Positions 1 to 50,454 of a stretch of DNA of 50,454 nt are shown piece by piece; the first letter of the stretch is position 1, and each line of letters starts with the position of its first letter. The notes beneath the pieces were generated by a model that was not told the DNA's origin, made no database searches, and worked only from the letters and a program-made list of their open reading frames with translations. The translations under genes were made by a program, and so were the position numbers. The stretch is from Phycisphaerae bacterium. GTDB taxonomy: Bacteria > Planctomycetota > Phycisphaerae > Sedimentisphaerales > Anaerohalosphaeraceae. The DNA is taken from positions 1 to 50,454 of the forward strand of contig JAHDQI010000163.1 of assembly GCA_018433925.1 (NCBI GenBank), read 5' to 3'.

Positions 1-1
1 A

Positions 2-1162
2 AATTACAACCGCGCCCTCCAGGGAGAACTGGCCCGCACCATTCAGGTTTTCGAAGGGGTCGAATACGCACGGGTTCATATCGTCCGTCCCGAACAAACC
101 CTGTTTACCGGCGACGGCCAAAAAGCCAGCGCCTCGGTCATGCTCAAACTCAAACCGGGATGGAGAATCGGCGCCCCGGCCATTGCCGCCATCTCAAACC
201 TGGTCGCCGGCGCCATCGAAGGATTAAATCCCGAACAGGTTACCATCGCCGACAGCCAGGGTCATATGCTCAGTCACTCAGGCAGTCAGGACACTCTCTC
301 CGCCGGAGCCAATAATTATCTGGATTACCAGGGATCCGTCGAAGGCGAAATGGCCAATCGACTCCAGCGGTCGCTGGAACAGGTGCTGGGACCGGGCCGC
401 TCTACTGTGATGGTAAAGGCTACCGTTGATATGAGCGGAGAATCCGTTGTCAGCAAAGTGTATGAAAAAGGAATCCCGGTAGAGGAAACCATCGATGAAA
501 CCTCCATGGTAAAGCAAACCGTCACCGAAAGTGACGAAGGACCCCAGACCCTTCCCGGCTCCACGGAAAAGAAAGGGACCACCACCACTCAGTACATGCT
601 GCCGGAAACCATCACCACCCGAACCAAAATCCCCGGACAGGTTACCGCCTGGTCAGTTTCGGTCATGGTGGATTTAAGACAAGCGGAGCCGTCGGCGGCC
701 GTCGGCGAAAACACGGAAGCCGAAGCCGACGGCCAAACCGGGCAGGAAATGATTATGACGCTTGAAGACGTCAAGGAAATCATTCGAACGGCAATCGGGC
801 CGGATCTTCTCAGTGAACAAAATCTGACGGTCAAACATGTTCCGTTTTATCGGCCCGCCTCAATGCCGGTCGAATCCGGTCTCGACATAGACGGCATAAT
901 CGAAATCGCCCGCCAACTGTCCATGGGATTTCTGGCGATCAGCGCGCTGCTGGTGCTGAAAATATTTACCCGCGCCGGGAAAAAAGCCGCCGCCCATGCA
1001 ACAACCCAGGCCGATTCTCTGGGCAGCGGCATGAATCTCCCCATGCTTCCGAGCGGGGCAGATTCGCCCGGCGGGATTCGAAAACTCATTTCCGGTCAGC
1101 TTCAGCAGAACCCGGAACAGGTCCGTATGCTATTTGCCAGTTGGCTGACGGAGGACCAGTAA
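2..1162 (+). CDS. fliF: Flagellar MS-ring protein FliF (5' end outside window)
   Basis: FliF forms the MS ring in the inner membrane, on which the rotor and export gate are built. The reading frame is open from base 2, so the N-terminus and first membrane helix lie upstream; 386 codons are visible. The first visible part carries the periplasmic ring-building motif region (VEYARVHIVRPEQ). A long low-complexity periplasmic stretch follows, then the second membrane helix at about visible residues 300-323. The last residues (NPEQVRMLFASWL) are the conserved FliF tail that binds FliG. The stop lies three bases before fliG, so the two are co-transcribed and probably co-translated. Identification is firm; only the missing 5' part is unknown. 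Confidence 0.96.
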   Translation, partial: NYNRALQGELARTIQVFEGVEYARVHIVRPEQTLFTGDGQKASASVMLKLKPGWRIGAPAIAAISNLVAGAIEGLNPEQVTIADSQGHMLSHSGSQDTLSAGANNYLDYQGSVEGEMANRLQRSLEQVLGPGRSTVMVKATVDMSGESVVSKVYEKGIPVEETIDETSMVKQTVTESDEGPQTLPGSTEKKGTTTTQYMLPETITTRTKIPGQVTAWSVSVMVDLRQAEPSAAVGENTEAEADGQTGQEMIMTLEDVKEIIRTAIGPDLLSEQNLTVKHVPFYRPASMPVESGLDIDGIIEIARQLSMGFLAISALLVLKIFTRAGKKAAAHATTQADSLGSGMNLPMLPSGADSPGGIRKLISGQLQQNPEQVRMLFASWLTEDQ

Positions 1163-1165
1163 GCC

Positions 1166-2176
1166 ATGCGATTGAAGGGGATCCAGAAAGCCGCTCTGCT
1201 CCTGACTACGCTGGACACGGCAACTGCGCGGGAGCTTCTGAAAGGACAGCCCCAGGAAGTGATCCATCGAATTGCCATGGAATTATCCGAATTGGATGCG
1301 CGAGGAAAGGAAAACACGGAGCATGCGTTCCAGATTGCACGGGAATTCTGCACCCACCTGCAGCAATCACAAACCGGAACGATGCACGTAAAGAGTTTTG
1401 TCAACACCCTTCTTCACGGCACCGCCGGGCGAGAAAAAGCCGCCGAGATACACGCGAAAATGCAGCAGGCCGTGCGGGAAAAAGATCCCTTTACGGTCAT
1501 CGCCTCAGCGCCGCCTGCTCACATCGCCGCCGCCATCGAAAATGAACCGCCCCAGGCGATTTCCCTGGTGCTTTCAGCGCTGCCGGCCAAAGTCAGCACG
1601 GATGTGCTCAATCGCCTCGACAAACAAAAAAGCCAGCGCGTAATCTGGCGAATGACCCAACCCGGAGAGGTTTCCGCAAAAACCATGCGCCGGATCGGCG
1701 AAATTCTCTGTAAACGGCTGGTGGACATGAGCCGAGAAGAAGCTCCTGTCATTAAAGAAACGGTCCCGCGCGATATTCTGCGAAAGGTTGCCCTGGTTCT
1801 GAGCGGACTGGACAAGGAAAAGCGGGATACCATGCTCAAAGAGATCGAGGGCCGTGATTCGGAAACCGCCAAAACCGTCAAAGCCCTGATGGTTACCTGG
1901 GAGGATATTCCGAAAATTGAAGACCGTTCCCTCCAGCAGATTCTTCGGAACATCGAAGCGACGGTTTTGGCCAAAGCCCTGCACAGCGCCGAGCCGGTCA
2001 TTGCCGCGAAAATTCGGACCAATATCTCCGAACGGGCATCGGAAATGGTGGACGAAGAGGCCTCCCTCATGGGAGAACCCAGAAAGAAAGACGTACTGGC
2101 CGCCCGCGAAGAGGTTGTCAAGCCTCTGCGAGAAGCCAATGAATCCGAGGAGCTTCTGTTTATTGAGGAAGAATAA
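1166..2176 (+). CDS. fliG: Flagellar motor switch protein FliG
   Basis: FliG is the rotor subunit that contacts FliF on one side and the MotA stator on the other, converting ion flow into torque. At 336 residues it has normal family length. The N-terminus (MRLKGIQKAALLLTTLD) is the FliF-binding domain. The middle domain lies near residues 110-190. The C-terminal domain contains the conserved DRSLQQILRNIE and ISERASEMVDEE segments, which carry the charged residues facing the stator. The start follows the fliF stop by three bases and the stop codon overlaps the fliH start (TAATG), indicating translational coupling. FliM and FliN, its usual C-ring partners, are not encoded here. Confidence 0.96.
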   Translation: MRLKGIQKAALLLTTLDTATARELLKGQPQEVIHRIAMELSELDARGKENTEHAFQIAREFCTHLQQSQTGTMHVKSFVNTLLHGTAGREKAAEIHAKMQQAVREKDPFTVIASAPPAHIAAAIENEPPQAISLVLSALPAKVSTDVLNRLDKQKSQRVIWRMTQPGEVSAKTMRRIGEILCKRLVDMSREEAPVIKETVPRDILRKVALVLSGLDKEKRDTMLKEIEGRDSETAKTVKALMVTWEDIPKIEDRSLQQILRNIEATVLAKALHSAEPVIAAKIRTNISERASEMVDEEASLMGEPRKKDVLAAREEVVKPLREANESEELLFIEEE

Positions 2177-2727
2177 TGAATCCGCCCACCGTCCAGCTAC
2201 AATCCGACTCGCCGATCTCCTCGGTTGCCCTGATAGACCCTCCCGAACCGCGATCTAAAACCCCCGCGCCTGCCGCTCAGACAGAAGCTGAGAACAAGAA
2301 AATACGGCAGGCCGCCAGGGCACTCGAACAGGCCGCCGGCGACATTCGTGAATACGGCCGACAATTAGTCGGCTCCCATCGCGAGCAATTGATCCGGCTG
2401 AGCATCGAAATTGCCGCCAAGGTACTGGCCAAGGAGATCCACGACCGAAATTACGATATGGAAAGGATTCTCAGCCAGGCCCTTGAGGAGGTTCCGAAAG
2501 GAAAACCGGTCACGGTCAAACTGAATCCGGAGGACCTGAAGACCTGTCAACAAACGTTGAGTCAGCCGTCTTCCGGTCCGCCGGAGTCTATTCAACTGAC
2601 CGCAGACTGGACGGTCCGCCCGGGAGAGTGCATAGTCCAGACCGAGCAGGGTGTCATTGAATGGATTATCGAGGATCATTTAAAGCGGATTTCCGCGGCC
2701 CTGCTGGGAAGTGATCGGAAGCCATGA
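2176..2727 (+). CDS. fliH: Flagellar export stator protein FliH
   Basis: FliH regulates the export ATPase FliI and links it to the C-ring. The 183-residue protein has a proline-rich N-terminal tail (about 1-45), a charged helical middle that is likely coiled coil (about 45-100), and a C-terminal FliH/V-ATPase-E-like domain. That domain contains the conserved pattern RPGECIVQTEQGVIEWII near residue 150. The start codon overlaps the fliG stop and the stop overlaps the fliI start as ATGA, so it is embedded in a tightly coupled fliG-fliH-fliI string. Its length is slightly below the usual 220-240 residues, with the difference in the variable N-terminal part. Confidence 0.9.
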   Translation: MNPPTVQLQSDSPISSVALIDPPEPRSKTPAPAAQTEAENKKIRQAARALEQAAGDIREYGRQLVGSHREQLIRLSIEIAAKVLAKEIHDRNYDMERILSQALEEVPKGKPVTVKLNPEDLKTCQQTLSQPSSGPPESIQLTADWTVRPGECIVQTEQGVIEWIIEDHLKRISAALLGSDRKP

Positions 2728-4124
2728 CAGAACCCACAGAAAAAACCTGTTTGATTGATTTTGAGCCGCTTCAGGACGCCGTGCGAAATGTGCGGCTGAC
2801 AGAACCCAAAGGAACTCTGGTCCGCGTTTCCGGCCTGACGCTTGAAAGCAGCGGTCCCGCCGTCGGACTGGGTAAGCTCTGCCGGATCCGGATGCAAAAC
2901 GGGCATACCATCGAAGCCGAGGTCATTGGTTTCCGCAACAGCCATGTGGTGCTTCTGCCGCTCGAACCAATCGACGGAATCAGCCCGGGAGACATTGTCA
3001 CAGCCCTGGAAAAACCGCGAACCCTTGCCATCAGTGAATCGATGAAAGGGCGTGTCCTGGACGGACTGGGCCGCCCTATAGACGACAAAGGTCCGATTTC
3101 GGCTTCTGTAATGCGGCCGATCGAAAATACCAGCCCGCCCCCCTTGCAGCGGGAAATGATCAAAGAGCCGCTGGCTCTCGGGATTCGCTCCATTGACGGC
3201 ATTCTGACCTGCGGAAAGGGACAGCGAGTCGGGGTCTTTGCAGGCAGCGGAGTCGGCAAAAGCGTCCTGTTGGGTGAAATTGCCAACAGCAGCGAGGCCG
3301 ATGTCAACGTTGTGGCGCTGGTCGGCGAACGAGGACGCGAAGTGCGGGAATATCTCGAAAAAGACCTGGGTCCGGAAGGCCTGGCTCGCAGCGTTGTGGT
3401 TGTCGCAACGTCAGATACAGCACCGATCCAGCGTGTGAAAGCCGCATTTGTCGCGGTCACCATCGCTGAATATTTCCGGGATCTGGGGCAGAATGTGTTG
3501 TTTATGATGGATTCATTAACGCGCTTCGCACAGGCCCAGCGGGAAATCGGGCTGGCCGCCGGAGAACCGCCTGCGACCAAGGGCTACTGCCCCAGTGTCT
3601 TTTCCATGCTGCCGCGTCTTGTAGAACGGCTGGGATGCTCAGAGACCGGAAGCATTACCGGCATCCTGACCGTTCTGGCCGAGGGAGACGATCTGAACGA
3701 TCCGGTCGCTGACAGCGCCCGGTCGCTTCTGGACGGCCATATTGTCCTGAGCCGCAAACTGGCTGACCGGGGACAATACCCGGCCATCGATATCCTGCAA
3801 AGCATCAGCCGGCTGATGAATACCGTCACCACAGAGGCCCACCGCAAAGCGGCTCAGAAAGTGCGTGAGATCTACGCCACCTATACCGACGCCGAAGACC
3901 TGATCAATATCGGCGCCTTTTCTCCGGGAAGCAACCGGCGAATTGACGGTTCTCTGGCCCTGATTGACCGGATTCAGAATTTTTTGATTCAGCCGATCCG
4001 TCAGCGATGCCCTTTTGACCAGACCGTCCGGCAGCTTCAGGAAATTGCCGATGCGTGGGACCAATTGCTCCAGGAGCGGCCGACGGCCGTTTCAAAACCG
4101 GCAAAACCAAGACTGAATCCATAG
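2724..4124 (+). CDS. fliI: Flagellar export ATPase FliI
   Basis: FliI is the F1-beta-like ATPase that feeds substrates to the flagellar type III export gate. The 466-residue protein has an N-terminal beta barrel (about 30-100), a central RecA-like ATPase core and a C-terminal helical domain. The Walker A motif GSGVGKS is at residues 174-180 and the Walker B segment VLFMMD at 258-263. It is followed by the FliI/YscN signature region SLTRFAQAQREIGLAAGEPP. Length and motif order are canonical. The start overlaps the fliH stop by four bases. FliJ follows after 56 bp. Confidence 0.97.
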   Translation: MTEPTEKTCLIDFEPLQDAVRNVRLTEPKGTLVRVSGLTLESSGPAVGLGKLCRIRMQNGHTIEAEVIGFRNSHVVLLPLEPIDGISPGDIVTALEKPRTLAISESMKGRVLDGLGRPIDDKGPISASVMRPIENTSPPPLQREMIKEPLALGIRSIDGILTCGKGQRVGVFAGSGVGKSVLLGEIANSSEADVNVVALVGERGREVREYLEKDLGPEGLARSVVVVATSDTAPIQRVKAAFVAVTIAEYFRDLGQNVLFMMDSLTRFAQAQREIGLAAGEPPATKGYCPSVFSMLPRLVERLGCSETGSITGILTVLAEGDDLNDPVADSARSLLDGHIVLSRKLADRGQYPAIDILQSISRLMNTVTTEAHRKAAQKVREIYATYTDAEDLINIGAFSPGSNRRIDGSLALIDRIQNFLIQPIRQRCPFDQTVRQLQEIADAWDQLLQERPTAVSKPAKPRLNP

Positions 4125-4180
4125 CGGCAGAAAAACAGGATTAACCCTGCGGAAATAGATCGCAGAATGAGGTTTGACAA

Positions 4181-4639
4181 GTGAAAAAATTTGTCTGGAG
4201 CATGCAGCGACTGCTGGAAATCAAGGAAAAGCAGGAGCAGATCGTCCGAGGAGAACTGGTTGCCCTGACAGAACAAACGGTGGCAATCCGGGGACGGATT
4301 ATGGCGCTGAAAACTGAACTTCGCCGCCAGTTGGCGGAATTGAATGACCTGGCCCCTGACCAGCGCATGCAGACACAGGCCCTGTACCTGCAATATGTGT
4401 CTGTGCGGGATGAGGAAATCCGCCGGCTGCAGGATCAGTGGAGCAAGCTTGAAACGCAGCGGCGGGAAAAACTGGATGAGCTGCTAAAAGCACAGAAATT
4501 CCGCAAGGGACTCGAACAGCTTCGCTCCCGGGCCCGGGCCGAATACGAACAGGAATTGAATCGTGAAGAACAGAAGTTTCTCGATGAATGCACCCACGCG
4601 GGCCTGACACGAAAGCAGATGCAGACCTGTTCCGAATAA
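4181..4639 (+). CDS. fliJ: Flagellar export protein FliJ (GTG start)
   Basis: FliJ is the small coiled-coil stalk of the FliH-FliI-FliJ export ATPase complex and escorts chaperones. The 152-residue sequence is almost entirely charged helix with heptad-like spacing, begins with the FliJ-like MKKFVWSMQRLLEIKEKQE, and follows fliI directly. The start is GTG, preceded by GAGG eight bases upstream, and no better ATG exists. FliJ is poorly conserved in sequence, so the call rests on length, helical composition and position after fliI, which is the usual order. Confidence 0.87.
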   Translation: MKKFVWSMQRLLEIKEKQEQIVRGELVALTEQTVAIRGRIMALKTELRRQLAELNDLAPDQRMQTQALYLQYVSVRDEEIRRLQDQWSKLETQRREKLDELLKAQKFRKGLEQLRSRARAEYEQELNREEQKFLDECTHAGLTRKQMQTCSE

Positions 4640-4669
4640 AGAAATTGAAGAAGAAAGGATCGATAAAAA

Positions 4670-5356
4670 ATGAAAAAAACACACTTGCTGATGATGATCG
4701 GAGCCGGTGTGCTCAGTTTTGCATTCAGCTTCGGTGCAAGCTGGTACCTGAAAAAGAATCAGCCGGTCCTGCCGGAGGCCCCCCCTGACACGCAGGCCGC
4801 CTCACAAAAAGAGACCTCCGAGGGAACCTTCCCCTCCCTGCCTCGCACACTTCAGGCAGCGGACAGGGATTCATTGGCTCCGGGACTCAGTGAAAGGCAG
4901 TTGCAATCACTGATCCACGACATTCGGGATCGGATGCAGGAATACCGAAGCCGGGAAAAAGAATTGGCCAAAGAAGCCCAGCGAATTGAACTGGCGCACC
5001 AGACCCTCCAGGAAGAAATCGACCGACTGAACCAACTGCGCAGCAAGATTTCAGTGCTGACCCAAAACCTGGACGAGCAGGAACAACAGCTCAAGAAAAC
5101 ACTGCTTCAGGTCGAAACCGTCGAGCTGGCCAATTTTCAGCGGCTGGCGGCTACGTATGATAAAATGGAAACCACCCAGGCCAGCCGGATTCTGGCCAAC
5201 ATGGCCGCCGGCCCCCAGGCCTCAGATGCCATCAAGATTCTCTATTATATGTCTGAACGCACGGCCGCCAAGGTCCTCGGCGAAATCGGAAACAGCCAGC
5301 CGGATCTGGCGGCAATGATCAGTATGAAACTGAAACGGGTACAGGAAAACGGATAA
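4670..5356 (+). CDS. MotE-like membrane-anchored coiled-coil protein with MgtE_N-type domain
   Basis: The 228-residue protein has one N-terminal membrane helix (about 5-24), a short linker, and a long coiled coil (about 70-155). It ends in a compact helical domain (about 155-228) resembling the MgtE N-terminal/FliG-like fold seen in MotE-type proteins; LANMAAGPQASDAIKILYYM is the repeat-like pattern. MotE family proteins are periplasmic chaperones or assembly factors of flagella. This architecture together with its place directly before motA suggests a stator or motor-assembly role. An AAGGA ribosome site lies ten bases before the ATG. The exact function is inferred and no catalytic residues are expected. 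Confidence 0.72.
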   Translation: MKKTHLLMMIGAGVLSFAFSFGASWYLKKNQPVLPEAPPDTQAASQKETSEGTFPSLPRTLQAADRDSLAPGLSERQLQSLIHDIRDRMQEYRSREKELAKEAQRIELAHQTLQEEIDRLNQLRSKISVLTQNLDEQEQQLKKTLLQVETVELANFQRLAATYDKMETTQASRILANMAAGPQASDAIKILYYMSERTAAKVLGEIGNSQPDLAAMISMKLKRVQENG

Positions 5357-5361
5357 GAAAT

Positions 5362-6132
5362 ATGGATATCGCAACAATCGTCGGGCTGATTTTGGGATTT
5401 GGTGTAATTATCGCCTCCATCGCAATGGGCGGAGGAGCCATGGCGTTTATTCACATCCCCTCGATGTGCATTGTCGTCGGGGGCATGCTCTGCGCTGTGA
5501 TGATCCATTTCTCTCTGCCCCAGTTCCTCGGCATCTTTTCAGTCATAAAAAAAACCATCCTGGTCAAAGTACCCAGCCCCAACGAACTGATCCAGCAAAT
5601 GGTCAACTATGCCGCCATCAGCCGACGAGACGGCGCCCTGGCGCTTGAAGAGCAGATCCGAAAGACTGATAATCCGTTTATCGCCAAGGGTCTGCAAATG
5701 CTGGTTGACGGCCAGGAAGAGGAGAAAATGCGGGAACTGATGCTCCTCGAAATCGAGTCGCTTCAGGAACGGCATTCCTGCGGCAAAAAAATCCTTGAAT
5801 TTATGGGAGCCGCTGCCCCGGCCTTCGGGATGATCGGAACCCTGATTGGCCTGGTCCAGATGCTGCGAAACCTGACCTCCCCGGAAGACATCGGGGCCGG
5901 CATGGCCGTGGCTCTGATCACAACCTTTTACGGCGCTTTTCTGGCCAACCTTGTGTTTATTCCGCTGGCCGGGAAACTGGGCATTTATTCCAAAACGGAA
6001 ATCATGGCGATGGAAATGACCCTCGAAGGGATCTGCACAATCTGCCGGGGAGAAAATCCTACGGTGGTTCGGGAAAAAATGCAGGCCTTCCTGGCCCCCA
6101 ATCACCGCGAAGATATCAAAGCAAACATTTGA
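5362..6132 (+). CDS. motA: Flagellar stator protein MotA
   Basis: MotA is the membrane stator subunit that, with MotB, conducts protons or sodium ions and pushes on FliG. The 256-residue sequence has helices at about 5-22 and 32-50. A large cytoplasmic loop carries the charged residues that contact FliG, and a C-terminal helix pair contains GAAAPAFGMIGTLIGL and GAGMAVALITTFYGA, which hold the conserved prolines and channel-lining residues. The length is typical. The gene sits between the MotE-like gene and two motB paralogues. Ion specificity cannot be decided from sequence alone. Confidence 0.94.
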   Translation: MDIATIVGLILGFGVIIASIAMGGGAMAFIHIPSMCIVVGGMLCAVMIHFSLPQFLGIFSVIKKTILVKVPSPNELIQQMVNYAAISRRDGALALEEQIRKTDNPFIAKGLQMLVDGQEEEKMRELMLLEIESLQERHSCGKKILEFMGAAAPAFGMIGTLIGLVQMLRNLTSPEDIGAGMAVALITTFYGAFLANLVFIPLAGKLGIYSKTEIMAMEMTLEGICTICRGENPTVVREKMQAFLAPNHREDIKANI

Positions 6133-6141
6133 GCTGCATTT

Positions 6142-6798
6142 ATGGCTGCGAGGAAAAATAACAAAACCGAGGAACAAGCTCCCGGCGCGCCGGACTGGAT
6201 GGTCACCTTTAGTGACTGCATGACACTGCTGCTGACTTTTTTTGTCCTCCTGCTGAGTTTCGCGACTTTTGATAAAGACACCCTCCCGTCCCTGGCTCAA
6301 TCCTTTGCCCAGTCAATGCCCTCTGTCGGGCTGACCCATCTGAGCAATCAGGAATCCTTTCAAAAGAAACAAGCTTCCCAGGATCAGGTCAACCAGACCA
6401 AAGGCACGGAGACCCGAACCGCCGTCAACCGGTTGACCAGTAACTATATGCGAGAAAAAAAACCGCTCGATTTTCGGAATCTGAAGGTTTTTACCGTTCC
6501 CTCCGGACAATTCTTCTGGGGCCGCGGGGTCGCCATTTCCCAGTCGGGGCGCGAAGTACTGGATGCCTTGGCGCGTTTTTTGCAGGCCACTCCGGGCCGG
6601 GTTGTAATCTCGGAAAACGGCCCGGACGGCCAGACTGACTTATCGCTTGGCCGCTGTCTGGCGGTTTTGGAATACCTGACCGCCGAAAAAGGATTGCCGC
6701 CCGGCCGATTCAGTATTTCGACCTCCAGTACCATGCGAACTCCACCCGATCAGCGGCAACTGGAAATTACTCTGCTTGAGAGGAACCTGTACCAATGA
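6142..6798 (+). CDS. motB: Stator protein MotB (first of two tandem copies)
   Basis: The protein has 218 residues. The N-terminal membrane helix begins with WMVTFSDCMTLLLTFFVLLL, in which Asp25 corresponds to the essential ion-binding aspartate of MotB. A linker with a probable plug region follows. The C-terminal half resembles an OmpA-like peptidoglycan-binding domain but is short and divergent (GQTDLSLGRCLAVLEYL is the helix that normally contacts peptidoglycan). The start follows motA by nine bases and the stop overlaps the next motB-like gene as ATGA. Either this or the following protein could be the main MotA partner, or both may form mixed stators. Confidence 0.9.
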   Translation: MAARKNNKTEEQAPGAPDWMVTFSDCMTLLLTFFVLLLSFATFDKDTLPSLAQSFAQSMPSVGLTHLSNQESFQKKQASQDQVNQTKGTETRTAVNRLTSNYMREKKPLDFRNLKVFTVPSGQFFWGRGVAISQSGREVLDALARFLQATPGRVVISENGPDGQTDLSLGRCLAVLEYLTAEKGLPPGRFSISTSSTMRTPPDQRQLEITLLERNLYQ

Positions 6799-7526
6799 GC
6801 GGCAACAAGAACAACGCCGAGGAGGCCCCCCGCGTCGCGGCCTGGATCGTCACTTATTCCGATATGGTAACGCTTCTTCTGACGTTTTTTGTCATGCTTC
6901 TGAGCATGGCGGAAACACAGATTGACGATCATAAATTCATGGCCGGTCGAAGCTCGATACGGCGGGCGCTGGCGGATTTTGGAATGGCCGGATTCTTAGT
7001 CAGCCAAAAAAGCGGACCGGAATTTCAACATCCAAAACCCGCTTACAATATTGATGAAGGAGAAGATGAGCCGGAAAATCGATCGATTGATTCCCAAACC
7101 GAGATGCTTCGACGAGTGCTTCTTGAAATTGAGAGGAAAATGAAAATATCCCCTTCGCAGATCGACGGGGATTCCAAGGCCTATCTTGCCATGGATATCC
7201 GTTTTTCACCCGGATCATATGTCCTGAATGAAAAGGCCCACAGGGAATTGCAGCTCTACTGGAACCAGCTCCAAACCACAACCGCCGGCCAGGAACCCAT
7301 TCTGTATGTGCTGGGGCTGGCCGCCGATGAATCGAATCCAACACTTCAATGGTCTCTGTCAGCCCAAAGGGCACAAGCCGTAAAGGACTATCTGGACCAG
7401 CTAAATGATAAAGATAAAAAAATATCTATCTTCTGCTGGGGAGGAGGTCCCGGAGGCGAATGGACAGGTCAATCCGGCCTGACAACCAGACAAACCCAGA
7501 TTATGATCGCAATGATAATCGAATAG
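6795..7526 (+). CDS. motB: Second MotB-like protein
   Basis: This 243-residue protein repeats the architecture of its upstream neighbour. A membrane helix contains AWIVTYSDMVTLLLTFFVML with the putative ion-carrying Asp23. A linker follows, then an OmpA-like domain ending with LSAQRAQAVKDYL, the usual peptidoglycan-contacting helix. The two copies are clearly paralogous in the first 40 residues but widely diverged in the periplasmic half, so the duplication is old. The ATGA overlap with the first copy indicates coupled translation, which would suit a heteromeric MotB pair. It is the last gene before a 168 bp intergenic gap with a new promoter. Confidence 0.88.
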   Translation: MSGNKNNAEEAPRVAAWIVTYSDMVTLLLTFFVMLLSMAETQIDDHKFMAGRSSIRRALADFGMAGFLVSQKSGPEFQHPKPAYNIDEGEDEPENRSIDSQTEMLRRVLLEIERKMKISPSQIDGDSKAYLAMDIRFSPGSYVLNEKAHRELQLYWNQLQTTTAGQEPILYVLGLAADESNPTLQWSLSAQRAQAVKDYLDQLNDKDKKISIFCWGGGPGGEWTGQSGLTTRQTQIMIAMIIE

Positions 7527-7560
7527 TAGAAACAAGAATCTGTTCAGCCCTTTTACGTCC

Positions 7561-7587
7561 TGTCCGATTTTCCTACAAACTCGGACA
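7561..7587. repeat. Perfect 7-bp inverted repeat downstream of the second motB
   Basis: TGTCCGA and TCGGACA are separated by a 13-base spacer and followed on the + strand by an A-run. There is no T-run after the stem, so it does not look like an intrinsic terminator for the motB transcript. It could be a weak attenuator or an operator-like site; it lies about 45 bp upstream of the sigma-54 promoter. Confidence 0.3.
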
Positions 7588-7630
7588 AAAAAGCCTCTGC
7601 GCCATCTCCAAAATCAGGGTTTTCCTGCTT

Positions 7631-7646
7631 CGGCATGACTTTTGCA
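7631..7646 (+). promoter_or_regulatory. Putative sigma-54 (RpoN) promoter upstream of fliO
   Basis: The sequence CGGCATGACTTTTGCA has GG and GC separated by exactly ten bases. It matches the -24/-12 consensus TGGCACG-N4-TTGCA at all but two fixed positions. Predicted transcription would start near 7657, about 38 bp before the fliO ATG. It sits in one of the longest intergenic gaps of the + strand operon, and two further sites with the same TTTGCACA core occur on the - strand. RpoN control of flagellar genes through an enhancer-binding activator is well known; the activator and its sites were not identified here. Confidence 0.72.
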
Positions 7647-7694
7647 CAAGGATTGAGTGTCTGATTGTGTGTTCCTTATGCGAAAGATGCGGAA

Positions 7695-8189
7695 ATGCTG
7701 AAAAAAAGGATTTTGTTGATCGGAATCTTGCTCCTTTTCTGCCTGGCCGGCCAATGGTGGTTACGTAGATCACAGGCCGCGTCAGAGTCTCCAAAAGAAG
7801 AGAAAAAACCGGTCCTGGATACACGGATTTCAGAAGAATCTCCCTTTTCGGAAGAAACCGAATCCCCGGAGGCCCCCAATTCGGATGATCTTCGAAGCCA
7901 ATTGATAAAGCAGTTACTTATCATGATCGCATTTGTGGTCCTCATCGGTGCCGGACTCTGGTGGTTTGCCCGCAAGTACAGCCGGGGATTGATGGGCGGA
8001 AAAGGCAGGTTGGTCACCGTTACAGAGACCGTCCCCCTCGGTCCTCGCAAAACGGTCCATATTCTCCAGGTCGGCTCCCGGAAACTCCTGATCGGCAGTA
8101 CCTCAGAAAGCATCCGATTTTTGACCGATGTCACAGAAGCCGTCCGGGAACCGTCAGGAGCAGACCGCCCTGAAGGGAGACATGAATAA
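7695..8189 (+). CDS. fliO: Flagellar export gate assembly protein FliO
   Basis: FliO helps assemble the FliP ring of the export gate. From the ATG used here the protein has 164 residues. It has a hydrophobic N-terminal segment (about 4-20, signal-like), an acidic proline-rich periplasmic stretch, a membrane helix near residues 82-100, and a small cytoplasmic FliO domain with VTVTETVPLGPRKTVHILQV and LLIGSTSESIRFL. In-frame codons upstream of this ATG would add a hydrophilic extension with no family support. The TAA stop overlaps the fliP start (TAATG). It is the first gene behind the sigma-54 promoter and leads the fliOPQR-flhB export-gate block. Confidence 0.88.
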   Translation: MLKKRILLIGILLLFCLAGQWWLRRSQAASESPKEEKKPVLDTRISEESPFSEETESPEAPNSDDLRSQLIKQLLIMIAFVVLIGAGLWWFARKYSRGLMGGKGRLVTVTETVPLGPRKTVHILQVGSRKLLIGSTSESIRFLTDVTEAVREPSGADRPEGRHE

Positions 8190-8995
8190 TGGCTCGTGTG
8201 TGGATCTTTTTGTGTCTGTTTTTTCTCTTTTTTCCGACGGCCGTCAGTATGGCCCAGGAGCAGATTCCCGGTGCCGGCTCCGCAGATACGGCCGCAATGC
8301 CGACGGTTGAGGATCTGCTGAACGTCATTGACAAGGCCACCACAGACCCTCAGTCAGAAGAACCCACCCCATGGAGCGCCCCGATCCGTCTGGTCGTTCT
8401 GTTTACGCTGCTGGCCCTGCTGCCGAGCTTGCTGGCGATGACCACGTCATTTACCCGAATCGCCATTGTCCTCGGTTTTGTCCGCCGCGCTCTCAGTACG
8501 CAGAACATCCCGCCGAATACGGCCATTCTTGGTCTGGCCCTGTTTCTGACCCTGTTTACCATGGCCCCGACTTTCTCCAGAATTCAGCAGCAGGCCATTG
8601 AACCCTATCTCGACGGCCAAATGGAATTGCAGGAGACTACCGAGATTTCCAGCCGCATTCTCAAGGAATTCATGATCCGCCAGACCCGGCAGTCCGATCT
8701 GAAACTGTTTATCAATATCGCAAAAATACCCGCCCCGCAGCAGGCCATAGATCTGCCGCTGCATATCGTCACACCCGCATTTATCATCAGTGAATTTCGG
8801 ACGGCCTTTGAGATCGGATGCCTGATGTTTATTCCGTTTCTGCTGCTGGATTTGGTCATCGCCAGCATTCTGCTCAGCGCCGGCATGATGATGCTGCCGC
8901 CGGTCATGATTTCGCTGCCGTTCAAGCTGATACTGTTTATTTTGGTCGACGGCTGGGGAATCCTGGCCCAGGGTTTAAGTTTAAGTTTCAGGTAA
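8189..8995 (+). CDS. fliP: Flagellar export gate protein FliP
   Basis: FliP is the core pore-forming protein of the flagellar type III export gate. The 268 residues begin with a cleavable signal peptide (about 1-22), as is usual for FliP. A linker follows, then the FliP domain with membrane helices near residues 65-85, 105-125, 200-230 and 240-262. Signature stretches such as MTTSFTRIAIVLGFVRRAL, NTAILGLALFLTLFTM and the C-terminal GMMMLPPVMISLPFKLILF are present. Its start overlaps the fliO stop, and fliQ follows after 22 bp. Confidence 0.97.
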   Translation: MARVWIFLCLFFLFFPTAVSMAQEQIPGAGSADTAAMPTVEDLLNVIDKATTDPQSEEPTPWSAPIRLVVLFTLLALLPSLLAMTTSFTRIAIVLGFVRRALSTQNIPPNTAILGLALFLTLFTMAPTFSRIQQQAIEPYLDGQMELQETTEISSRILKEFMIRQTRQSDLKLFINIAKIPAPQQAIDLPLHIVTPAFIISEFRTAFEIGCLMFIPFLLLDLVIASILLSAGMMMLPPVMISLPFKLILFILVDGWGILAQGLSLSFR

Positions 8996-9017
8996 ACGAA
9001 TTTAAAAGGAACAACCC

Positions 9018-9287
9018 ATGGATGCGGATTATATTCTCTACCTCGGACGGCACACGATGGAAACCGCCCTGCTGATCGCAGCGCCGATTTTGCTCGTTTG
9101 TGTGGTTACAGGCATCCTTATATCTTTGTTTCAAACCGTAACCTCCATTCGGGACATGACCATGACAATGGCCCCCAAGCTCATCGGGGCCGGGCTGACC
9201 GCCCTGCTGTTCGGCCACTGGATGCTTCAGGTTCTTATGAAATTCACGCTCGAAATCTTTACTCAGATTCAGACGTATGGTCAGTAA
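9018..9287 (+). CDS. fliQ: Flagellar export gate protein FliQ
   Basis: FliQ is a two-helix protein that wraps the FliP-FliR gate. The 89 residues contain the hallmark TALLIAAPILLVCVVTGIL helix, the loop QTVTSIRDMTMTMAPKLI, and a second helix near residues 52-72. Length and order after fliP are canonical. An AAGGA ribosome-binding site lies nine bases before the ATG. Confidence 0.96.
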   Translation: MDADYILYLGRHTMETALLIAAPILLVCVVTGILISLFQTVTSIRDMTMTMAPKLIGAGLTALLFGHWMLQVLMKFTLEIFTQIQTYGQ

Positions 9288-9289
9288 AC

Positions 9290-10039
9290 ATGGAATTGGT
9301 AAGTGGAAAGCTCTTTGGTTTTATTCTGATCCTGACCCGCCTCGGGGCCTTTTTTGCGACGGTTCCCGTGTTCAGTTGGCAGGTGCTTTCGGTGCAGACC
9401 CGTACCGCCATCGCCATTGTGCTCAGTCTCTTTTTCAGTGCCCTGGTCCCCAACTCATTTACAGGAGAGTTGCCGCTTTTATACGGCATCCTGCTGTTAG
9501 CCCAGGAGGCGGTGTACGGCCTGTGCCTGGGTCTGGTAGCCTACTGTCTTTTCACCGTGGTTCAACAGGCCGGCCGTTTCAGTGAACGCCAGATGGGACT
9601 GACGATGGCCAATATCCTCGATCCGTTCAGCGGCGAGCAGGGCCAGCCCCTCGGCATGCTGCTTGAAATCCTTTTTATTCTGCTGCTGTTCAGCACAGAC
9701 GGCCACCACCTCCTGCTCAAGATACTGTCCCGAAGTTTCGACCGCTATCCGCTTGGATCCATACCCGAAATCGGACTGTTAACAGAAAGCGTGATCCTGG
9801 CCGGTTCACACATGTTCTTACTCGCCCTCCAAATGGCCGCCCCTATCCTGGCGGCCTTTCTGCTGTTGATGGTGGTGCTGGCTTTCATGGCCAAGGTGGC
9901 CCCGGAAACAAATGTATTGTTTCTCAGTCTTCCGCTGCGCGTGGGTATGGGTCTTCTCCTGGTGGGCTTTTTTATTCCTTATTTGAACGCCTATCTGCAG
10001 CAGTTCGCCGCCTGGCTCAATAAGCTGCTCCCGATTTGA
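9290..10039 (+). CDS. fliR: Flagellar export gate protein FliR
   Basis: FliR completes the FliP5-FliQ4-FliR1 export gate. The chosen ATG gives 249 residues; the frame is open further upstream inside fliQ, but that extension would be hydrophilic and would overlap fliQ. The protein is almost entirely hydrophobic, with about six membrane helices. It carries family patterns such as TRLGAFFATVPVFSW near the start and GRFSERQMGLTMANILDP in the middle loop. It begins two bases after the fliQ stop and ends six bases before flhB. A recognisable Shine-Dalgarno is lacking, which suggests coupling to fliQ. Confidence 0.95.
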   Translation: MELVSGKLFGFILILTRLGAFFATVPVFSWQVLSVQTRTAIAIVLSLFFSALVPNSFTGELPLLYGILLLAQEAVYGLCLGLVAYCLFTVVQQAGRFSERQMGLTMANILDPFSGEQGQPLGMLLEILFILLLFSTDGHHLLLKILSRSFDRYPLGSIPEIGLLTESVILAGSHMFLLALQMAAPILAAFLLLMVVLAFMAKVAPETNVLFLSLPLRVGMGLLLVGFFIPYLNAYLQQFAAWLNKLLPI

Positions 10040-10045
10040 GGATAT

Positions 10046-11107
10046 ATGGCCGAGGATAAACACTCCAAAACCGAACAACCCACCTCGCGTAAGCTTCAAA
10101 AAGCCCGCCAGGAAGGACAGGTTGTACAAAGCCAGGAAATGCTTTCGGCCGTCACCCTGCTGACGCTGGTTCTGACGGCCGCGATGTGCGGCCCCTGGTT
10201 CTTAAACTGGTCCAAAGAAAAAATGCGAGGCGCGTTTACCTGTGATGTGTCTTTTATGGACAATACCCAGGTCTTTTGTGATTTTCTCAACTCACTAATC
10301 CTCGAATCGATGCTGATCGCAGCCCCGTTTATGCTGCTGCTGGTGCTGACCGGAACCGCCGGAAGCATCCTAATCGGAGGCCTGAACTTCTCCACCAAAT
10401 CACTGCAGTGGAAGCTCGAAAACATAAGTCCCGTTCGCGGCTTAAAAAGTCTCTTTTCCCCGGAATCCCTGGTGAAACTCGGACTCTCTGTCCTCAAAAT
10501 CATCTGTATCGCCCTGATCGTCTGGTTCTATCTGTCCGACAAACTCAACCTGCTTGCCACCCTGCAATGGATGGACTCCGGACAACTGATGGAAGCAATC
10601 GCCCGAATCATTTTCGGCGTGGTCATACGCATCTGCCTCGGCCTGCTGATCATCGGAGTAATCGATTTGTTTTATCAAAAATGGAGATACATCGACAGAC
10701 TGAAAATGTCCAAGCAGGAAGTCAAATATGAACACCGCGATACAGACGGCCCGCCGGAACTGAAAACCAAAATCCGCCAAAAACAATTCGAGACCGCCAT
10801 GCGGAGAATGCTTCAGGAGGTCCCCAAGGCCAATGTGGTGCTGGTCAACCCCGACCACGTCGCCGTTGCCCTGCGATACGATCCGGACAAGATGGCAACG
10901 CCTGTTGTCGCCGCCAAAGGCGCTGATCATATGTGTGAAAAAATCAAGGAGATCGCCCGCGCCTATGGGATTCCCATTCTGCGTCGTCCCCCTCTGGCCC
11001 GCGAACTATACGCCACCGTCAAACTGGGCCATCCCATCCCGGAGAAACTCTACACCGCCGTCGCGGAAATTCTGGCCCTGATCTATCGCCTCCGTCATAC
11101 CAGATAA
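10046..11107 (+). CDS. flhB: Flagellar export switch protein FlhB (NPDH variant)
   Basis: FlhB switches export specificity from hook to filament after self-cleavage in its cytoplasmic domain. The 353 residues comprise the usual N-terminal basic stretch (KTEQPTSRKLQKARQEGQV), four membrane helices (about 33-55, 85-112, 145-165, 185-210) and a cytoplasmic domain. The autocleavage motif, normally NPTH, reads NPDH at residues 268-271. The asparagine and proline that carry out cleavage are retained, but the threonine is replaced. GAGG lies four bases before the ATG. Instead of a normal flhA, a strongly divergent FlhA-like gene follows. Confidence 0.96.
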   Translation: MAEDKHSKTEQPTSRKLQKARQEGQVVQSQEMLSAVTLLTLVLTAAMCGPWFLNWSKEKMRGAFTCDVSFMDNTQVFCDFLNSLILESMLIAAPFMLLLVLTGTAGSILIGGLNFSTKSLQWKLENISPVRGLKSLFSPESLVKLGLSVLKIICIALIVWFYLSDKLNLLATLQWMDSGQLMEAIARIIFGVVIRICLGLLIIGVIDLFYQKWRYIDRLKMSKQEVKYEHRDTDGPPELKTKIRQKQFETAMRRMLQEVPKANVVLVNPDHVAVALRYDPDKMATPVVAAKGADHMCEKIKEIARAYGIPILRRPPLARELYATVKLGHPIPEKLYTAVAEILALIYRLRHTR

Positions 11108-11110
11108 TCC

Positions 11111-11138
11111 TTGCCCGGTTATCACAATCCGTTATACT
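11111..11138 (+). promoter_or_regulatory. Candidate sigma-70-type promoter between flhB and the FlhA-like gene
   Basis: TTGCCC (four of six matches to the -35 consensus) and TATACT (five of six to -10) are separated by 16 bases. They lie in the 57 bp gap after flhB, about 27 bp before the next ATG. The gap also holds a strong GGAGG ribosome site at 11150-11154. This is a pattern match only, but it would allow the FlhA-like gene to be expressed separately from the operon. Confidence 0.4.
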
Positions 11139-11164
11139 GATGGAAAACCGGAGGATATCCACGG

Positions 11165-12760
11165 ATGAATTCCTATATACAGACCAATCCAATCCGCTCA
11201 GGTCCGGCCTGGAGCCGCCCGGAATTTCTGTTTACCGGCACTGCGGTGATGCTGCTGACCGGGGTTCTGATCCCCTGGCCGGACCGGGTTCTGGATATTC
11301 TCTGGATTTGCCAGCTTTCACTTGCTGCGGCCGTGCTGGCGATTTGCGCATCCGCCCGCAGCAGCTCTCAACTCGACGGATTTCCGCCGTTGCTGGCGGC
11401 CACCTCTTTTTTAAGCTTGCTCGGTACGGCCGGCTGCATGCGGGCCATCGTCCTGCGACAGGATGCCTGCGGACGGCTGATTCGCGGACTCGGAGACGCT
11501 TTGACTGCCCTCGAACCTCTGCTGGCCCTGATCCTGATGCCGGTCCTCGGTTTCTTTATCCTCTATCTGGTCACCCAGTCCGGACGTCGAATCCGCCAGG
11601 CAATCGAGCATTATCTCGTCCAAATCCTTCCATTTAAAAAAATCGGGCTGGAAACCGATCAAAATCTGAATATTCTGACCCGCCAACAGGCGGAAACCCT
11701 GCTGGAGAAAATTGAAAAAGAAGTTCGGTTGTATGCCTCCATGAACGGCTTGCGAAAATTGATGACCGCCCAGATTGCCGTCAATCTCTTCCTCGTATTG
11801 GCTTCCGCCCTGCTGGCTTGGGCCGGACAATCCATTCAGGCGGCCGCCGAACAAACAGGAACAGTCCTCGAAACACTCGCGGCAGGCATTGCCGGAACTG
11901 CCGTTGTTTCCTGGGTCCCTGTAGGAGCTGTGGCCGCGGCCTGCGGAGCGCTGCTCAACAAAGAATCACTTGCTCTGCCTCGAAATGATGCCGCGAATGA
12001 GCAAAACGGAAGTCGAAAAATCCACATTGTTTCTTCCGTCAGCGGTCGGCCTGAAGAGGTGGAACTGCTCAATCCGGATTCCCTTAGCGACCTTTCGCAA
12101 AGCCAAAAGCCGACAGAGAAAATCGTCCATTTCGAACCGCAGCCGCCCGCCTCTCCCCCGCAAGCGCCTGCCTCCAAAATTCGAACCATAAACATTCGAT
12201 GCAAAACATCCGCGCAATATTATCAAAGTTTGGAAAAACTCTTCACCCATCCCTGTTTCCGGTCTGCTTTTCTGATCTTGACCGCTGAATCCGTAGAAGA
12301 TCTCCCCGTCACAGTCGCCGTACATCCGGCGGTTCAACTGGCCCGGAAAAAGCAAACTGTCCTCCTGATAGATGCGGATTTACAGCGTCATGCAGCCGCC
12401 CGGGTCTTCTCCATGGATCCTCAGACTCTTTGCAGGAAACCCTCTCCGGTTCCTCGTATCAATTCGTTGAAGATACAGTGTCTTATGGACCAGAGGCCGC
12501 AATCCCTTCTGAACATCCAAAACCAGGAAGACGATATCGCTTGTCGCATTGTCTATGCGCCGCAGGGACAATGGATGTGGACTCGCCATGAGGAATGGAA
12601 AATGGACAAAACAAAAGTCTTGTTTTTCAGTTCAAAGACGCCTGAACAGATTCGGGCCCTGTGTCCGGAGGCTGCCGCAGCCGGTGCGATTTTCCTCATC
12701 CCCTCTCTGCACAAAGCCATCAGCCAAGCATCGACAACCCGGCCATCTGCTGTTGAATAG
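11165..12760 (+). CDS. Divergent FlhA-like membrane protein fused to a degenerate BY-kinase/ParA-type domain
   Basis: This 531-residue protein occupies the flhA position but is not a working FlhA by sequence. Residues 20-265 follow the FlhA membrane region: helices near 22-38, 44-62, 73-90, 115-137, 203-220 and 240-264. Residues 141-206 align with the FHIPEP cytoplasmic loop (PFKKIGLETDQN against PGKQMAIDADLN; RLYASMNGLRKLMTAQIA against DFYGAMDGASKFVRGDAIA). The conserved GDA aspartate is lost. After a proline-rich linker (270-340), residues 346-415 align without gaps to a BY-kinase/ParA nucleotide-binding domain: SAQYYQSLEKLF, then EDLPVTV where GEGKSTT is expected, then an intact VLLIDADLQ. 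The canonical FlhA export domain is not recognisable. The frame is intact, with a good ribosome site (GGAGG, ten bases upstream). The function is unknown; a structural or regulatory role at the export gate is a guess. Confidence 0.7.
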   Translation: MNSYIQTNPIRSGPAWSRPEFLFTGTAVMLLTGVLIPWPDRVLDILWICQLSLAAAVLAICASARSSSQLDGFPPLLAATSFLSLLGTAGCMRAIVLRQDACGRLIRGLGDALTALEPLLALILMPVLGFFILYLVTQSGRRIRQAIEHYLVQILPFKKIGLETDQNLNILTRQQAETLLEKIEKEVRLYASMNGLRKLMTAQIAVNLFLVLASALLAWAGQSIQAAAEQTGTVLETLAAGIAGTAVVSWVPVGAVAAACGALLNKESLALPRNDAANEQNGSRKIHIVSSVSGRPEEVELLNPDSLSDLSQSQKPTEKIVHFEPQPPASPPQAPASKIRTINIRCKTSAQYYQSLEKLFTHPCFRSAFLILTAESVEDLPVTVAVHPAVQLARKKQTVLLIDADLQRHAAARVFSMDPQTLCRKPSPVPRINSLKIQCLMDQRPQSLLNIQNQEDDIACRIVYAPQGQWMWTRHEEWKMDKTKVLFFSSKTPEQIRALCPEAAAAGAIFLIPSLHKAISQASTTRPSAVE

Positions 12761-14792
12761 ACTGCATGTTGCGTTCCAACCGGGCATACTGGCCCCGCAA
12801 ACGCTCTTCCGCCCGTTCCAGCCGGGCTTCTTCCGTTTCAATCTGCCGCTCGATATTCGAAATACGGCTCTGGATTCCGGTCTGGGCAATCGGCAGACGT
12901 CCGCTGCCCGTCTTGAGCATATCATCAACTGTCTCATACAGTCCCCCGGCAAAGCCCTGCCGAATACTGATCATCGCATCAAACGTCCCATCCTGTGAGG
13001 CATCAACCGTAAGAGCTAAGCTGTACTCAGGATTCACCGGTCCGCTGGTTGCTGATTCATTACTGCCATACAGGGTATTGCCGCTGATGGTCATATCCCG
13101 GGCCGCAGACCAATCCTCACTTTTGAGCTTAATCTGAGCCGATGTGACAGCCCCGGCCTCAATCGTAACCCGAACATCATACTGGCCGGCCTCCGTATAA
13201 CGGCTGGCCTGATAGAATTTTACCGTTGTGGAGTCGGATGTGCCCGTTTTCTGCGCACCGATGAGAGACAGAAGACCCAGGTAGTCCTCCACAATCGCCT
13301 CATCAAAAGCCGCCTCATCCAGGGAGAGCATCCCGTCGGCCCCAAGAGTCAGCCCAATATCCTTCGGGTTCAAAAACGTATCATTTGACGTAAAACCCGT
13401 TGCATTCAGATTAAACGCAGAACGAATCACCGATTGTATGCTGCTCAAACTGTATTCGCTGGATAAAATACCGGATTTCTTTTCCTCTTCATTATAGGCC
13501 GTCTTTTCATCAATGTACATAATCACCGCATTATAAGCATCGATCATCGCCTGCATCTTATCCTTCAGGGCGCCCGTATCACGATTCAGCGAGACCTCGA
13601 TACTACTGTACCCGTCTTCATCATTGCCCGTTACCCCGTGCAGATTCAGCGTCACCCCGGCAATCACATTGTCAATGGTATTCGAACTTCTCCGGATCCA
13701 CGTACTCTCGTCATCATCGGCTCCCGGCGGATAGCCGTCGATCTTGATCAGGGCGTCCTGAGCCGCCTGCGTTTCGATAAACTGCGTAGGATCGGAAGGG
13801 TCCAGGGTACTCAGGCCGGAGGTAACACTGCCGCCTTCGGTGGTTTCCGTAAAGGTCGGCGGGGTCCAGGCCGCATCGCCTCCCCCCGAAACAAAGGACA
13901 GAGAAATAGACAAAGAGCTTGTTCCGCTGGCCTTGTCTGTCACCACGATCTTCCCGTCTTCGAGTCTGGCCCGCACCGTATCTCCAAAGGCGCCTTCAAT
14001 CTCATCCAGCAGTTCCTCAAGAGTTGTATATTGATTGATCTGAAACTCCCGGGTTTCAATCGCCGCCCCGTCATGCAGTGTTCCGTCAATCAGAATCTGG
14101 TGTGTATCGGTTCCGAAGTTCTCTCCCAACTGAGAAATCTTCGTTGTCAGCGCCGCATCATCTCCATTGACCAGCATCTGCGTCGAGGTATGGACATCGG
14201 TATTGCTTGTATTGATCGAAATCTGGTAGTCAGAACCGCTTTGCCGTCCGCTAAAAACCAGATGGTACCGCCCCCCACTGGGGTCATCATACTCCAAAAT
14301 GCTGGCTGTAATACCCGTATTATCCGGGTCATTATTAATCAAAGTAACCAAATCCTCCAGCGTCGTTGTATCTGTGGTCTGCACGACAAATTCCTGGTTG
14401 TTGTACGACAAAATCAGGTTGCCTGCGCCGACATATTGGGAAAGATAACTAAAACCGCTGTGTACCCAGCGATTGGCCGAGGCCATCTGGCGAATCTTGA
14501 TATTGTGGGTCCCTTCATACGCATTGTAATTGGCGCTGGCCGTCAGCAAATCGGAATCACTGGTCTTGGCCTCATACGAACGCAGTTGACTGGCATCCGA
14601 GAGGGCCTGAAGGGCCGATCGAAACGTACTCATTTTGCTGCTGAGTTGGGTAATCGCATCCCGCTTTGTGGTAAAGCCGCTCATATTCATTTGCAGCGTA
14701 TTCAGCCGTCTTCGCTCAACCTGCATCAACTGTTCTATAATCGCCGCGGTATCGATGCCGGTTGAAAGACCGGATAATTGGATCGAACTCAT
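12720..14792 (-). CDS. fliD: Flagellar filament cap protein FliD (HAP2)
   Basis: FliD caps the growing filament and promotes flagellin polymerisation. The N-terminus (IQLSGLSTGIDTAAIIEQLM) is diagnostic and is followed by the helical D0/D1 region. The C-terminal 60 residues form a long coiled coil (ISNIERQIETEEARLERAEE) typical of FliD. At 690 residues it is longer than the common 450-500, with the extra length in the surface-exposed middle domains. The ATG has AGGAG seven bases upstream. It is the last gene of the - strand block, and its 3' end overlaps the convergent FlhA-like gene by 41 bp. FliS, often next to fliD, is not visible. Confidence 0.95.
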   Translation of the reverse strand: MSSIQLSGLSTGIDTAAIIEQLMQVERRRLNTLQMNMSGFTTKRDAITQLSSKMSTFRSALQALSDASQLRSYEAKTSDSDLLTASANYNAYEGTHNIKIRQMASANRWVHSGFSYLSQYVGAGNLILSYNNQEFVVQTTDTTTLEDLVTLINNDPDNTGITASILEYDDPSGGRYHLVFSGRQSGSDYQISINTSNTDVHTSTQMLVNGDDAALTTKISQLGENFGTDTHQILIDGTLHDGAAIETREFQINQYTTLEELLDEIEGAFGDTVRARLEDGKIVVTDKASGTSSLSISLSFVSGGGDAAWTPPTFTETTEGGSVTSGLSTLDPSDPTQFIETQAAQDALIKIDGYPPGADDDESTWIRRSSNTIDNVIAGVTLNLHGVTGNDEDGYSSIEVSLNRDTGALKDKMQAMIDAYNAVIMYIDEKTAYNEEEKKSGILSSEYSLSSIQSVIRSAFNLNATGFTSNDTFLNPKDIGLTLGADGMLSLDEAAFDEAIVEDYLGLLSLIGAQKTGTSDSTTVKFYQASRYTEAGQYDVRVTIEAGAVTSAQIKLKSEDWSAARDMTISGNTLYGSNESATSGPVNPEYSLALTVDASQDGTFDAMISIRQGFAGGLYETVDDMLKTGSGRLPIAQTGIQSRISNIERQIETEEARLERAEERLRGQYARLERNMQSIQQQMAGLSMLG

Positions 14793-14803
14793 CGCTTACT
14801 CCT

Positions 14804-14821
14804 GTCTTAATTGTCTTAATT
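14804..14821. repeat. Tandem 9-bp repeat just upstream of fliD
   Basis: GTCTTAATT occurs twice without spacing, immediately upstream of the fliD ribosome-binding site, in the 125 bp gap between fliD and the 1262-residue glycosyltransferase. On the coding strand it reads AATTAAGAC twice. It may be a regulator site or chance. The same gap holds GATAAT (a -10-like element on the - strand, around 14868) but no convincing -35, sigma-28 or sigma-54 pattern. Confidence 0.35.
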
Positions 14822-14917
14822 TCGTCCCGGCCGAGTACCCTATTGACCGGGCAAGTCTTCTCTGTCTATTATCGACAAATTTCGGCCTTGCTAAAATAGA
14901 TTCAACTCTTTTTATTA

Positions 14918-17900
14918 TCATGGGTTATGGGTTCCAAACAGAAGATTCTCTTGTCTTTCTGAATGCCTCCGTTCGTGACCATCCAGCCGGATAAGTATCC
15001 GCTTAAGGCAATCCAGTAAGTCAGCCGGAATCGTACGGTTATTATTGGACATAATCTGTCGATAGATCACGGCGGCTTCTTCAGGTCTTCCCTGTTGAAT
15101 GTGTATTTGTGCCATCGACAATTGGGACCGAAGAAATCCTCCGAGCATATTTTCCTGCTTTAAGTATTCTTTGGATATTTCATTGCTTTTTTGTCTATAT
15201 TTTTCTGCGTAGGATTTATAAATTCCACCGTCTAAATCTCGATATTTCAGAAACAGTTCTTCATAAATTGAAATGATATGATCAAAGAATTTCTTCTTTC
15301 GCTCATAGGGATTTCTGACAACCGAAAGACCCGGACAAAGCAGAGAATCCGGATATTGGTGGATCATGCTTTCCAGGCATTGGCAGGTTACACGGTGTCG
15401 CGGCTGCATACGTTTGCTGTTACTGGCAGGCAGTACACGATAGTGATAACCGGCAACCCCATCTGCCCGCTTAAATCGAATACTCAGGGCATTCCTGGTC
15501 AGAAAGTCAAAATCCGATGCCGTCTCCACCAACCGATAAAGACCGGTTCTCTCAAACATGGATCTCCGCTTCAGCGAACCGGCGTTGGGAATGGGTGAAT
15601 ACCCGCAGGCAAATAAAAACGGGACCAGTCGCTGATTGTTCTCAAAATTCTCATACACCCAGCGATCCTGAAAAGACGGATCAAATGGATCAACGATCTT
15701 AAGAACCGATGGATAATAGTAATCGTACCCGGAATACCTTTCGGCATAGTCAGTCAGGGTACGGAGATAATCCCGTTCAATGAAATCATCAGAATCAACC
15801 CCCAGGATAAACTCCCCCCGGGCCTCTTGAATGGCATGGTTCATTGCCGCCGCAAAACCCTGATGCCGCTGCCGCAGGAAGCGAATCCGCGAATCCGAAA
15901 ACGACCGGACAATCGCTTCCGTTCCGTCCGTACTGCCGTCATCGATCACCAGCAGTTCAAAATCCCCAAAGGTCTGGGCCAACACCGATGCCATCGCCTG
16001 ACGGATCGTATCCTGAGAATTATACGCCGCCATATAAACACTTACAAAAGGAACAGAGGCCGCGGAGGGATGTCGCGAAAGATCGGCCTTTCCCGTCTTT
16101 TCACCCTTTTCGGCGCACATCGCCTGCAAAATACCGCGGCCTTTTAAAATGCCCAGCAGTTTCCGAATACTCGAATACATGGCAATCCATAATACAACCC
16201 GGCTCTCTGAGGTATCGGCATACTCCGGAGGAATCGGCAGTTCACGCAACAGAAGATCCTTATTTTGCCTGACAGTAAAAACCAGCAGTTGAATGCGAAA
16301 ATCCTCTTTTAATGCCTGCCTGAGACGCCGTCCAAAAATCTGATTCGGATCCAGGTTTTTCCGACGCCCTTCCAGGCGACTTCTTCGCAGATGCGCCCGA
16401 ATCCTCGAGCGGCCACCGCACATCCAGGTTTCCAGCGGCTGACAATCTCCCCGCCCCAGCGATTTCGGATCCTGCCGTACCAGGTAGAGCGAATCAGGAA
16501 CAAAACAGATTCCGGCAACCTCCTCCATTTTATAATACATATCTTTGTCCATGGAACAGGTCAGGTCCGTATCATACATCGAGGTCTTGAGAAAATCCCG
16601 GAGTTTATAGGTACGGAAAGCGCCGATTGTTCCGCCCGCCTCCAGCGTCGTCTGCCCGTCGGGAATTGGTTTGCAAAAACCCGGTTTGACCGGCCTGAGC
16701 TGTTCATCGCACAGCGTATGCTGCGAATAGATAAATCCGCATTCGGGATGCTCCCGGTGCGCACAAATCATCCGTTCAATGGCATTCGGCACAAGAGCGT
16801 CATCACTGTCCAACTCCCCAAAAACTTCAGCCCGAACCGCCAGTACCCCTGTCTGGGCCGCATGGGAAGCGCCCAGATTGTTTTCGTGCTGAATCAACCG
16901 GATCCTCGGATCACGCAAATAAGGCTCGATCACGTTCCGGGAATCATCTGTAGACGCATCGTCAACAAGAATCAATTCCCAGTCATCCGTTGTCTGGGCC
17001 AGCACGGATTCAATCGACTCCCGGATGTACGATCCCTTGTTATAATTGCGAATAATCAGGGAAAACTGCGGTCTTGACAAAGACCCTGGGCTCTCTTCTA
17101 CATTCTGACCGGCGGCTGTCTGACTAAGCCGAGTCTCATCATAAACCGGAAAACTGTTCCACGGATCAAACGGAATCAATCTCATTTCGGCCGGCCCCGG
17201 ACGGACAAACTCGGTTGCCCTCTCATTCAGCATGCACGCAGCAAAGGAAAAAGAGCGGTTTGAGATGGCCAGCCGGTCACACTGGGTTAGAATATAAAAA
17301 TCAGGATAAAAGGAACCGGCGGCCGGATCGACCCCCAGATCTCCTGCCGTCACGGGATTGTACTCCGCAAAATTCTCCAGCCATTCCTGCGACCCTTCAC
17401 AGGCAACGTATAAAATCGGCTCATCGAGCGTATCCCAAATCTGTCGAAGCCATTGCTGATACCACTTGATTGGGGCAATCGTCCCGGATGCGGATTGGCA
17501 TTCGCGTCGGCCGAGATGAATACCAACCAGCGTTTTCCCACGCCTGCGGATCTGAGCGACGGCCGGCTCCAGGATTCTGCGAACAGACAAAACAGGCCAA
17601 AATAAATACCGAAAATACCTCTTATCCGGGGTATAATACGAAGTATGATACTGAAAACGGCCCTGGAAATTCACGTTTTCAAGACGCCTACCACAAGGAA
17701 GAGTTGATTCGGCCAAATTACAGGAATGCTCATAAACCGTCGGCAACTCTTTTTGAATCAGGGGATCTCGATGCCCGAAAAGAGCCCGGCCAATCCACAA
17801 CGGTGTGTGAACCTCCAGCCCATGCCGATGGGCATAAATTTTCAAAAACGCATACTGAAAAATCCGGTCTCCCAAACCGCCGTGCTGCCCCAGAGAATCC

Positions 17901-18706
17901 ATCGTAATGACGGGAGCCTCCTTTCGCAGCGTAAATATTTCTTTGGGACGGCCTCCCAGATTGGCCGGAATATACGGCCTGCGAACATATCCTTTGGCAT
18001 GGAAATATAGCTCCCTGATCCAGGCATCCTCCCGATCGCCGGTCCCGGCCGTCCTCTCCAGACTGTCCGGATTTTGAAAGTACAGTCCCAGCACCTCGGG
18101 AACCCGCATCAGTTTATGGGTCTGCGAAATCCGTAGCGTAAATTCATAATCCCCCGCCGACTTCATCCGCTCATCAAAGTAGCCGTATTCATCATGTAGC
18201 GAGCGCCGCCACATCGGTTGCGGCCCGCAAAAATAATGCTGCAGCAGTTCCTGACGAGAATACGGCGGATGCCAGTCCGCAACGCGGCAGGGAGTTCGAC
18301 ACTCCCAGGTCTGATTCGGTACTTCCGTAATATAAAAATGAGAATACACATAAGCCACATCGGGATTCTGCTCCAGGACGGCCGCCAGTTTCTCGAGCAT
18401 TTCCGGGGCATGGCGATCATCGGTATTGGCATTGGTGATGTATTTCCCGCGTGCAGCCGGCAGGCCGCGGTTCCAGGCCCCGTAAATCGTTTCCCGCTCC
18501 TCTGTCCGGATATACTGGATCGCCGGATAATGCCCCTGAAATTCCCGAACAATGGCCTCTTCATTCTGCTGCGAGCCGCTATTAACAACAATAATGTCCA
18601 ACAGCCCTTGACGAAACAGGGTCTGCTCCGTCAGATCCTGAAGGCAGCCCCGAATGAATCGTTCGGAGTTATACGTTGACACAATTGCCGAAACAAGCGG
18701 ATTCAT
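14918..18706 (-). CDS. Giant glycosyltransferase: GT2, GT11-like, GT2, GT2, TPR-like tail
   Basis: The 1262-residue protein chains four transferase domains. A GT2 domain at about 3-240 carries the catalytic-type acidic motif NTDD at 94-97. Residues 268-515 resemble GT11/fucosyltransferase-like enzymes: GGLGDRIFQYAF, as in GGLGNQLFQYAF, at 276 onward, and VGIHLGRRE near 394-402 in place of the HxRRxD donor motif. Further GT2 domains lie at 547-750 (DSDD 633-636) and 886-1090 (DSDD 971-974). A helical tail at 1190-1240 looks like one TPR. No membrane segments are evident, so it is cytoplasmic and could build an oligosaccharide stepwise on a protein acceptor. Its start overlaps the stop of the 1894-residue gene (ATGA). 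It is immediately upstream of fliD. Donor sugars cannot be read from sequence. Confidence 0.85.
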   Translation of the reverse strand: MNPLVSAIVSTYNSERFIRGCLQDLTEQTLFRQGLLDIIVVNSGSQQNEEAIVREFQGHYPAIQYIRTEERETIYGAWNRGLPAARGKYITNANTDDRHAPEMLEKLAAVLEQNPDVAYVYSHFYITEVPNQTWECRTPCRVADWHPPYSRQELLQHYFCGPQPMWRRSLHDEYGYFDERMKSAGDYEFTLRISQTHKLMRVPEVLGLYFQNPDSLERTAGTGDREDAWIRELYFHAKGYVRRPYIPANLGGRPKEIFTLRKEAPVITMDSLGQHGGLGDRIFQYAFLKIYAHRHGLEVHTPLWIGRALFGHRDPLIQKELPTVYEHSCNLAESTLPCGRRLENVNFQGRFQYHTSYYTPDKRYFRYLFWPVLSVRRILEPAVAQIRRRGKTLVGIHLGRRECQSASGTIAPIKWYQQWLRQIWDTLDEPILYVACEGSQEWLENFAEYNPVTAGDLGVDPAAGSFYPDFYILTQCDRLAISNRSFSFAACMLNERATEFVRPGPAEMRLIPFDPWNSFPVYDETRLSQTAAGQNVEESPGSLSRPQFSLIIRNYNKGSYIRESIESVLAQTTDDWELILVDDASTDDSRNVIEPYLRDPRIRLIQHENNLGASHAAQTGVLAVRAEVFGELDSDDALVPNAIERMICAHREHPECGFIYSQHTLCDEQLRPVKPGFCKPIPDGQTTLEAGGTIGAFRTYKLRDFLKTSMYDTDLTCSMDKDMYYKMEEVAGICFVPDSLYLVRQDPKSLGRGDCQPLETWMCGGRSRIRAHLRRSRLEGRRKNLDPNQIFGRRLRQALKEDFRIQLLVFTVRQNKDLLLRELPIPPEYADTSESRVVLWIAMYSSIRKLLGILKGRGILQAMCAEKGEKTGKADLSRHPSAASVPFVSVYMAAYNSQDTIRQAMASVLAQTFGDFELLVIDDGSTDGTEAIVRSFSDSRIRFLRQRHQGFAAAMNHAIQEARGEFILGVDSDDFIERDYLRTLTDYAERYSGYDYYYPSVLKIVDPFDPSFQDRWVYENFENNQRLVPFLFACGYSPIPNAGSLKRRSMFERTGLYRLVETASDFDFLTRNALSIRFKRADGVAGYHYRVLPASNSKRMQPRHRVTCQCLESMIHQYPDSLLCPGLSVVRNPYERKKKFFDHIISIYEELFLKYRDLDGGIYKSYAEKYRQKSNEISKEYLKQENMLGGFLRSQLSMAQIHIQQGRPEEAAVIYRQIMSNNNRTIPADLLDCLKRILIRLDGHERRHSERQENLLFGTHNP

Positions 18707-21700
18707 TCCGTCAGGACCTCCTCACATATAGAAGCCGAACCGCCGGAGGCCGCGGGGTTGTCGGCCGGCCAGTCCGGCTCCCTGCATTGATCAAGCAGTT
18801 CCAATACCTCCGGCCGCTCCGGATACATAGACCGGCATATCGAAATCTGCTCCATGGCATTGTCCCGGGCCATTTCGATCAGAAAAGCGGAAGAGCCGGC
18901 CTTTTTATATTGCTGACCCATCGCGATCAAAGCCCGGGCCGATAGATAGTGAAACAAATAGTCTTTATGGCCCGCGGGAACCTGCTCCCAGCGCACATCG
19001 GGAAAAAGCTGTTCAGCCCCGAAAGTTTCCATAAACCTTTTGACTACGGCAAAATGATGACGGGCCTTCTCCTCGGTCACATTTCTGGACGCAGCGGCTT
19101 TTCGGACACGGCGGAAATAGAGCGTTTCTGAAACATGCCGCGCCACCAGTCCGTACTGAAGAAATCGGCGCAGCATGTCATAATCCTCTCCCACTTTCAG
19201 GGATTCATCATAATAGCCGATTCGGTCAAAAACACGCCTGCGGATCAGAGTCCGAAACGGAATAATCGGAAACCCCGCCTGAAACAAATCCCGGATCAAA
19301 TGGTTTGGATTTTGATAGTCTCCTCGCTGATGGACACGGATCGGGGTCCCGTCCTCATTGGCCAGCAGCGTATCGCAGTAAATCATATCCGCTTCCGGAT
19401 GCTCATCATAAGCAGCCAGAAGCTTGGCGGCATGATCCAGCGAGATCATATCATCATGATCCAGGTTGATGACAAATTGGCCTCGCGAATTCCGGATCGC
19501 CAGATTCCGGGCCGCCGACGGACCGGCATGCGGCTGCACAAAATACCGGATACGGCTGTCCTCAAAACGTTTGACAATCGCCTCAGTATCATCGGAAGAT
19601 CCGTCATTGACGATCAGGAGTTCAAGATTCTGATAATTCTGAATCAGTACGCTCTCAATCGCCTCGCTAATATAATCGGCCGCGTTATAGGCCGGCATAA
19701 TAACCGAAATCAGCGGATTGTCCCGGTGGGTGTATCGGGGAACCACAGAAATATACGGATTGCCGTACCGCTTCCCGACAATATAACGTTCATAGAGGGA
19801 ATGAATTTCCCGGCTGTGCTCCAATCCTTCTACATTTTGATAATATAGCCCCAAAAATTGCGGGATGTGCCGGAGAGGATATCTCTGTGAAATGCGCAGC
19901 CAGAAATCCCAGTCAGCCGCCACCGTTAACGATTCATCAAAATAGCCCATCTCTTCATGGAGCGATTTTCTCCACATCGGCTGAGAACCTACGCAGCAGC
20001 CGAACAGGAGCCGCTCAGGCGTATAATCCGGCCTCGGAATCAGTTTCCCATGATGAGAGGAAAACAGAACATTGGGAATGTCTGTTATTACCTGGTCTCC
20101 ATACACCAGCCCCACATGAGGATTTCGGTCCAGTTCCTCAGCCATGATCTCGAGCGCATCCGGACGATGCCGGTCATCCGTATTCGCATTGGTCAGGTAT
20201 TTCCCTCTGGCGGCCCGTACCGCCCGGTTCCAGGCCGCATAAAGACCTTCCCGCTGATTGGTTTTGAGATAGCGGATATGAGGATATCGCCGCTGAAACT
20301 TCTTGATAATCGCCTCCTCATTCTGCTGCGAACCGCTGTTAATGACTACAATTTCAAGTTCTCCCTTTTGGTAAAGAGTCTGATCCACCAGATCCTGCAG
20401 ACAACCGCGAATAAATGTTTCTGAATTATAAGTGGACACAATCGCACTGACCCGAATCACTGAGACAGGAAGCGAAATCGGACTCCCGGCAGAATCCTGC
20501 AGGTCAATCACTGTCTCGACGTATTGCCGGACCTTTAGCGAGGAAATCGGTTCCGGTGCTTCTCTTAGTTGGTGGCCGGCTCGGCGCTCTTCTTTTATAT
20601 AGTGTTGCAGTTCAAGGTCAAGAATCTGCTCCGCCTCCTGATTGTATTCTTTTAGCATGGTATTGGTTTTTTGACCCGGTTGAAAACGAAATCCCGCAAA
20701 GTATTCTTCAACTGAATGAAGATCGGCATATCGAAAAAAGCGGGTCCATAATTCCAGATCGCCGGCCAGTTCAATATCCTTACGAAGAAAACCGCCCGCC
20801 TGCTCCCACAAATCTCTTCGCCAGAAAGATCCTTCCTGCTGAATATATTTATACTCTTTGTTCAGATATTTCGCGCGGTTCCACCGAATCAGACTTCGAC
20901 GCAAACTCCGAGCGCTCCCATCTTCGTTTAAAAGAAGAACCTTGCTCGTTATCCACCGAATATCCGGACGATTCAGAAAGATTCCGGCAGCTCGCAGAAA
21001 GGCCTCCGGCAAAAACACATCATCTGAATTCAGCCAGGTCAGAATATGACCCGTGGAACGCCTGAAGCCCTCTTCAATCGCCGCATACTGCCCTCCGTCT
21101 TTCTGGCTTTGCCAATAAGCAAGGCGGTGTTCATATTTCTTAATAATCTCCACAGAACCATCACTGCTGCCCCCATCCATGATAATATACTCCAGATTCG
21201 GATATCCCTGGCTGAGCACCGACTGGATACAGGCCTCCAAATACCGGGCTTGATTAAAGGAGGGGGTCACAACCGTAATCCTCGGCAGGTCCGGCGGTCT
21301 CTTGCGGGAAGACCCCCAGGTCGGACTGGTTTCAATAACGGCAGAAAGCGGCGATGTGATATCCGTCAAGTGAGTGCCGCCGGCGCTGTCCGCATCCAAA
21401 AAAGCAGTCTCTGTCGCCGGAAAAGGGCCGTTCGGATCCGGCAGAGAGAGGAAACTTGTGTCACATTTTCTCGGTGAACATATCGAGTCAAGAATTTTGA
21501 TATGGCCGCAAATGATGCCGAATACAAATTCCGTATAGGCGATACTCCGATACACCACCGCGTCCGGTGCTTTTTTCTCAAGGATCCGCAGGTGATAGCA
21601 CTTCCAGGCATTGCCGAATAGGCTGCCCAGATTACTGAACTGATTATAACCCACCCGCTCCTGGCATAATTCCAGCAGCCGATGAAAAAAATAACGGCCC

Positions 21701-24387
21701 ATATGCAGCCACTGGTTTCTGTCCCAATTCAGCGGATGATTGATATGAAAAGCAACCGGATCCTGAAAACGAACCAGCGGAATCTGATTCAGAATACAGA
21801 CCATTGGGACATAATAATCCCACCAGGTAGCCCCCAGGCAAAACTTCGAAGCCGGAATCCTCTCGATGATCCTCGGATGAAAAAAGAGAGCATCAAAACC
21901 GCCCACATACATCTCTCCCGTATCCCTGCCCAAATGCTCGACATTCATCCGATTGACACAGACCACGGCCTCCTGCGTCTGCTGCGCAATCGCATTCAGG
22001 TGCCCTTTCTCCAGGGACAGATGAATATCCGAATTGATAATGCCGACAATTTCGAATTGCGTTTCCTTGAGGGCGGCAAGCAAATCGTCAATATAAATCA
22101 GGGGTTTTCCCAGATGCGCTTTTCCGTTTCGTGCGGCCGGGACAAAACAGACACAGGGAAAATGCGCTCGCAGCACTTCTATCTCATCGGGATTATTCAC
22201 ACTGATCACCCGAAATCCCGCCCGGAGCCAGGACTGAACCGCCTTTTGCTGATTGTCGATGTTCCCCGGAGCCAAACTGGTAGCCACAGCAATGGTCTTG
22301 TTCTCGGCTGTTCGTTCCGTTTTCAAGTCCGCACACGGACAGGAAACCGCCGGAGAAGGGGCGGCGGACAATTCCGGCTTTTGATTCAATAAGCGGGAAA
22401 GCTTTTCAAGAAGCGGCTTGCTCGTCTGATCTAAATCCAGAATATCCCGAAAAAACGGCTGTGTGTTTCGGCTCCACCGGCTCAGATTTTCGGCCACATC
22501 ATCCATCTGTATGGGAAAACCGCCGGGATGAACCTTTCCCAATTCATAGCGTCTTACATAATCACTCATCTGACCGTTTTCATTGATCAATACCGGCAAG
22601 CCATGCTGAAGATAAGTGGCAATTTTTCCGGAAGCAAGCCCAAGATAGCGGACATTATTGCCCGCCCATTTGCTGCCCGGGACCGGCTTGTAAAGGGCAG
22701 CTCCAATGTCGGCACAATGGAGAAGCGTATACATCTGATCCGGTGTCTCAACCGGTTCCGTACTGAAATAGACCATTTCGTGATTCGCGTATTTTTTATA
22801 ATATTCACGCGTTCGTTTATCCAGACCATATCGATTATGCAGAACCAGAGCCCAGATACGAGGCCACGTAAACGCACTCTGAACCAGTTCATCAATCATA
22901 CAATAGGTTTCAACGTTGCCGCTGAAAAGGACAATATTCCGACTTCGATCAATCCCCAGCCGGTCATGCAGCAAAGTACTTTTGCGACGCGGCAAACAGC
23001 CGCGGCCGGCCACGGGGATCAAAATCATTTTCTCACGTGGAATATGATTTTCACGACTCAACTGTTCTGCACGAACCGGATCTTGACATATTGCAAAGGA
23101 AATGTTTTTGCACGCCAGGATCTCCGGCTTCTTGTACTCTGCAGATGTTTCGGAGGCAAAAAAGATCTCATAGGAAATCAAAGCATAAGGAATTCGCCTC
23201 GCATGGGCAATCACAGAGGCCTCGACAATGGTACGGTCAACTCCGAATATAAAATCATAATCATCCAGAACGGCCGTCGCCGCCTGAATCTCCGCCATGC
23301 TGCGCATCGGTTGACCGGCCAGCAATACCCATTCCCCCCCTATTTCCTGGGGCACCCGACTGTCAACAAGCAGCATTCTTGCCGCCGGATGCGGGCTTTT
23401 CTGGATAATCCCTTCCCTGCGAGGACTCGCGATATCTACCTCGTATCCCTGCTCACATAGAATTTCCGCGAGCCCGGACAAATTCGGATTATTATTGATA
23501 TTGCCTTCGGAATGAACAATCAATATTTTCTTTTTGCGATTCCATGACTGTACCGGATAGAGACGGCTGCCCGCATTCAGTTGCGCAGCGCGCGCTGTGG
23601 TCCATTTGTCAACCAATCGTTGAATTTCTTCAGAAGAATAAAAATGTCGAACCAGTTTAGACGAATAGACTCTTTCCGCCTGCATCGGTTCTATACAAAG
23701 GGTGTCGTGAACATATTTATATAATGCCTTATCAGGTTTCTGTGAAGTAACATTGTGATTGGCTAACCGGGGAATATCAACACCGAGAAATTCCCGAAAC
23801 GCCTGTCGGTAGCAGCGATTCAAATCCTCCAGTCGAATGCAAAGAATGTCCGCGTGGGCTGTCGAATAAATCTGATATCCTCTGGCCCAATCGAACGGAA
23901 TTGAATAGATATCAAAATCAAGGACCTCCTTCATTTCTCGGTCAAACCATGTACATAGGTACTCTTTCTCCGCATCATAAGTTGCATATTTCTTCTTTAA
24001 AAAGAGTTCGATCTCCCGACACAATGACTCTCTTGAAAGGGATTGTCTGCCTGCATCCGGCAATAATACATTCATGTTCTCAAACAAGTCGGAAATATCC
24101 CGACTCACCGGCTCACGCACAAGGGTAATAAACCGCCAGCGAATAATCTCTTTGGTCTTATCAAAAAGAGCGCGAGCATATTTGCTGCGGGCCATATACA
24201 GATCTTTCTCCTTACGGCCCTGCTCTTGATAATATTTTTCTGCGCTTTCTATCCCTTCCCAGGAAAAGCAATGGGCATGTGTAATCAATTCACCAGGCAA
24301 ATACTTCTCCAGCGTCCGCTGAACAGTCATTGAGCCGACCTTGCCCATCTGATATACTACGATTGGATGAGTGAATCGTTTCTTCAT
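18703..24387 (-). CDS. Giant 1894-residue sulfotransferase-like/GT-B/GT2 multi-domain enzyme
   Basis: Six modules are visible. Residues 8-265 resemble a sulfotransferase/capsule-synthesis P-loop domain: VVYQMGKVGSMT at 10-21 as the 5'-phosphosulfate loop, and REPVSRDISDLFEN at 91-104 as the 3'-phosphate site. Residues 286-670 are a GT-B fold of GT4 type. Residues 697-970 form a globular domain I cannot assign; an INSDIH motif near 784 suggests a GT-A-like fold. Three GT2 domains follow, at about 1035-1275 (NSDD 1120-1123), 1311-1545 (NTDD 1402-1405) and 1558-1770 (DHDD 1643-1646), then a helical tail. A sigma-54 promoter precedes the gene and the next giant transferase overlaps its stop by four bases. 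It probably assembles and possibly sulfates a flagellar glycan; substrate and linkage are unknown. Confidence 0.82.
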   Translation of the reverse strand: MKKRFTHPIVVYQMGKVGSMTVQRTLEKYLPGELITHAHCFSWEGIESAEKYYQEQGRKEKDLYMARSKYARALFDKTKEIIRWRFITLVREPVSRDISDLFENMNVLLPDAGRQSLSRESLCREIELFLKKKYATYDAEKEYLCTWFDREMKEVLDFDIYSIPFDWARGYQIYSTAHADILCIRLEDLNRCYRQAFREFLGVDIPRLANHNVTSQKPDKALYKYVHDTLCIEPMQAERVYSSKLVRHFYSSEEIQRLVDKWTTARAAQLNAGSRLYPVQSWNRKKKILIVHSEGNINNNPNLSGLAEILCEQGYEVDIASPRREGIIQKSPHPAARMLLVDSRVPQEIGGEWVLLAGQPMRSMAEIQAATAVLDDYDFIFGVDRTIVEASVIAHARRIPYALISYEIFFASETSAEYKKPEILACKNISFAICQDPVRAEQLSRENHIPREKMILIPVAGRGCLPRRKSTLLHDRLGIDRSRNIVLFSGNVETYCMIDELVQSAFTWPRIWALVLHNRYGLDKRTREYYKKYANHEMVYFSTEPVETPDQMYTLLHCADIGAALYKPVPGSKWAGNNVRYLGLASGKIATYLQHGLPVLINENGQMSDYVRRYELGKVHPGGFPIQMDDVAENLSRWSRNTQPFFRDILDLDQTSKPLLEKLSRLLNQKPELSAAPSPAVSCPCADLKTERTAENKTIAVATSLAPGNIDNQQKAVQSWLRAGFRVISVNNPDEIEVLRAHFPCVCFVPAARNGKAHLGKPLIYIDDLLAALKETQFEIVGIINSDIHLSLEKGHLNAIAQQTQEAVVCVNRMNVEHLGRDTGEMYVGGFDALFFHPRIIERIPASKFCLGATWWDYYVPMVCILNQIPLVRFQDPVAFHINHPLNWDRNQWLHMGRYFFHRLLELCQERVGYNQFSNLGSLFGNAWKCYHLRILEKKAPDAVVYRSIAYTEFVFGIICGHIKILDSICSPRKCDTSFLSLPDPNGPFPATETAFLDADSAGGTHLTDITSPLSAVIETSPTWGSSRKRPPDLPRITVVTPSFNQARYLEACIQSVLSQGYPNLEYIIMDGGSSDGSVEIIKKYEHRLAYWQSQKDGGQYAAIEEGFRRSTGHILTWLNSDDVFLPEAFLRAAGIFLNRPDIRWITSKVLLLNEDGSARSLRRSLIRWNRAKYLNKEYKYIQQEGSFWRRDLWEQAGGFLRKDIELAGDLELWTRFFRYADLHSVEEYFAGFRFQPGQKTNTMLKEYNQEAEQILDLELQHYIKEERRAGHQLREAPEPISSLKVRQYVETVIDLQDSAGSPISLPVSVIRVSAIVSTYNSETFIRGCLQDLVDQTLYQKGELEIVVINSGSQQNEEAIIKKFQRRYPHIRYLKTNQREGLYAAWNRAVRAARGKYLTNANTDDRHRPDALEIMAEELDRNPHVGLVYGDQVITDIPNVLFSSHHGKLIPRPDYTPERLLFGCCVGSQPMWRKSLHEEMGYFDESLTVAADWDFWLRISQRYPLRHIPQFLGLYYQNVEGLEHSREIHSLYERYIVGKRYGNPYISVVPRYTHRDNPLISVIMPAYNAADYISEAIESVLIQNYQNLELLIVNDGSSDDTEAIVKRFEDSRIRYFVQPHAGPSAARNLAIRNSRGQFVINLDHDDMISLDHAAKLLAAYDEHPEADMIYCDTLLANEDGTPIRVHQRGDYQNPNHLIRDLFQAGFPIIPFRTLIRRRVFDRIGYYDESLKVGEDYDMLRRFLQYGLVARHVSETLYFRRVRKAAASRNVTEEKARHHFAVVKRFMETFGAEQLFPDVRWEQVPAGHKDYLFHYLSARALIAMGQQYKKAGSSAFLIEMARDNAMEQISICRSMYPERPEVLELLDQCREPDWPADNPAASGGSASICEEVLTE

Positions 24388-24442
24388 TAATTCCCTATTC
24401 AGACCATGTAAATCCGGATATAAAGCGACTATGAAAACGTGT

Positions 24443-24457
24443 GCAAATCATGTGCCG
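24443..24457 (-). promoter_or_regulatory. Putative sigma-54 promoter for the two giant glycosyltransferases
   Basis: Read on the - strand, CGGCACATGATTTGCA has GG and GC exactly ten bases apart, with GGCAC and TTTGCA intact. Predicted transcription would start near 24431, about 44 bp before the ATG of the 1894-residue gene. It lies in the 142 bp gap after the methyltransferase gene. The TTTGCACA core is identical to that in front of fliO and the TPR-GT4 gene. The rest of the gap is AT-rich and holds no other recognisable element. Confidence 0.75.
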
Positions 24458-24529
24458 AAACACCTATAACCCTTTTTTGTTAAAGCAGTTAATTAGATTT
24501 TTTCAAAAAAATACACCCTCTCCCAAAAA

Positions 24530-25300
24530 TCACAGGGCCACTGCTGCACAACATACCCCCCATGTATCAGGCCCGGGTGATCTCCCGCTCATCCATTCCT
24601 CAGCAAAAAGAAATTTTAGCCCTGAATCCTTAAGAAAGTACCTGATTTCCGGTAAAAAGAGATATCGAAGCCTATGTTCTTCGTGGACTTTTTGGGCCTG
24701 CTTTGTCGTCTTGCAGTGAATTGCCAGGTCATAAATGACATCAACTGTATTATCATTATACAGAATCTCAGGTTGGGCTGTACGCTGAATTCTAAATTCG
24801 TCGTTTTCAAGTGTTTTTGTCCGAATTTCCGGCTTTTGTGTCAATACGGCCGGACCATACCAAAAATCAAAAAGAAAAAGTCCGCCCGGTTTTAAATGAC
24901 GATGCACATTGTCAAATGCCATCTTGATGTCTTCATTATTTGGCAGGTAACTAATCACGTGGAACAAAGAAATCACCGCATCAAATTGCCTGTCCAAACG
25001 AAAATTCCGAATATCAGCCACTTGAAATGATATGCGACTCCGGATGTCCGGTCCAAGTTTTTGCCTTCGGTCCTCAGCCAGATCAATCATTGATTGACTG
25101 AAGTCCAATCCGGCAACCTCAAATCCTGCTTCTGCAAAAAAAACATCATGCCGGCCCGTACCGCATCCCAGTTCAAGAATCGATTTTGCATCCGGAGAGT
25201 GCCTGCGGATAATGCCGACAATGTACCCCGCTTCTGCCGGATAATCCTTATCCTGATACAAAAGATCGTAATACCGTGCGTAATCTAAAAATACAGTCAT
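24530..25300 (-). CDS. Class I SAM-dependent methyltransferase
   Basis: The 256-residue protein shows the Rossmann methyltransferase order. Motif I SILELGCGTGRHDVFF lies near residues 40-55, the acidic residue of motif II is in GLDFS near 64, motif III-like DAVISLFHVISYL near 107, and LKPGGLFLFDFW near 136. The C-terminal part holds an extra beta-rich segment seen in small-molecule and sugar methyltransferases. The start is two bases after the aminotransferase stop, so both are probably translated together. In this setting methylation of an amino sugar or of the finished glycan is plausible, but the acceptor is not determined. Confidence 0.85.
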   Translation of the reverse strand: MTVFLDYARYYDLLYQDKDYPAEAGYIVGIIRRHSPDAKSILELGCGTGRHDVFFAEAGFEVAGLDFSQSMIDLAEDRRQKLGPDIRSRISFQVADIRNFRLDRQFDAVISLFHVISYLPNNEDIKMAFDNVHRHLKPGGLFLFDFWYGPAVLTQKPEIRTKTLENDEFRIQRTAQPEILYNDNTVDVIYDLAIHCKTTKQAQKVHEEHRLRYLFLPEIRYFLKDSGLKFLFAEEWMSGRSPGPDTWGVCCAAVAL

Positions 25301-25302
25301 AG

Positions 25303-26433
25303 TTAACCCAGGATCTCCCGCAACTTTTTTACAACAGATTCCATCTGTTCTTCTGTTAGGCCCAGCCCGGAGGGAATATATAATCCCTGCCGGGCAAGGC
25401 GTTCGGCAACCGGATAGGATTCATTTTGAAAAAAGCCCAACTTTTCAAAGACCGGTTGCCTGTGCATAGGCCAGAAAAAAGGCCGTGTTCCAATTTTCAG
25501 CTCCCCCAAACGCCCCATCATCTCCGCAGCATCCATACCTGTGGATTCATCAAGAACGATCCCGTACACCCAAAAGCCGTTATCCGCATACCCCGTCTGC
25601 GGCAGCGGAAGCTCAATCCCTTGAATATCTTTCAAGAGTTGAGTATAAAGCCGGCCCATCTTTTGCTTGCGTTCTAAAAATCGGTCCCACTGCTCCAACT
25701 GAGCGCAGCCGAGAGCCGCCTGAAGATTGGTCATACGATAATTATAGCCGAGTTCCTCATGAACAAACCGCCGCTCGATCTGAAAACAAAGATTGCGTAA
25801 GGACTTACATCGCTCGGCCAGCATTTCATCGTCCGTCAGAATCATTCCCCCTTCGCCGGTTGTAATCAGTTTATTCGGATAAAAACTGAAGATACTCAGG
25901 TTGCCAAAAGTTCCGCAGTTTCGCCCTTTGTATTTCAGGCCATGCGCTTCAGCGGCATCTTCAATGACTTTTAGTTGATGTCGAGATGCAACATCCAGAA
26001 GCGGGTCCATATCTACCGGCAGACCATAAATGTGAACCGGCATGATCGCTTTTGTGTTTGACGTAATTTTGGCTTCGATTTGTGAAACATCCATATTCCA
26101 TGTTTTCGGATCAGCATCTACAACAACCGGCGTTGCCCCGACCCGGACGATAGCGGCCGCACAGGAAATAATTGTGAACGTGGGTAAGATCACTTCGTCG
26201 CCCGGCCCAATCCCCAGTGCACGAACGGCCAACTCGAGTGCGGCCGTACCGTTGCAGACGGCAATGCCGAACCGACACCCGATTTTTGAGGAAAATGAAT
26301 CCTCAAACTCCCGAACATACGGCCCCTCAGAGGAAATCCACCCCGTGCGGATACATTTTAGCAGATATTCTTCTTCCCGGCCGTCCAGCAAAGGAAGATT
26401 AACAGATACAAATTGAACCTTTTTATTATCCAT
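25303..26433 (-). CDS. DegT/DnrJ/EryC1-family PLP aminotransferase
   Basis: This 376-residue sugar aminotransferase family member transfers an amino group to a nucleotide-linked keto-sugar. The catalytic lysine is Lys188 in SFYPNKLITTGEGG. Asp159 (VIEDAAEAHG) would bind the pyridine nitrogen, and GNGTAALELA-type residues near 60-68 bind phosphate. The sequence resembles perosamine/PseC-type enzymes in length and motif spacing. No strong Shine-Dalgarno precedes the ATG. It is followed within two bases by the methyltransferase. It is the second DegT enzyme of the island and, unlike the other, has no CBS domains. Confidence 0.9.
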   Translation of the reverse strand: MDNKKVQFVSVNLPLLDGREEEYLLKCIRTGWISSEGPYVREFEDSFSSKIGCRFGIAVCNGTAALELAVRALGIGPGDEVILPTFTIISCAAAIVRVGATPVVVDADPKTWNMDVSQIEAKITSNTKAIMPVHIYGLPVDMDPLLDVASRHQLKVIEDAAEAHGLKYKGRNCGTFGNLSIFSFYPNKLITTGEGGMILTDDEMLAERCKSLRNLCFQIERRFVHEELGYNYRMTNLQAALGCAQLEQWDRFLERKQKMGRLYTQLLKDIQGIELPLPQTGYADNGFWVYGIVLDESTGMDAAEMMGRLGELKIGTRPFFWPMHRQPVFEKLGFFQNESYPVAERLARQGLYIPSGLGLTEEQMESVVKKLREILG

Positions 26434-26493
26434 TCTATTCAGAATCGTCAGGCACCCTGTTCTTAATTCTAAGTCCTCGGAAAAATAGGTTGT

Positions 26494-28032
26494 TTATTTA
26501 CAATCCATTGTTAACGCATAGCTTTTATATTTTAGATACTGGGTAGTAAACAAAGACTGGTAAGAAGACAAGAGGCAATCGACATGATGATTAGAATATT
26601 CCCTAAAATACTCTACAATGTCCGGATACCGCTTCAATACAAATCCAAAAGCACGATTACGATGTTCAAAATCTTCCTTAATTGATGGAATTGTACAAGG
26701 ATAGGTACCTTCTACGAGTTGAAAAGGAAGTGACTCAAAAAAGTCGATCATGCACCGTATCGGTTCGCTCTTTATTTCCTTTGCATATTGTAACAAAGCG
26801 TTTTTTAAGGCGGTATTAAGATATAAAAGATTCACATAAAAAGAATAACGGCGGGCATCCGCCATGTTCTCACAGGAAAATGTTGAATTTTTTTTGAGCA
26901 GAAAAGAATCATCCTCTGACAATTCAATCCCATAGCCCTTCCTTTGTTGAAAAAATCGTGATCCCGGCAGAATAATCAGCGGATTGGTTAGTATCCGAGA
27001 GACACCCGGAAGAGTCATCGCATAATTGATGGAATCCAAATATCCATGTATGTCATCGCCGGGCAATCCATAAATCAGATCAATAGTCACTTGGGCAGAC
27101 GGCAGAGCCCGAATAAACTTAAAATAGTTTTGTTCAAATCGATTCCTGTCAAACGGCCTGCCAATCTGGGCCAATGCCGATGGAGTAATGGTCTGGATGC
27201 CGAAATTAAACTCATTAAAAGGCAGGCGAGCCATGCGTTCAATAATCTCATCATCCAGTTGCTCAGGCGAAAATTCATAACGAATAACTTTATCTGTGCC
27301 GGAATCAATAATGTGGTCCAGAATCGTCTTGGCTCGGTTTTTATTTACCAGCAGGGAGGAATCACACAGATAAATCTCCCGGATACGCGGATTTCGCAGA
27401 ATGACATCCAGCTCAGACAGAACGGAATCGAGAGGATAGTATCGCATCTTTCGGCTGGTGCTCCAGGTACAATAGCCGCAGTTCATTGGACATCCGCGAG
27501 AGGTTTCAAAGCTGATCCATGTAAGATCGGGATGCTGATCAAAAAGATCCTGATAAAACGGGGGTATCTTTTCAAGACAAGCCGACTCCTGTGGAGGATT
27601 CTGAATAGTGTCCGTGGTAATGCCCGGAATTTCATGCAGAGATTGTTTGCCCGCAAAATAATCCAGCAGGGACAGAAACGTCCGTTCTCCCTGCCCTGTC
27701 ACTATGATATCAATTTCCGGATGGGCATGAAGAATCTGTTTTTCAATACCGGTAACCTGCGGACCGCCCAGAAGAACCGTACAATTCAGATGAGGCGTTA
27801 TTTTTTTTATCAGGTTGTAATTCCAGATATAACAACTGAATCCCGCAATATCCGGATTATAATCCTGAATGCTCGAAACAATCGAATTGACCGAATCTGA
27901 GAAAATAGAAAATTCACATGTCTGAATCTCATGTTTTTGTGCAATCGGAAATTGCCTTACAAACGCAGAGAGAAGCTGAGGCGCCAAGCTGACGGTATTG
28001 GTATCGTATATGCCAACCAGAAGAATTTTCAT
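26494..28032 (-). CDS. B12-binding-type radical SAM protein
   Basis: From the chosen start the protein has 512 residues. A cobalamin-binding-like Rossmann domain occupies about 1-135 (MKILLVGIYD, then LLGGPQ and GQGERTF). A radical SAM domain follows, with the iron-sulfur motif CPMNCGYC near residues 181-188. The C-terminal third is helical and unassigned. The start at 28032 has AAGGG six bases upstream; an ATG at 28050 has its AAGGAG only one base away and would add six residues. Such enzymes perform methylations or rearrangements on unreactive carbons; some act in sugar biosynthesis. Here it sits between a GT4 gene and a sugar aminotransferase. The gene looks clearly more AT-rich than the flagellar genes around it, suggesting separate origin. 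The substrate is unknown. Confidence 0.82.
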   Translation of the reverse strand: MKILLVGIYDTNTVSLAPQLLSAFVRQFPIAQKHEIQTCEFSIFSDSVNSIVSSIQDYNPDIAGFSCYIWNYNLIKKITPHLNCTVLLGGPQVTGIEKQILHAHPEIDIIVTGQGERTFLSLLDYFAGKQSLHEIPGITTDTIQNPPQESACLEKIPPFYQDLFDQHPDLTWISFETSRGCPMNCGYCTWSTSRKMRYYPLDSVLSELDVILRNPRIREIYLCDSSLLVNKNRAKTILDHIIDSGTDKVIRYEFSPEQLDDEIIERMARLPFNEFNFGIQTITPSALAQIGRPFDRNRFEQNYFKFIRALPSAQVTIDLIYGLPGDDIHGYLDSINYAMTLPGVSRILTNPLIILPGSRFFQQRKGYGIELSEDDSFLLKKNSTFSCENMADARRYSFYVNLLYLNTALKNALLQYAKEIKSEPIRCMIDFFESLPFQLVEGTYPCTIPSIKEDFEHRNRAFGFVLKRYPDIVEYFREYSNHHVDCLLSSYQSLFTTQYLKYKSYALTMDCK

Positions 28033-28076
28033 TTGTTTCCCTTTAAACATGCTCCTTGTAAAAGCAGCGCAGCTAA

Positions 28077-29507
28077 TTACTGCACCAATGACATATTATG
28101 AGAATTCAGTAAAGCCAGGGCCCTTCGGATATTTGTATGATCGGAAACTCGCGAACTGACATGCTGCAAAAGTTCGTTGATCTGTTCCTTCTCTTCCTCG
28201 AGAATAAACGGAGGTGTATTCCCATACTTCGAGAGCATCGCTCCAAAAATCAAAACCGCATAGGCAAACATAGCATATACATCCCCGGCCGCCATCGCAG
28301 GATAGACCTTCGAAGCAATGGTATCCAAGGCGTTATCCAATGAATAAACCGGAACGGATTGGAATCTCAAAAGATTGGAAAGTATCGAACAGGCTTCTAA
28401 TACCGCTGAATCAATCGAATAGTTCCGTTGTATAAGGACTTTACAGTGTTCTGCGATTCGTTTCGCCTGGACGGGATTATCAAGCAAATAGACAATCGCA
28501 CGAGCAAAATCTTCCCCTCCGTCGGCAATCAGGATATCCCGGCCATGGGTTACGGGAATGCCTTCGGCTCCAAGCGTTGTAGAGACACAGGGAATCGAAC
28601 AAATTCCGGCCTCCATGATCTTAAATCGAGTACCGGATTCAAACATCAGCGGCACCAGAGCAACATCTGCATTTTTAAGATAAGGAAGAACCGATTCCAC
28701 ACGCCCTGCAATCGTTACATTTCTGTCCGCCAGATTTTTCACCGGTTCCGTAATCCCGGTTCCGATGATATAGACATGAATATGTGGATAGGACCGCCGA
28801 ACAATCGGCAGAATATCACGAAGAAACCAGACGGCGGCCTGTTCCATAGGACTGCCCGGCCAGAAAGTGCCGGCCAGATAGACACAGGGTTTCTGTATGG
28901 ACGGATTCGGATACTCCGCTGCATAAGACGCAGGATCTATCACATTGGAAAACAAATCAACCGCATAAGGAGTCTGATTGAATAAACGATAATACATCGC
29001 ATCCACTTCAGATACAGCCGTGGTAACATGGCTTAGCGACGTGCCCCATGATTCTTCCCATCGTTTTAATATCCCCTGGGCAAATACCTTCATTTTTTGC
29101 TGTAGATTTTCCGCATACGAAAGGCCCCGAAGAACAAACCGCGACCAGACTGCATCTGTATCCATCACGATCCTGAATGGACACTGCTGTTTTATCATCT
29201 GCAAACGGATCTCGTAAGAGATGTTCCCAAAACCCATCCAAATTACCTCGGCACATTCCATCAATGCGATTTTGTTGATCTGTTCGGCTGCAATCTGAGA
29301 ATCACCGTCCGTTAGAAAATAGATATTCGAACAATATTTTTGATAATGCTCAACCGCAGGCTCTCCGCCGATTTGTTCAATTGATCGACGGCTGACCAAA
29401 ATCACTTCTCCAACGGAAGCAAGCGCCTTGATTGAATTATCAACGCGAAGCCGGGGACCGCCTTTGGGCGGATATTCAAGCTCCGGGGTTGTATATAATA
29501 GTTTCAT
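28077..29507 (-). CDS. GT4-type glycosyltransferase
   Basis: The 476-residue protein has a GT-B layout. The N-terminal domain begins MKLLYTTPELEYPPKGGPRLR, with the glycine-rich acceptor loop. The C-terminal donor domain carries ADVALVPLMFESGTRFKIME near residues 285-305, the GT4 acidic-x7-acidic pattern, followed by GICSIPCVSTTLGAEGI. About 90 residues after the donor domain are helical and of unknown role. GAGG lies eight bases before the ATG. It belongs to the - strand glycan run. Donor and acceptor are not predictable from these motifs. Confidence 0.85.
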   Translation of the reverse strand: MKLLYTTPELEYPPKGGPRLRVDNSIKALASVGEVILVSRRSIEQIGGEPAVEHYQKYCSNIYFLTDGDSQIAAEQINKIALMECAEVIWMGFGNISYEIRLQMIKQQCPFRIVMDTDAVWSRFVLRGLSYAENLQQKMKVFAQGILKRWEESWGTSLSHVTTAVSEVDAMYYRLFNQTPYAVDLFSNVIDPASYAAEYPNPSIQKPCVYLAGTFWPGSPMEQAAVWFLRDILPIVRRSYPHIHVYIIGTGITEPVKNLADRNVTIAGRVESVLPYLKNADVALVPLMFESGTRFKIMEAGICSIPCVSTTLGAEGIPVTHGRDILIADGGEDFARAIVYLLDNPVQAKRIAEHCKVLIQRNYSIDSAVLEACSILSNLLRFQSVPVYSLDNALDTIASKVYPAMAAGDVYAMFAYAVLIFGAMLSKYGNTPPFILEEEKEQINELLQHVSSRVSDHTNIRRALALLNSHNMSLVQ

Positions 29508-29589
29508 GTCACATCCTCTATCTCAGTATGCATATAACAGAAACAGCCGGGCCGGTAACTGAAACAGATAATAACCGGCACAAACACTT

Positions 29590-31680
29590 TTATATTGACT
29601 TGAATAGATTGATATTTCTCGTAAAGCATCCCTCGGGTGCAAGTCGGTCAACGGCTATGATCGGCTTGTTATTCAACACAGCATCACTGACATAATCCAG
29701 TACCGGATTTACACCAGGCAAAAGTTCTTTGGCGGTATCAACATAAAGCACCGGCACGCCCTTGTAAGCACTTTCAAACAGATTTAGAGAACAGAAATAA
29801 CGAAAATAATACAAGTAGAAAAACTTTTTGGCCAGATCACTTTTGGCCTCTCTGGTCTTTCCGTTTTCACAGATCCCGCCAAGATAAGAATCAAGCACCT
29901 CAAAATATTCCGTCCGCGTCCGCGGATCCATCGTAAACCCCATACCCCTGTAAACGGAGCGTGCCGCGGTAATAACAGGCAGCCCGGCACAGGCCATCTC
30001 CAGACCTGTTGTCGTCGTATAAACAAGACCCAGGTTGATATGTTCCATAATTTGGTACACACTGATTTCCGCATCCGAATCAACAAAAATCACATTCTCC
30101 GGCAATTGAGAAAAGCGACGGCCGATCTCCTCCCTGACGGACTGACGGGTTTGTGGGATATGGGGATTAGTCTCCGCAGGATGGGCTTTGATAACAAGCA
30201 GTCTGTCCGGCCGACGGGAATAATGCTCTATGACAGCGCCAATCCATTCCACCATCCCGTCAAATACAATCTGCTTATTCAGGGCGGCCAGGTCCCAGAT
30301 TGCATTGGTACACAGAAGTGTTTTGTGAGTATACCGCGATAAGGCATCCGCCAGCCGGCCTGAAATCGTTACGGTATTCTGCGGGCAGGCTGTATTTAAA
30401 ACCAGGCCTGCCCCTTTCCGGCGTTGATTCAGATAATCCTCGATTTGAGCGGCCTGGTGCGGCTGGAGCGGCTTGCCTCGAAAGGACTGCCAGGGGGCGG
30501 AAAGATCCAGTTCCATAGATGCCTGTCCCCTGTTGTAACACCAACCATTCGGCCTCGAACCCTGCCAGTGATTATAACACGGTATATGTTTCCGATGAGC
30601 CAGTGCCTCTAAAACCGCCCACGTATAATAAAAGGTATCGTTGGTGACGATCACATCCGGACCTACGGAATCGAGTATCCGATCATAGGCCGAAATCAGC
30701 AAGAGAACATTCACAACGTGGGATCGAAATTTAACATCAAAGTTCCGGATTTGAGCCGGATCAACAATGGTTTCATTATTAAACAGGGTGTCGGCCGCCC
30801 ATTGCCCCACCGGCAGCGAGTCAAAATAAAAATTGCCATAATCGGAGGAATCCGCAGAGCGGGCCATCTCATGACATTTGATTCGGTCTTCTTGACGGAT
30901 AAAGCCGGCCGCGGAAATTGGATCCAGCCCGCACCATGATTTCCAGAGAAGCTCATCGGCTTTCAACAATTCCCTTTTATGCTTTTCATATAACACCTGG
31001 TCCTTATTCGGATCTCCCGAATATCCCCCCCAGACTCCGCCATAATAACCGTTTTCACCTTCCTGAGCAAAAACAATCTGTCCGTTGGCTTGATGAACCA
31101 GTGTCAACGGAACGATGGTTGCTCCGCGAAGACATAGTGCCTGGCTCAAAAGAAAATCGTGCACCCTGCAGGGAGCGTAGATGCTGAACGAAGGACCATA
31201 AAGCACTTTCCTGTTGGAAGAAATCGGAAAGCTGCGGATGAACTCTTCGGCCTCAAGACGAATCGCATGGATCTGCCGGTCCAGCGACCTGGTGCTGAAA
31301 TGCTGATTCAGCCAGCCGATTACGTCTTCATCATTTGGACAGATCGACAGGAGATATTTATAAAGACCCGCCGCCAAGGCGGGAAGCTTTAGCTGTAAAT
31401 ACACCTCGGCAAGAATTTTACAGCAGGTTTCATTACGCGGCTCCAGCATCAATGCTGCCTCCAGAAATACCCGGGCCTGATCCATTTGATTCTGACATAT
31501 TTTTGTTAAACCCAGGAGATAATGAGCCGTCGAACTTAGCGTACTTGATTCAAGATGTTTCAAACAGAGTGTTTCTGCATTCTGATAGTCACCTTTTTGG
31601 CATATGCCGCTAACAGCATCGATCAACTGTTCTCTCTGCCGAAATAATCTATGGGTATCATTCAGAATATCCGTTGTCAT
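29590..31680 (-). CDS. TPR protein with capsule-polysaccharide-type transferase domain
   Basis: The 696 residues start with two or three TPR-like helix pairs (about 15-130; TAHYLLGLTKICQNQMDQAR). A large domain follows (about 155-680) resembling capsule polysaccharide biosynthesis/Kdo-type transferases. Supporting stretches are LLVIKAHPAETN near 490, then ENVIFVDSDAEISVYQIMEH and LVYTTTTGLEMACAGLPVI, the usual nucleotide-sugar-binding half of that family. Its start overlaps the stop of the TIM-barrel gene (ATGA). Combining TPRs with a transferase recurs in this island and may recruit flagellin or other acceptor proteins. Confidence 0.75.
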   Translation of the reverse strand: MTTDILNDTHRLFRQREQLIDAVSGICQKGDYQNAETLCLKHLESSTLSSTAHYLLGLTKICQNQMDQARVFLEAALMLEPRNETCCKILAEVYLQLKLPALAAGLYKYLLSICPNDEDVIGWLNQHFSTRSLDRQIHAIRLEAEEFIRSFPISSNRKVLYGPSFSIYAPCRVHDFLLSQALCLRGATIVPLTLVHQANGQIVFAQEGENGYYGGVWGGYSGDPNKDQVLYEKHKRELLKADELLWKSWCGLDPISAAGFIRQEDRIKCHEMARSADSSDYGNFYFDSLPVGQWAADTLFNNETIVDPAQIRNFDVKFRSHVVNVLLLISAYDRILDSVGPDVIVTNDTFYYTWAVLEALAHRKHIPCYNHWQGSRPNGWCYNRGQASMELDLSAPWQSFRGKPLQPHQAAQIEDYLNQRRKGAGLVLNTACPQNTVTISGRLADALSRYTHKTLLCTNAIWDLAALNKQIVFDGMVEWIGAVIEHYSRRPDRLLVIKAHPAETNPHIPQTRQSVREEIGRRFSQLPENVIFVDSDAEISVYQIMEHINLGLVYTTTTGLEMACAGLPVITAARSVYRGMGFTMDPRTRTEYFEVLDSYLGGICENGKTREAKSDLAKKFFYLYYFRYFCSLNLFESAYKGVPVLYVDTAKELLPGVNPVLDYVSDAVLNNKPIIAVDRLAPEGCFTRNINLFKSI

Positions 31681-32576
31681 CGTGCTGTTTCCTTCCGGGA
31701 TCTGCCGGCAACAGAAGTCTTGAGCAGCCGATAGGATTCCATCAACTGATCAGGCGTCAGATTTCGCCCCTCCAGCGTTATGACAGCCGCAGAAAAATCA
31801 AACGGCCCCAGCCATCCCAGAACTCCGCACCCGGGATACAGAAAACTGTGCTGGTCATTAACCCCATCATTTTCATGCACATGCACTTCATACACTTTGG
31901 GCCTGACCGCGGCTATAAAATCTTCCGGGCAAAATGAATTGGCTATAGAAGCCAATCGAAGATGCCCCAGGTCCAGAAGAACTCCAAGGTGCGGATAATC
32001 AACGGATTCAAACATCCACTCAAATTCCTCCTGCCGACTCATCAGGCAAAACTCATTCTTGGAAATCGAGCCGCTGTTTTCACAGGCGATTTTCATGTCA
32101 TATGCGGCCGCATGATCGCAGATTCTCTTCAGGGAATCGAGTAAAACCTCAAAAACAGATGACCGATCCACCCTGTCGGGCCTTTGAAATTGAAAATCAT
32201 AATCACGGCATTCCGTATCCGGCAACACGGCAATGGCCTCTCCAATAAAACCGGGATGAAACGAGTACAGGTCTATCTCCAGTTCATGGCAAAAATCAAT
32301 ACTGTTTTGTATCTGCCGGATACTCGCCTGTCGGCGCTGCTTATCTGAATCCGCGAGATTCAACACGATGGGTTTGGCCGCAGGCGGAAAGTAATTATGA
32401 ACCGTCATCACAGCACGCTCCCTAAATCGAGCGATTTTCTTCCGATATTCGCCGGAAAAAGTATGCGTGGAGCCGATCTCGATATGCGTAAAATCCATCT
32501 CAAGCAGTTTGGCTACTGCCCGATCGGCTTCCATTCCGTCTTCAAGAACTGAGGTTGAAACAAACACGTTATTCAA
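31677..32576 (-). CDS. Xylose-isomerase-like TIM-barrel protein (TTG start overlapping neuA stop)
   Basis: The protein resembles the sugar phosphate isomerase/epimerase (AP endonuclease 2-like) family. Likely metal ligands are visible as IACENSG, VLLDLGHL, VHVHENDG and ITLEGRN. I place the start at a TTG whose last two bases open the TGA stop of the CMP-sugar synthetase gene (TTGA). GGAG lies seven bases upstream, giving 299 residues; a start 28 codons upstream would overlap the previous gene heavily. Coupling to the nonulosonic acid genes suggests it isomerises or epimerises a sugar intermediate of that pathway. No characterised nonulosonate enzyme of this fold is known to me, so the role is inferred. 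Confidence 0.8.
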   Translation of the reverse strand: MNNVFVSTSVLEDGMEADRAVAKLLEMDFTHIEIGSTHTFSGEYRKKIARFRERAVMTVHNYFPPAAKPIVLNLADSDKQRRQASIRQIQNSIDFCHELEIDLYSFHPGFIGEAIAVLPDTECRDYDFQFQRPDRVDRSSVFEVLLDSLKRICDHAAAYDMKIACENSGSISKNEFCLMSRQEEFEWMFESVDYPHLGVLLDLGHLRLASIANSFCPEDFIAAVRPKVYEVHVHENDGVNDQHSFLYPGCGVLGWLGPFDFSAAVITLEGRNLTPDQLMESYRLLKTSVAGRSRKETAR

Positions 32577-33280
32577 ATTGATGCTCCGATTTTTTTTCGC
32601 CTGTTCAACAGGGCCTCCGCAATCACCAGATCCAGTTCGCTGTCGATATCGACGGACCATGCTGTCGGCATTTCATAAGCGTACGTCTGGGGGCCGAGAA
32701 ATTCACCTTGCTGACGTAAATAATCAACCCGGGCCAGAAAAATCGCCCCGGAAAGTCGATAATATATCTCAAGTTCCTGCCGATTTTTACCCAGCACATG
32801 CGAGGAAAGAAAGTCTTTCATGCAGCGGTCTTCAGGAAGCATATTCGACCAGAAAGGCGGATGCGGATCCTTACAGACAGAAATCACGGCAGAAGCCCCC
32901 TTGCCGGCCATGTATTCAATGGCACAATCGATGTCCGAACTCGTTCGAAGCGGCGAGGTCGGCTGAAGCAGCATCACGGCATCAAACAGCCGCCCCTGGG
33001 TTGCAAGACAATCCAGCGCATGGAATACCGCATCAATCCGGCGGGCCCGGTCGCCGGATATCTCTTTCGGCCGCAGAAACGGAACCTCGGCACCGCAGGC
33101 ACGCCCGATTTCCGCAATGGCGGCATCATCAGTTGAAACAACCACCGCATCCAAATACACACTTTCTATCGCCTCCTCAATTGTCCATGCAATCAGCGGC
33201 CTGCCCGACAAAATCCGTAAATTTTTGCCCGGCAATCCTTTGCTGCCGCCTCGAGCCGGTATCAGCCCCAGAATGTTCAT
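32573..33280 (-). CDS. neuA: Acylneuraminate/nonulosonate cytidylyltransferase (CMP-sugar synthetase)
   Basis: The enzyme activates a nine-carbon acid sugar by joining it to CMP. The 235 residues begin with the family signature IPARGGSKGLPGKNLR (CTP-binding loop). They continue with VVVSTDDAAIAEIG, MLLQPTSPLRT and the C-terminal VDIDSELDLVIAEALL, which holds the metal-binding aspartates. The ATG at 33280 is preferred; a TTG twelve bases upstream is possible. The stop is coupled to the TIM-barrel gene. Whether the product is CMP-neuraminate, -legionaminate or -pseudaminate cannot be decided. Confidence 0.92.
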   Translation of the reverse strand: MNILGLIPARGGSKGLPGKNLRILSGRPLIAWTIEEAIESVYLDAVVVSTDDAAIAEIGRACGAEVPFLRPKEISGDRARRIDAVFHALDCLATQGRLFDAVMLLQPTSPLRTSSDIDCAIEYMAGKGASAVISVCKDPHPPFWSNMLPEDRCMKDFLSSHVLGKNRQELEIYYRLSGAIFLARVDYLRQQGEFLGPQTYAYEMPTAWSVDIDSELDLVIAEALLNRRKKIGASI

Positions 33281-33296
33281 GTTTCCATACAATCAA

Positions 33297-34814
33297 TCAG
33301 CTCCGCATAGATTCCAAAATTCCCTTCTCTGAAATTCTTTGAACTTCCGGCAAGTCGGCATCCCCCGCAGAAGACGCGGAAATAGAGGTCAGCAGCACTC
33401 GAAATATCCGATCCAGAATGGACTGATCGCAATGACGGCTGGTTGGGAACATAATACCCCGGACTGAGAGCTTACGGCTGACAGCATTGGAAAATACGTA
33501 GGGAGCATAAATCGGCATCTGACCGAGGGAATAGAAAAACGGCCTGCAATCAATGCCTTCCTGCCGTAGACGCTCCACCATGCCATCCCGATCACCGTCC
33601 AGGAGACAACTGACCAACCAGGTAATTTTCTTCCGGTTCGCAAGACGGTTTGGCTGAAAGACAAGCCCGCCCAGCGGAAACAGCCGTCTCCGGTAAGCCG
33701 ATTCCACTCGGTGTCGGTCCTCCAGAATGTCGTCGATCCGTTCCATCTGCGCCAGCCCGATAGCCGCCTGCAAATTGGTCATACGATAATTATATCCGAC
33801 CACCTCATGCCAGTATTTTTTTCGCGGGCTCATCCCATGATCCCGATACATCCGGATCTTATCTGCTATTGTAGCATTATGGGTAACGCACATCCCTCCT
33901 TCGCCGCACGTAATCACTTTATTGGCATAAAATGAAAAACACCCGACATCGCCCAGACCACCGACCTTTTTGCCGGCGTATTCGGCCCCGTGCGCTTCAG
34001 CACAATCTTCTACCACATACAACTGATGTCGAGCGGCAAGCGAAAGAATCGGATCCATATTCGCCGGCTGTCCCAGCAAATGCACCACGATTACCGCACG
34101 GGTCCGCGGACTGATGGCCTTTTCCATCTCCGCCGGATCGATACACCAACTGTCCGGTTCCACATCCACCAGCACCGGCCGGGCGCCGGCATGAAGGACC
34201 GCGTTGGCTGATGCGGCAAAGGTCAGATCCGGCACAATCACCTCATCCCCCGGTCCGATCCCCAGCGCCAGCAGAGCCAGGTGCAACGCACAAGTACCGT
34301 TGGATACCGCAATGCCGTACTGGCACCCGCAATAGGAAGCAAAAGACTGCTCAAACTGCTCGATATAGCATCCCCGGCTTGAAATCCATGTGGACAAAAA
34401 AGCGTCCGTCAGATACTTGAATTCATTGCCGCGCAGATCCGGAAGGGCCACGGGGACGGTTAACTTCGCCCGGCATTCAAAATAATCCGTCACCTGCATC
34501 CGATCATTAACAATCGGAAGGATTGTGATCTTGTCATTGATCCGCGACAGCATCTGCTCATAGGACTCGTGCTCATAAGCAAACACAAACTCCCGCTTAA
34601 GCAAAGACCCGATACCGTCACGAAGTTGTCCCCCGGTCAGCAGCCGGCGCCGAATGTCCCCGTCCGTCAAAACTCCGCACAGTCGCCTGTCGGCGTCCAC
34701 AACAAACGCGCATCCCTTCTGATTAGCATTGATGACTTGCATCACATCCAGAATCGTACCTGTATCCGGGCAAAGCAAAGTATCTATTCTCATCATGTTC
34801 GGCCCCAAACTCAA
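33297..34814 (-). CDS. CBS-domain pair fused to DegT-type sugar aminotransferase
   Basis: The 505 residues join a tandem CBS regulatory module (about 8-115; FVVDADRRLCGVLTDGDIRR is the typical CBS pattern) to a complete DegT/DnrJ/EryC1 aminotransferase (about 120-480). The catalytic lysine is Lys299 (SFYANKVITCGEGG) and the pyridine-binding aspartate is Asp270. CBS pairs bind adenosine nucleotides, so activity may respond to energy state. A CBS pair is known on PtmE-type nucleotidyltransferases of legionaminic acid pathways; fusion to the aminotransferase is unusual. The start is TTG with a perfect AGGAGG five bases upstream; the first ATG is 18 bases further in. Position between the NeuB-like and NeuA-like genes supports a role making the amino-sugar precursor of the nonulosonic acid. 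Confidence 0.88.
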   Translation of the reverse strand: MSLGPNMMRIDTLLCPDTGTILDVMQVINANQKGCAFVVDADRRLCGVLTDGDIRRRLLTGGQLRDGIGSLLKREFVFAYEHESYEQMLSRINDKITILPIVNDRMQVTDYFECRAKLTVPVALPDLRGNEFKYLTDAFLSTWISSRGCYIEQFEQSFASYCGCQYGIAVSNGTCALHLALLALGIGPGDEVIVPDLTFAASANAVLHAGARPVLVDVEPDSWCIDPAEMEKAISPRTRAVIVVHLLGQPANMDPILSLAARHQLYVVEDCAEAHGAEYAGKKVGGLGDVGCFSFYANKVITCGEGGMCVTHNATIADKIRMYRDHGMSPRKKYWHEVVGYNYRMTNLQAAIGLAQMERIDDILEDRHRVESAYRRRLFPLGGLVFQPNRLANRKKITWLVSCLLDGDRDGMVERLRQEGIDCRPFFYSLGQMPIYAPYVFSNAVSRKLSVRGIMFPTSRHCDQSILDRIFRVLLTSISASSAGDADLPEVQRISEKGILESMRS

Positions 34815-34817
34815 TTA

Positions 34818-34825
34818 CACCTCCT
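34818..34825 (-). promoter_or_regulatory. Strong Shine-Dalgarno fixing a TTG start
   Basis: AGGAGGTG on the - strand is the strongest ribosome-binding site in the window. It lies five bases before a TTG codon and 23 before the first in-frame ATG, so it decides the start of the CBS-aminotransferase gene. An in-frame TAA immediately precedes the TTG. Confidence 0.7.
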
Positions 34826-34854
34826 ATAGGGCAGACTCAAATCGAAGGAATTCA

Positions 34855-35904
34855 TCAGATAAAATCCTCCCAGCAAAGGGTTGTATCTTCTTCAATATCC
34901 CGCTTGGCTGTCCGGCCCAATAAATATTTCTTTTCTGTTGGCGCAATACCCGTACCGGGCCTCTTCAAAGACATTAAATCTTCCGTAAGAACGGCACCTT
35001 TCGTGATTTTCTGGGTGGTTACAAAACTCCTTCGAAACTTGGTTCGCTTATCCAGTTCTTCCCGGGACAGTGTTTTATAGGAGTCTCCCATGGCCTTTAT
35101 AATGCGGCGGGATTCACGAACAAGAATTTCCATTTCTTCCGGATTTGCCGAGATTCGATGATCCCATCCCGGCAACTTTTTATCGAGTGTGAAATGTTTT
35201 TCAAGAATCCTTGCCCCGGCCGCAACCGCGGCCAGCGCAATGCTGTACCCAAGAGTATGGTCAGAATATCCTGTATGGATTCCAAACAGTTCCTTCAGGG
35301 TCTTTATATAATTTAGATGGACAATCTCATCTCGCGGCGGATAGACAGACACACAATGCAGAAAGAATACTCGTTTTTTCGCTTGCTCCGGTATCATTTG
35401 TACTACGGTTTCAATCTCCCCCAGAGTGGCCATCCCCAGAGACAGGACAAGCGGAACGTCTTTAGACAGGCAATGCTCAATCAAATCCAGATTATTGACA
35501 TCCATAGAAGCCAGCTTCACAAAGGACGCCTTTTCCTCGGCCAGAAAATCAACCCCGTCCCGGTCAATCGCGGTAGAAGCATAATCAATCCCCTTTTGAG
35601 CCGCATAACGAAACAACTCGGCATGCTCATCATAACCAATCGTAAACCGATCCATCTGTTCAAAAATAGTAGCCAATCCGAGCTCTTTGGTTTCCCATCG
35701 ATCGACATGTTCCAGTTGAACAGTTCCCGCATTCAGATCTTCCAGATGATGCCGGGTGGCAAGCCCTTCCTTCCGAAAAAGCTGGAACTTGACAGCGCTG
35801 CAGCCGCAGACCACCGCCGCATCAATCATCCGCCTTGCCAGATCCATCTCTCCGTTATGATTGCACCCGATTTCCGCTATAATATAAGGCGCCTGGCTTT
35901 TCAT
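34855..35904 (-). CDS. neuB: N-acetylneuraminate synthase family protein (NeuB/LegI/PseI type)
   Basis: The enzyme condenses phosphoenolpyruvate with a six-carbon amino sugar to give a nonulosonic acid. The 349 residues show the NeuB TIM-barrel order: AEIGCNHNGEMDLARRMI at the N-terminus, KLASMDVNN, and GYSIALAAVAAGARILEKHF with the substrate-binding EKH. They end with an antifreeze-like SAF domain (about 290-349; KITKGAVLTEDLMSLKRPGTGI). The length is canonical. Subtype (sialic, legionaminic or pseudaminic) is not resolvable. GGAG lies 12 bases upstream, a long but usable spacing. Confidence 0.93.
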   Translation of the reverse strand: MKSQAPYIIAEIGCNHNGEMDLARRMIDAAVVCGCSAVKFQLFRKEGLATRHHLEDLNAGTVQLEHVDRWETKELGLATIFEQMDRFTIGYDEHAELFRYAAQKGIDYASTAIDRDGVDFLAEEKASFVKLASMDVNNLDLIEHCLSKDVPLVLSLGMATLGEIETVVQMIPEQAKKRVFFLHCVSVYPPRDEIVHLNYIKTLKELFGIHTGYSDHTLGYSIALAAVAAGARILEKHFTLDKKLPGWDHRISANPEEMEILVRESRRIIKAMGDSYKTLSREELDKRTKFRRSFVTTQKITKGAVLTEDLMSLKRPGTGIAPTEKKYLLGRTAKRDIEEDTTLCWEDFI

Positions 35905-35935
35905 GCTTCAAAAAGCTCCTGTCAATTCGTTATAT

Positions 35936-36682
35936 CTAAACCCGTTCATCGTCAGAATCGCACCATCTGTCTGATTCTGATTGACATACCAAATCAAACG
36001 GCACTTCTGTCGGATCTTCAGGATATCGACGTGCCGGAACCCCTATATAAATACCTGACTGATGAAGATTTTTGACCACCACCGCTCCGGCGCCGACAAC
36101 AATATGATCTCCAATCACCTTATCCTGCAAAATACATGCGCCGGTTCCAATCAGATTCTGATGGCCAATCTGAACGCCTCCGGAGACGGCAGCCAGCGGA
36201 TTAATGACATTAAAGTTTCCAATGTTTGCGTCATGTCCAATGGTACAATTCAGATTGATCAAATTATAATCGCCAATCGTTACCTCGGTAGTCAGCACTG
36301 TTCCCGCACCAATAACATTTCCAATCCCCAGAGACACAAAGCCCTTGCGCATAATCACCGACGGATGAATCAAATTAAAGGCCTGCATCTTTGTGCGAAC
36401 CTTTTGTACTTCCTCTTCCACAATTTTTCTCTTTAAATCAGGATTTCCTGCCGGAACAACGTACCCATCGAAATCCATATCATTTAGAATCTCCCAGGTC
36501 CCCAGAACAGGATACCCGGAAACCAGTTGTCCTTTTTTGTGATCGTCTTTTTCGATAAACCCGAGAATGTCAAATTGCTCTTCTCCGGGAGATCGGTTGA
36601 TCTCCTCAATCAAAAACGCCGTTTCCCGTGAGATTCCTCCGGACCCCCAAATTACAATGCTGTATTTTTTTCTCATATTCAT
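35936..36682 (-). CDS. NeuD/PglD-type sugar O- or N-acyltransferase
   Basis: The 248-residue protein has an N-terminal Rossmann-like PglD_N domain (YSIVIWGSGGISRETAFL, about 7-100). A left-handed beta-helix of hexapeptide repeats follows (about 105-230; IGNVIGAGTVLT, IGHDANIGNFNV, IGDHIVVGAGAVV). Family members use acetyl-CoA to acetylate amino sugars or sialic acids. The catalytic histidine would be in NCTIGHDANIG near residue 150. It lies directly upstream of the NeuB-like gene and fits the nonulosonic acid module. ATG codons two residues apart at the start are both possible. Confidence 0.88.
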   Translation of the reverse strand: MNMRKKYSIVIWGSGGISRETAFLIEEINRSPGEEQFDILGFIEKDDHKKGQLVSGYPVLGTWEILNDMDFDGYVVPAGNPDLKRKIVEEEVQKVRTKMQAFNLIHPSVIMRKGFVSLGIGNVIGAGTVLTTEVTIGDYNLINLNCTIGHDANIGNFNVINPLAAVSGGVQIGHQNLIGTGACILQDKVIGDHIVVGAGAVVVKNLHQSGIYIGVPARRYPEDPTEVPFDLVCQSESDRWCDSDDERV

Positions 36683-36729
36683 TGAATCACATAATCAATA
36701 TCATTTTGATTCCACGGAACCGTTTTGAA

Positions 36730-37179
36730 TCAGAACCGCTCTTTTTCCTGCGGGCCGATATACGGCCCCTGTTTGACCTCCAGCAGAATTGTATCTTCAA
36801 AACAGGTAAACCCGTGCCCGCCGGAAATTAAAATCAGCACATCGTGACGATTCAGAATCCGGCTGGTCACATATTCTTTCCGATCCGTATAAAAATCCGC
36901 CTGGACCCTTCCCCGGCGAACAATCAACACCTCCGGGGTACCGACAATCGTCCGCTGCACGGTATTATGAAGATGCCGGGGAATCGATGAATCGGCCGGA
37001 TAGACAATAAAACCGACCTGCTGGGACAGGGTACCGGGAGTCACAAACACGGTTTGCTCCGGTCTCTTGTCGGCATAAACAATCTGGGCCAGCAGGCAAC
37101 TCCCGGCCTCAATGGATTCCGTCAATGAATCCTCTGCAAGACCTGCCTGTTTCATCAGGATCAGTTCCTTTCCATTCAT
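36730..37179 (-). CDS. Small cupin-like protein of the glycan island
   Basis: The 149-residue protein is predicted to be almost all beta strand, with a cupin-like pattern: IPRHLHN near residue 68, EVLIVRRGRVQADFY near 83, then HDVLILISGGHGF near 112. HLH and the later H of GGHGF could be metal ligands. Cupins in sugar clusters are often isomerases or unknown accessory enzymes. The chosen start is ATG; a GTG two codons upstream starts three bases after the preceding stop. I cannot name the reaction. Confidence 0.65.
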   Translation of the reverse strand: MNGKELILMKQAGLAEDSLTESIEAGSCLLAQIVYADKRPEQTVFVTPGTLSQQVGFIVYPADSSIPRHLHNTVQRTIVGTPEVLIVRRGRVQADFYTDRKEYVTSRILNRHDVLILISGGHGFTCFEDTILLEVKQGPYIGPQEKERF

Positions 37180-37188
37180 TCGCACTTT

Positions 37189-37533
37189 CTATGCATATTT
37201 CGACAACGTCCGAATCCCGTCCCGGATCTGCTTCAGTTTCTCCGATACCTCCTGCCGCTCCGTTGCGATCACCAGGCACAACTGCCGGTACAGTTCTCGA
37301 ATCCGATCCCGCTGCGGCCGAAATGACATCCGATCCAGCAGGCCCCGCCCGGCAATTTGCCTCGACACTTGCTCCGATTCCTCGGCCAGCCGGCAGGCCC
37401 CGTCCAGATCATACTTGCGAAGTTTTTCCAACTGACGACTCAGCAAATCCTCAAGGTATGCGACAATCTGAGCGTCCGCTTCCGTCCCATCGGAAACCGT
37501 GGTGGCTCCCGTTGAACCCTGTGTCTCATTCAT
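37189..37533 (-). CDS. Small helical FliT/FlgN-like protein, probable flagellar chaperone
   Basis: The 114 residues are mostly amphipathic helix with a FliT-like layout. Helix AYLEDLLSRQLEKLRKYDLDGA is followed by a second helix around RDRIRELYRQLCLVIATERQ and a C-terminal KLKQIRDGIRTLSKYA, where FliT/FlgN proteins usually end in a similar lysine/tyrosine-rich stretch. Such proteins bind FliD or FlgK/FlgL in the cytoplasm. It lies inside the glycan island, next to a TPR protein, linking the island with filament assembly. The family is weakly conserved, so the call rests on length, helicity and context. Confidence 0.6.
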   Translation of the reverse strand: MNETQGSTGATTVSDGTEADAQIVAYLEDLLSRQLEKLRKYDLDGACRLAEESEQVSRQIAGRGLLDRMSFRPQRDRIRELYRQLCLVIATERQEVSEKLKQIRDGIRTLSKYA

Positions 37534-37536
37534 AAT

Positions 37537-38160
37537 CTACTCCTGATTAACGTGAGCGGCTTTATGTTCCATTTCCTCCAGCAGATTACGGGCGTCCGTA
37601 TGCTCCGGCTCCAGCGACAAAATATCCCGCAGGATTTCGACCGCCGGCCCGTCCTGCCCTTCCCGGGCATACAGGGCCGCCAGACAAAACATCACCGAGC
37701 AGTCTCCCGGATGCATCTGCAGATACACCTTCAGGTAATGAATCACCTGGCTGAAGGTCCCCATCTGACAGGACACCTGAAAAAGCCCCAGCAGGGCCGT
37801 CAGGTTATTGCTGTCCAGTTCTAAACTCTTCAAATACGCCTCAAAGGCCTCCCGGTGACGCCCCGTCTGCTGGGCAATCATCGCCAGCCCCGCATGCGCA
37901 CGGCTGCTGCCGGCATCCAGACGCAGCGCCACCCGAAACGCCACCTCCGCATCCTCAACACGTCCCTGCTGCAGTTCAATGACCCCCGTCCCCACATACG
38001 GACCGGCCTCGTCCGGCTCCAGCCAGGCCGCTTTTTCATAACACCGCCGGGCGTTCTCATACTCCCCCACCGAGGCAAAACAATCCCCCAGCTCCTGGAC
38101 AACCTCGTATCGCTGCATCCAGCCCTGATCGGGATTCTGAATTTCTCGCACTACATCCAT
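37537..38160 (-). CDS. TPR-repeat protein
   Basis: The 207 residues form about five tetratricopeptide repeats from residue 17 to the end. Typical A/G/P spacing is seen in GDCFASVGEYENARRCYEKA, VAFRVALRLDAGSS and AYLKSLELDSNNLTALLG. No signal peptide or membrane helix is present, so it is cytoplasmic. The first ten bases overlap the 3' end of the GT2-TPR gene, and the FliT/FlgN-like gene follows three bases after the stop. It may serve as a scaffold for the neighbouring glycosyltransferases or as a protein-acceptor adaptor; this is inferred from context. Confidence 0.85.
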   Translation of the reverse strand: MDVVREIQNPDQGWMQRYEVVQELGDCFASVGEYENARRCYEKAAWLEPDEAGPYVGTGVIELQQGRVEDAEVAFRVALRLDAGSSRAHAGLAMIAQQTGRHREAFEAYLKSLELDSNNLTALLGLFQVSCQMGTFSQVIHYLKVYLQMHPGDCSVMFCLAALYAREGQDGPAVEILRDILSLEPEHTDARNLLEEMEHKAAHVNQE

Positions 38161-39809
38161 AACCTGCTCTCCTGCTGCGATGAGACCCTGCCGCCTGCGG
38201 CCGGTGCCGCCATCACTTTCGTTCTCTGATGCGTTCGTTTCACGCTTTTCACATGCCCTTCCAGGATCGCATCGGCCTGGCGATAAAATCCGATCGCACG
38301 GCCGGCATCCTTCATCTTAGCCAAAATCCGCCCTGCAATCTGCAAACTTGATACGGTCGGGCGAATCCGATTGACCGGCTCAATCGCCTCCAGCGCGGCT
38401 GCATATCGACCGGATCGATACAGACAATAAGCCCGTCGCAGCCGCATCCAGAGTTCATTTCCGTAATGGTTTTCCATGTATTCATAGATCTCCGCGGCCC
38501 GCGGCCAGTCTCCCGCAAGCTGGACCTGTTCGGCCCCCGCCAAAAGATGATCAAACTGAAACGGATACTCCTCAAACCTCGGTTTCCGCATGCGGATCCC
38601 GGCCAGTTCAACCGAGCGGCGAACGGAACAATCCGGTCGCTTGCGTCGGGCCGCCAGCAGTTCGCCCTTGCGAAAAACGCCTCCCCAGTGCAAATCCGAC
38701 GCATCCGCCAATTCAAAGGCAAGGTTCGGCTCCGACGTATTCAGCAGGGGAAACAACGACCGCTCCAGCCAGGCCATTTCATCCTGATCAACCGGAAGTC
38801 CCGCCGGAATCAGGGCCGCATAATCACCCTCGCAAACGGCCAGCATCTGATCGACCTGCCGGGCCGGCTCCTTCGAATCAACCGGCACCTCCGTTACATT
38901 CGGAGTAGAAAATCTTCGGCCGGCCGATTGCCCTTTCCGCAACGCCACGTAAATCTGGCTCGGATAAAACGTGTGCGACCAAAGGTCCCGAAGGGTTTGC
39001 TCCGGCTTTTCATCCGCCCCGTCAGAAAGTATCAAAATCGACAGATCCTTTACACAGTTCCACGGTTTCGGCGGCCGGGTGGACCGAATTGTCAGCACAT
39101 TGCGCAAATACTCATGGACATCCTTGCGCCGCTGCACCGAAATGCGATCACACTCCCCCACCGGGCCGTAATATTCCCCCGTCACTTCCGGAACATGCAG
39201 AAAATCCGAATAAAAACAAAGCTTCCGGTTCAGATCCCAGTCGATCAGAACATTCAGGTCTTCATTATAGCCCCCCGCCCGCTCCAGCAGTTCCTTCCGA
39301 TGCATCACACTGACATGCAGCACATGGTTAAACTGAAGCATTACCATTCGGTCAAAATCCCGGCTGATTTCCACATTCTTGGCCAGCACAATTCGCCGCC
39401 CGTCCGGCATAACACGGCAGTGGGCCTTATATAAATCGCTGTAAACCACCCCGCAGCGGTCCTGGCTTTCCATCGCCGCCAGCAGCCGTTCAATGTGGTG
39501 CGGATAAAATTTATCATCATCCCCCAGGTAGCAGATATACTCCCCCCGGGCCTTTTCAAGGGCCTCATTAAAGGAATACGGAAGCCCCCGGTTTTTGTCC
39601 CGATCAATAAAGATAAGCCGCTCGTCTTCGAAACGATCAACCACCTCACCAACCGGCTTGCCCCCGTCACGAACCAGGACCACCTGAAAATACGGCCACG
39701 TCTGCGCAAAAATACTCTCCAGCGCCTCAGCCAGATACGCCGGCCGATTGTATGTGCTGATCAACACACTGACCAGCGGACCCTTTCTTTTCCGTTGTTC
39801 TGCGCTCAC
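38151..39809 (-). CDS. GT2 glycosyltransferase with TPR-like C-terminus (GTG start)
   Basis: The start is taken at a GTG forming a GTGA overlap with the upstream GT9-like gene, giving 552 residues; an ATG 12 codons upstream would overlap it by 40 bases. The GT2 domain (about 10-225) has LVSVLISTYNRPAYLAEAL, VRDGG in place of DDGS, and LGDDDKFY as the metal-binding acidic motif. A second, weaker Rossmann-like section (about 255-370) may be a degenerate GT2. Residues 420-520 form TPR-like helices (AAEIYEYMENHYGNELWMRL). It is a cytoplasmic protein of the flagellar glycan run. Sugar specificity is unknown. Confidence 0.82.
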   Translation of the reverse strand: MSAEQRKRKGPLVSVLISTYNRPAYLAEALESIFAQTWPYFQVVLVRDGGKPVGEVVDRFEDERLIFIDRDKNRGLPYSFNEALEKARGEYICYLGDDDKFYPHHIERLLAAMESQDRCGVVYSDLYKAHCRVMPDGRRIVLAKNVEISRDFDRMVMLQFNHVLHVSVMHRKELLERAGGYNEDLNVLIDWDLNRKLCFYSDFLHVPEVTGEYYGPVGECDRISVQRRKDVHEYLRNVLTIRSTRPPKPWNCVKDLSILILSDGADEKPEQTLRDLWSHTFYPSQIYVALRKGQSAGRRFSTPNVTEVPVDSKEPARQVDQMLAVCEGDYAALIPAGLPVDQDEMAWLERSLFPLLNTSEPNLAFELADASDLHWGGVFRKGELLAARRKRPDCSVRRSVELAGIRMRKPRFEEYPFQFDHLLAGAEQVQLAGDWPRAAEIYEYMENHYGNELWMRLRRAYCLYRSGRYAAALEAIEPVNRIRPTVSSLQIAGRILAKMKDAGRAIGFYRQADAILEGHVKSVKRTHQRTKVMAAPAAGGRVSSQQESRLWM

Positions 39810-40612
39810 GGCTTTGTTTCTTCTTTCTTGCAATCCGGCGCACATAAACCCGACCGGAGCCGTCCGATCGCCTCCAGCACCTCCTCCGGCCTGCCCGGAT
39901 AAAGCGAAACAACCTGCGCCCCCGGTTCAGCGGGCCAGCAGTCCCATGATTTTCTGCAAATGAAAAGAGTCGGCGTTTTAACCGCCGTCGCCAGCGCCGC
40001 GATCTCCTCATCCTCGCCGATCAGAAGATCACACTGCTTCAAAACCGCCGCGATCTCACGGGCCATCAGTTTGCCGCGAAGGTCTTTCCCGCTGACCGCA
40101 TCCTGACCGGAGCGGTCACCAACCCACACCAGGCCGGCGCTCATCTTTTCACACAGAAGTTGACAGGTCGCCTTCCGATGATCCGCAGACCATCCGGCCC
40201 CGTCTCCGGAAACCGATGCGATTGCAATACGGGGCCGAGCCATCCGCGAAATTCCAAACCGCTGGGTCCGCACAAAATCAAAACTGCTCAAATCAATTTG
40301 CGGGCTTTGCTGTTCCAGTTTGACTCCCAAATGGCAGGCGGCGTCGTGAATCCAGTCCATCGGGTCTCCTTTCCCGGGTGTTTCCCGCAAATAAACCACT
40401 TTTTCAAATGACCCGCTCAGTTCACCGGCATCACCATAGGCCAGTCCAAAAACAGCCGGATGATTCACAAACAAATCCGCATGCTCATGACAAATCGTCA
40501 GTTTTCGAACCCCTGATCCGGACCGGCCAAATGCCCGTATCGCCGGCTCTGCACAAAGAGCCCCGAAGAGCCCCTTTGGCGGAACCACTAAAATCGGTTC
40601 AACAGACGGCAC
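39806..40612 (-). CDS. GT9/heptosyltransferase-like protein (GTG start)
   Basis: The 268 residues resemble GT9 enzymes. The N-terminal half opens with ILVVPPKGLFGALCAEPAIR, as in the acceptor-binding domain. The C-terminal half has KDLRGKLMAREIAAVLKQCD followed by LLIGEDEEIAALATAVKTP, the position where GT9 enzymes have a DSGPMHLA-type donor motif. Here the glycine and histidine of that motif are missing, so catalysis may be altered. The only usable start is GTG; the frame is open upstream without any ATG. It is shorter than typical GT9 proteins (about 330-350). Stop and next start overlap as GTGA. Confidence 0.65.
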   Translation of the reverse strand: MPSVEPILVVPPKGLFGALCAEPAIRAFGRSGSGVRKLTICHEHADLFVNHPAVFGLAYGDAGELSGSFEKVVYLRETPGKGDPMDWIHDAACHLGVKLEQQSPQIDLSSFDFVRTQRFGISRMARPRIAIASVSGDGAGWSADHRKATCQLLCEKMSAGLVWVGDRSGQDAVSGKDLRGKLMAREIAAVLKQCDLLIGEDEEIAALATAVKTPTLFICRKSWDCWPAEPGAQVVSLYPGRPEEVLEAIGRLRSGLCAPDCKKEETKP

Positions 40613-40668
40613 ATCCGGCCCAATCGGCTTTTTCTGATCTGCCGCCGGATATCCGGCCGTCTCTTTCG

Positions 40669-42369
40669 CTATCGCGTCGCATGCAAAAAAGGGACTTCCG
40701 ACCGACCCCCTTTCGATTCAGCGGCCGTACTCTCCGCCGGATACACATGCTCCCGGGATAATTCCGAAAGACGCCTGGCCGCCTGAAGGGCTTTCTGAGC
40801 AAGTTCCTCAATCGTCTCAGAACCGCTCGGCGTCCCCGTCATAGGCATTTCCTGAATCCCTTTTTCCATGGAATAGGAGGGCGGCGAGGGGGATACCGGG
40901 GGTCGGGAAATCTCCGCCACCTCTTGCTTAACGGGTTCGGCTGTCATCGCAGCAGCGGATGGCGCCGCTGCCGGAACGGATTGGCCCCGCTTTTGATGTT
41001 CTATCACTGACAGAATCCGCAAAATCGCCGGATACGATTCCAGCGTGGAATACCGTTCCGCCACCGTTTGACGATACTGCTGCGGCTGATAATCCCCCTC
41101 CAGAATCTGCCTGCAAAAATCCTCCGCCAGCAAAAACAGATAATCCGGCCCAAGAAAGTCGCTCGCATGGGGAAACTGATGCACAACCGGCCGAAGACCG
41201 GCCGCCATGCCCGTCAGAATCCCTTTCAGCCCCCTGCCGTCAACCGCCGTCGAGGCAATATAATGCTTATCGCGCAGCCACCGGTTCAGGTTCTTAGGTG
41301 TTCCGTCAAGAAAAACCGTGTTTTCCAGCCCCATCGCTTCGATCATTGATTCCGTATAGTGCCGAATCGAATCGTCTTCAAACTCACCGGCCAGGTACAG
41401 CCGCGCATCCGGATCCAGGTAATGCAGTTTCTGCATACACGCCATCAGCAACATCGGATTCTGATGAGCATCCCACGGACCGATTGCAGCAATCCGCTTG
41501 CCTTTGCGGCGTTCCGAAAAGACAATCGACTCAACATCCACGCACGGCGCAAGGGTCAGGACTTGAAGAGAGGCGGGCACCGTCTCTAACCGCTCTCGAA
41601 ACAGTTCCTCAGCGTCCTTTCCGGGCAAAACAAGCGTATGAATATTCTCCCAGCAAACCTTTTCCAGATCGTCGCTCTGCAGGTCTTCATAATCCAAAAA
41701 GCCAATCACCGGACCGCGACCCGATAAAGTCACCCGGGCAAGCTGCCTGCAGCCGGCACAAATAAAAACATCCGCCGAAGAAGCCGCTGACAAAGCCCCG
41801 GATTCCTCACCGATAAAAGTCTCCACCACAAACCGATCTTCCAGATAACGTTTTAAGGGAGCGATTTTCCCTTCCCGGTCGGCCGCAAGAACCGGCTGGA
41901 TCCGCTTGGCGCGAAGAATTTCAAGGATCGGCTTGAGAATTTCCTGCCCTGAAGCCATCCGTAAAGAATACAAAAGCACTTCAATCGCCGGACCGCAGGC
42001 CCCGCGGCTGACAAAGGCGTTGGCAATCCGATTAACCGTATCAATGTTCAGAATGCCTCTTTCCTCGAGGTCCTTGAAAAGTCCCACCGCCTGATCCGGC
42101 TGATTTTCAGCAAGATACGCCTCGCAAAGATTAAAAAGAACATGGCTGAGGGTATCTCCCTTACAGCGGCTGCGGGCACGCACGAAATACTCAATCGCCT
42201 CCTGTCCCCGATGCATACAGTACAGAATCGTCCCGGCATCATTCAGCGCCTCTCCATCCTCCGGATGGGCCTTCAGGTACGCCTGCATCTGTCGCAGCGC
42301 CTGTTCATAATGGCCCGACTCTGCCAGTTCAACCGCTTCTAAATAGTCAATTCTGTGTTCTTCTTTCAT
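40669..42369 (-). CDS. TPR-GT4 glycosyltransferase with proline-rich tail
   Basis: From an ATG with GGAG eight bases upstream the protein has 566 residues; a start 25 codons earlier lacks support. Residues 5-140 are TPR-like (MQAYLKAHPEDGEALNDAGT). A GT-B/GT4-like region (about 150-440) follows, with DARLYLAGEFEDDSIRHY and a donor-site stretch ending GILTGMAAGLRPVVHQFPHA. The usual GT4 glutamate pattern is weak. The last 100 residues are proline/serine-rich and then helical. It is paralogous to the gene upstream of it. A sigma-54 promoter lies 47 bp before the start. Confidence 0.78.
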   Translation of the reverse strand: MKEEHRIDYLEAVELAESGHYEQALRQMQAYLKAHPEDGEALNDAGTILYCMHRGQEAIEYFVRARSRCKGDTLSHVLFNLCEAYLAENQPDQAVGLFKDLEERGILNIDTVNRIANAFVSRGACGPAIEVLLYSLRMASGQEILKPILEILRAKRIQPVLAADREGKIAPLKRYLEDRFVVETFIGEESGALSAASSADVFICAGCRQLARVTLSGRGPVIGFLDYEDLQSDDLEKVCWENIHTLVLPGKDAEELFRERLETVPASLQVLTLAPCVDVESIVFSERRKGKRIAAIGPWDAHQNPMLLMACMQKLHYLDPDARLYLAGEFEDDSIRHYTESMIEAMGLENTVFLDGTPKNLNRWLRDKHYIASTAVDGRGLKGILTGMAAGLRPVVHQFPHASDFLGPDYLFLLAEDFCRQILEGDYQPQQYRQTVAERYSTLESYPAILRILSVIEHQKRGQSVPAAAPSAAAMTAEPVKQEVAEISRPPVSPSPPSYSMEKGIQEMPMTGTPSGSETIEELAQKALQAARRLSELSREHVYPAESTAAESKGGRSEVPFLHATR

Positions 42370-42427
42370 GTGATCGGCTCCAATTAAAGACAAAATATGA
42401 ACACAATTCAGTCTTACATTCCTTTGT

Positions 42428-42442
42428 GCAAATAGTATGCCC
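42428..42442 (-). promoter_or_regulatory. Putative sigma-54 promoter inside the glycan run
   Basis: On the - strand GGGCATACTATTTGCA has GG and GC exactly ten bases apart, followed by the same TTTGCACA core as the other two sites. Predicted transcription would start about 47 bp before the ATG of the TPR-GT4 gene, in a 153 bp AT-rich gap. It would drive the TPR-GT4, GT9-like, GT2-TPR and following genes separately from the flg genes. No other convincing element was seen in the gap. Confidence 0.68.
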
Positions 42443-42522
42443 AAACATAGAATATCCCTTATTTCAGCAATAAAACGGGATCAAAAGCCCAGAAGATAAA
42501 AAATGTAAAGACTTTAGACAAA

Positions 42523-44001
42523 TTAAAGAGGATCGGATCCCTTAACCGACTCCATACGAGTGATCAAAGCCGGTGTTTCTTGAACTGGCAGACAGGGCAT
42601 TTTCTCAAAAGAGGCCAGAATTTCATTGATTTTCAGCAAAGTCCTCGACAGTGGATATCGCTGCTCCACAAATTCGCGATAAAATCGGGGCTCATACTCT
42701 TCCGACAAAATTGGACGACAAAACTCTTCCGGGGTGGAAAAAAGAAAGGATTTCCCATAAATTTCTTCCGATCCCGGAAAATTATGAATGACCGGCTTGA
42801 CCCCGGCCGCCATCGCCTCCAGAACCCCCATCCCCTGGCTTTCAATAACGCTGGTCACGGCCAGATAGTGCTTATCAGCCAGCCAGGACTGGATATCAGA
42901 TTGCCACCCGTCAAAATGGATAACTTTTTCCAGACCAAGAATCCTGATCTGATGCTGAAAATATTGATCCATCAATACATCTTTATTCTCTCCGGCGATA
43001 AATAACCGGTATTCCGGATCTATTTGATGCAGATGGGCCATGCACTGGAGAAGGTACATCGGATTTTTCACCATCCGCAAGGCGCCGATAAACGCGATAT
43101 TTTTACCCCTGACCCGCCGGCGAAACGGAATAGATTCCACGTTGACCCCGTTGGGTAGGGTCGCGATGGCAGTCTGCTGTCGAAGTCCCGGCACCCACTG
43201 CTCCATCGCCTCAATCACAAAGGAATTCCCAACGGTAATCAACAGATCGACATTCGACCACTGAATCAGTTTCGGCCACGGCTCATAGGCCTCATATCGA
43301 TGAAGTCGAACAATCGTCCGGCTGTTTTTCGGCAACTGGGAACCAAGCTGAGCCAGATTGGTCGCCCATTCAAACCACGAAATATCGCTCCACTCCATCA
43401 ATTCAGCCATCTGACGCGACGAAGATCCCTCAAAAAAACGAATCGGATACCGCCTGCCCAGATAGTCCGCAATGTCCTTCAAAAATGTCATACCGTCGCC
43501 GCCGCAGAAAAAGGCGATTTTGGCCCGCTTCTCTCGTAACCTTCGTATGGGTTCTTCAAATACGGCCGAATCCTCCGACAACGCCTGACCCTTCAGCAGA
43601 ATCTCCATGGCCCCCGCCCAATCCTGCTGCCCGGACAACTGACCGGCTATCCGCAGGGCAAGCCCGTTGTCCCACAGACCTTCGGCCTTCAGTGACTTCA
43701 GCAGCCCGGCCGCATGGCAGGGTTTTTCCGCCTTCAAATAGGCCTTCGCCAGATCAAGCAGCGCCTCTTTGGGCCGGTTGGACAGAGGGCAGCAGTGCCG
43801 CAGCGCATCCAGGGCCTGCTGCATCTGCCCGCATTTCATCAGCAGCTTCCCGGCCAGATGCCAGGCCGGGCCATGGGCCGGCCGGGCTTTCAAAAAACGT
43901 TCGACATGCTCCAGCGCCTGCGCATCCTCTCCGGCCTGCGCCAGCCGGATGGCCTGCCGGTAAAGCTCCGTTGCGGTCGGTGATTGTCTCGTCCCGTTCA
44001 T
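42523..44001 (-). CDS. TPR-GT4 glycosyltransferase downstream of flgL
   Basis: The 492 residues begin with two to three TPRs (about 10-125; ALEHVERFLKARPAHGPAWH). A complete GT4 fold follows: acceptor domain about 155-280 and donor domain about 295-460. The donor side contains RGKNIAFIGALRMVKNP, YRLFIAGENKD and ESQGMGVLEAMAAGVKPVI, the GT4 E-x7-E motif at about residue 395-410. It directly follows flgL with 18 bp between. This is the better conserved of the two TPR-GT4 paralogues and may act on flagellin or hook-associated proteins. Confidence 0.87.
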   Translation of the reverse strand: MNGTRQSPTATELYRQAIRLAQAGEDAQALEHVERFLKARPAHGPAWHLAGKLLMKCGQMQQALDALRHCCPLSNRPKEALLDLAKAYLKAEKPCHAAGLLKSLKAEGLWDNGLALRIAGQLSGQQDWAGAMEILLKGQALSEDSAVFEEPIRRLREKRAKIAFFCGGDGMTFLKDIADYLGRRYPIRFFEGSSSRQMAELMEWSDISWFEWATNLAQLGSQLPKNSRTIVRLHRYEAYEPWPKLIQWSNVDLLITVGNSFVIEAMEQWVPGLRQQTAIATLPNGVNVESIPFRRRVRGKNIAFIGALRMVKNPMYLLQCMAHLHQIDPEYRLFIAGENKDVLMDQYFQHQIRILGLEKVIHFDGWQSDIQSWLADKHYLAVTSVIESQGMGVLEAMAAGVKPVIHNFPGSEEIYGKSFLFSTPEEFCRPILSEEYEPRFYREFVEQRYPLSRTLLKINEILASFEKMPCLPVQETPALITRMESVKGSDPL

Positions 44002-44019
44002 AAAGAAAAAATCCCGCGG

Positions 44020-45204
44020 CTACATAAAATCAAGCAGCGACATCGAAAAAATCTTTGAGGCCGCCGTCAGCGACATCTCATAAAGCATCTGGTGACGCGC
44101 CAGGTCAATCGCCACCTGCGTAATATCCGCGTCCCGGAGACGGCTGATCTCCTGGTCAGAATTCAGCTTCATATCTTCCATGCTGTCTCTCAGATTGGTC
44201 AGTGTCTCGATGCGCCCCCCGACAATCGGAAACGCGCGAACCAGCATCTGCTCCACATCCTGCATGGAAACAATCGTATCGTTCATCAGTTCCGTAAGAA
44301 CCCCGTCATCATAGCTCTGGGTATTCTTCAGCAAGTCCCGGGCATGAATCAGAATATTAAAAATATCATAGGTCCCCGGCACGCGAACCGGTACGGTTCC
44401 GGCCTGCTGAATCGCCGTCGCGTCAACATACAGCACCTCTCCCGTTTCCGAATGCACCACCGCCACGTTGGTCTCCGTCCCGTTAACCGTCACGCTGCTT
44501 GCCCCGCCGTCGATGGAAAGCTGAAAATTCCCCGTCGCACCGGTAATCGTCAGCGTCACATCCCCCCGCACGCTCGAAGTCCCCGTCCCGGCGGCGGCCC
44601 CCGTATCCCCATAAAAATCCGGACTCTGGCGCGAATCGTTTCGGAAAAGCTGATCGCCCACCAGCAGCGGCGACATCTCCATCCCCTTGATGATTTCGAG
44701 TTTCTGCTCTTCGGCCCCCCCCTGGTAAATGACCCGTGAGATATCGCCGTTTGAATTGCGTTCCACCCGGTAGGCCGGCTCTTCAGCGCTGGCCCCGGCA
44801 AACAAATACTGACCCAGACGATCCGTATTGGCAAACGCCACCAATTGCTCCAGGGCATTATCAATCTGTTCGGCCAGCGACTGGCGAATCTGAATACTGG
44901 TCGTACCCGACATCGTAGAGGCCATATCCGCACGCGCCTGGCCCAGTTCATTCATGATGCTCTGCACCACCGAGGAACTCAACTCCAGAATACTGATCGA
45001 TTCCTCCATCGTTTTCAGATATACTTCCTTCGAACGGCTGTCTGTCTGAAAACCCAGAATATAATTCGACCGGTTCGGATCATCTGAAATCCGGTTGACA
45101 TCCTGTCCCGTCGCTGCCCGCTGCTGCAGCAGATTCAGCGCCGTGGTATGCATGCTGATCGCCCAGCTCGTATTCTTAAAGATCGCATCCAGTGAATAAC
45201 TCAT
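44020..45204 (-). CDS. flgL: Hook-filament junction protein FlgL (HAP3)
   Basis: FlgL joins the hook to the flagellin filament. The 394-residue protein has flagellin-like terminal helices. The N-terminus includes ISMHTTALNLLQQRAATGQDVNRISDDP, with the shared flagellin/FlgL pattern of a long helix and then DDP. It continues with LGQYLFAGASAEEPAY near 145. The C-terminus has GGRIETLTNLRDSMEDMK and ends with the amphipathic helix LTAASKIFSMSLLDFM. The central insert (about 190-290) is glycine/threonine-rich and surface-exposed. It follows flgK after 26 bp. No flagellin gene follows; glycosyltransferases do. Confidence 0.94.
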   Translation of the reverse strand: MSYSLDAIFKNTSWAISMHTTALNLLQQRAATGQDVNRISDDPNRSNYILGFQTDSRSKEVYLKTMEESISILELSSSVVQSIMNELGQARADMASTMSGTTSIQIRQSLAEQIDNALEQLVAFANTDRLGQYLFAGASAEEPAYRVERNSNGDISRVIYQGGAEEQKLEIIKGMEMSPLLVGDQLFRNDSRQSPDFYGDTGAAAGTGTSSVRGDVTLTITGATGNFQLSIDGGASSVTVNGTETNVAVVHSETGEVLYVDATAIQQAGTVPVRVPGTYDIFNILIHARDLLKNTQSYDDGVLTELMNDTIVSMQDVEQMLVRAFPIVGGRIETLTNLRDSMEDMKLNSDQEISRLRDADITQVAIDLARHQMLYEMSLTAASKIFSMSLLDFM

Positions 45205-45230
45205 TGCTTACTCGTTCCTTTCTTGACAGT

Positions 45231-47255
45231 TCAGGAAAGCAGGGTCAGCAGCGCATCCATTGTCGAATGAATAGTGCTAATATACTGAGCCATCCCCTGG
45301 AACATTCGCTCATAGATAATCATCCGGCCGGCCTCTTCGTTGACATCCACCGCGCTGAGCGAATCCCGGTGCTGCTGGAGACTTCGCAAAATCCCTTCGG
45401 TATTGTTATATTGCAGCTCCATCATGGAAATATCATGACCCACATTCACCGCCAACTGTCGGTAATATTCCTTGGTCGTCAGCCCCCCCAGGTCGCTGAG
45501 GGCCTGATCGCCCAGCCGGGCCATCGCCAGGCAATTCAGGTTGCCGGTCGCATCCCCGCTTTGCGACGCCGCGATCCGGGAGACATCCTGCCGAATCTCT
45601 TCAGCCACTTCTATCGAAGAGGCGTCGCGCCCGGCAAAGAAGCTGTTGATCCCAACCGCCGCCAGAAAGCCGGACGTATCCGAACTGGCCAGCGCCTCGA
45701 TCGTCAACACGTCCCCGTCATTCAAATACCCGCCGCTCTGGCCGTTGGGTTTGAAGCAAACACAAATCCCGCTATCCAGTTCGATCATAGATCCCGGCTC
45801 ATAATCCGATCCGACCATGACCGTAGCCACGGTACTGCCCGATCCATCCACCACCTCCAGTTCCATTGTCCCGTTGCCGACCTCCAGCGTTCCCCCCGGA
45901 GGTGAGGTATGCACCGTACAGGTATACGTCTGGTTTACCGAACCGGTATAGGAACCGGATATTTCGATAAGCGGAGCAAGCTGATCGGCGCCGGCCCCGG
46001 CCCCGGCCAGGGGGTCGGGAATCGTCAGCGTCGGGGAAGTCATCACGCCCGGCAGAAAATCATATTCATAACCCGTATTGGCCACGATCTGAAGCCGCCC
46101 GGAATAGATCCCCGTCCCGCTGTCCAGGCCCGGTATGGCCGCCAGGTCCGCGGCCACACTGGCCAGCGTACTGGTCGCATCCACCGTCACCGCGTAACGC
46201 CTCGCTTCGCCGCTCGGGTCCGTCACCCGCACATAAATCGTCCCGCTGGTCACCGGCGGCACAAAATCCGCCACATCGGTTTCGGTCATCGTCCACCCGG
46301 TCAGACTGGTAAACGACCCGCTGCCGACGCCCTGGACATGCTGTTGATTGACCTCGGATATCACGGTCACCGCCAGGGTGTCCAGTTTCGTAATAAAATC
46401 CTCAAGAACCCGGTTTCGAAGATTCAAAACTCCGCCCAGCGTCCCCCCCTGAATGCTCGTCCGATACACCTCCGAATCCGCCGCCGCAATACCGATATCC
46501 ATCGATTCCCCGTCCTCTACCATACCCACACGAAGCGGACTGATATTCGAACCGATCACAAGCGGAATATCCGATATCAATACATCTTTGACCCCGTTTT
46601 CTCGCTGAATCTGACGAACCTCAGCCAGTTCTCCCAACTCACTGATCAGCAGGTCCCGCTGGTCCATCAGGTTGCTGCATTCCTGCCCCCGCACCTGAAG
46701 TGTAAAAATCTGCTGATTCATCACGGCAACCTGGCCGGCAATTTGATTGATCTTCTCCACCGCACTAAGGGCTTCGCTGTACAGCGAATCCTGCAAGTCA
46801 CTGACCACAGTGGCCAGATTCCGAATTTGGTTGGCCAGGGTCTCGGCCGCCGAAAGAACCGAGGTCTTGTAGTTAACATCCTGCGGACGAAGCGACAGGT
46901 CAGACAGCGACGCGTAAAAACGATCCAAACTCTCACTGATGCTTGTCGTGGTCAGCTCGCCCATCGCGCTTTCCACAATCCGCATGGCATCCATCTCGCG
47001 AGAGATGGAAGAAAGCGAGGAATCATACCGCAGCATCTCCGATTCAAGAAATTCATCAATCCGGCGGCGAATCCCCGCGTATTCCACCCCCTGTCCGACC
47101 ATCACCCCCCCCGTGATGCTGTCGCGCGCCGGACGAAGATCCACCTCCTGCTTATGATAGCCCTACGTCGCCGCGTTGGCCAGGTTGTTCCCGATAATAT
47201 TCAGGGCATTCTGCGCCGCGTGAATGCCGCTCATTCCTATATCATATCCAGCCAT
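45231..47255 (-). CDS. flgK: Hook-associated protein FlgK (HAP1) with an in-frame amber codon
   Basis: Read from the ATG at 47255, the frame gives MAGYDIGMSGIHAAQNALNI and then NNLANAAT, the standard FlgK N-terminus. Codon 31 is TAG, where FlgK proteins have a residue just before GY. After it the frame continues without interruption through GYHKQEVDLRPARD to the C-terminal MTQYISTIHS-like FlgK helix (MAQYISTIHSTMDALLTLL), 674 codons in all. Both ends match the family, so a single base change separates it from an intact gene. It may be a true mutation, a sequencing error, or read through; restart downstream (GTG 47144 or ATG 47102) would lose the conserved first helix needed for assembly. Several neighbours use TAG as a normal stop, which argues against general reassignment. 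Confidence 0.88.
47105..47112. repeat. Eight-base G homopolymer in the coding strand of flgK
   Basis: The coding strand carries GGGGGGGG just before GTGATG, 50 bases after the amber codon. Tracts of this length can slip in replication, so it is a potential phase-variable or error-prone site. The present length keeps the frame. Confidence 0.6.
47163..47165 (-). other. In-frame amber (TAG) codon at position 31 of flgK
   Basis: The context is GCG ACG TAG GGC TAT, replacing a sense codon in the otherwise conserved NNLANAATxGY segment. Single-base sense neighbours include GAG, AAG and CAG. Confidence 0.85.
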
Positions 47256-47318
47256 GACTCACCGTTTCTTAAGAGACTCCAGCACAGCGGACTCCCGGCC
47301 CGCCGTCAATACAGGCGA

Positions 47319-47828
47319 TTACAGTTTCAGATTCATCAGTCCCGTCCCCGCGCTCCAGGCGCGGCGGCCCCGGGCATCATACGTCTCCGTCTTTTCTCCG
47401 GTGCCCATCACCGCCTCCAGAAGACGCCGGTTCATCCGGGCGCATTCACGAACCAGCAGCTCCGTCGCCAGATGCTGCTGGCGCAGCCGGGCAACCTGCC
47501 CGCGCAGGGCCTGCCGCCGAACCTCAATCTTCTCCCGCAAATCCGCATCCGCACGCGACCCCGCCAGCGACAAACACACCGCCTCCCCCGCACATCCCAG
47601 GGACTCGGCCAGTGTCTCCTGAAGCGCCTGCCGAGACCGATCCAGTTCCGCCCGCCTTTGCCCTTCCTGCCCAAGCTGCGCCTGCATCTCCTGCATCGCA
47701 GGCAAATCCCTCCGGATCAGCGATTCCCGAAGCCCGTCCAGCAAGGCAAGCAGGACCTGAAGATGGTCGGATTGACGATCCAGAAAAGCAATCACCTCTT
47801 CGGCCAGTTCTCGGCTCAGTCTGTTCAT
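47319..47828 (-). CDS. flgN: FlgN-type chaperone for hook-associated proteins
   Basis: FlgN proteins bind FlgK and FlgL in the cytoplasm and keep them export-ready. The 169 residues are almost entirely helical: a first long helix (ELAEEVIAFLDRQSDHLQVL), a conserved-looking EGQRRAELDRSRQAL, and a third helix around LRQQHLATELLVRECARMN. The C-terminal SAGTGLMNLKL tail is short and non-helical. It lies between the rod protein gene (ATGA overlap) and flgK, the standard location. Sequence conservation in this family is low; order and helical pattern support the call. Confidence 0.82.
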   Translation of the reverse strand: MNRLSRELAEEVIAFLDRQSDHLQVLLALLDGLRESLIRRDLPAMQEMQAQLGQEGQRRAELDRSRQALQETLAESLGCAGEAVCLSLAGSRADADLREKIEVRRQALRGQVARLRQQHLATELLVRECARMNRRLLEAVMGTGEKTETYDARGRRAWSAGTGLMNLKL

Positions 47829-48211
47829 AACCGCTCATCCAAAACAGGACCGGCAGACGGCGGCTCGGACGGACCCGACAGAACCATCTGCTGATAAATA
47901 TCTTTCCACAGTCCGAACCCGCCCTGCTCCGTCACCACATCCCCCAGAAAGGTCCAGAACATACTTTTCAAATGCTCGCTGCCGGCCGCCTCGGATTCCT
48001 CTTCCTCGTCCGGCTCCAGTTGCGCCGTCGTCTCCTGCATCTGCTTGAGAATCTGATGGATAATCAGCCCCTCAAAGCGACGCGCCGCCGCCGCCAGTTC
48101 CGGCTCATCCGAGGCGTCCCTGGCGCTTCGCAGTCGCTGCGCCGCGGCCGCCGGGTCAGGACGAACCGCGAAGTCCTGCGGCTCAACCGCATTGATCGTA
48201 AACAAATCCAT
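47825..48211 (-). CDS. flgJ: FlgJ-type rod-binding protein without muramidase domain
   Basis: The 128-residue protein matches the N-terminal rod-binding half of FlgJ: LAAAARRFEGLIIHQILKQM near residues 40-58, then FWTFLGDVVTEQGGFGLWKDIYQQM near 86-110. The peptidoglycan-hydrolase domain present in enterobacterial FlgJ is missing, as in many other phyla. It therefore probably caps the growing rod, with hydrolysis by another enzyme. It follows flgI after 30 bp and overlaps flgN as ATGA. Confidence 0.85.
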   Translation of the reverse strand: MDLFTINAVEPQDFAVRPDPAAAAQRLRSARDASDEPELAAAARRFEGLIIHQILKQMQETTAQLEPDEEEESEAAGSEHLKSMFWTFLGDVVTEQGGFGLWKDIYQQMVLSGPSEPPSAGPVLDERL

Positions 48212-48241
48212 AACCTGTCCTGTCCGAATAAACCTTCCCCA

Positions 48242-49369
48242 TTACATCATCTCCAGCTTGGCCTGCAGCGCGCCGGCACGGTTCAGCGCATCAAAAATGG
48301 AAATCAAATCCCGAGGCGAAGCCCCGATTGCGTTCAGTGCCTTGGCCAGTTCCTCCACCGTCACCGCCCGGGGCACGTTAATCAAATGCCCCTGGCGTTC
48401 TTCCACCGAAAGTGAGCTGTCGTCAATAATCGCCGTCGTCGCCGCATCCGTAAACGGAGTCGTCGGCTGAGACACATACTGCTGCTCCTTGATCTTGACC
48501 ACCAGGTCGCCCTGGGCCACCGCCGTTTCGGAAATGCTCACGGTCCCTCCTACCACAATCGTGCCGGTGCGCTCATTGATGACCACAATCCCCGGCATAT
48601 CCACCTCCACCTCCAGGTGAAGCAGCGAATCCACAAACCCCAGCACATCCGTATCCGTCACACTGTCCGGGATCCGCACACGAATCGTCCCCGGATCCTC
48701 CGCAAATGCCGCCCCCGGATACAACGTTTCAATGGCCCCGCGAATCCGTTCGGCCGTCGTAAAATTTTGATGCCGCAGCGACAGCGTAATATACCGATAC
48801 CCGCCAAGCACCTGCACAAACTGTGACGTTTCAGCCCGTTCCACATAAGCCCCGTTGGGAATGCGCCCAACCGTCGGGTGATTCTTCGCTACCTTCGAGC
48901 CGGTCTTGCCCTCCACCGTCCACGAGCTGGTCGAAATCGCCGCCACACGCGCCACCGCGTACACTTCTCCGTCCAGCCCCTTCAGTTCCGTCGCCAGCAG
49001 GGTACCGCCCTGGAGACTTTCCGAACGCCCCAGCGCCGAAACATGAATATCAATCAGCGACCCTTCCCGATCCCACGGCCCCAGTTCCGCCGTCACCATT
49101 ACCAGCGCGATATTCTCAGACCGCAGATAGAGCGGATCAAAACTGATGTTTCCCTCCCGCTGCAGCAGACTGGTCAGCATTTGCGCGCTCGGCAGCAACC
49201 CGTCCCCGGTGCCGTTGAGCCCCACAATCAGACCCGTCCCGTACAGCGGGTTGCCGCGAATGCCGTGCACCTCGGCAATATCCACGATCCGGGCCCCAAA
49301 GAGCGGCAGCCCGAATACCCAAAGCAGCAAAATGCCTGCCCATCCCGTTTGTTTTCCTGTTCGCATCAT
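48242..49369 (-). CDS. flgI: Flagellar P-ring protein FlgI
   Basis: FlgI forms the ring around the rod in the peptidoglycan layer. The chosen start gives 375 residues, with a signal peptide at about 1-26 (GILLLWVFGLPLFGARI) and the diagnostic DIAEVHGIRGNPLYGTGLIV after it. It continues with the FlgI body (ALVMVTAELGPWDREGSLID, IRVRIPDSVTDTDVLGFV) to the C-terminal ALNAIGASPRDLISIFDAL. GGGGA lies five bases before this ATG; an ATG 13 codons upstream lies inside flgH. Presence of FlgI and FlgH implies a diderm envelope. Confidence 0.95.
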   Translation of the reverse strand: MMRTGKQTGWAGILLLWVFGLPLFGARIVDIAEVHGIRGNPLYGTGLIVGLNGTGDGLLPSAQMLTSLLQREGNISFDPLYLRSENIALVMVTAELGPWDREGSLIDIHVSALGRSESLQGGTLLATELKGLDGEVYAVARVAAISTSSWTVEGKTGSKVAKNHPTVGRIPNGAYVERAETSQFVQVLGGYRYITLSLRHQNFTTAERIRGAIETLYPGAAFAEDPGTIRVRIPDSVTDTDVLGFVDSLLHLEVEVDMPGIVVINERTGTIVVGGTVSISETAVAQGDLVVKIKEQQYVSQPTTPFTDAATTAIIDDSSLSVEERQGHLINVPRAVTVEELAKALNAIGASPRDLISIFDALNRAGALQAKLEMM

Positions 49370-49388
49370 ACCTGTCCCCGGTTCCCGA

Positions 49389-50021
49389 TCAGAACGGCCA
49401 GATCGCATCCAGCAGCTTGCCCAGCCAGCCCGGCTTTGTAAAATCTTTCGTTACCCCCTCGCTCAGCGAAACCATCTGAAAATTGGCAATCTGCTCGCTG
49501 CGAATCGTGTTGTCAAATCCGATGTCGCGAGGACGCACGATCCCGCTGACCTGGATAACCTGTGTATCCCCGTTGATCTCCCGGCTCCGCGTACCGATGA
49601 CCACCAGGTTACCGTTGGGATGAACATCCTCCACAACCACGGTAATCCGGTCCTCAATCGATCGCTCATCCTTATAATCCGATTTTCCGCTTAAACTCTT
49701 TTCTGAATCGAGGTCCACCTTCACCTTGCTGACGCTCGGAACCAGGTGCCCGATGGAAAGATCATCATTGCCCACCTCAAAACTTCGATCGCTGCTGCGG
49801 CTCAGGTCCCGTTTGACCTTGTTGTCTACTTTATGATCTTCGTTGATGACAATCGTCAGCACATCCCCGATCTGGTTGGCCTTGTCATCGGCATACAGCG
49901 ATTTGCTGTTTTGCCCGCGTTTGGCCCAGATCGACCCGGCCTCCGCGATACCGGCGGCCGCACTCAGCACAAGCCCGGCCGTTACGATTCCAAATGTCCG
50001 GCGGTTGACAAAATCCATCAT
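49389..50021 (-). CDS. flgH: Flagellar L-ring protein FlgH lacking a lipobox cysteine
   Basis: FlgH forms the outer-membrane L-ring and is normally a lipoprotein. The 210-residue protein has a signal sequence (about 8-28, ending AGIAEAGSIWAKRG). The FlgH body follows: SLYADDKANQIGDVLTIVIN, RSIEDRITVVVEDVHPNGNL and IQVSGIVRPRDIGFDNTI. No cysteine is present near the cleavage site, so lipid attachment as in enteric FlgH is not possible and signal peptidase I cleavage (AEAG) seems likely. Its ATG overlaps the flgA stop (ATGA). Otherwise length and motifs are canonical. Confidence 0.94.
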   Translation of the reverse strand: MMDFVNRRTFGIVTAGLVLSAAAGIAEAGSIWAKRGQNSKSLYADDKANQIGDVLTIVINEDHKVDNKVKRDLSRSSDRSFEVGNDDLSIGHLVPSVSKVKVDLDSEKSLSGKSDYKDERSIEDRITVVVEDVHPNGNLVVIGTRSREINGDTQVIQVSGIVRPRDIGFDNTIRSEQIANFQMVSLSEGVTKDFTKPGWLGKLLDAIWPF

Positions 50022-50454
50022 ATTCCCTTTCCCAGCAAAGGTTCCACGGTCCCGTCCGGCTGAACGGTCCCCAGTATAATTCGTTCCTCAGGACGTCGGC
50101 CGCGTTTGACCCGAATCACCTGCCCGACAACCCCCTCTTCCATGGCCTCCCCCGAAGCCGTAATCGACATCAGCCCTGTATCCAGTCTCAAAATCACTTT
50201 TTGACGCCGCTGCACCAACACCGGAGGCGACGGCGGCACCAGCCAGTCCGCTTGAATCACGTGGCCGGCGGCAATCGCCCGCCGCGCAACCGACCCGACA
50301 ATCCCCTCCGGGTCAGCCGACCGGGACTCCTTCGTCTTCCTCGTTTCAAATCGAATCCGCTCCCGGCGGACAACCTCCCCGGCCGCGATATCCTCTGCGG
50401 CCACGGCCTGACGCGTCCAGAACAGAACCTCAAAATCCACCGCCACCCGGCCCC
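50018..50454 (-). CDS. flgA: P-ring assembly chaperone FlgA, C-terminal part (5' end outside window)
   Basis: The frame is open to the window edge, so only the C-terminal 145 or so codons are visible. They contain a SAF-type domain (AVAAEDIAAGEVVRRERIRF, VARRAIAAGHVIQADWLV) and the FlgA beta-domain with LRLDTGLMSITASGEAMEEG. FlgA is a periplasmic helper for P-ring (FlgI) assembly. It overlaps flgH by four bases, giving the order flgA-flgH-flgI usual in many phyla; flgF/flgG probably lie just outside. Confidence 0.9.
   Translation of the reverse strand, partial: GRVAVDFEVLFWTRQAVAAEDIAAGEVVRRERIRFETRKTKESRSADPEGIVGSVARRAIAAGHVIQADWLVPPSPPVLVQRRQKVILRLDTGLMSITASGEAMEEGVVGQVIRVKRGRRPEERIILGTVQPDGTVEPLLGKGI

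Follow-up and report, generated by a model that had tools for sequence, protein, structure and literature searches.

The window analysed here, a stretch of 50,454 nucleotides of contig C93 from an uncultured planctomycete of the Phycisphaerae whose draft genome comprises 441 contigs with 3.76 Mb and is 98.8% complete, carries many flagellar genes. On the minus strand, flgH for the L-ring (49389..50021), flgI for the P-ring (48242..49408), the segment 47825-48211, a flgN-like chaperone gene (47319..47828), flgK for the hook-filament junction protein HAP1 (45231..47255) and flgL for HAP3 (44020..45204) follow each other in the order that is also found in the genus-mates, with the flgN-like gene directly upstream of flgK. 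The filament cap gene fliD (12720..14792, minus strand) as well as FlgL, FlgI, FlgH and FlgN are intact, and the same is true for FliG, FliH, FliI, FliJ, MotA, MotB, FliO, FliP, FliQ, FliR and FlhB. FliF and FlgA are visible in part or nearly so at the window ends, while flagellin-type genes and FlhA lie open at other loci, the latter followed up to the end of its contig.

The exception is flgK. Translation of 47255-45231 on the minus strand reads MAGYDIGMSGIHAAQNALNIIGNNLANAAT, then a stop, and continues with GYHKQEVD..., ending at a TGA. An initial sequence-only reading had noticed a single amber codon in an otherwise complete gene, and the minus-strand translation confirmed that the TAG at codon 31 (47163..47165, CTA on the plus strand) is the sole internal stop of 674 codons. 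The 643 codons behind it contain no further stop and no frameshift. The claim that both ends of the gene are typical of the family was likewise borne out: the read-through protein matches FlgK_D1 (PF22638) with 2.8e-49 at residues 94-311 and Flg_bb_rod (PF00460) at residues 6-33, the N-terminal motif that spans the stop, and the C-terminal Flg_bbr_C match falls just below the cut-off. Compared with the FlgK/HAP1 family (PF22638, flanked by PF00460 and PF06429 at the ends; solved chains 9go6, 9gsx and 4ut1), it can be matched from residues 6-7 through 672, and the neighbours flgL, flgN, flgI and flgH are shared; the difference is the interruption at codon 31. Hence, both conserved terminal segments are encoded in frame, with the TAG inside the N-terminal one, but translation by the standard code does not connect them in one polypeptide. 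The expected product has 30 codons (47163..47255) and includes the greater part of the conserved rod/hook/HAP motif at the N-terminus, whereas the longest frame after the stop, opening with GTG at codon 38 (45231..47144), would give a product without the N-terminal segment. The AGGAGG in front of this GTG arises from codons for Gln-Glu-Val in a conserved part of the gene. Five genus-mates with genes open throughout at equal length show that flgK is not the product of two frames aligned by chance. The gene is present in one copy, and a search of the genome for a second copy found none.

The possible recoding of TAG was examined at several levels. In the window, the 40 other listed genes are uninterrupted and 9 of them end in TAG, among them flgL, which terminates with TAG after residue 394 while the genus-mates end one codon later with TAA or TGA; the list of TAG-ending genes given in the sequence-only reading was correct. 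Of 190 long coding frames in a sample of 350 kb, 33 end with TAG, and at a gene junction at 37537 this codon is preceded by a ribosome-binding site and followed just after by an ATG. One genus-mate (G001) even terminates flgK itself with TAG. Release factor RF1 (prfA) is present with its GGQ motif, although split over two contig ends (L123, G000:C207:18-758, and L125, G000:C227:9-329), a break that is perhaps due to strain variation at the gene. The check for pyrrolysine or a suppressor tRNA, which the earlier reading had proposed, was negative: none of the 43 tRNA genes has a CUA anticodon, the single "tag" anticodon belonging to a tRNA-Leu, in a search that a very divergent tRNA could escape and a genome that is 98.8% complete. 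The best match to PylS scored 25.1 bits, far short of the cut-off at 178, and such matches below the cut-off also occur in 12 control genomes. A literature search on amber suppression in planctomycetes gave no match. TAG is an ordinary terminator in this genome, and its wholesale or partial recoding was rejected because it terminates genes, RF1 is present, a CUA tRNA is missing and PylS remains below the cut-off, in line with the earlier argument against wholesale recoding. flgK, conserved apart from its in-frame TAG, recalls the pyrrolysine code expansion of bacteria and archaea; in contrast to that system, only one gene is concerned here, without CUA tRNA or PylS over the cut-off, and all relatives examined have a sense codon at the position. 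Recoding or programmed readthrough at flgK has no positive support.

Comparison with relatives showed that codon 31 is CCG, CCA or GAA (proline or glutamate) in five genus-mates, one of which (G005) has glutamate, and GAA or GAG in family members. The FlgK proteins of the five genus-mates share 64-68% identity with the read-through protein over residues 1-674. A match was obtained in 119 further genomes of the order, and none of them has an in-frame stop inside flgK; the one TGA listed in this survey belongs to a weak second match with 26% identity. One relative (G103, C129:12972-14805) has a flgK that is split, apparently by a frameshift, into two overlapping pieces with residues 1-271 and 305-673. 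No match to the FlgK of this genome was found in 41 of 161 genomes of the order, or in 16 of the 66 good ones, and the search of the collections yielded no second genome of this species. By this comparison, the codon-31 stop is private to one draft assembly. It had been suggested that a sense codon in relatives would expose an assembly error. This does not hold, since these relatives are other species and can show privacy alone, an outcome that a real, recent mutation would produce just as well. Pairwise dN/dS of flgK against the genus-mates is about 0.17-0.20, compared with 0.14-0.16 between intact genus-mates, values with low power on nearly saturated synonymous sites, where a recent change is undatable. 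The FlgK protein is slightly farther from the genus-mates than its nearest mate is, and flgL shows no such excess. An old flgK pseudogene was rejected, because dN/dS and protein distances are close to those of intact copies.

In addition, the assembly was screened for same-frame stops between coding stretches. Roughly 350 kb were sampled with a procedure that recovers about 50% of artificially placed stops, and at this sensitivity no further interruption was judged real. The top-scoring candidate, a TAG at 37539 on the minus strand, lies in the gene junction AGGAG TAG ATT ATG and was judged to be an ordinary gene end, as was a TAG at 37191 on the same strand, which lies between two small, mutually unrelated proteins and is followed by a start codon within a few codons. 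Candidates at five other loci (L117, L116, L114, L109 and L118) were judged by eye to be gene junctions or antisense frames. Of all single substitutions in coding codons, 3.7% make a stop, such that about one stop of this kind is expected per 350 kb at an error rate of about 1e-4 per base and about 0.1 at 1e-5. With no other interruption judged real in 350 kb, the sampled assembly is not riddled with stop errors.

Collectively, the flgK stop most likely reflects either a mutation that recently knocked out the gene or a single wrong base in the assembly, and no new reading of the genetic code is needed. The weights that we attach to the individual explanations are judgements and not calculated values, with a remainder left unspecified. 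We see about an even chance that the TAG is genuine and arose very recently as a nonsense mutation, present as a null allele in the sequenced population. It would have been created by a small change at a position where related species encode glutamate or proline, translation would halt after 30 residues without yielding FlgK, and a hook-basal body lacking a filament would be expected. Cells without FlgK are known to form hooks but no filaments. In this explanation, we infer both the reality of the TAG base and a non-flagellate state of the cells. The stop sits upstream of nearly the whole protein of a single-copy gene, TAG works as a stop in this organism, the screen of about 350 kb at roughly 50% sensitivity revealed no other stop judged real, and genomes in which this flgK finds no match are common within the order. 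However, the other flagellar genes examined and the remainder of flgK are undamaged, and an assembly of 441 contigs makes shallow or strain-mixed coverage possible. Since flgK and the flagellar set are otherwise undecayed, the nonsense event must be very young, which is also how a base-call error would appear. Such an error in the consensus of a draft metagenome-type assembly, caused by a wrong base call, low coverage or merged strains while flgK is intact in the organism, is a serious possibility that we consider somewhat less probable than a genuine mutation. The TAG is one base away from the glutamate codon that is found in G005 and the family members, the rest of the coding sequence of flgK and the flagellar cluster is intact and conserved, fragmentation of the assembly extends to the broken prfA, and an error rate of about 1e-4 would be sufficient for the one stop observed. 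On the other hand, the lack of a second clear stop in the sampled 350 kb indicates that the rate is not high, and the site is 3.3 kb from the window end, away from the contig edge and outside any homopolymer.

Explanations in which a real stop is tolerated with some FlgK still made are far less convincing. Useful readthrough by a near-cognate tRNA or an unrecognised suppressor could be supported by the conserved sequence after the stop and by the G that directly follows the TAG, because a G after a stop codon provides a weaker termination context; moreover, each filament requires few FlgK molecules. We nevertheless regard it as very unlikely, because RF1 is present while CUA tRNA and PylS over the cut-off are lacking, the stop is kept in no other species and hence gives no sign of a selected readthrough site, and a search for a readthrough-promoting RNA structure around it found none, the surrounding RNA folding no better than shuffles (z -0.96). 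Even less credit is given to the variant that a real amber codon is read through at low level, limiting the number of filaments while few FlgK copies are made. A restart inside flgK, at GTG codon 38 or ATG codon 51, leading to a shortened working protein, appears similarly far-fetched. AGGAGG directly precedes the GTG, but with zero spacer, and the product would lose an N-terminal motif conserved across relatives as well as solved FlgK and FlgE proteins. This segment of FlgK carries export and D0 assembly functions. Hence, a restart without spacer and without the conserved segment is not expected to yield a working FlgK.

Of the options offered by the sequence-only reading, a non-flagellate variant, readthrough and a sequencing error remained as the choice, whereas a phase-off state received no specific support. 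The change at codon 31 is of the substitution type without altered repeat length, and neither repeats nor inversion arms were detected at the codon. Some 50 bases beyond the stop, within flgK, there is a run of eight G (C8 on the plus strand, 47105..47112, approximately codons 48-50). It is in frame and not common to the genus-mates. Runs of eight G or C occur eight times in 383 kb sampled, and three of the eight are in flagellar genes, the other two being those in flgL (44715-44722, minus strand) and flhA (L134, 10546-10553).

Loss-of-function alleles of flgK are known from Burkholderia glumae, where deletions abolish swimming and confer resistance to a flagella-dependent phage, and phage-resistant lines carry a stop in flgC or a frameshift in flgK (PMC11898562). 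Knock-outs of flgK are viable and emerge in the presence of flagellotropic phage in that bacterium, which adds to the case for a null allele (PMC11898562). The present allele resembles them in the single small change, the early truncation and the otherwise intact flagellar genes, and non-motility is expected. However, the Burkholderia glumae work used isolates with tested motility and complemented clean deletions (PMC11898562), whereas the base at issue here comes from a single draft assembly. A scan for viral contigs and a search of phage records gave nothing useful. If the mutation is real, it would mark a lineage that just lost its flagellar filament and give a minor instance of flagellum loss, in an order in which about one quarter of the genomes have no match to this flgK. 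If it is an error, it cautions against taking single stops in draft assemblies for biology. Either way, the knowledge on the genetic code is unchanged and the finding is an ordinary one.

Furthermore, some other features of the flagellar region deserve mention. The plus-strand gene at 11165-12760 encodes an FlhA-like protein of 531 amino acids that matches the N-terminal part of FHIPEP alone (profile positions 4-237 of 657). All six genomes of the genus have this protein, with 47-54% identity, and another, more typical FlhA is encoded at a different locus (frames of 713-720 amino acids in genus-mates); by its sequence, the 11165-12760 product is a short, conserved FlhA paralogue. Two MotB-type genes are arranged in tandem on the plus strand (6142-6798 and 6795-7526), the first with a plug/transmembrane domain and without an OmpA domain match. 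Between fliD and flgL, two adjoining giant proteins of 1262 and 1894 amino acids with several family 2 glycosyltransferase domains each are encoded on the minus strand (14918-24387), next to DegT-type aminotransferases, NeuB, a radical SAM/B12 protein and TPR-glycosyltransferases, and the region looks like a flagellin glycosylation island.
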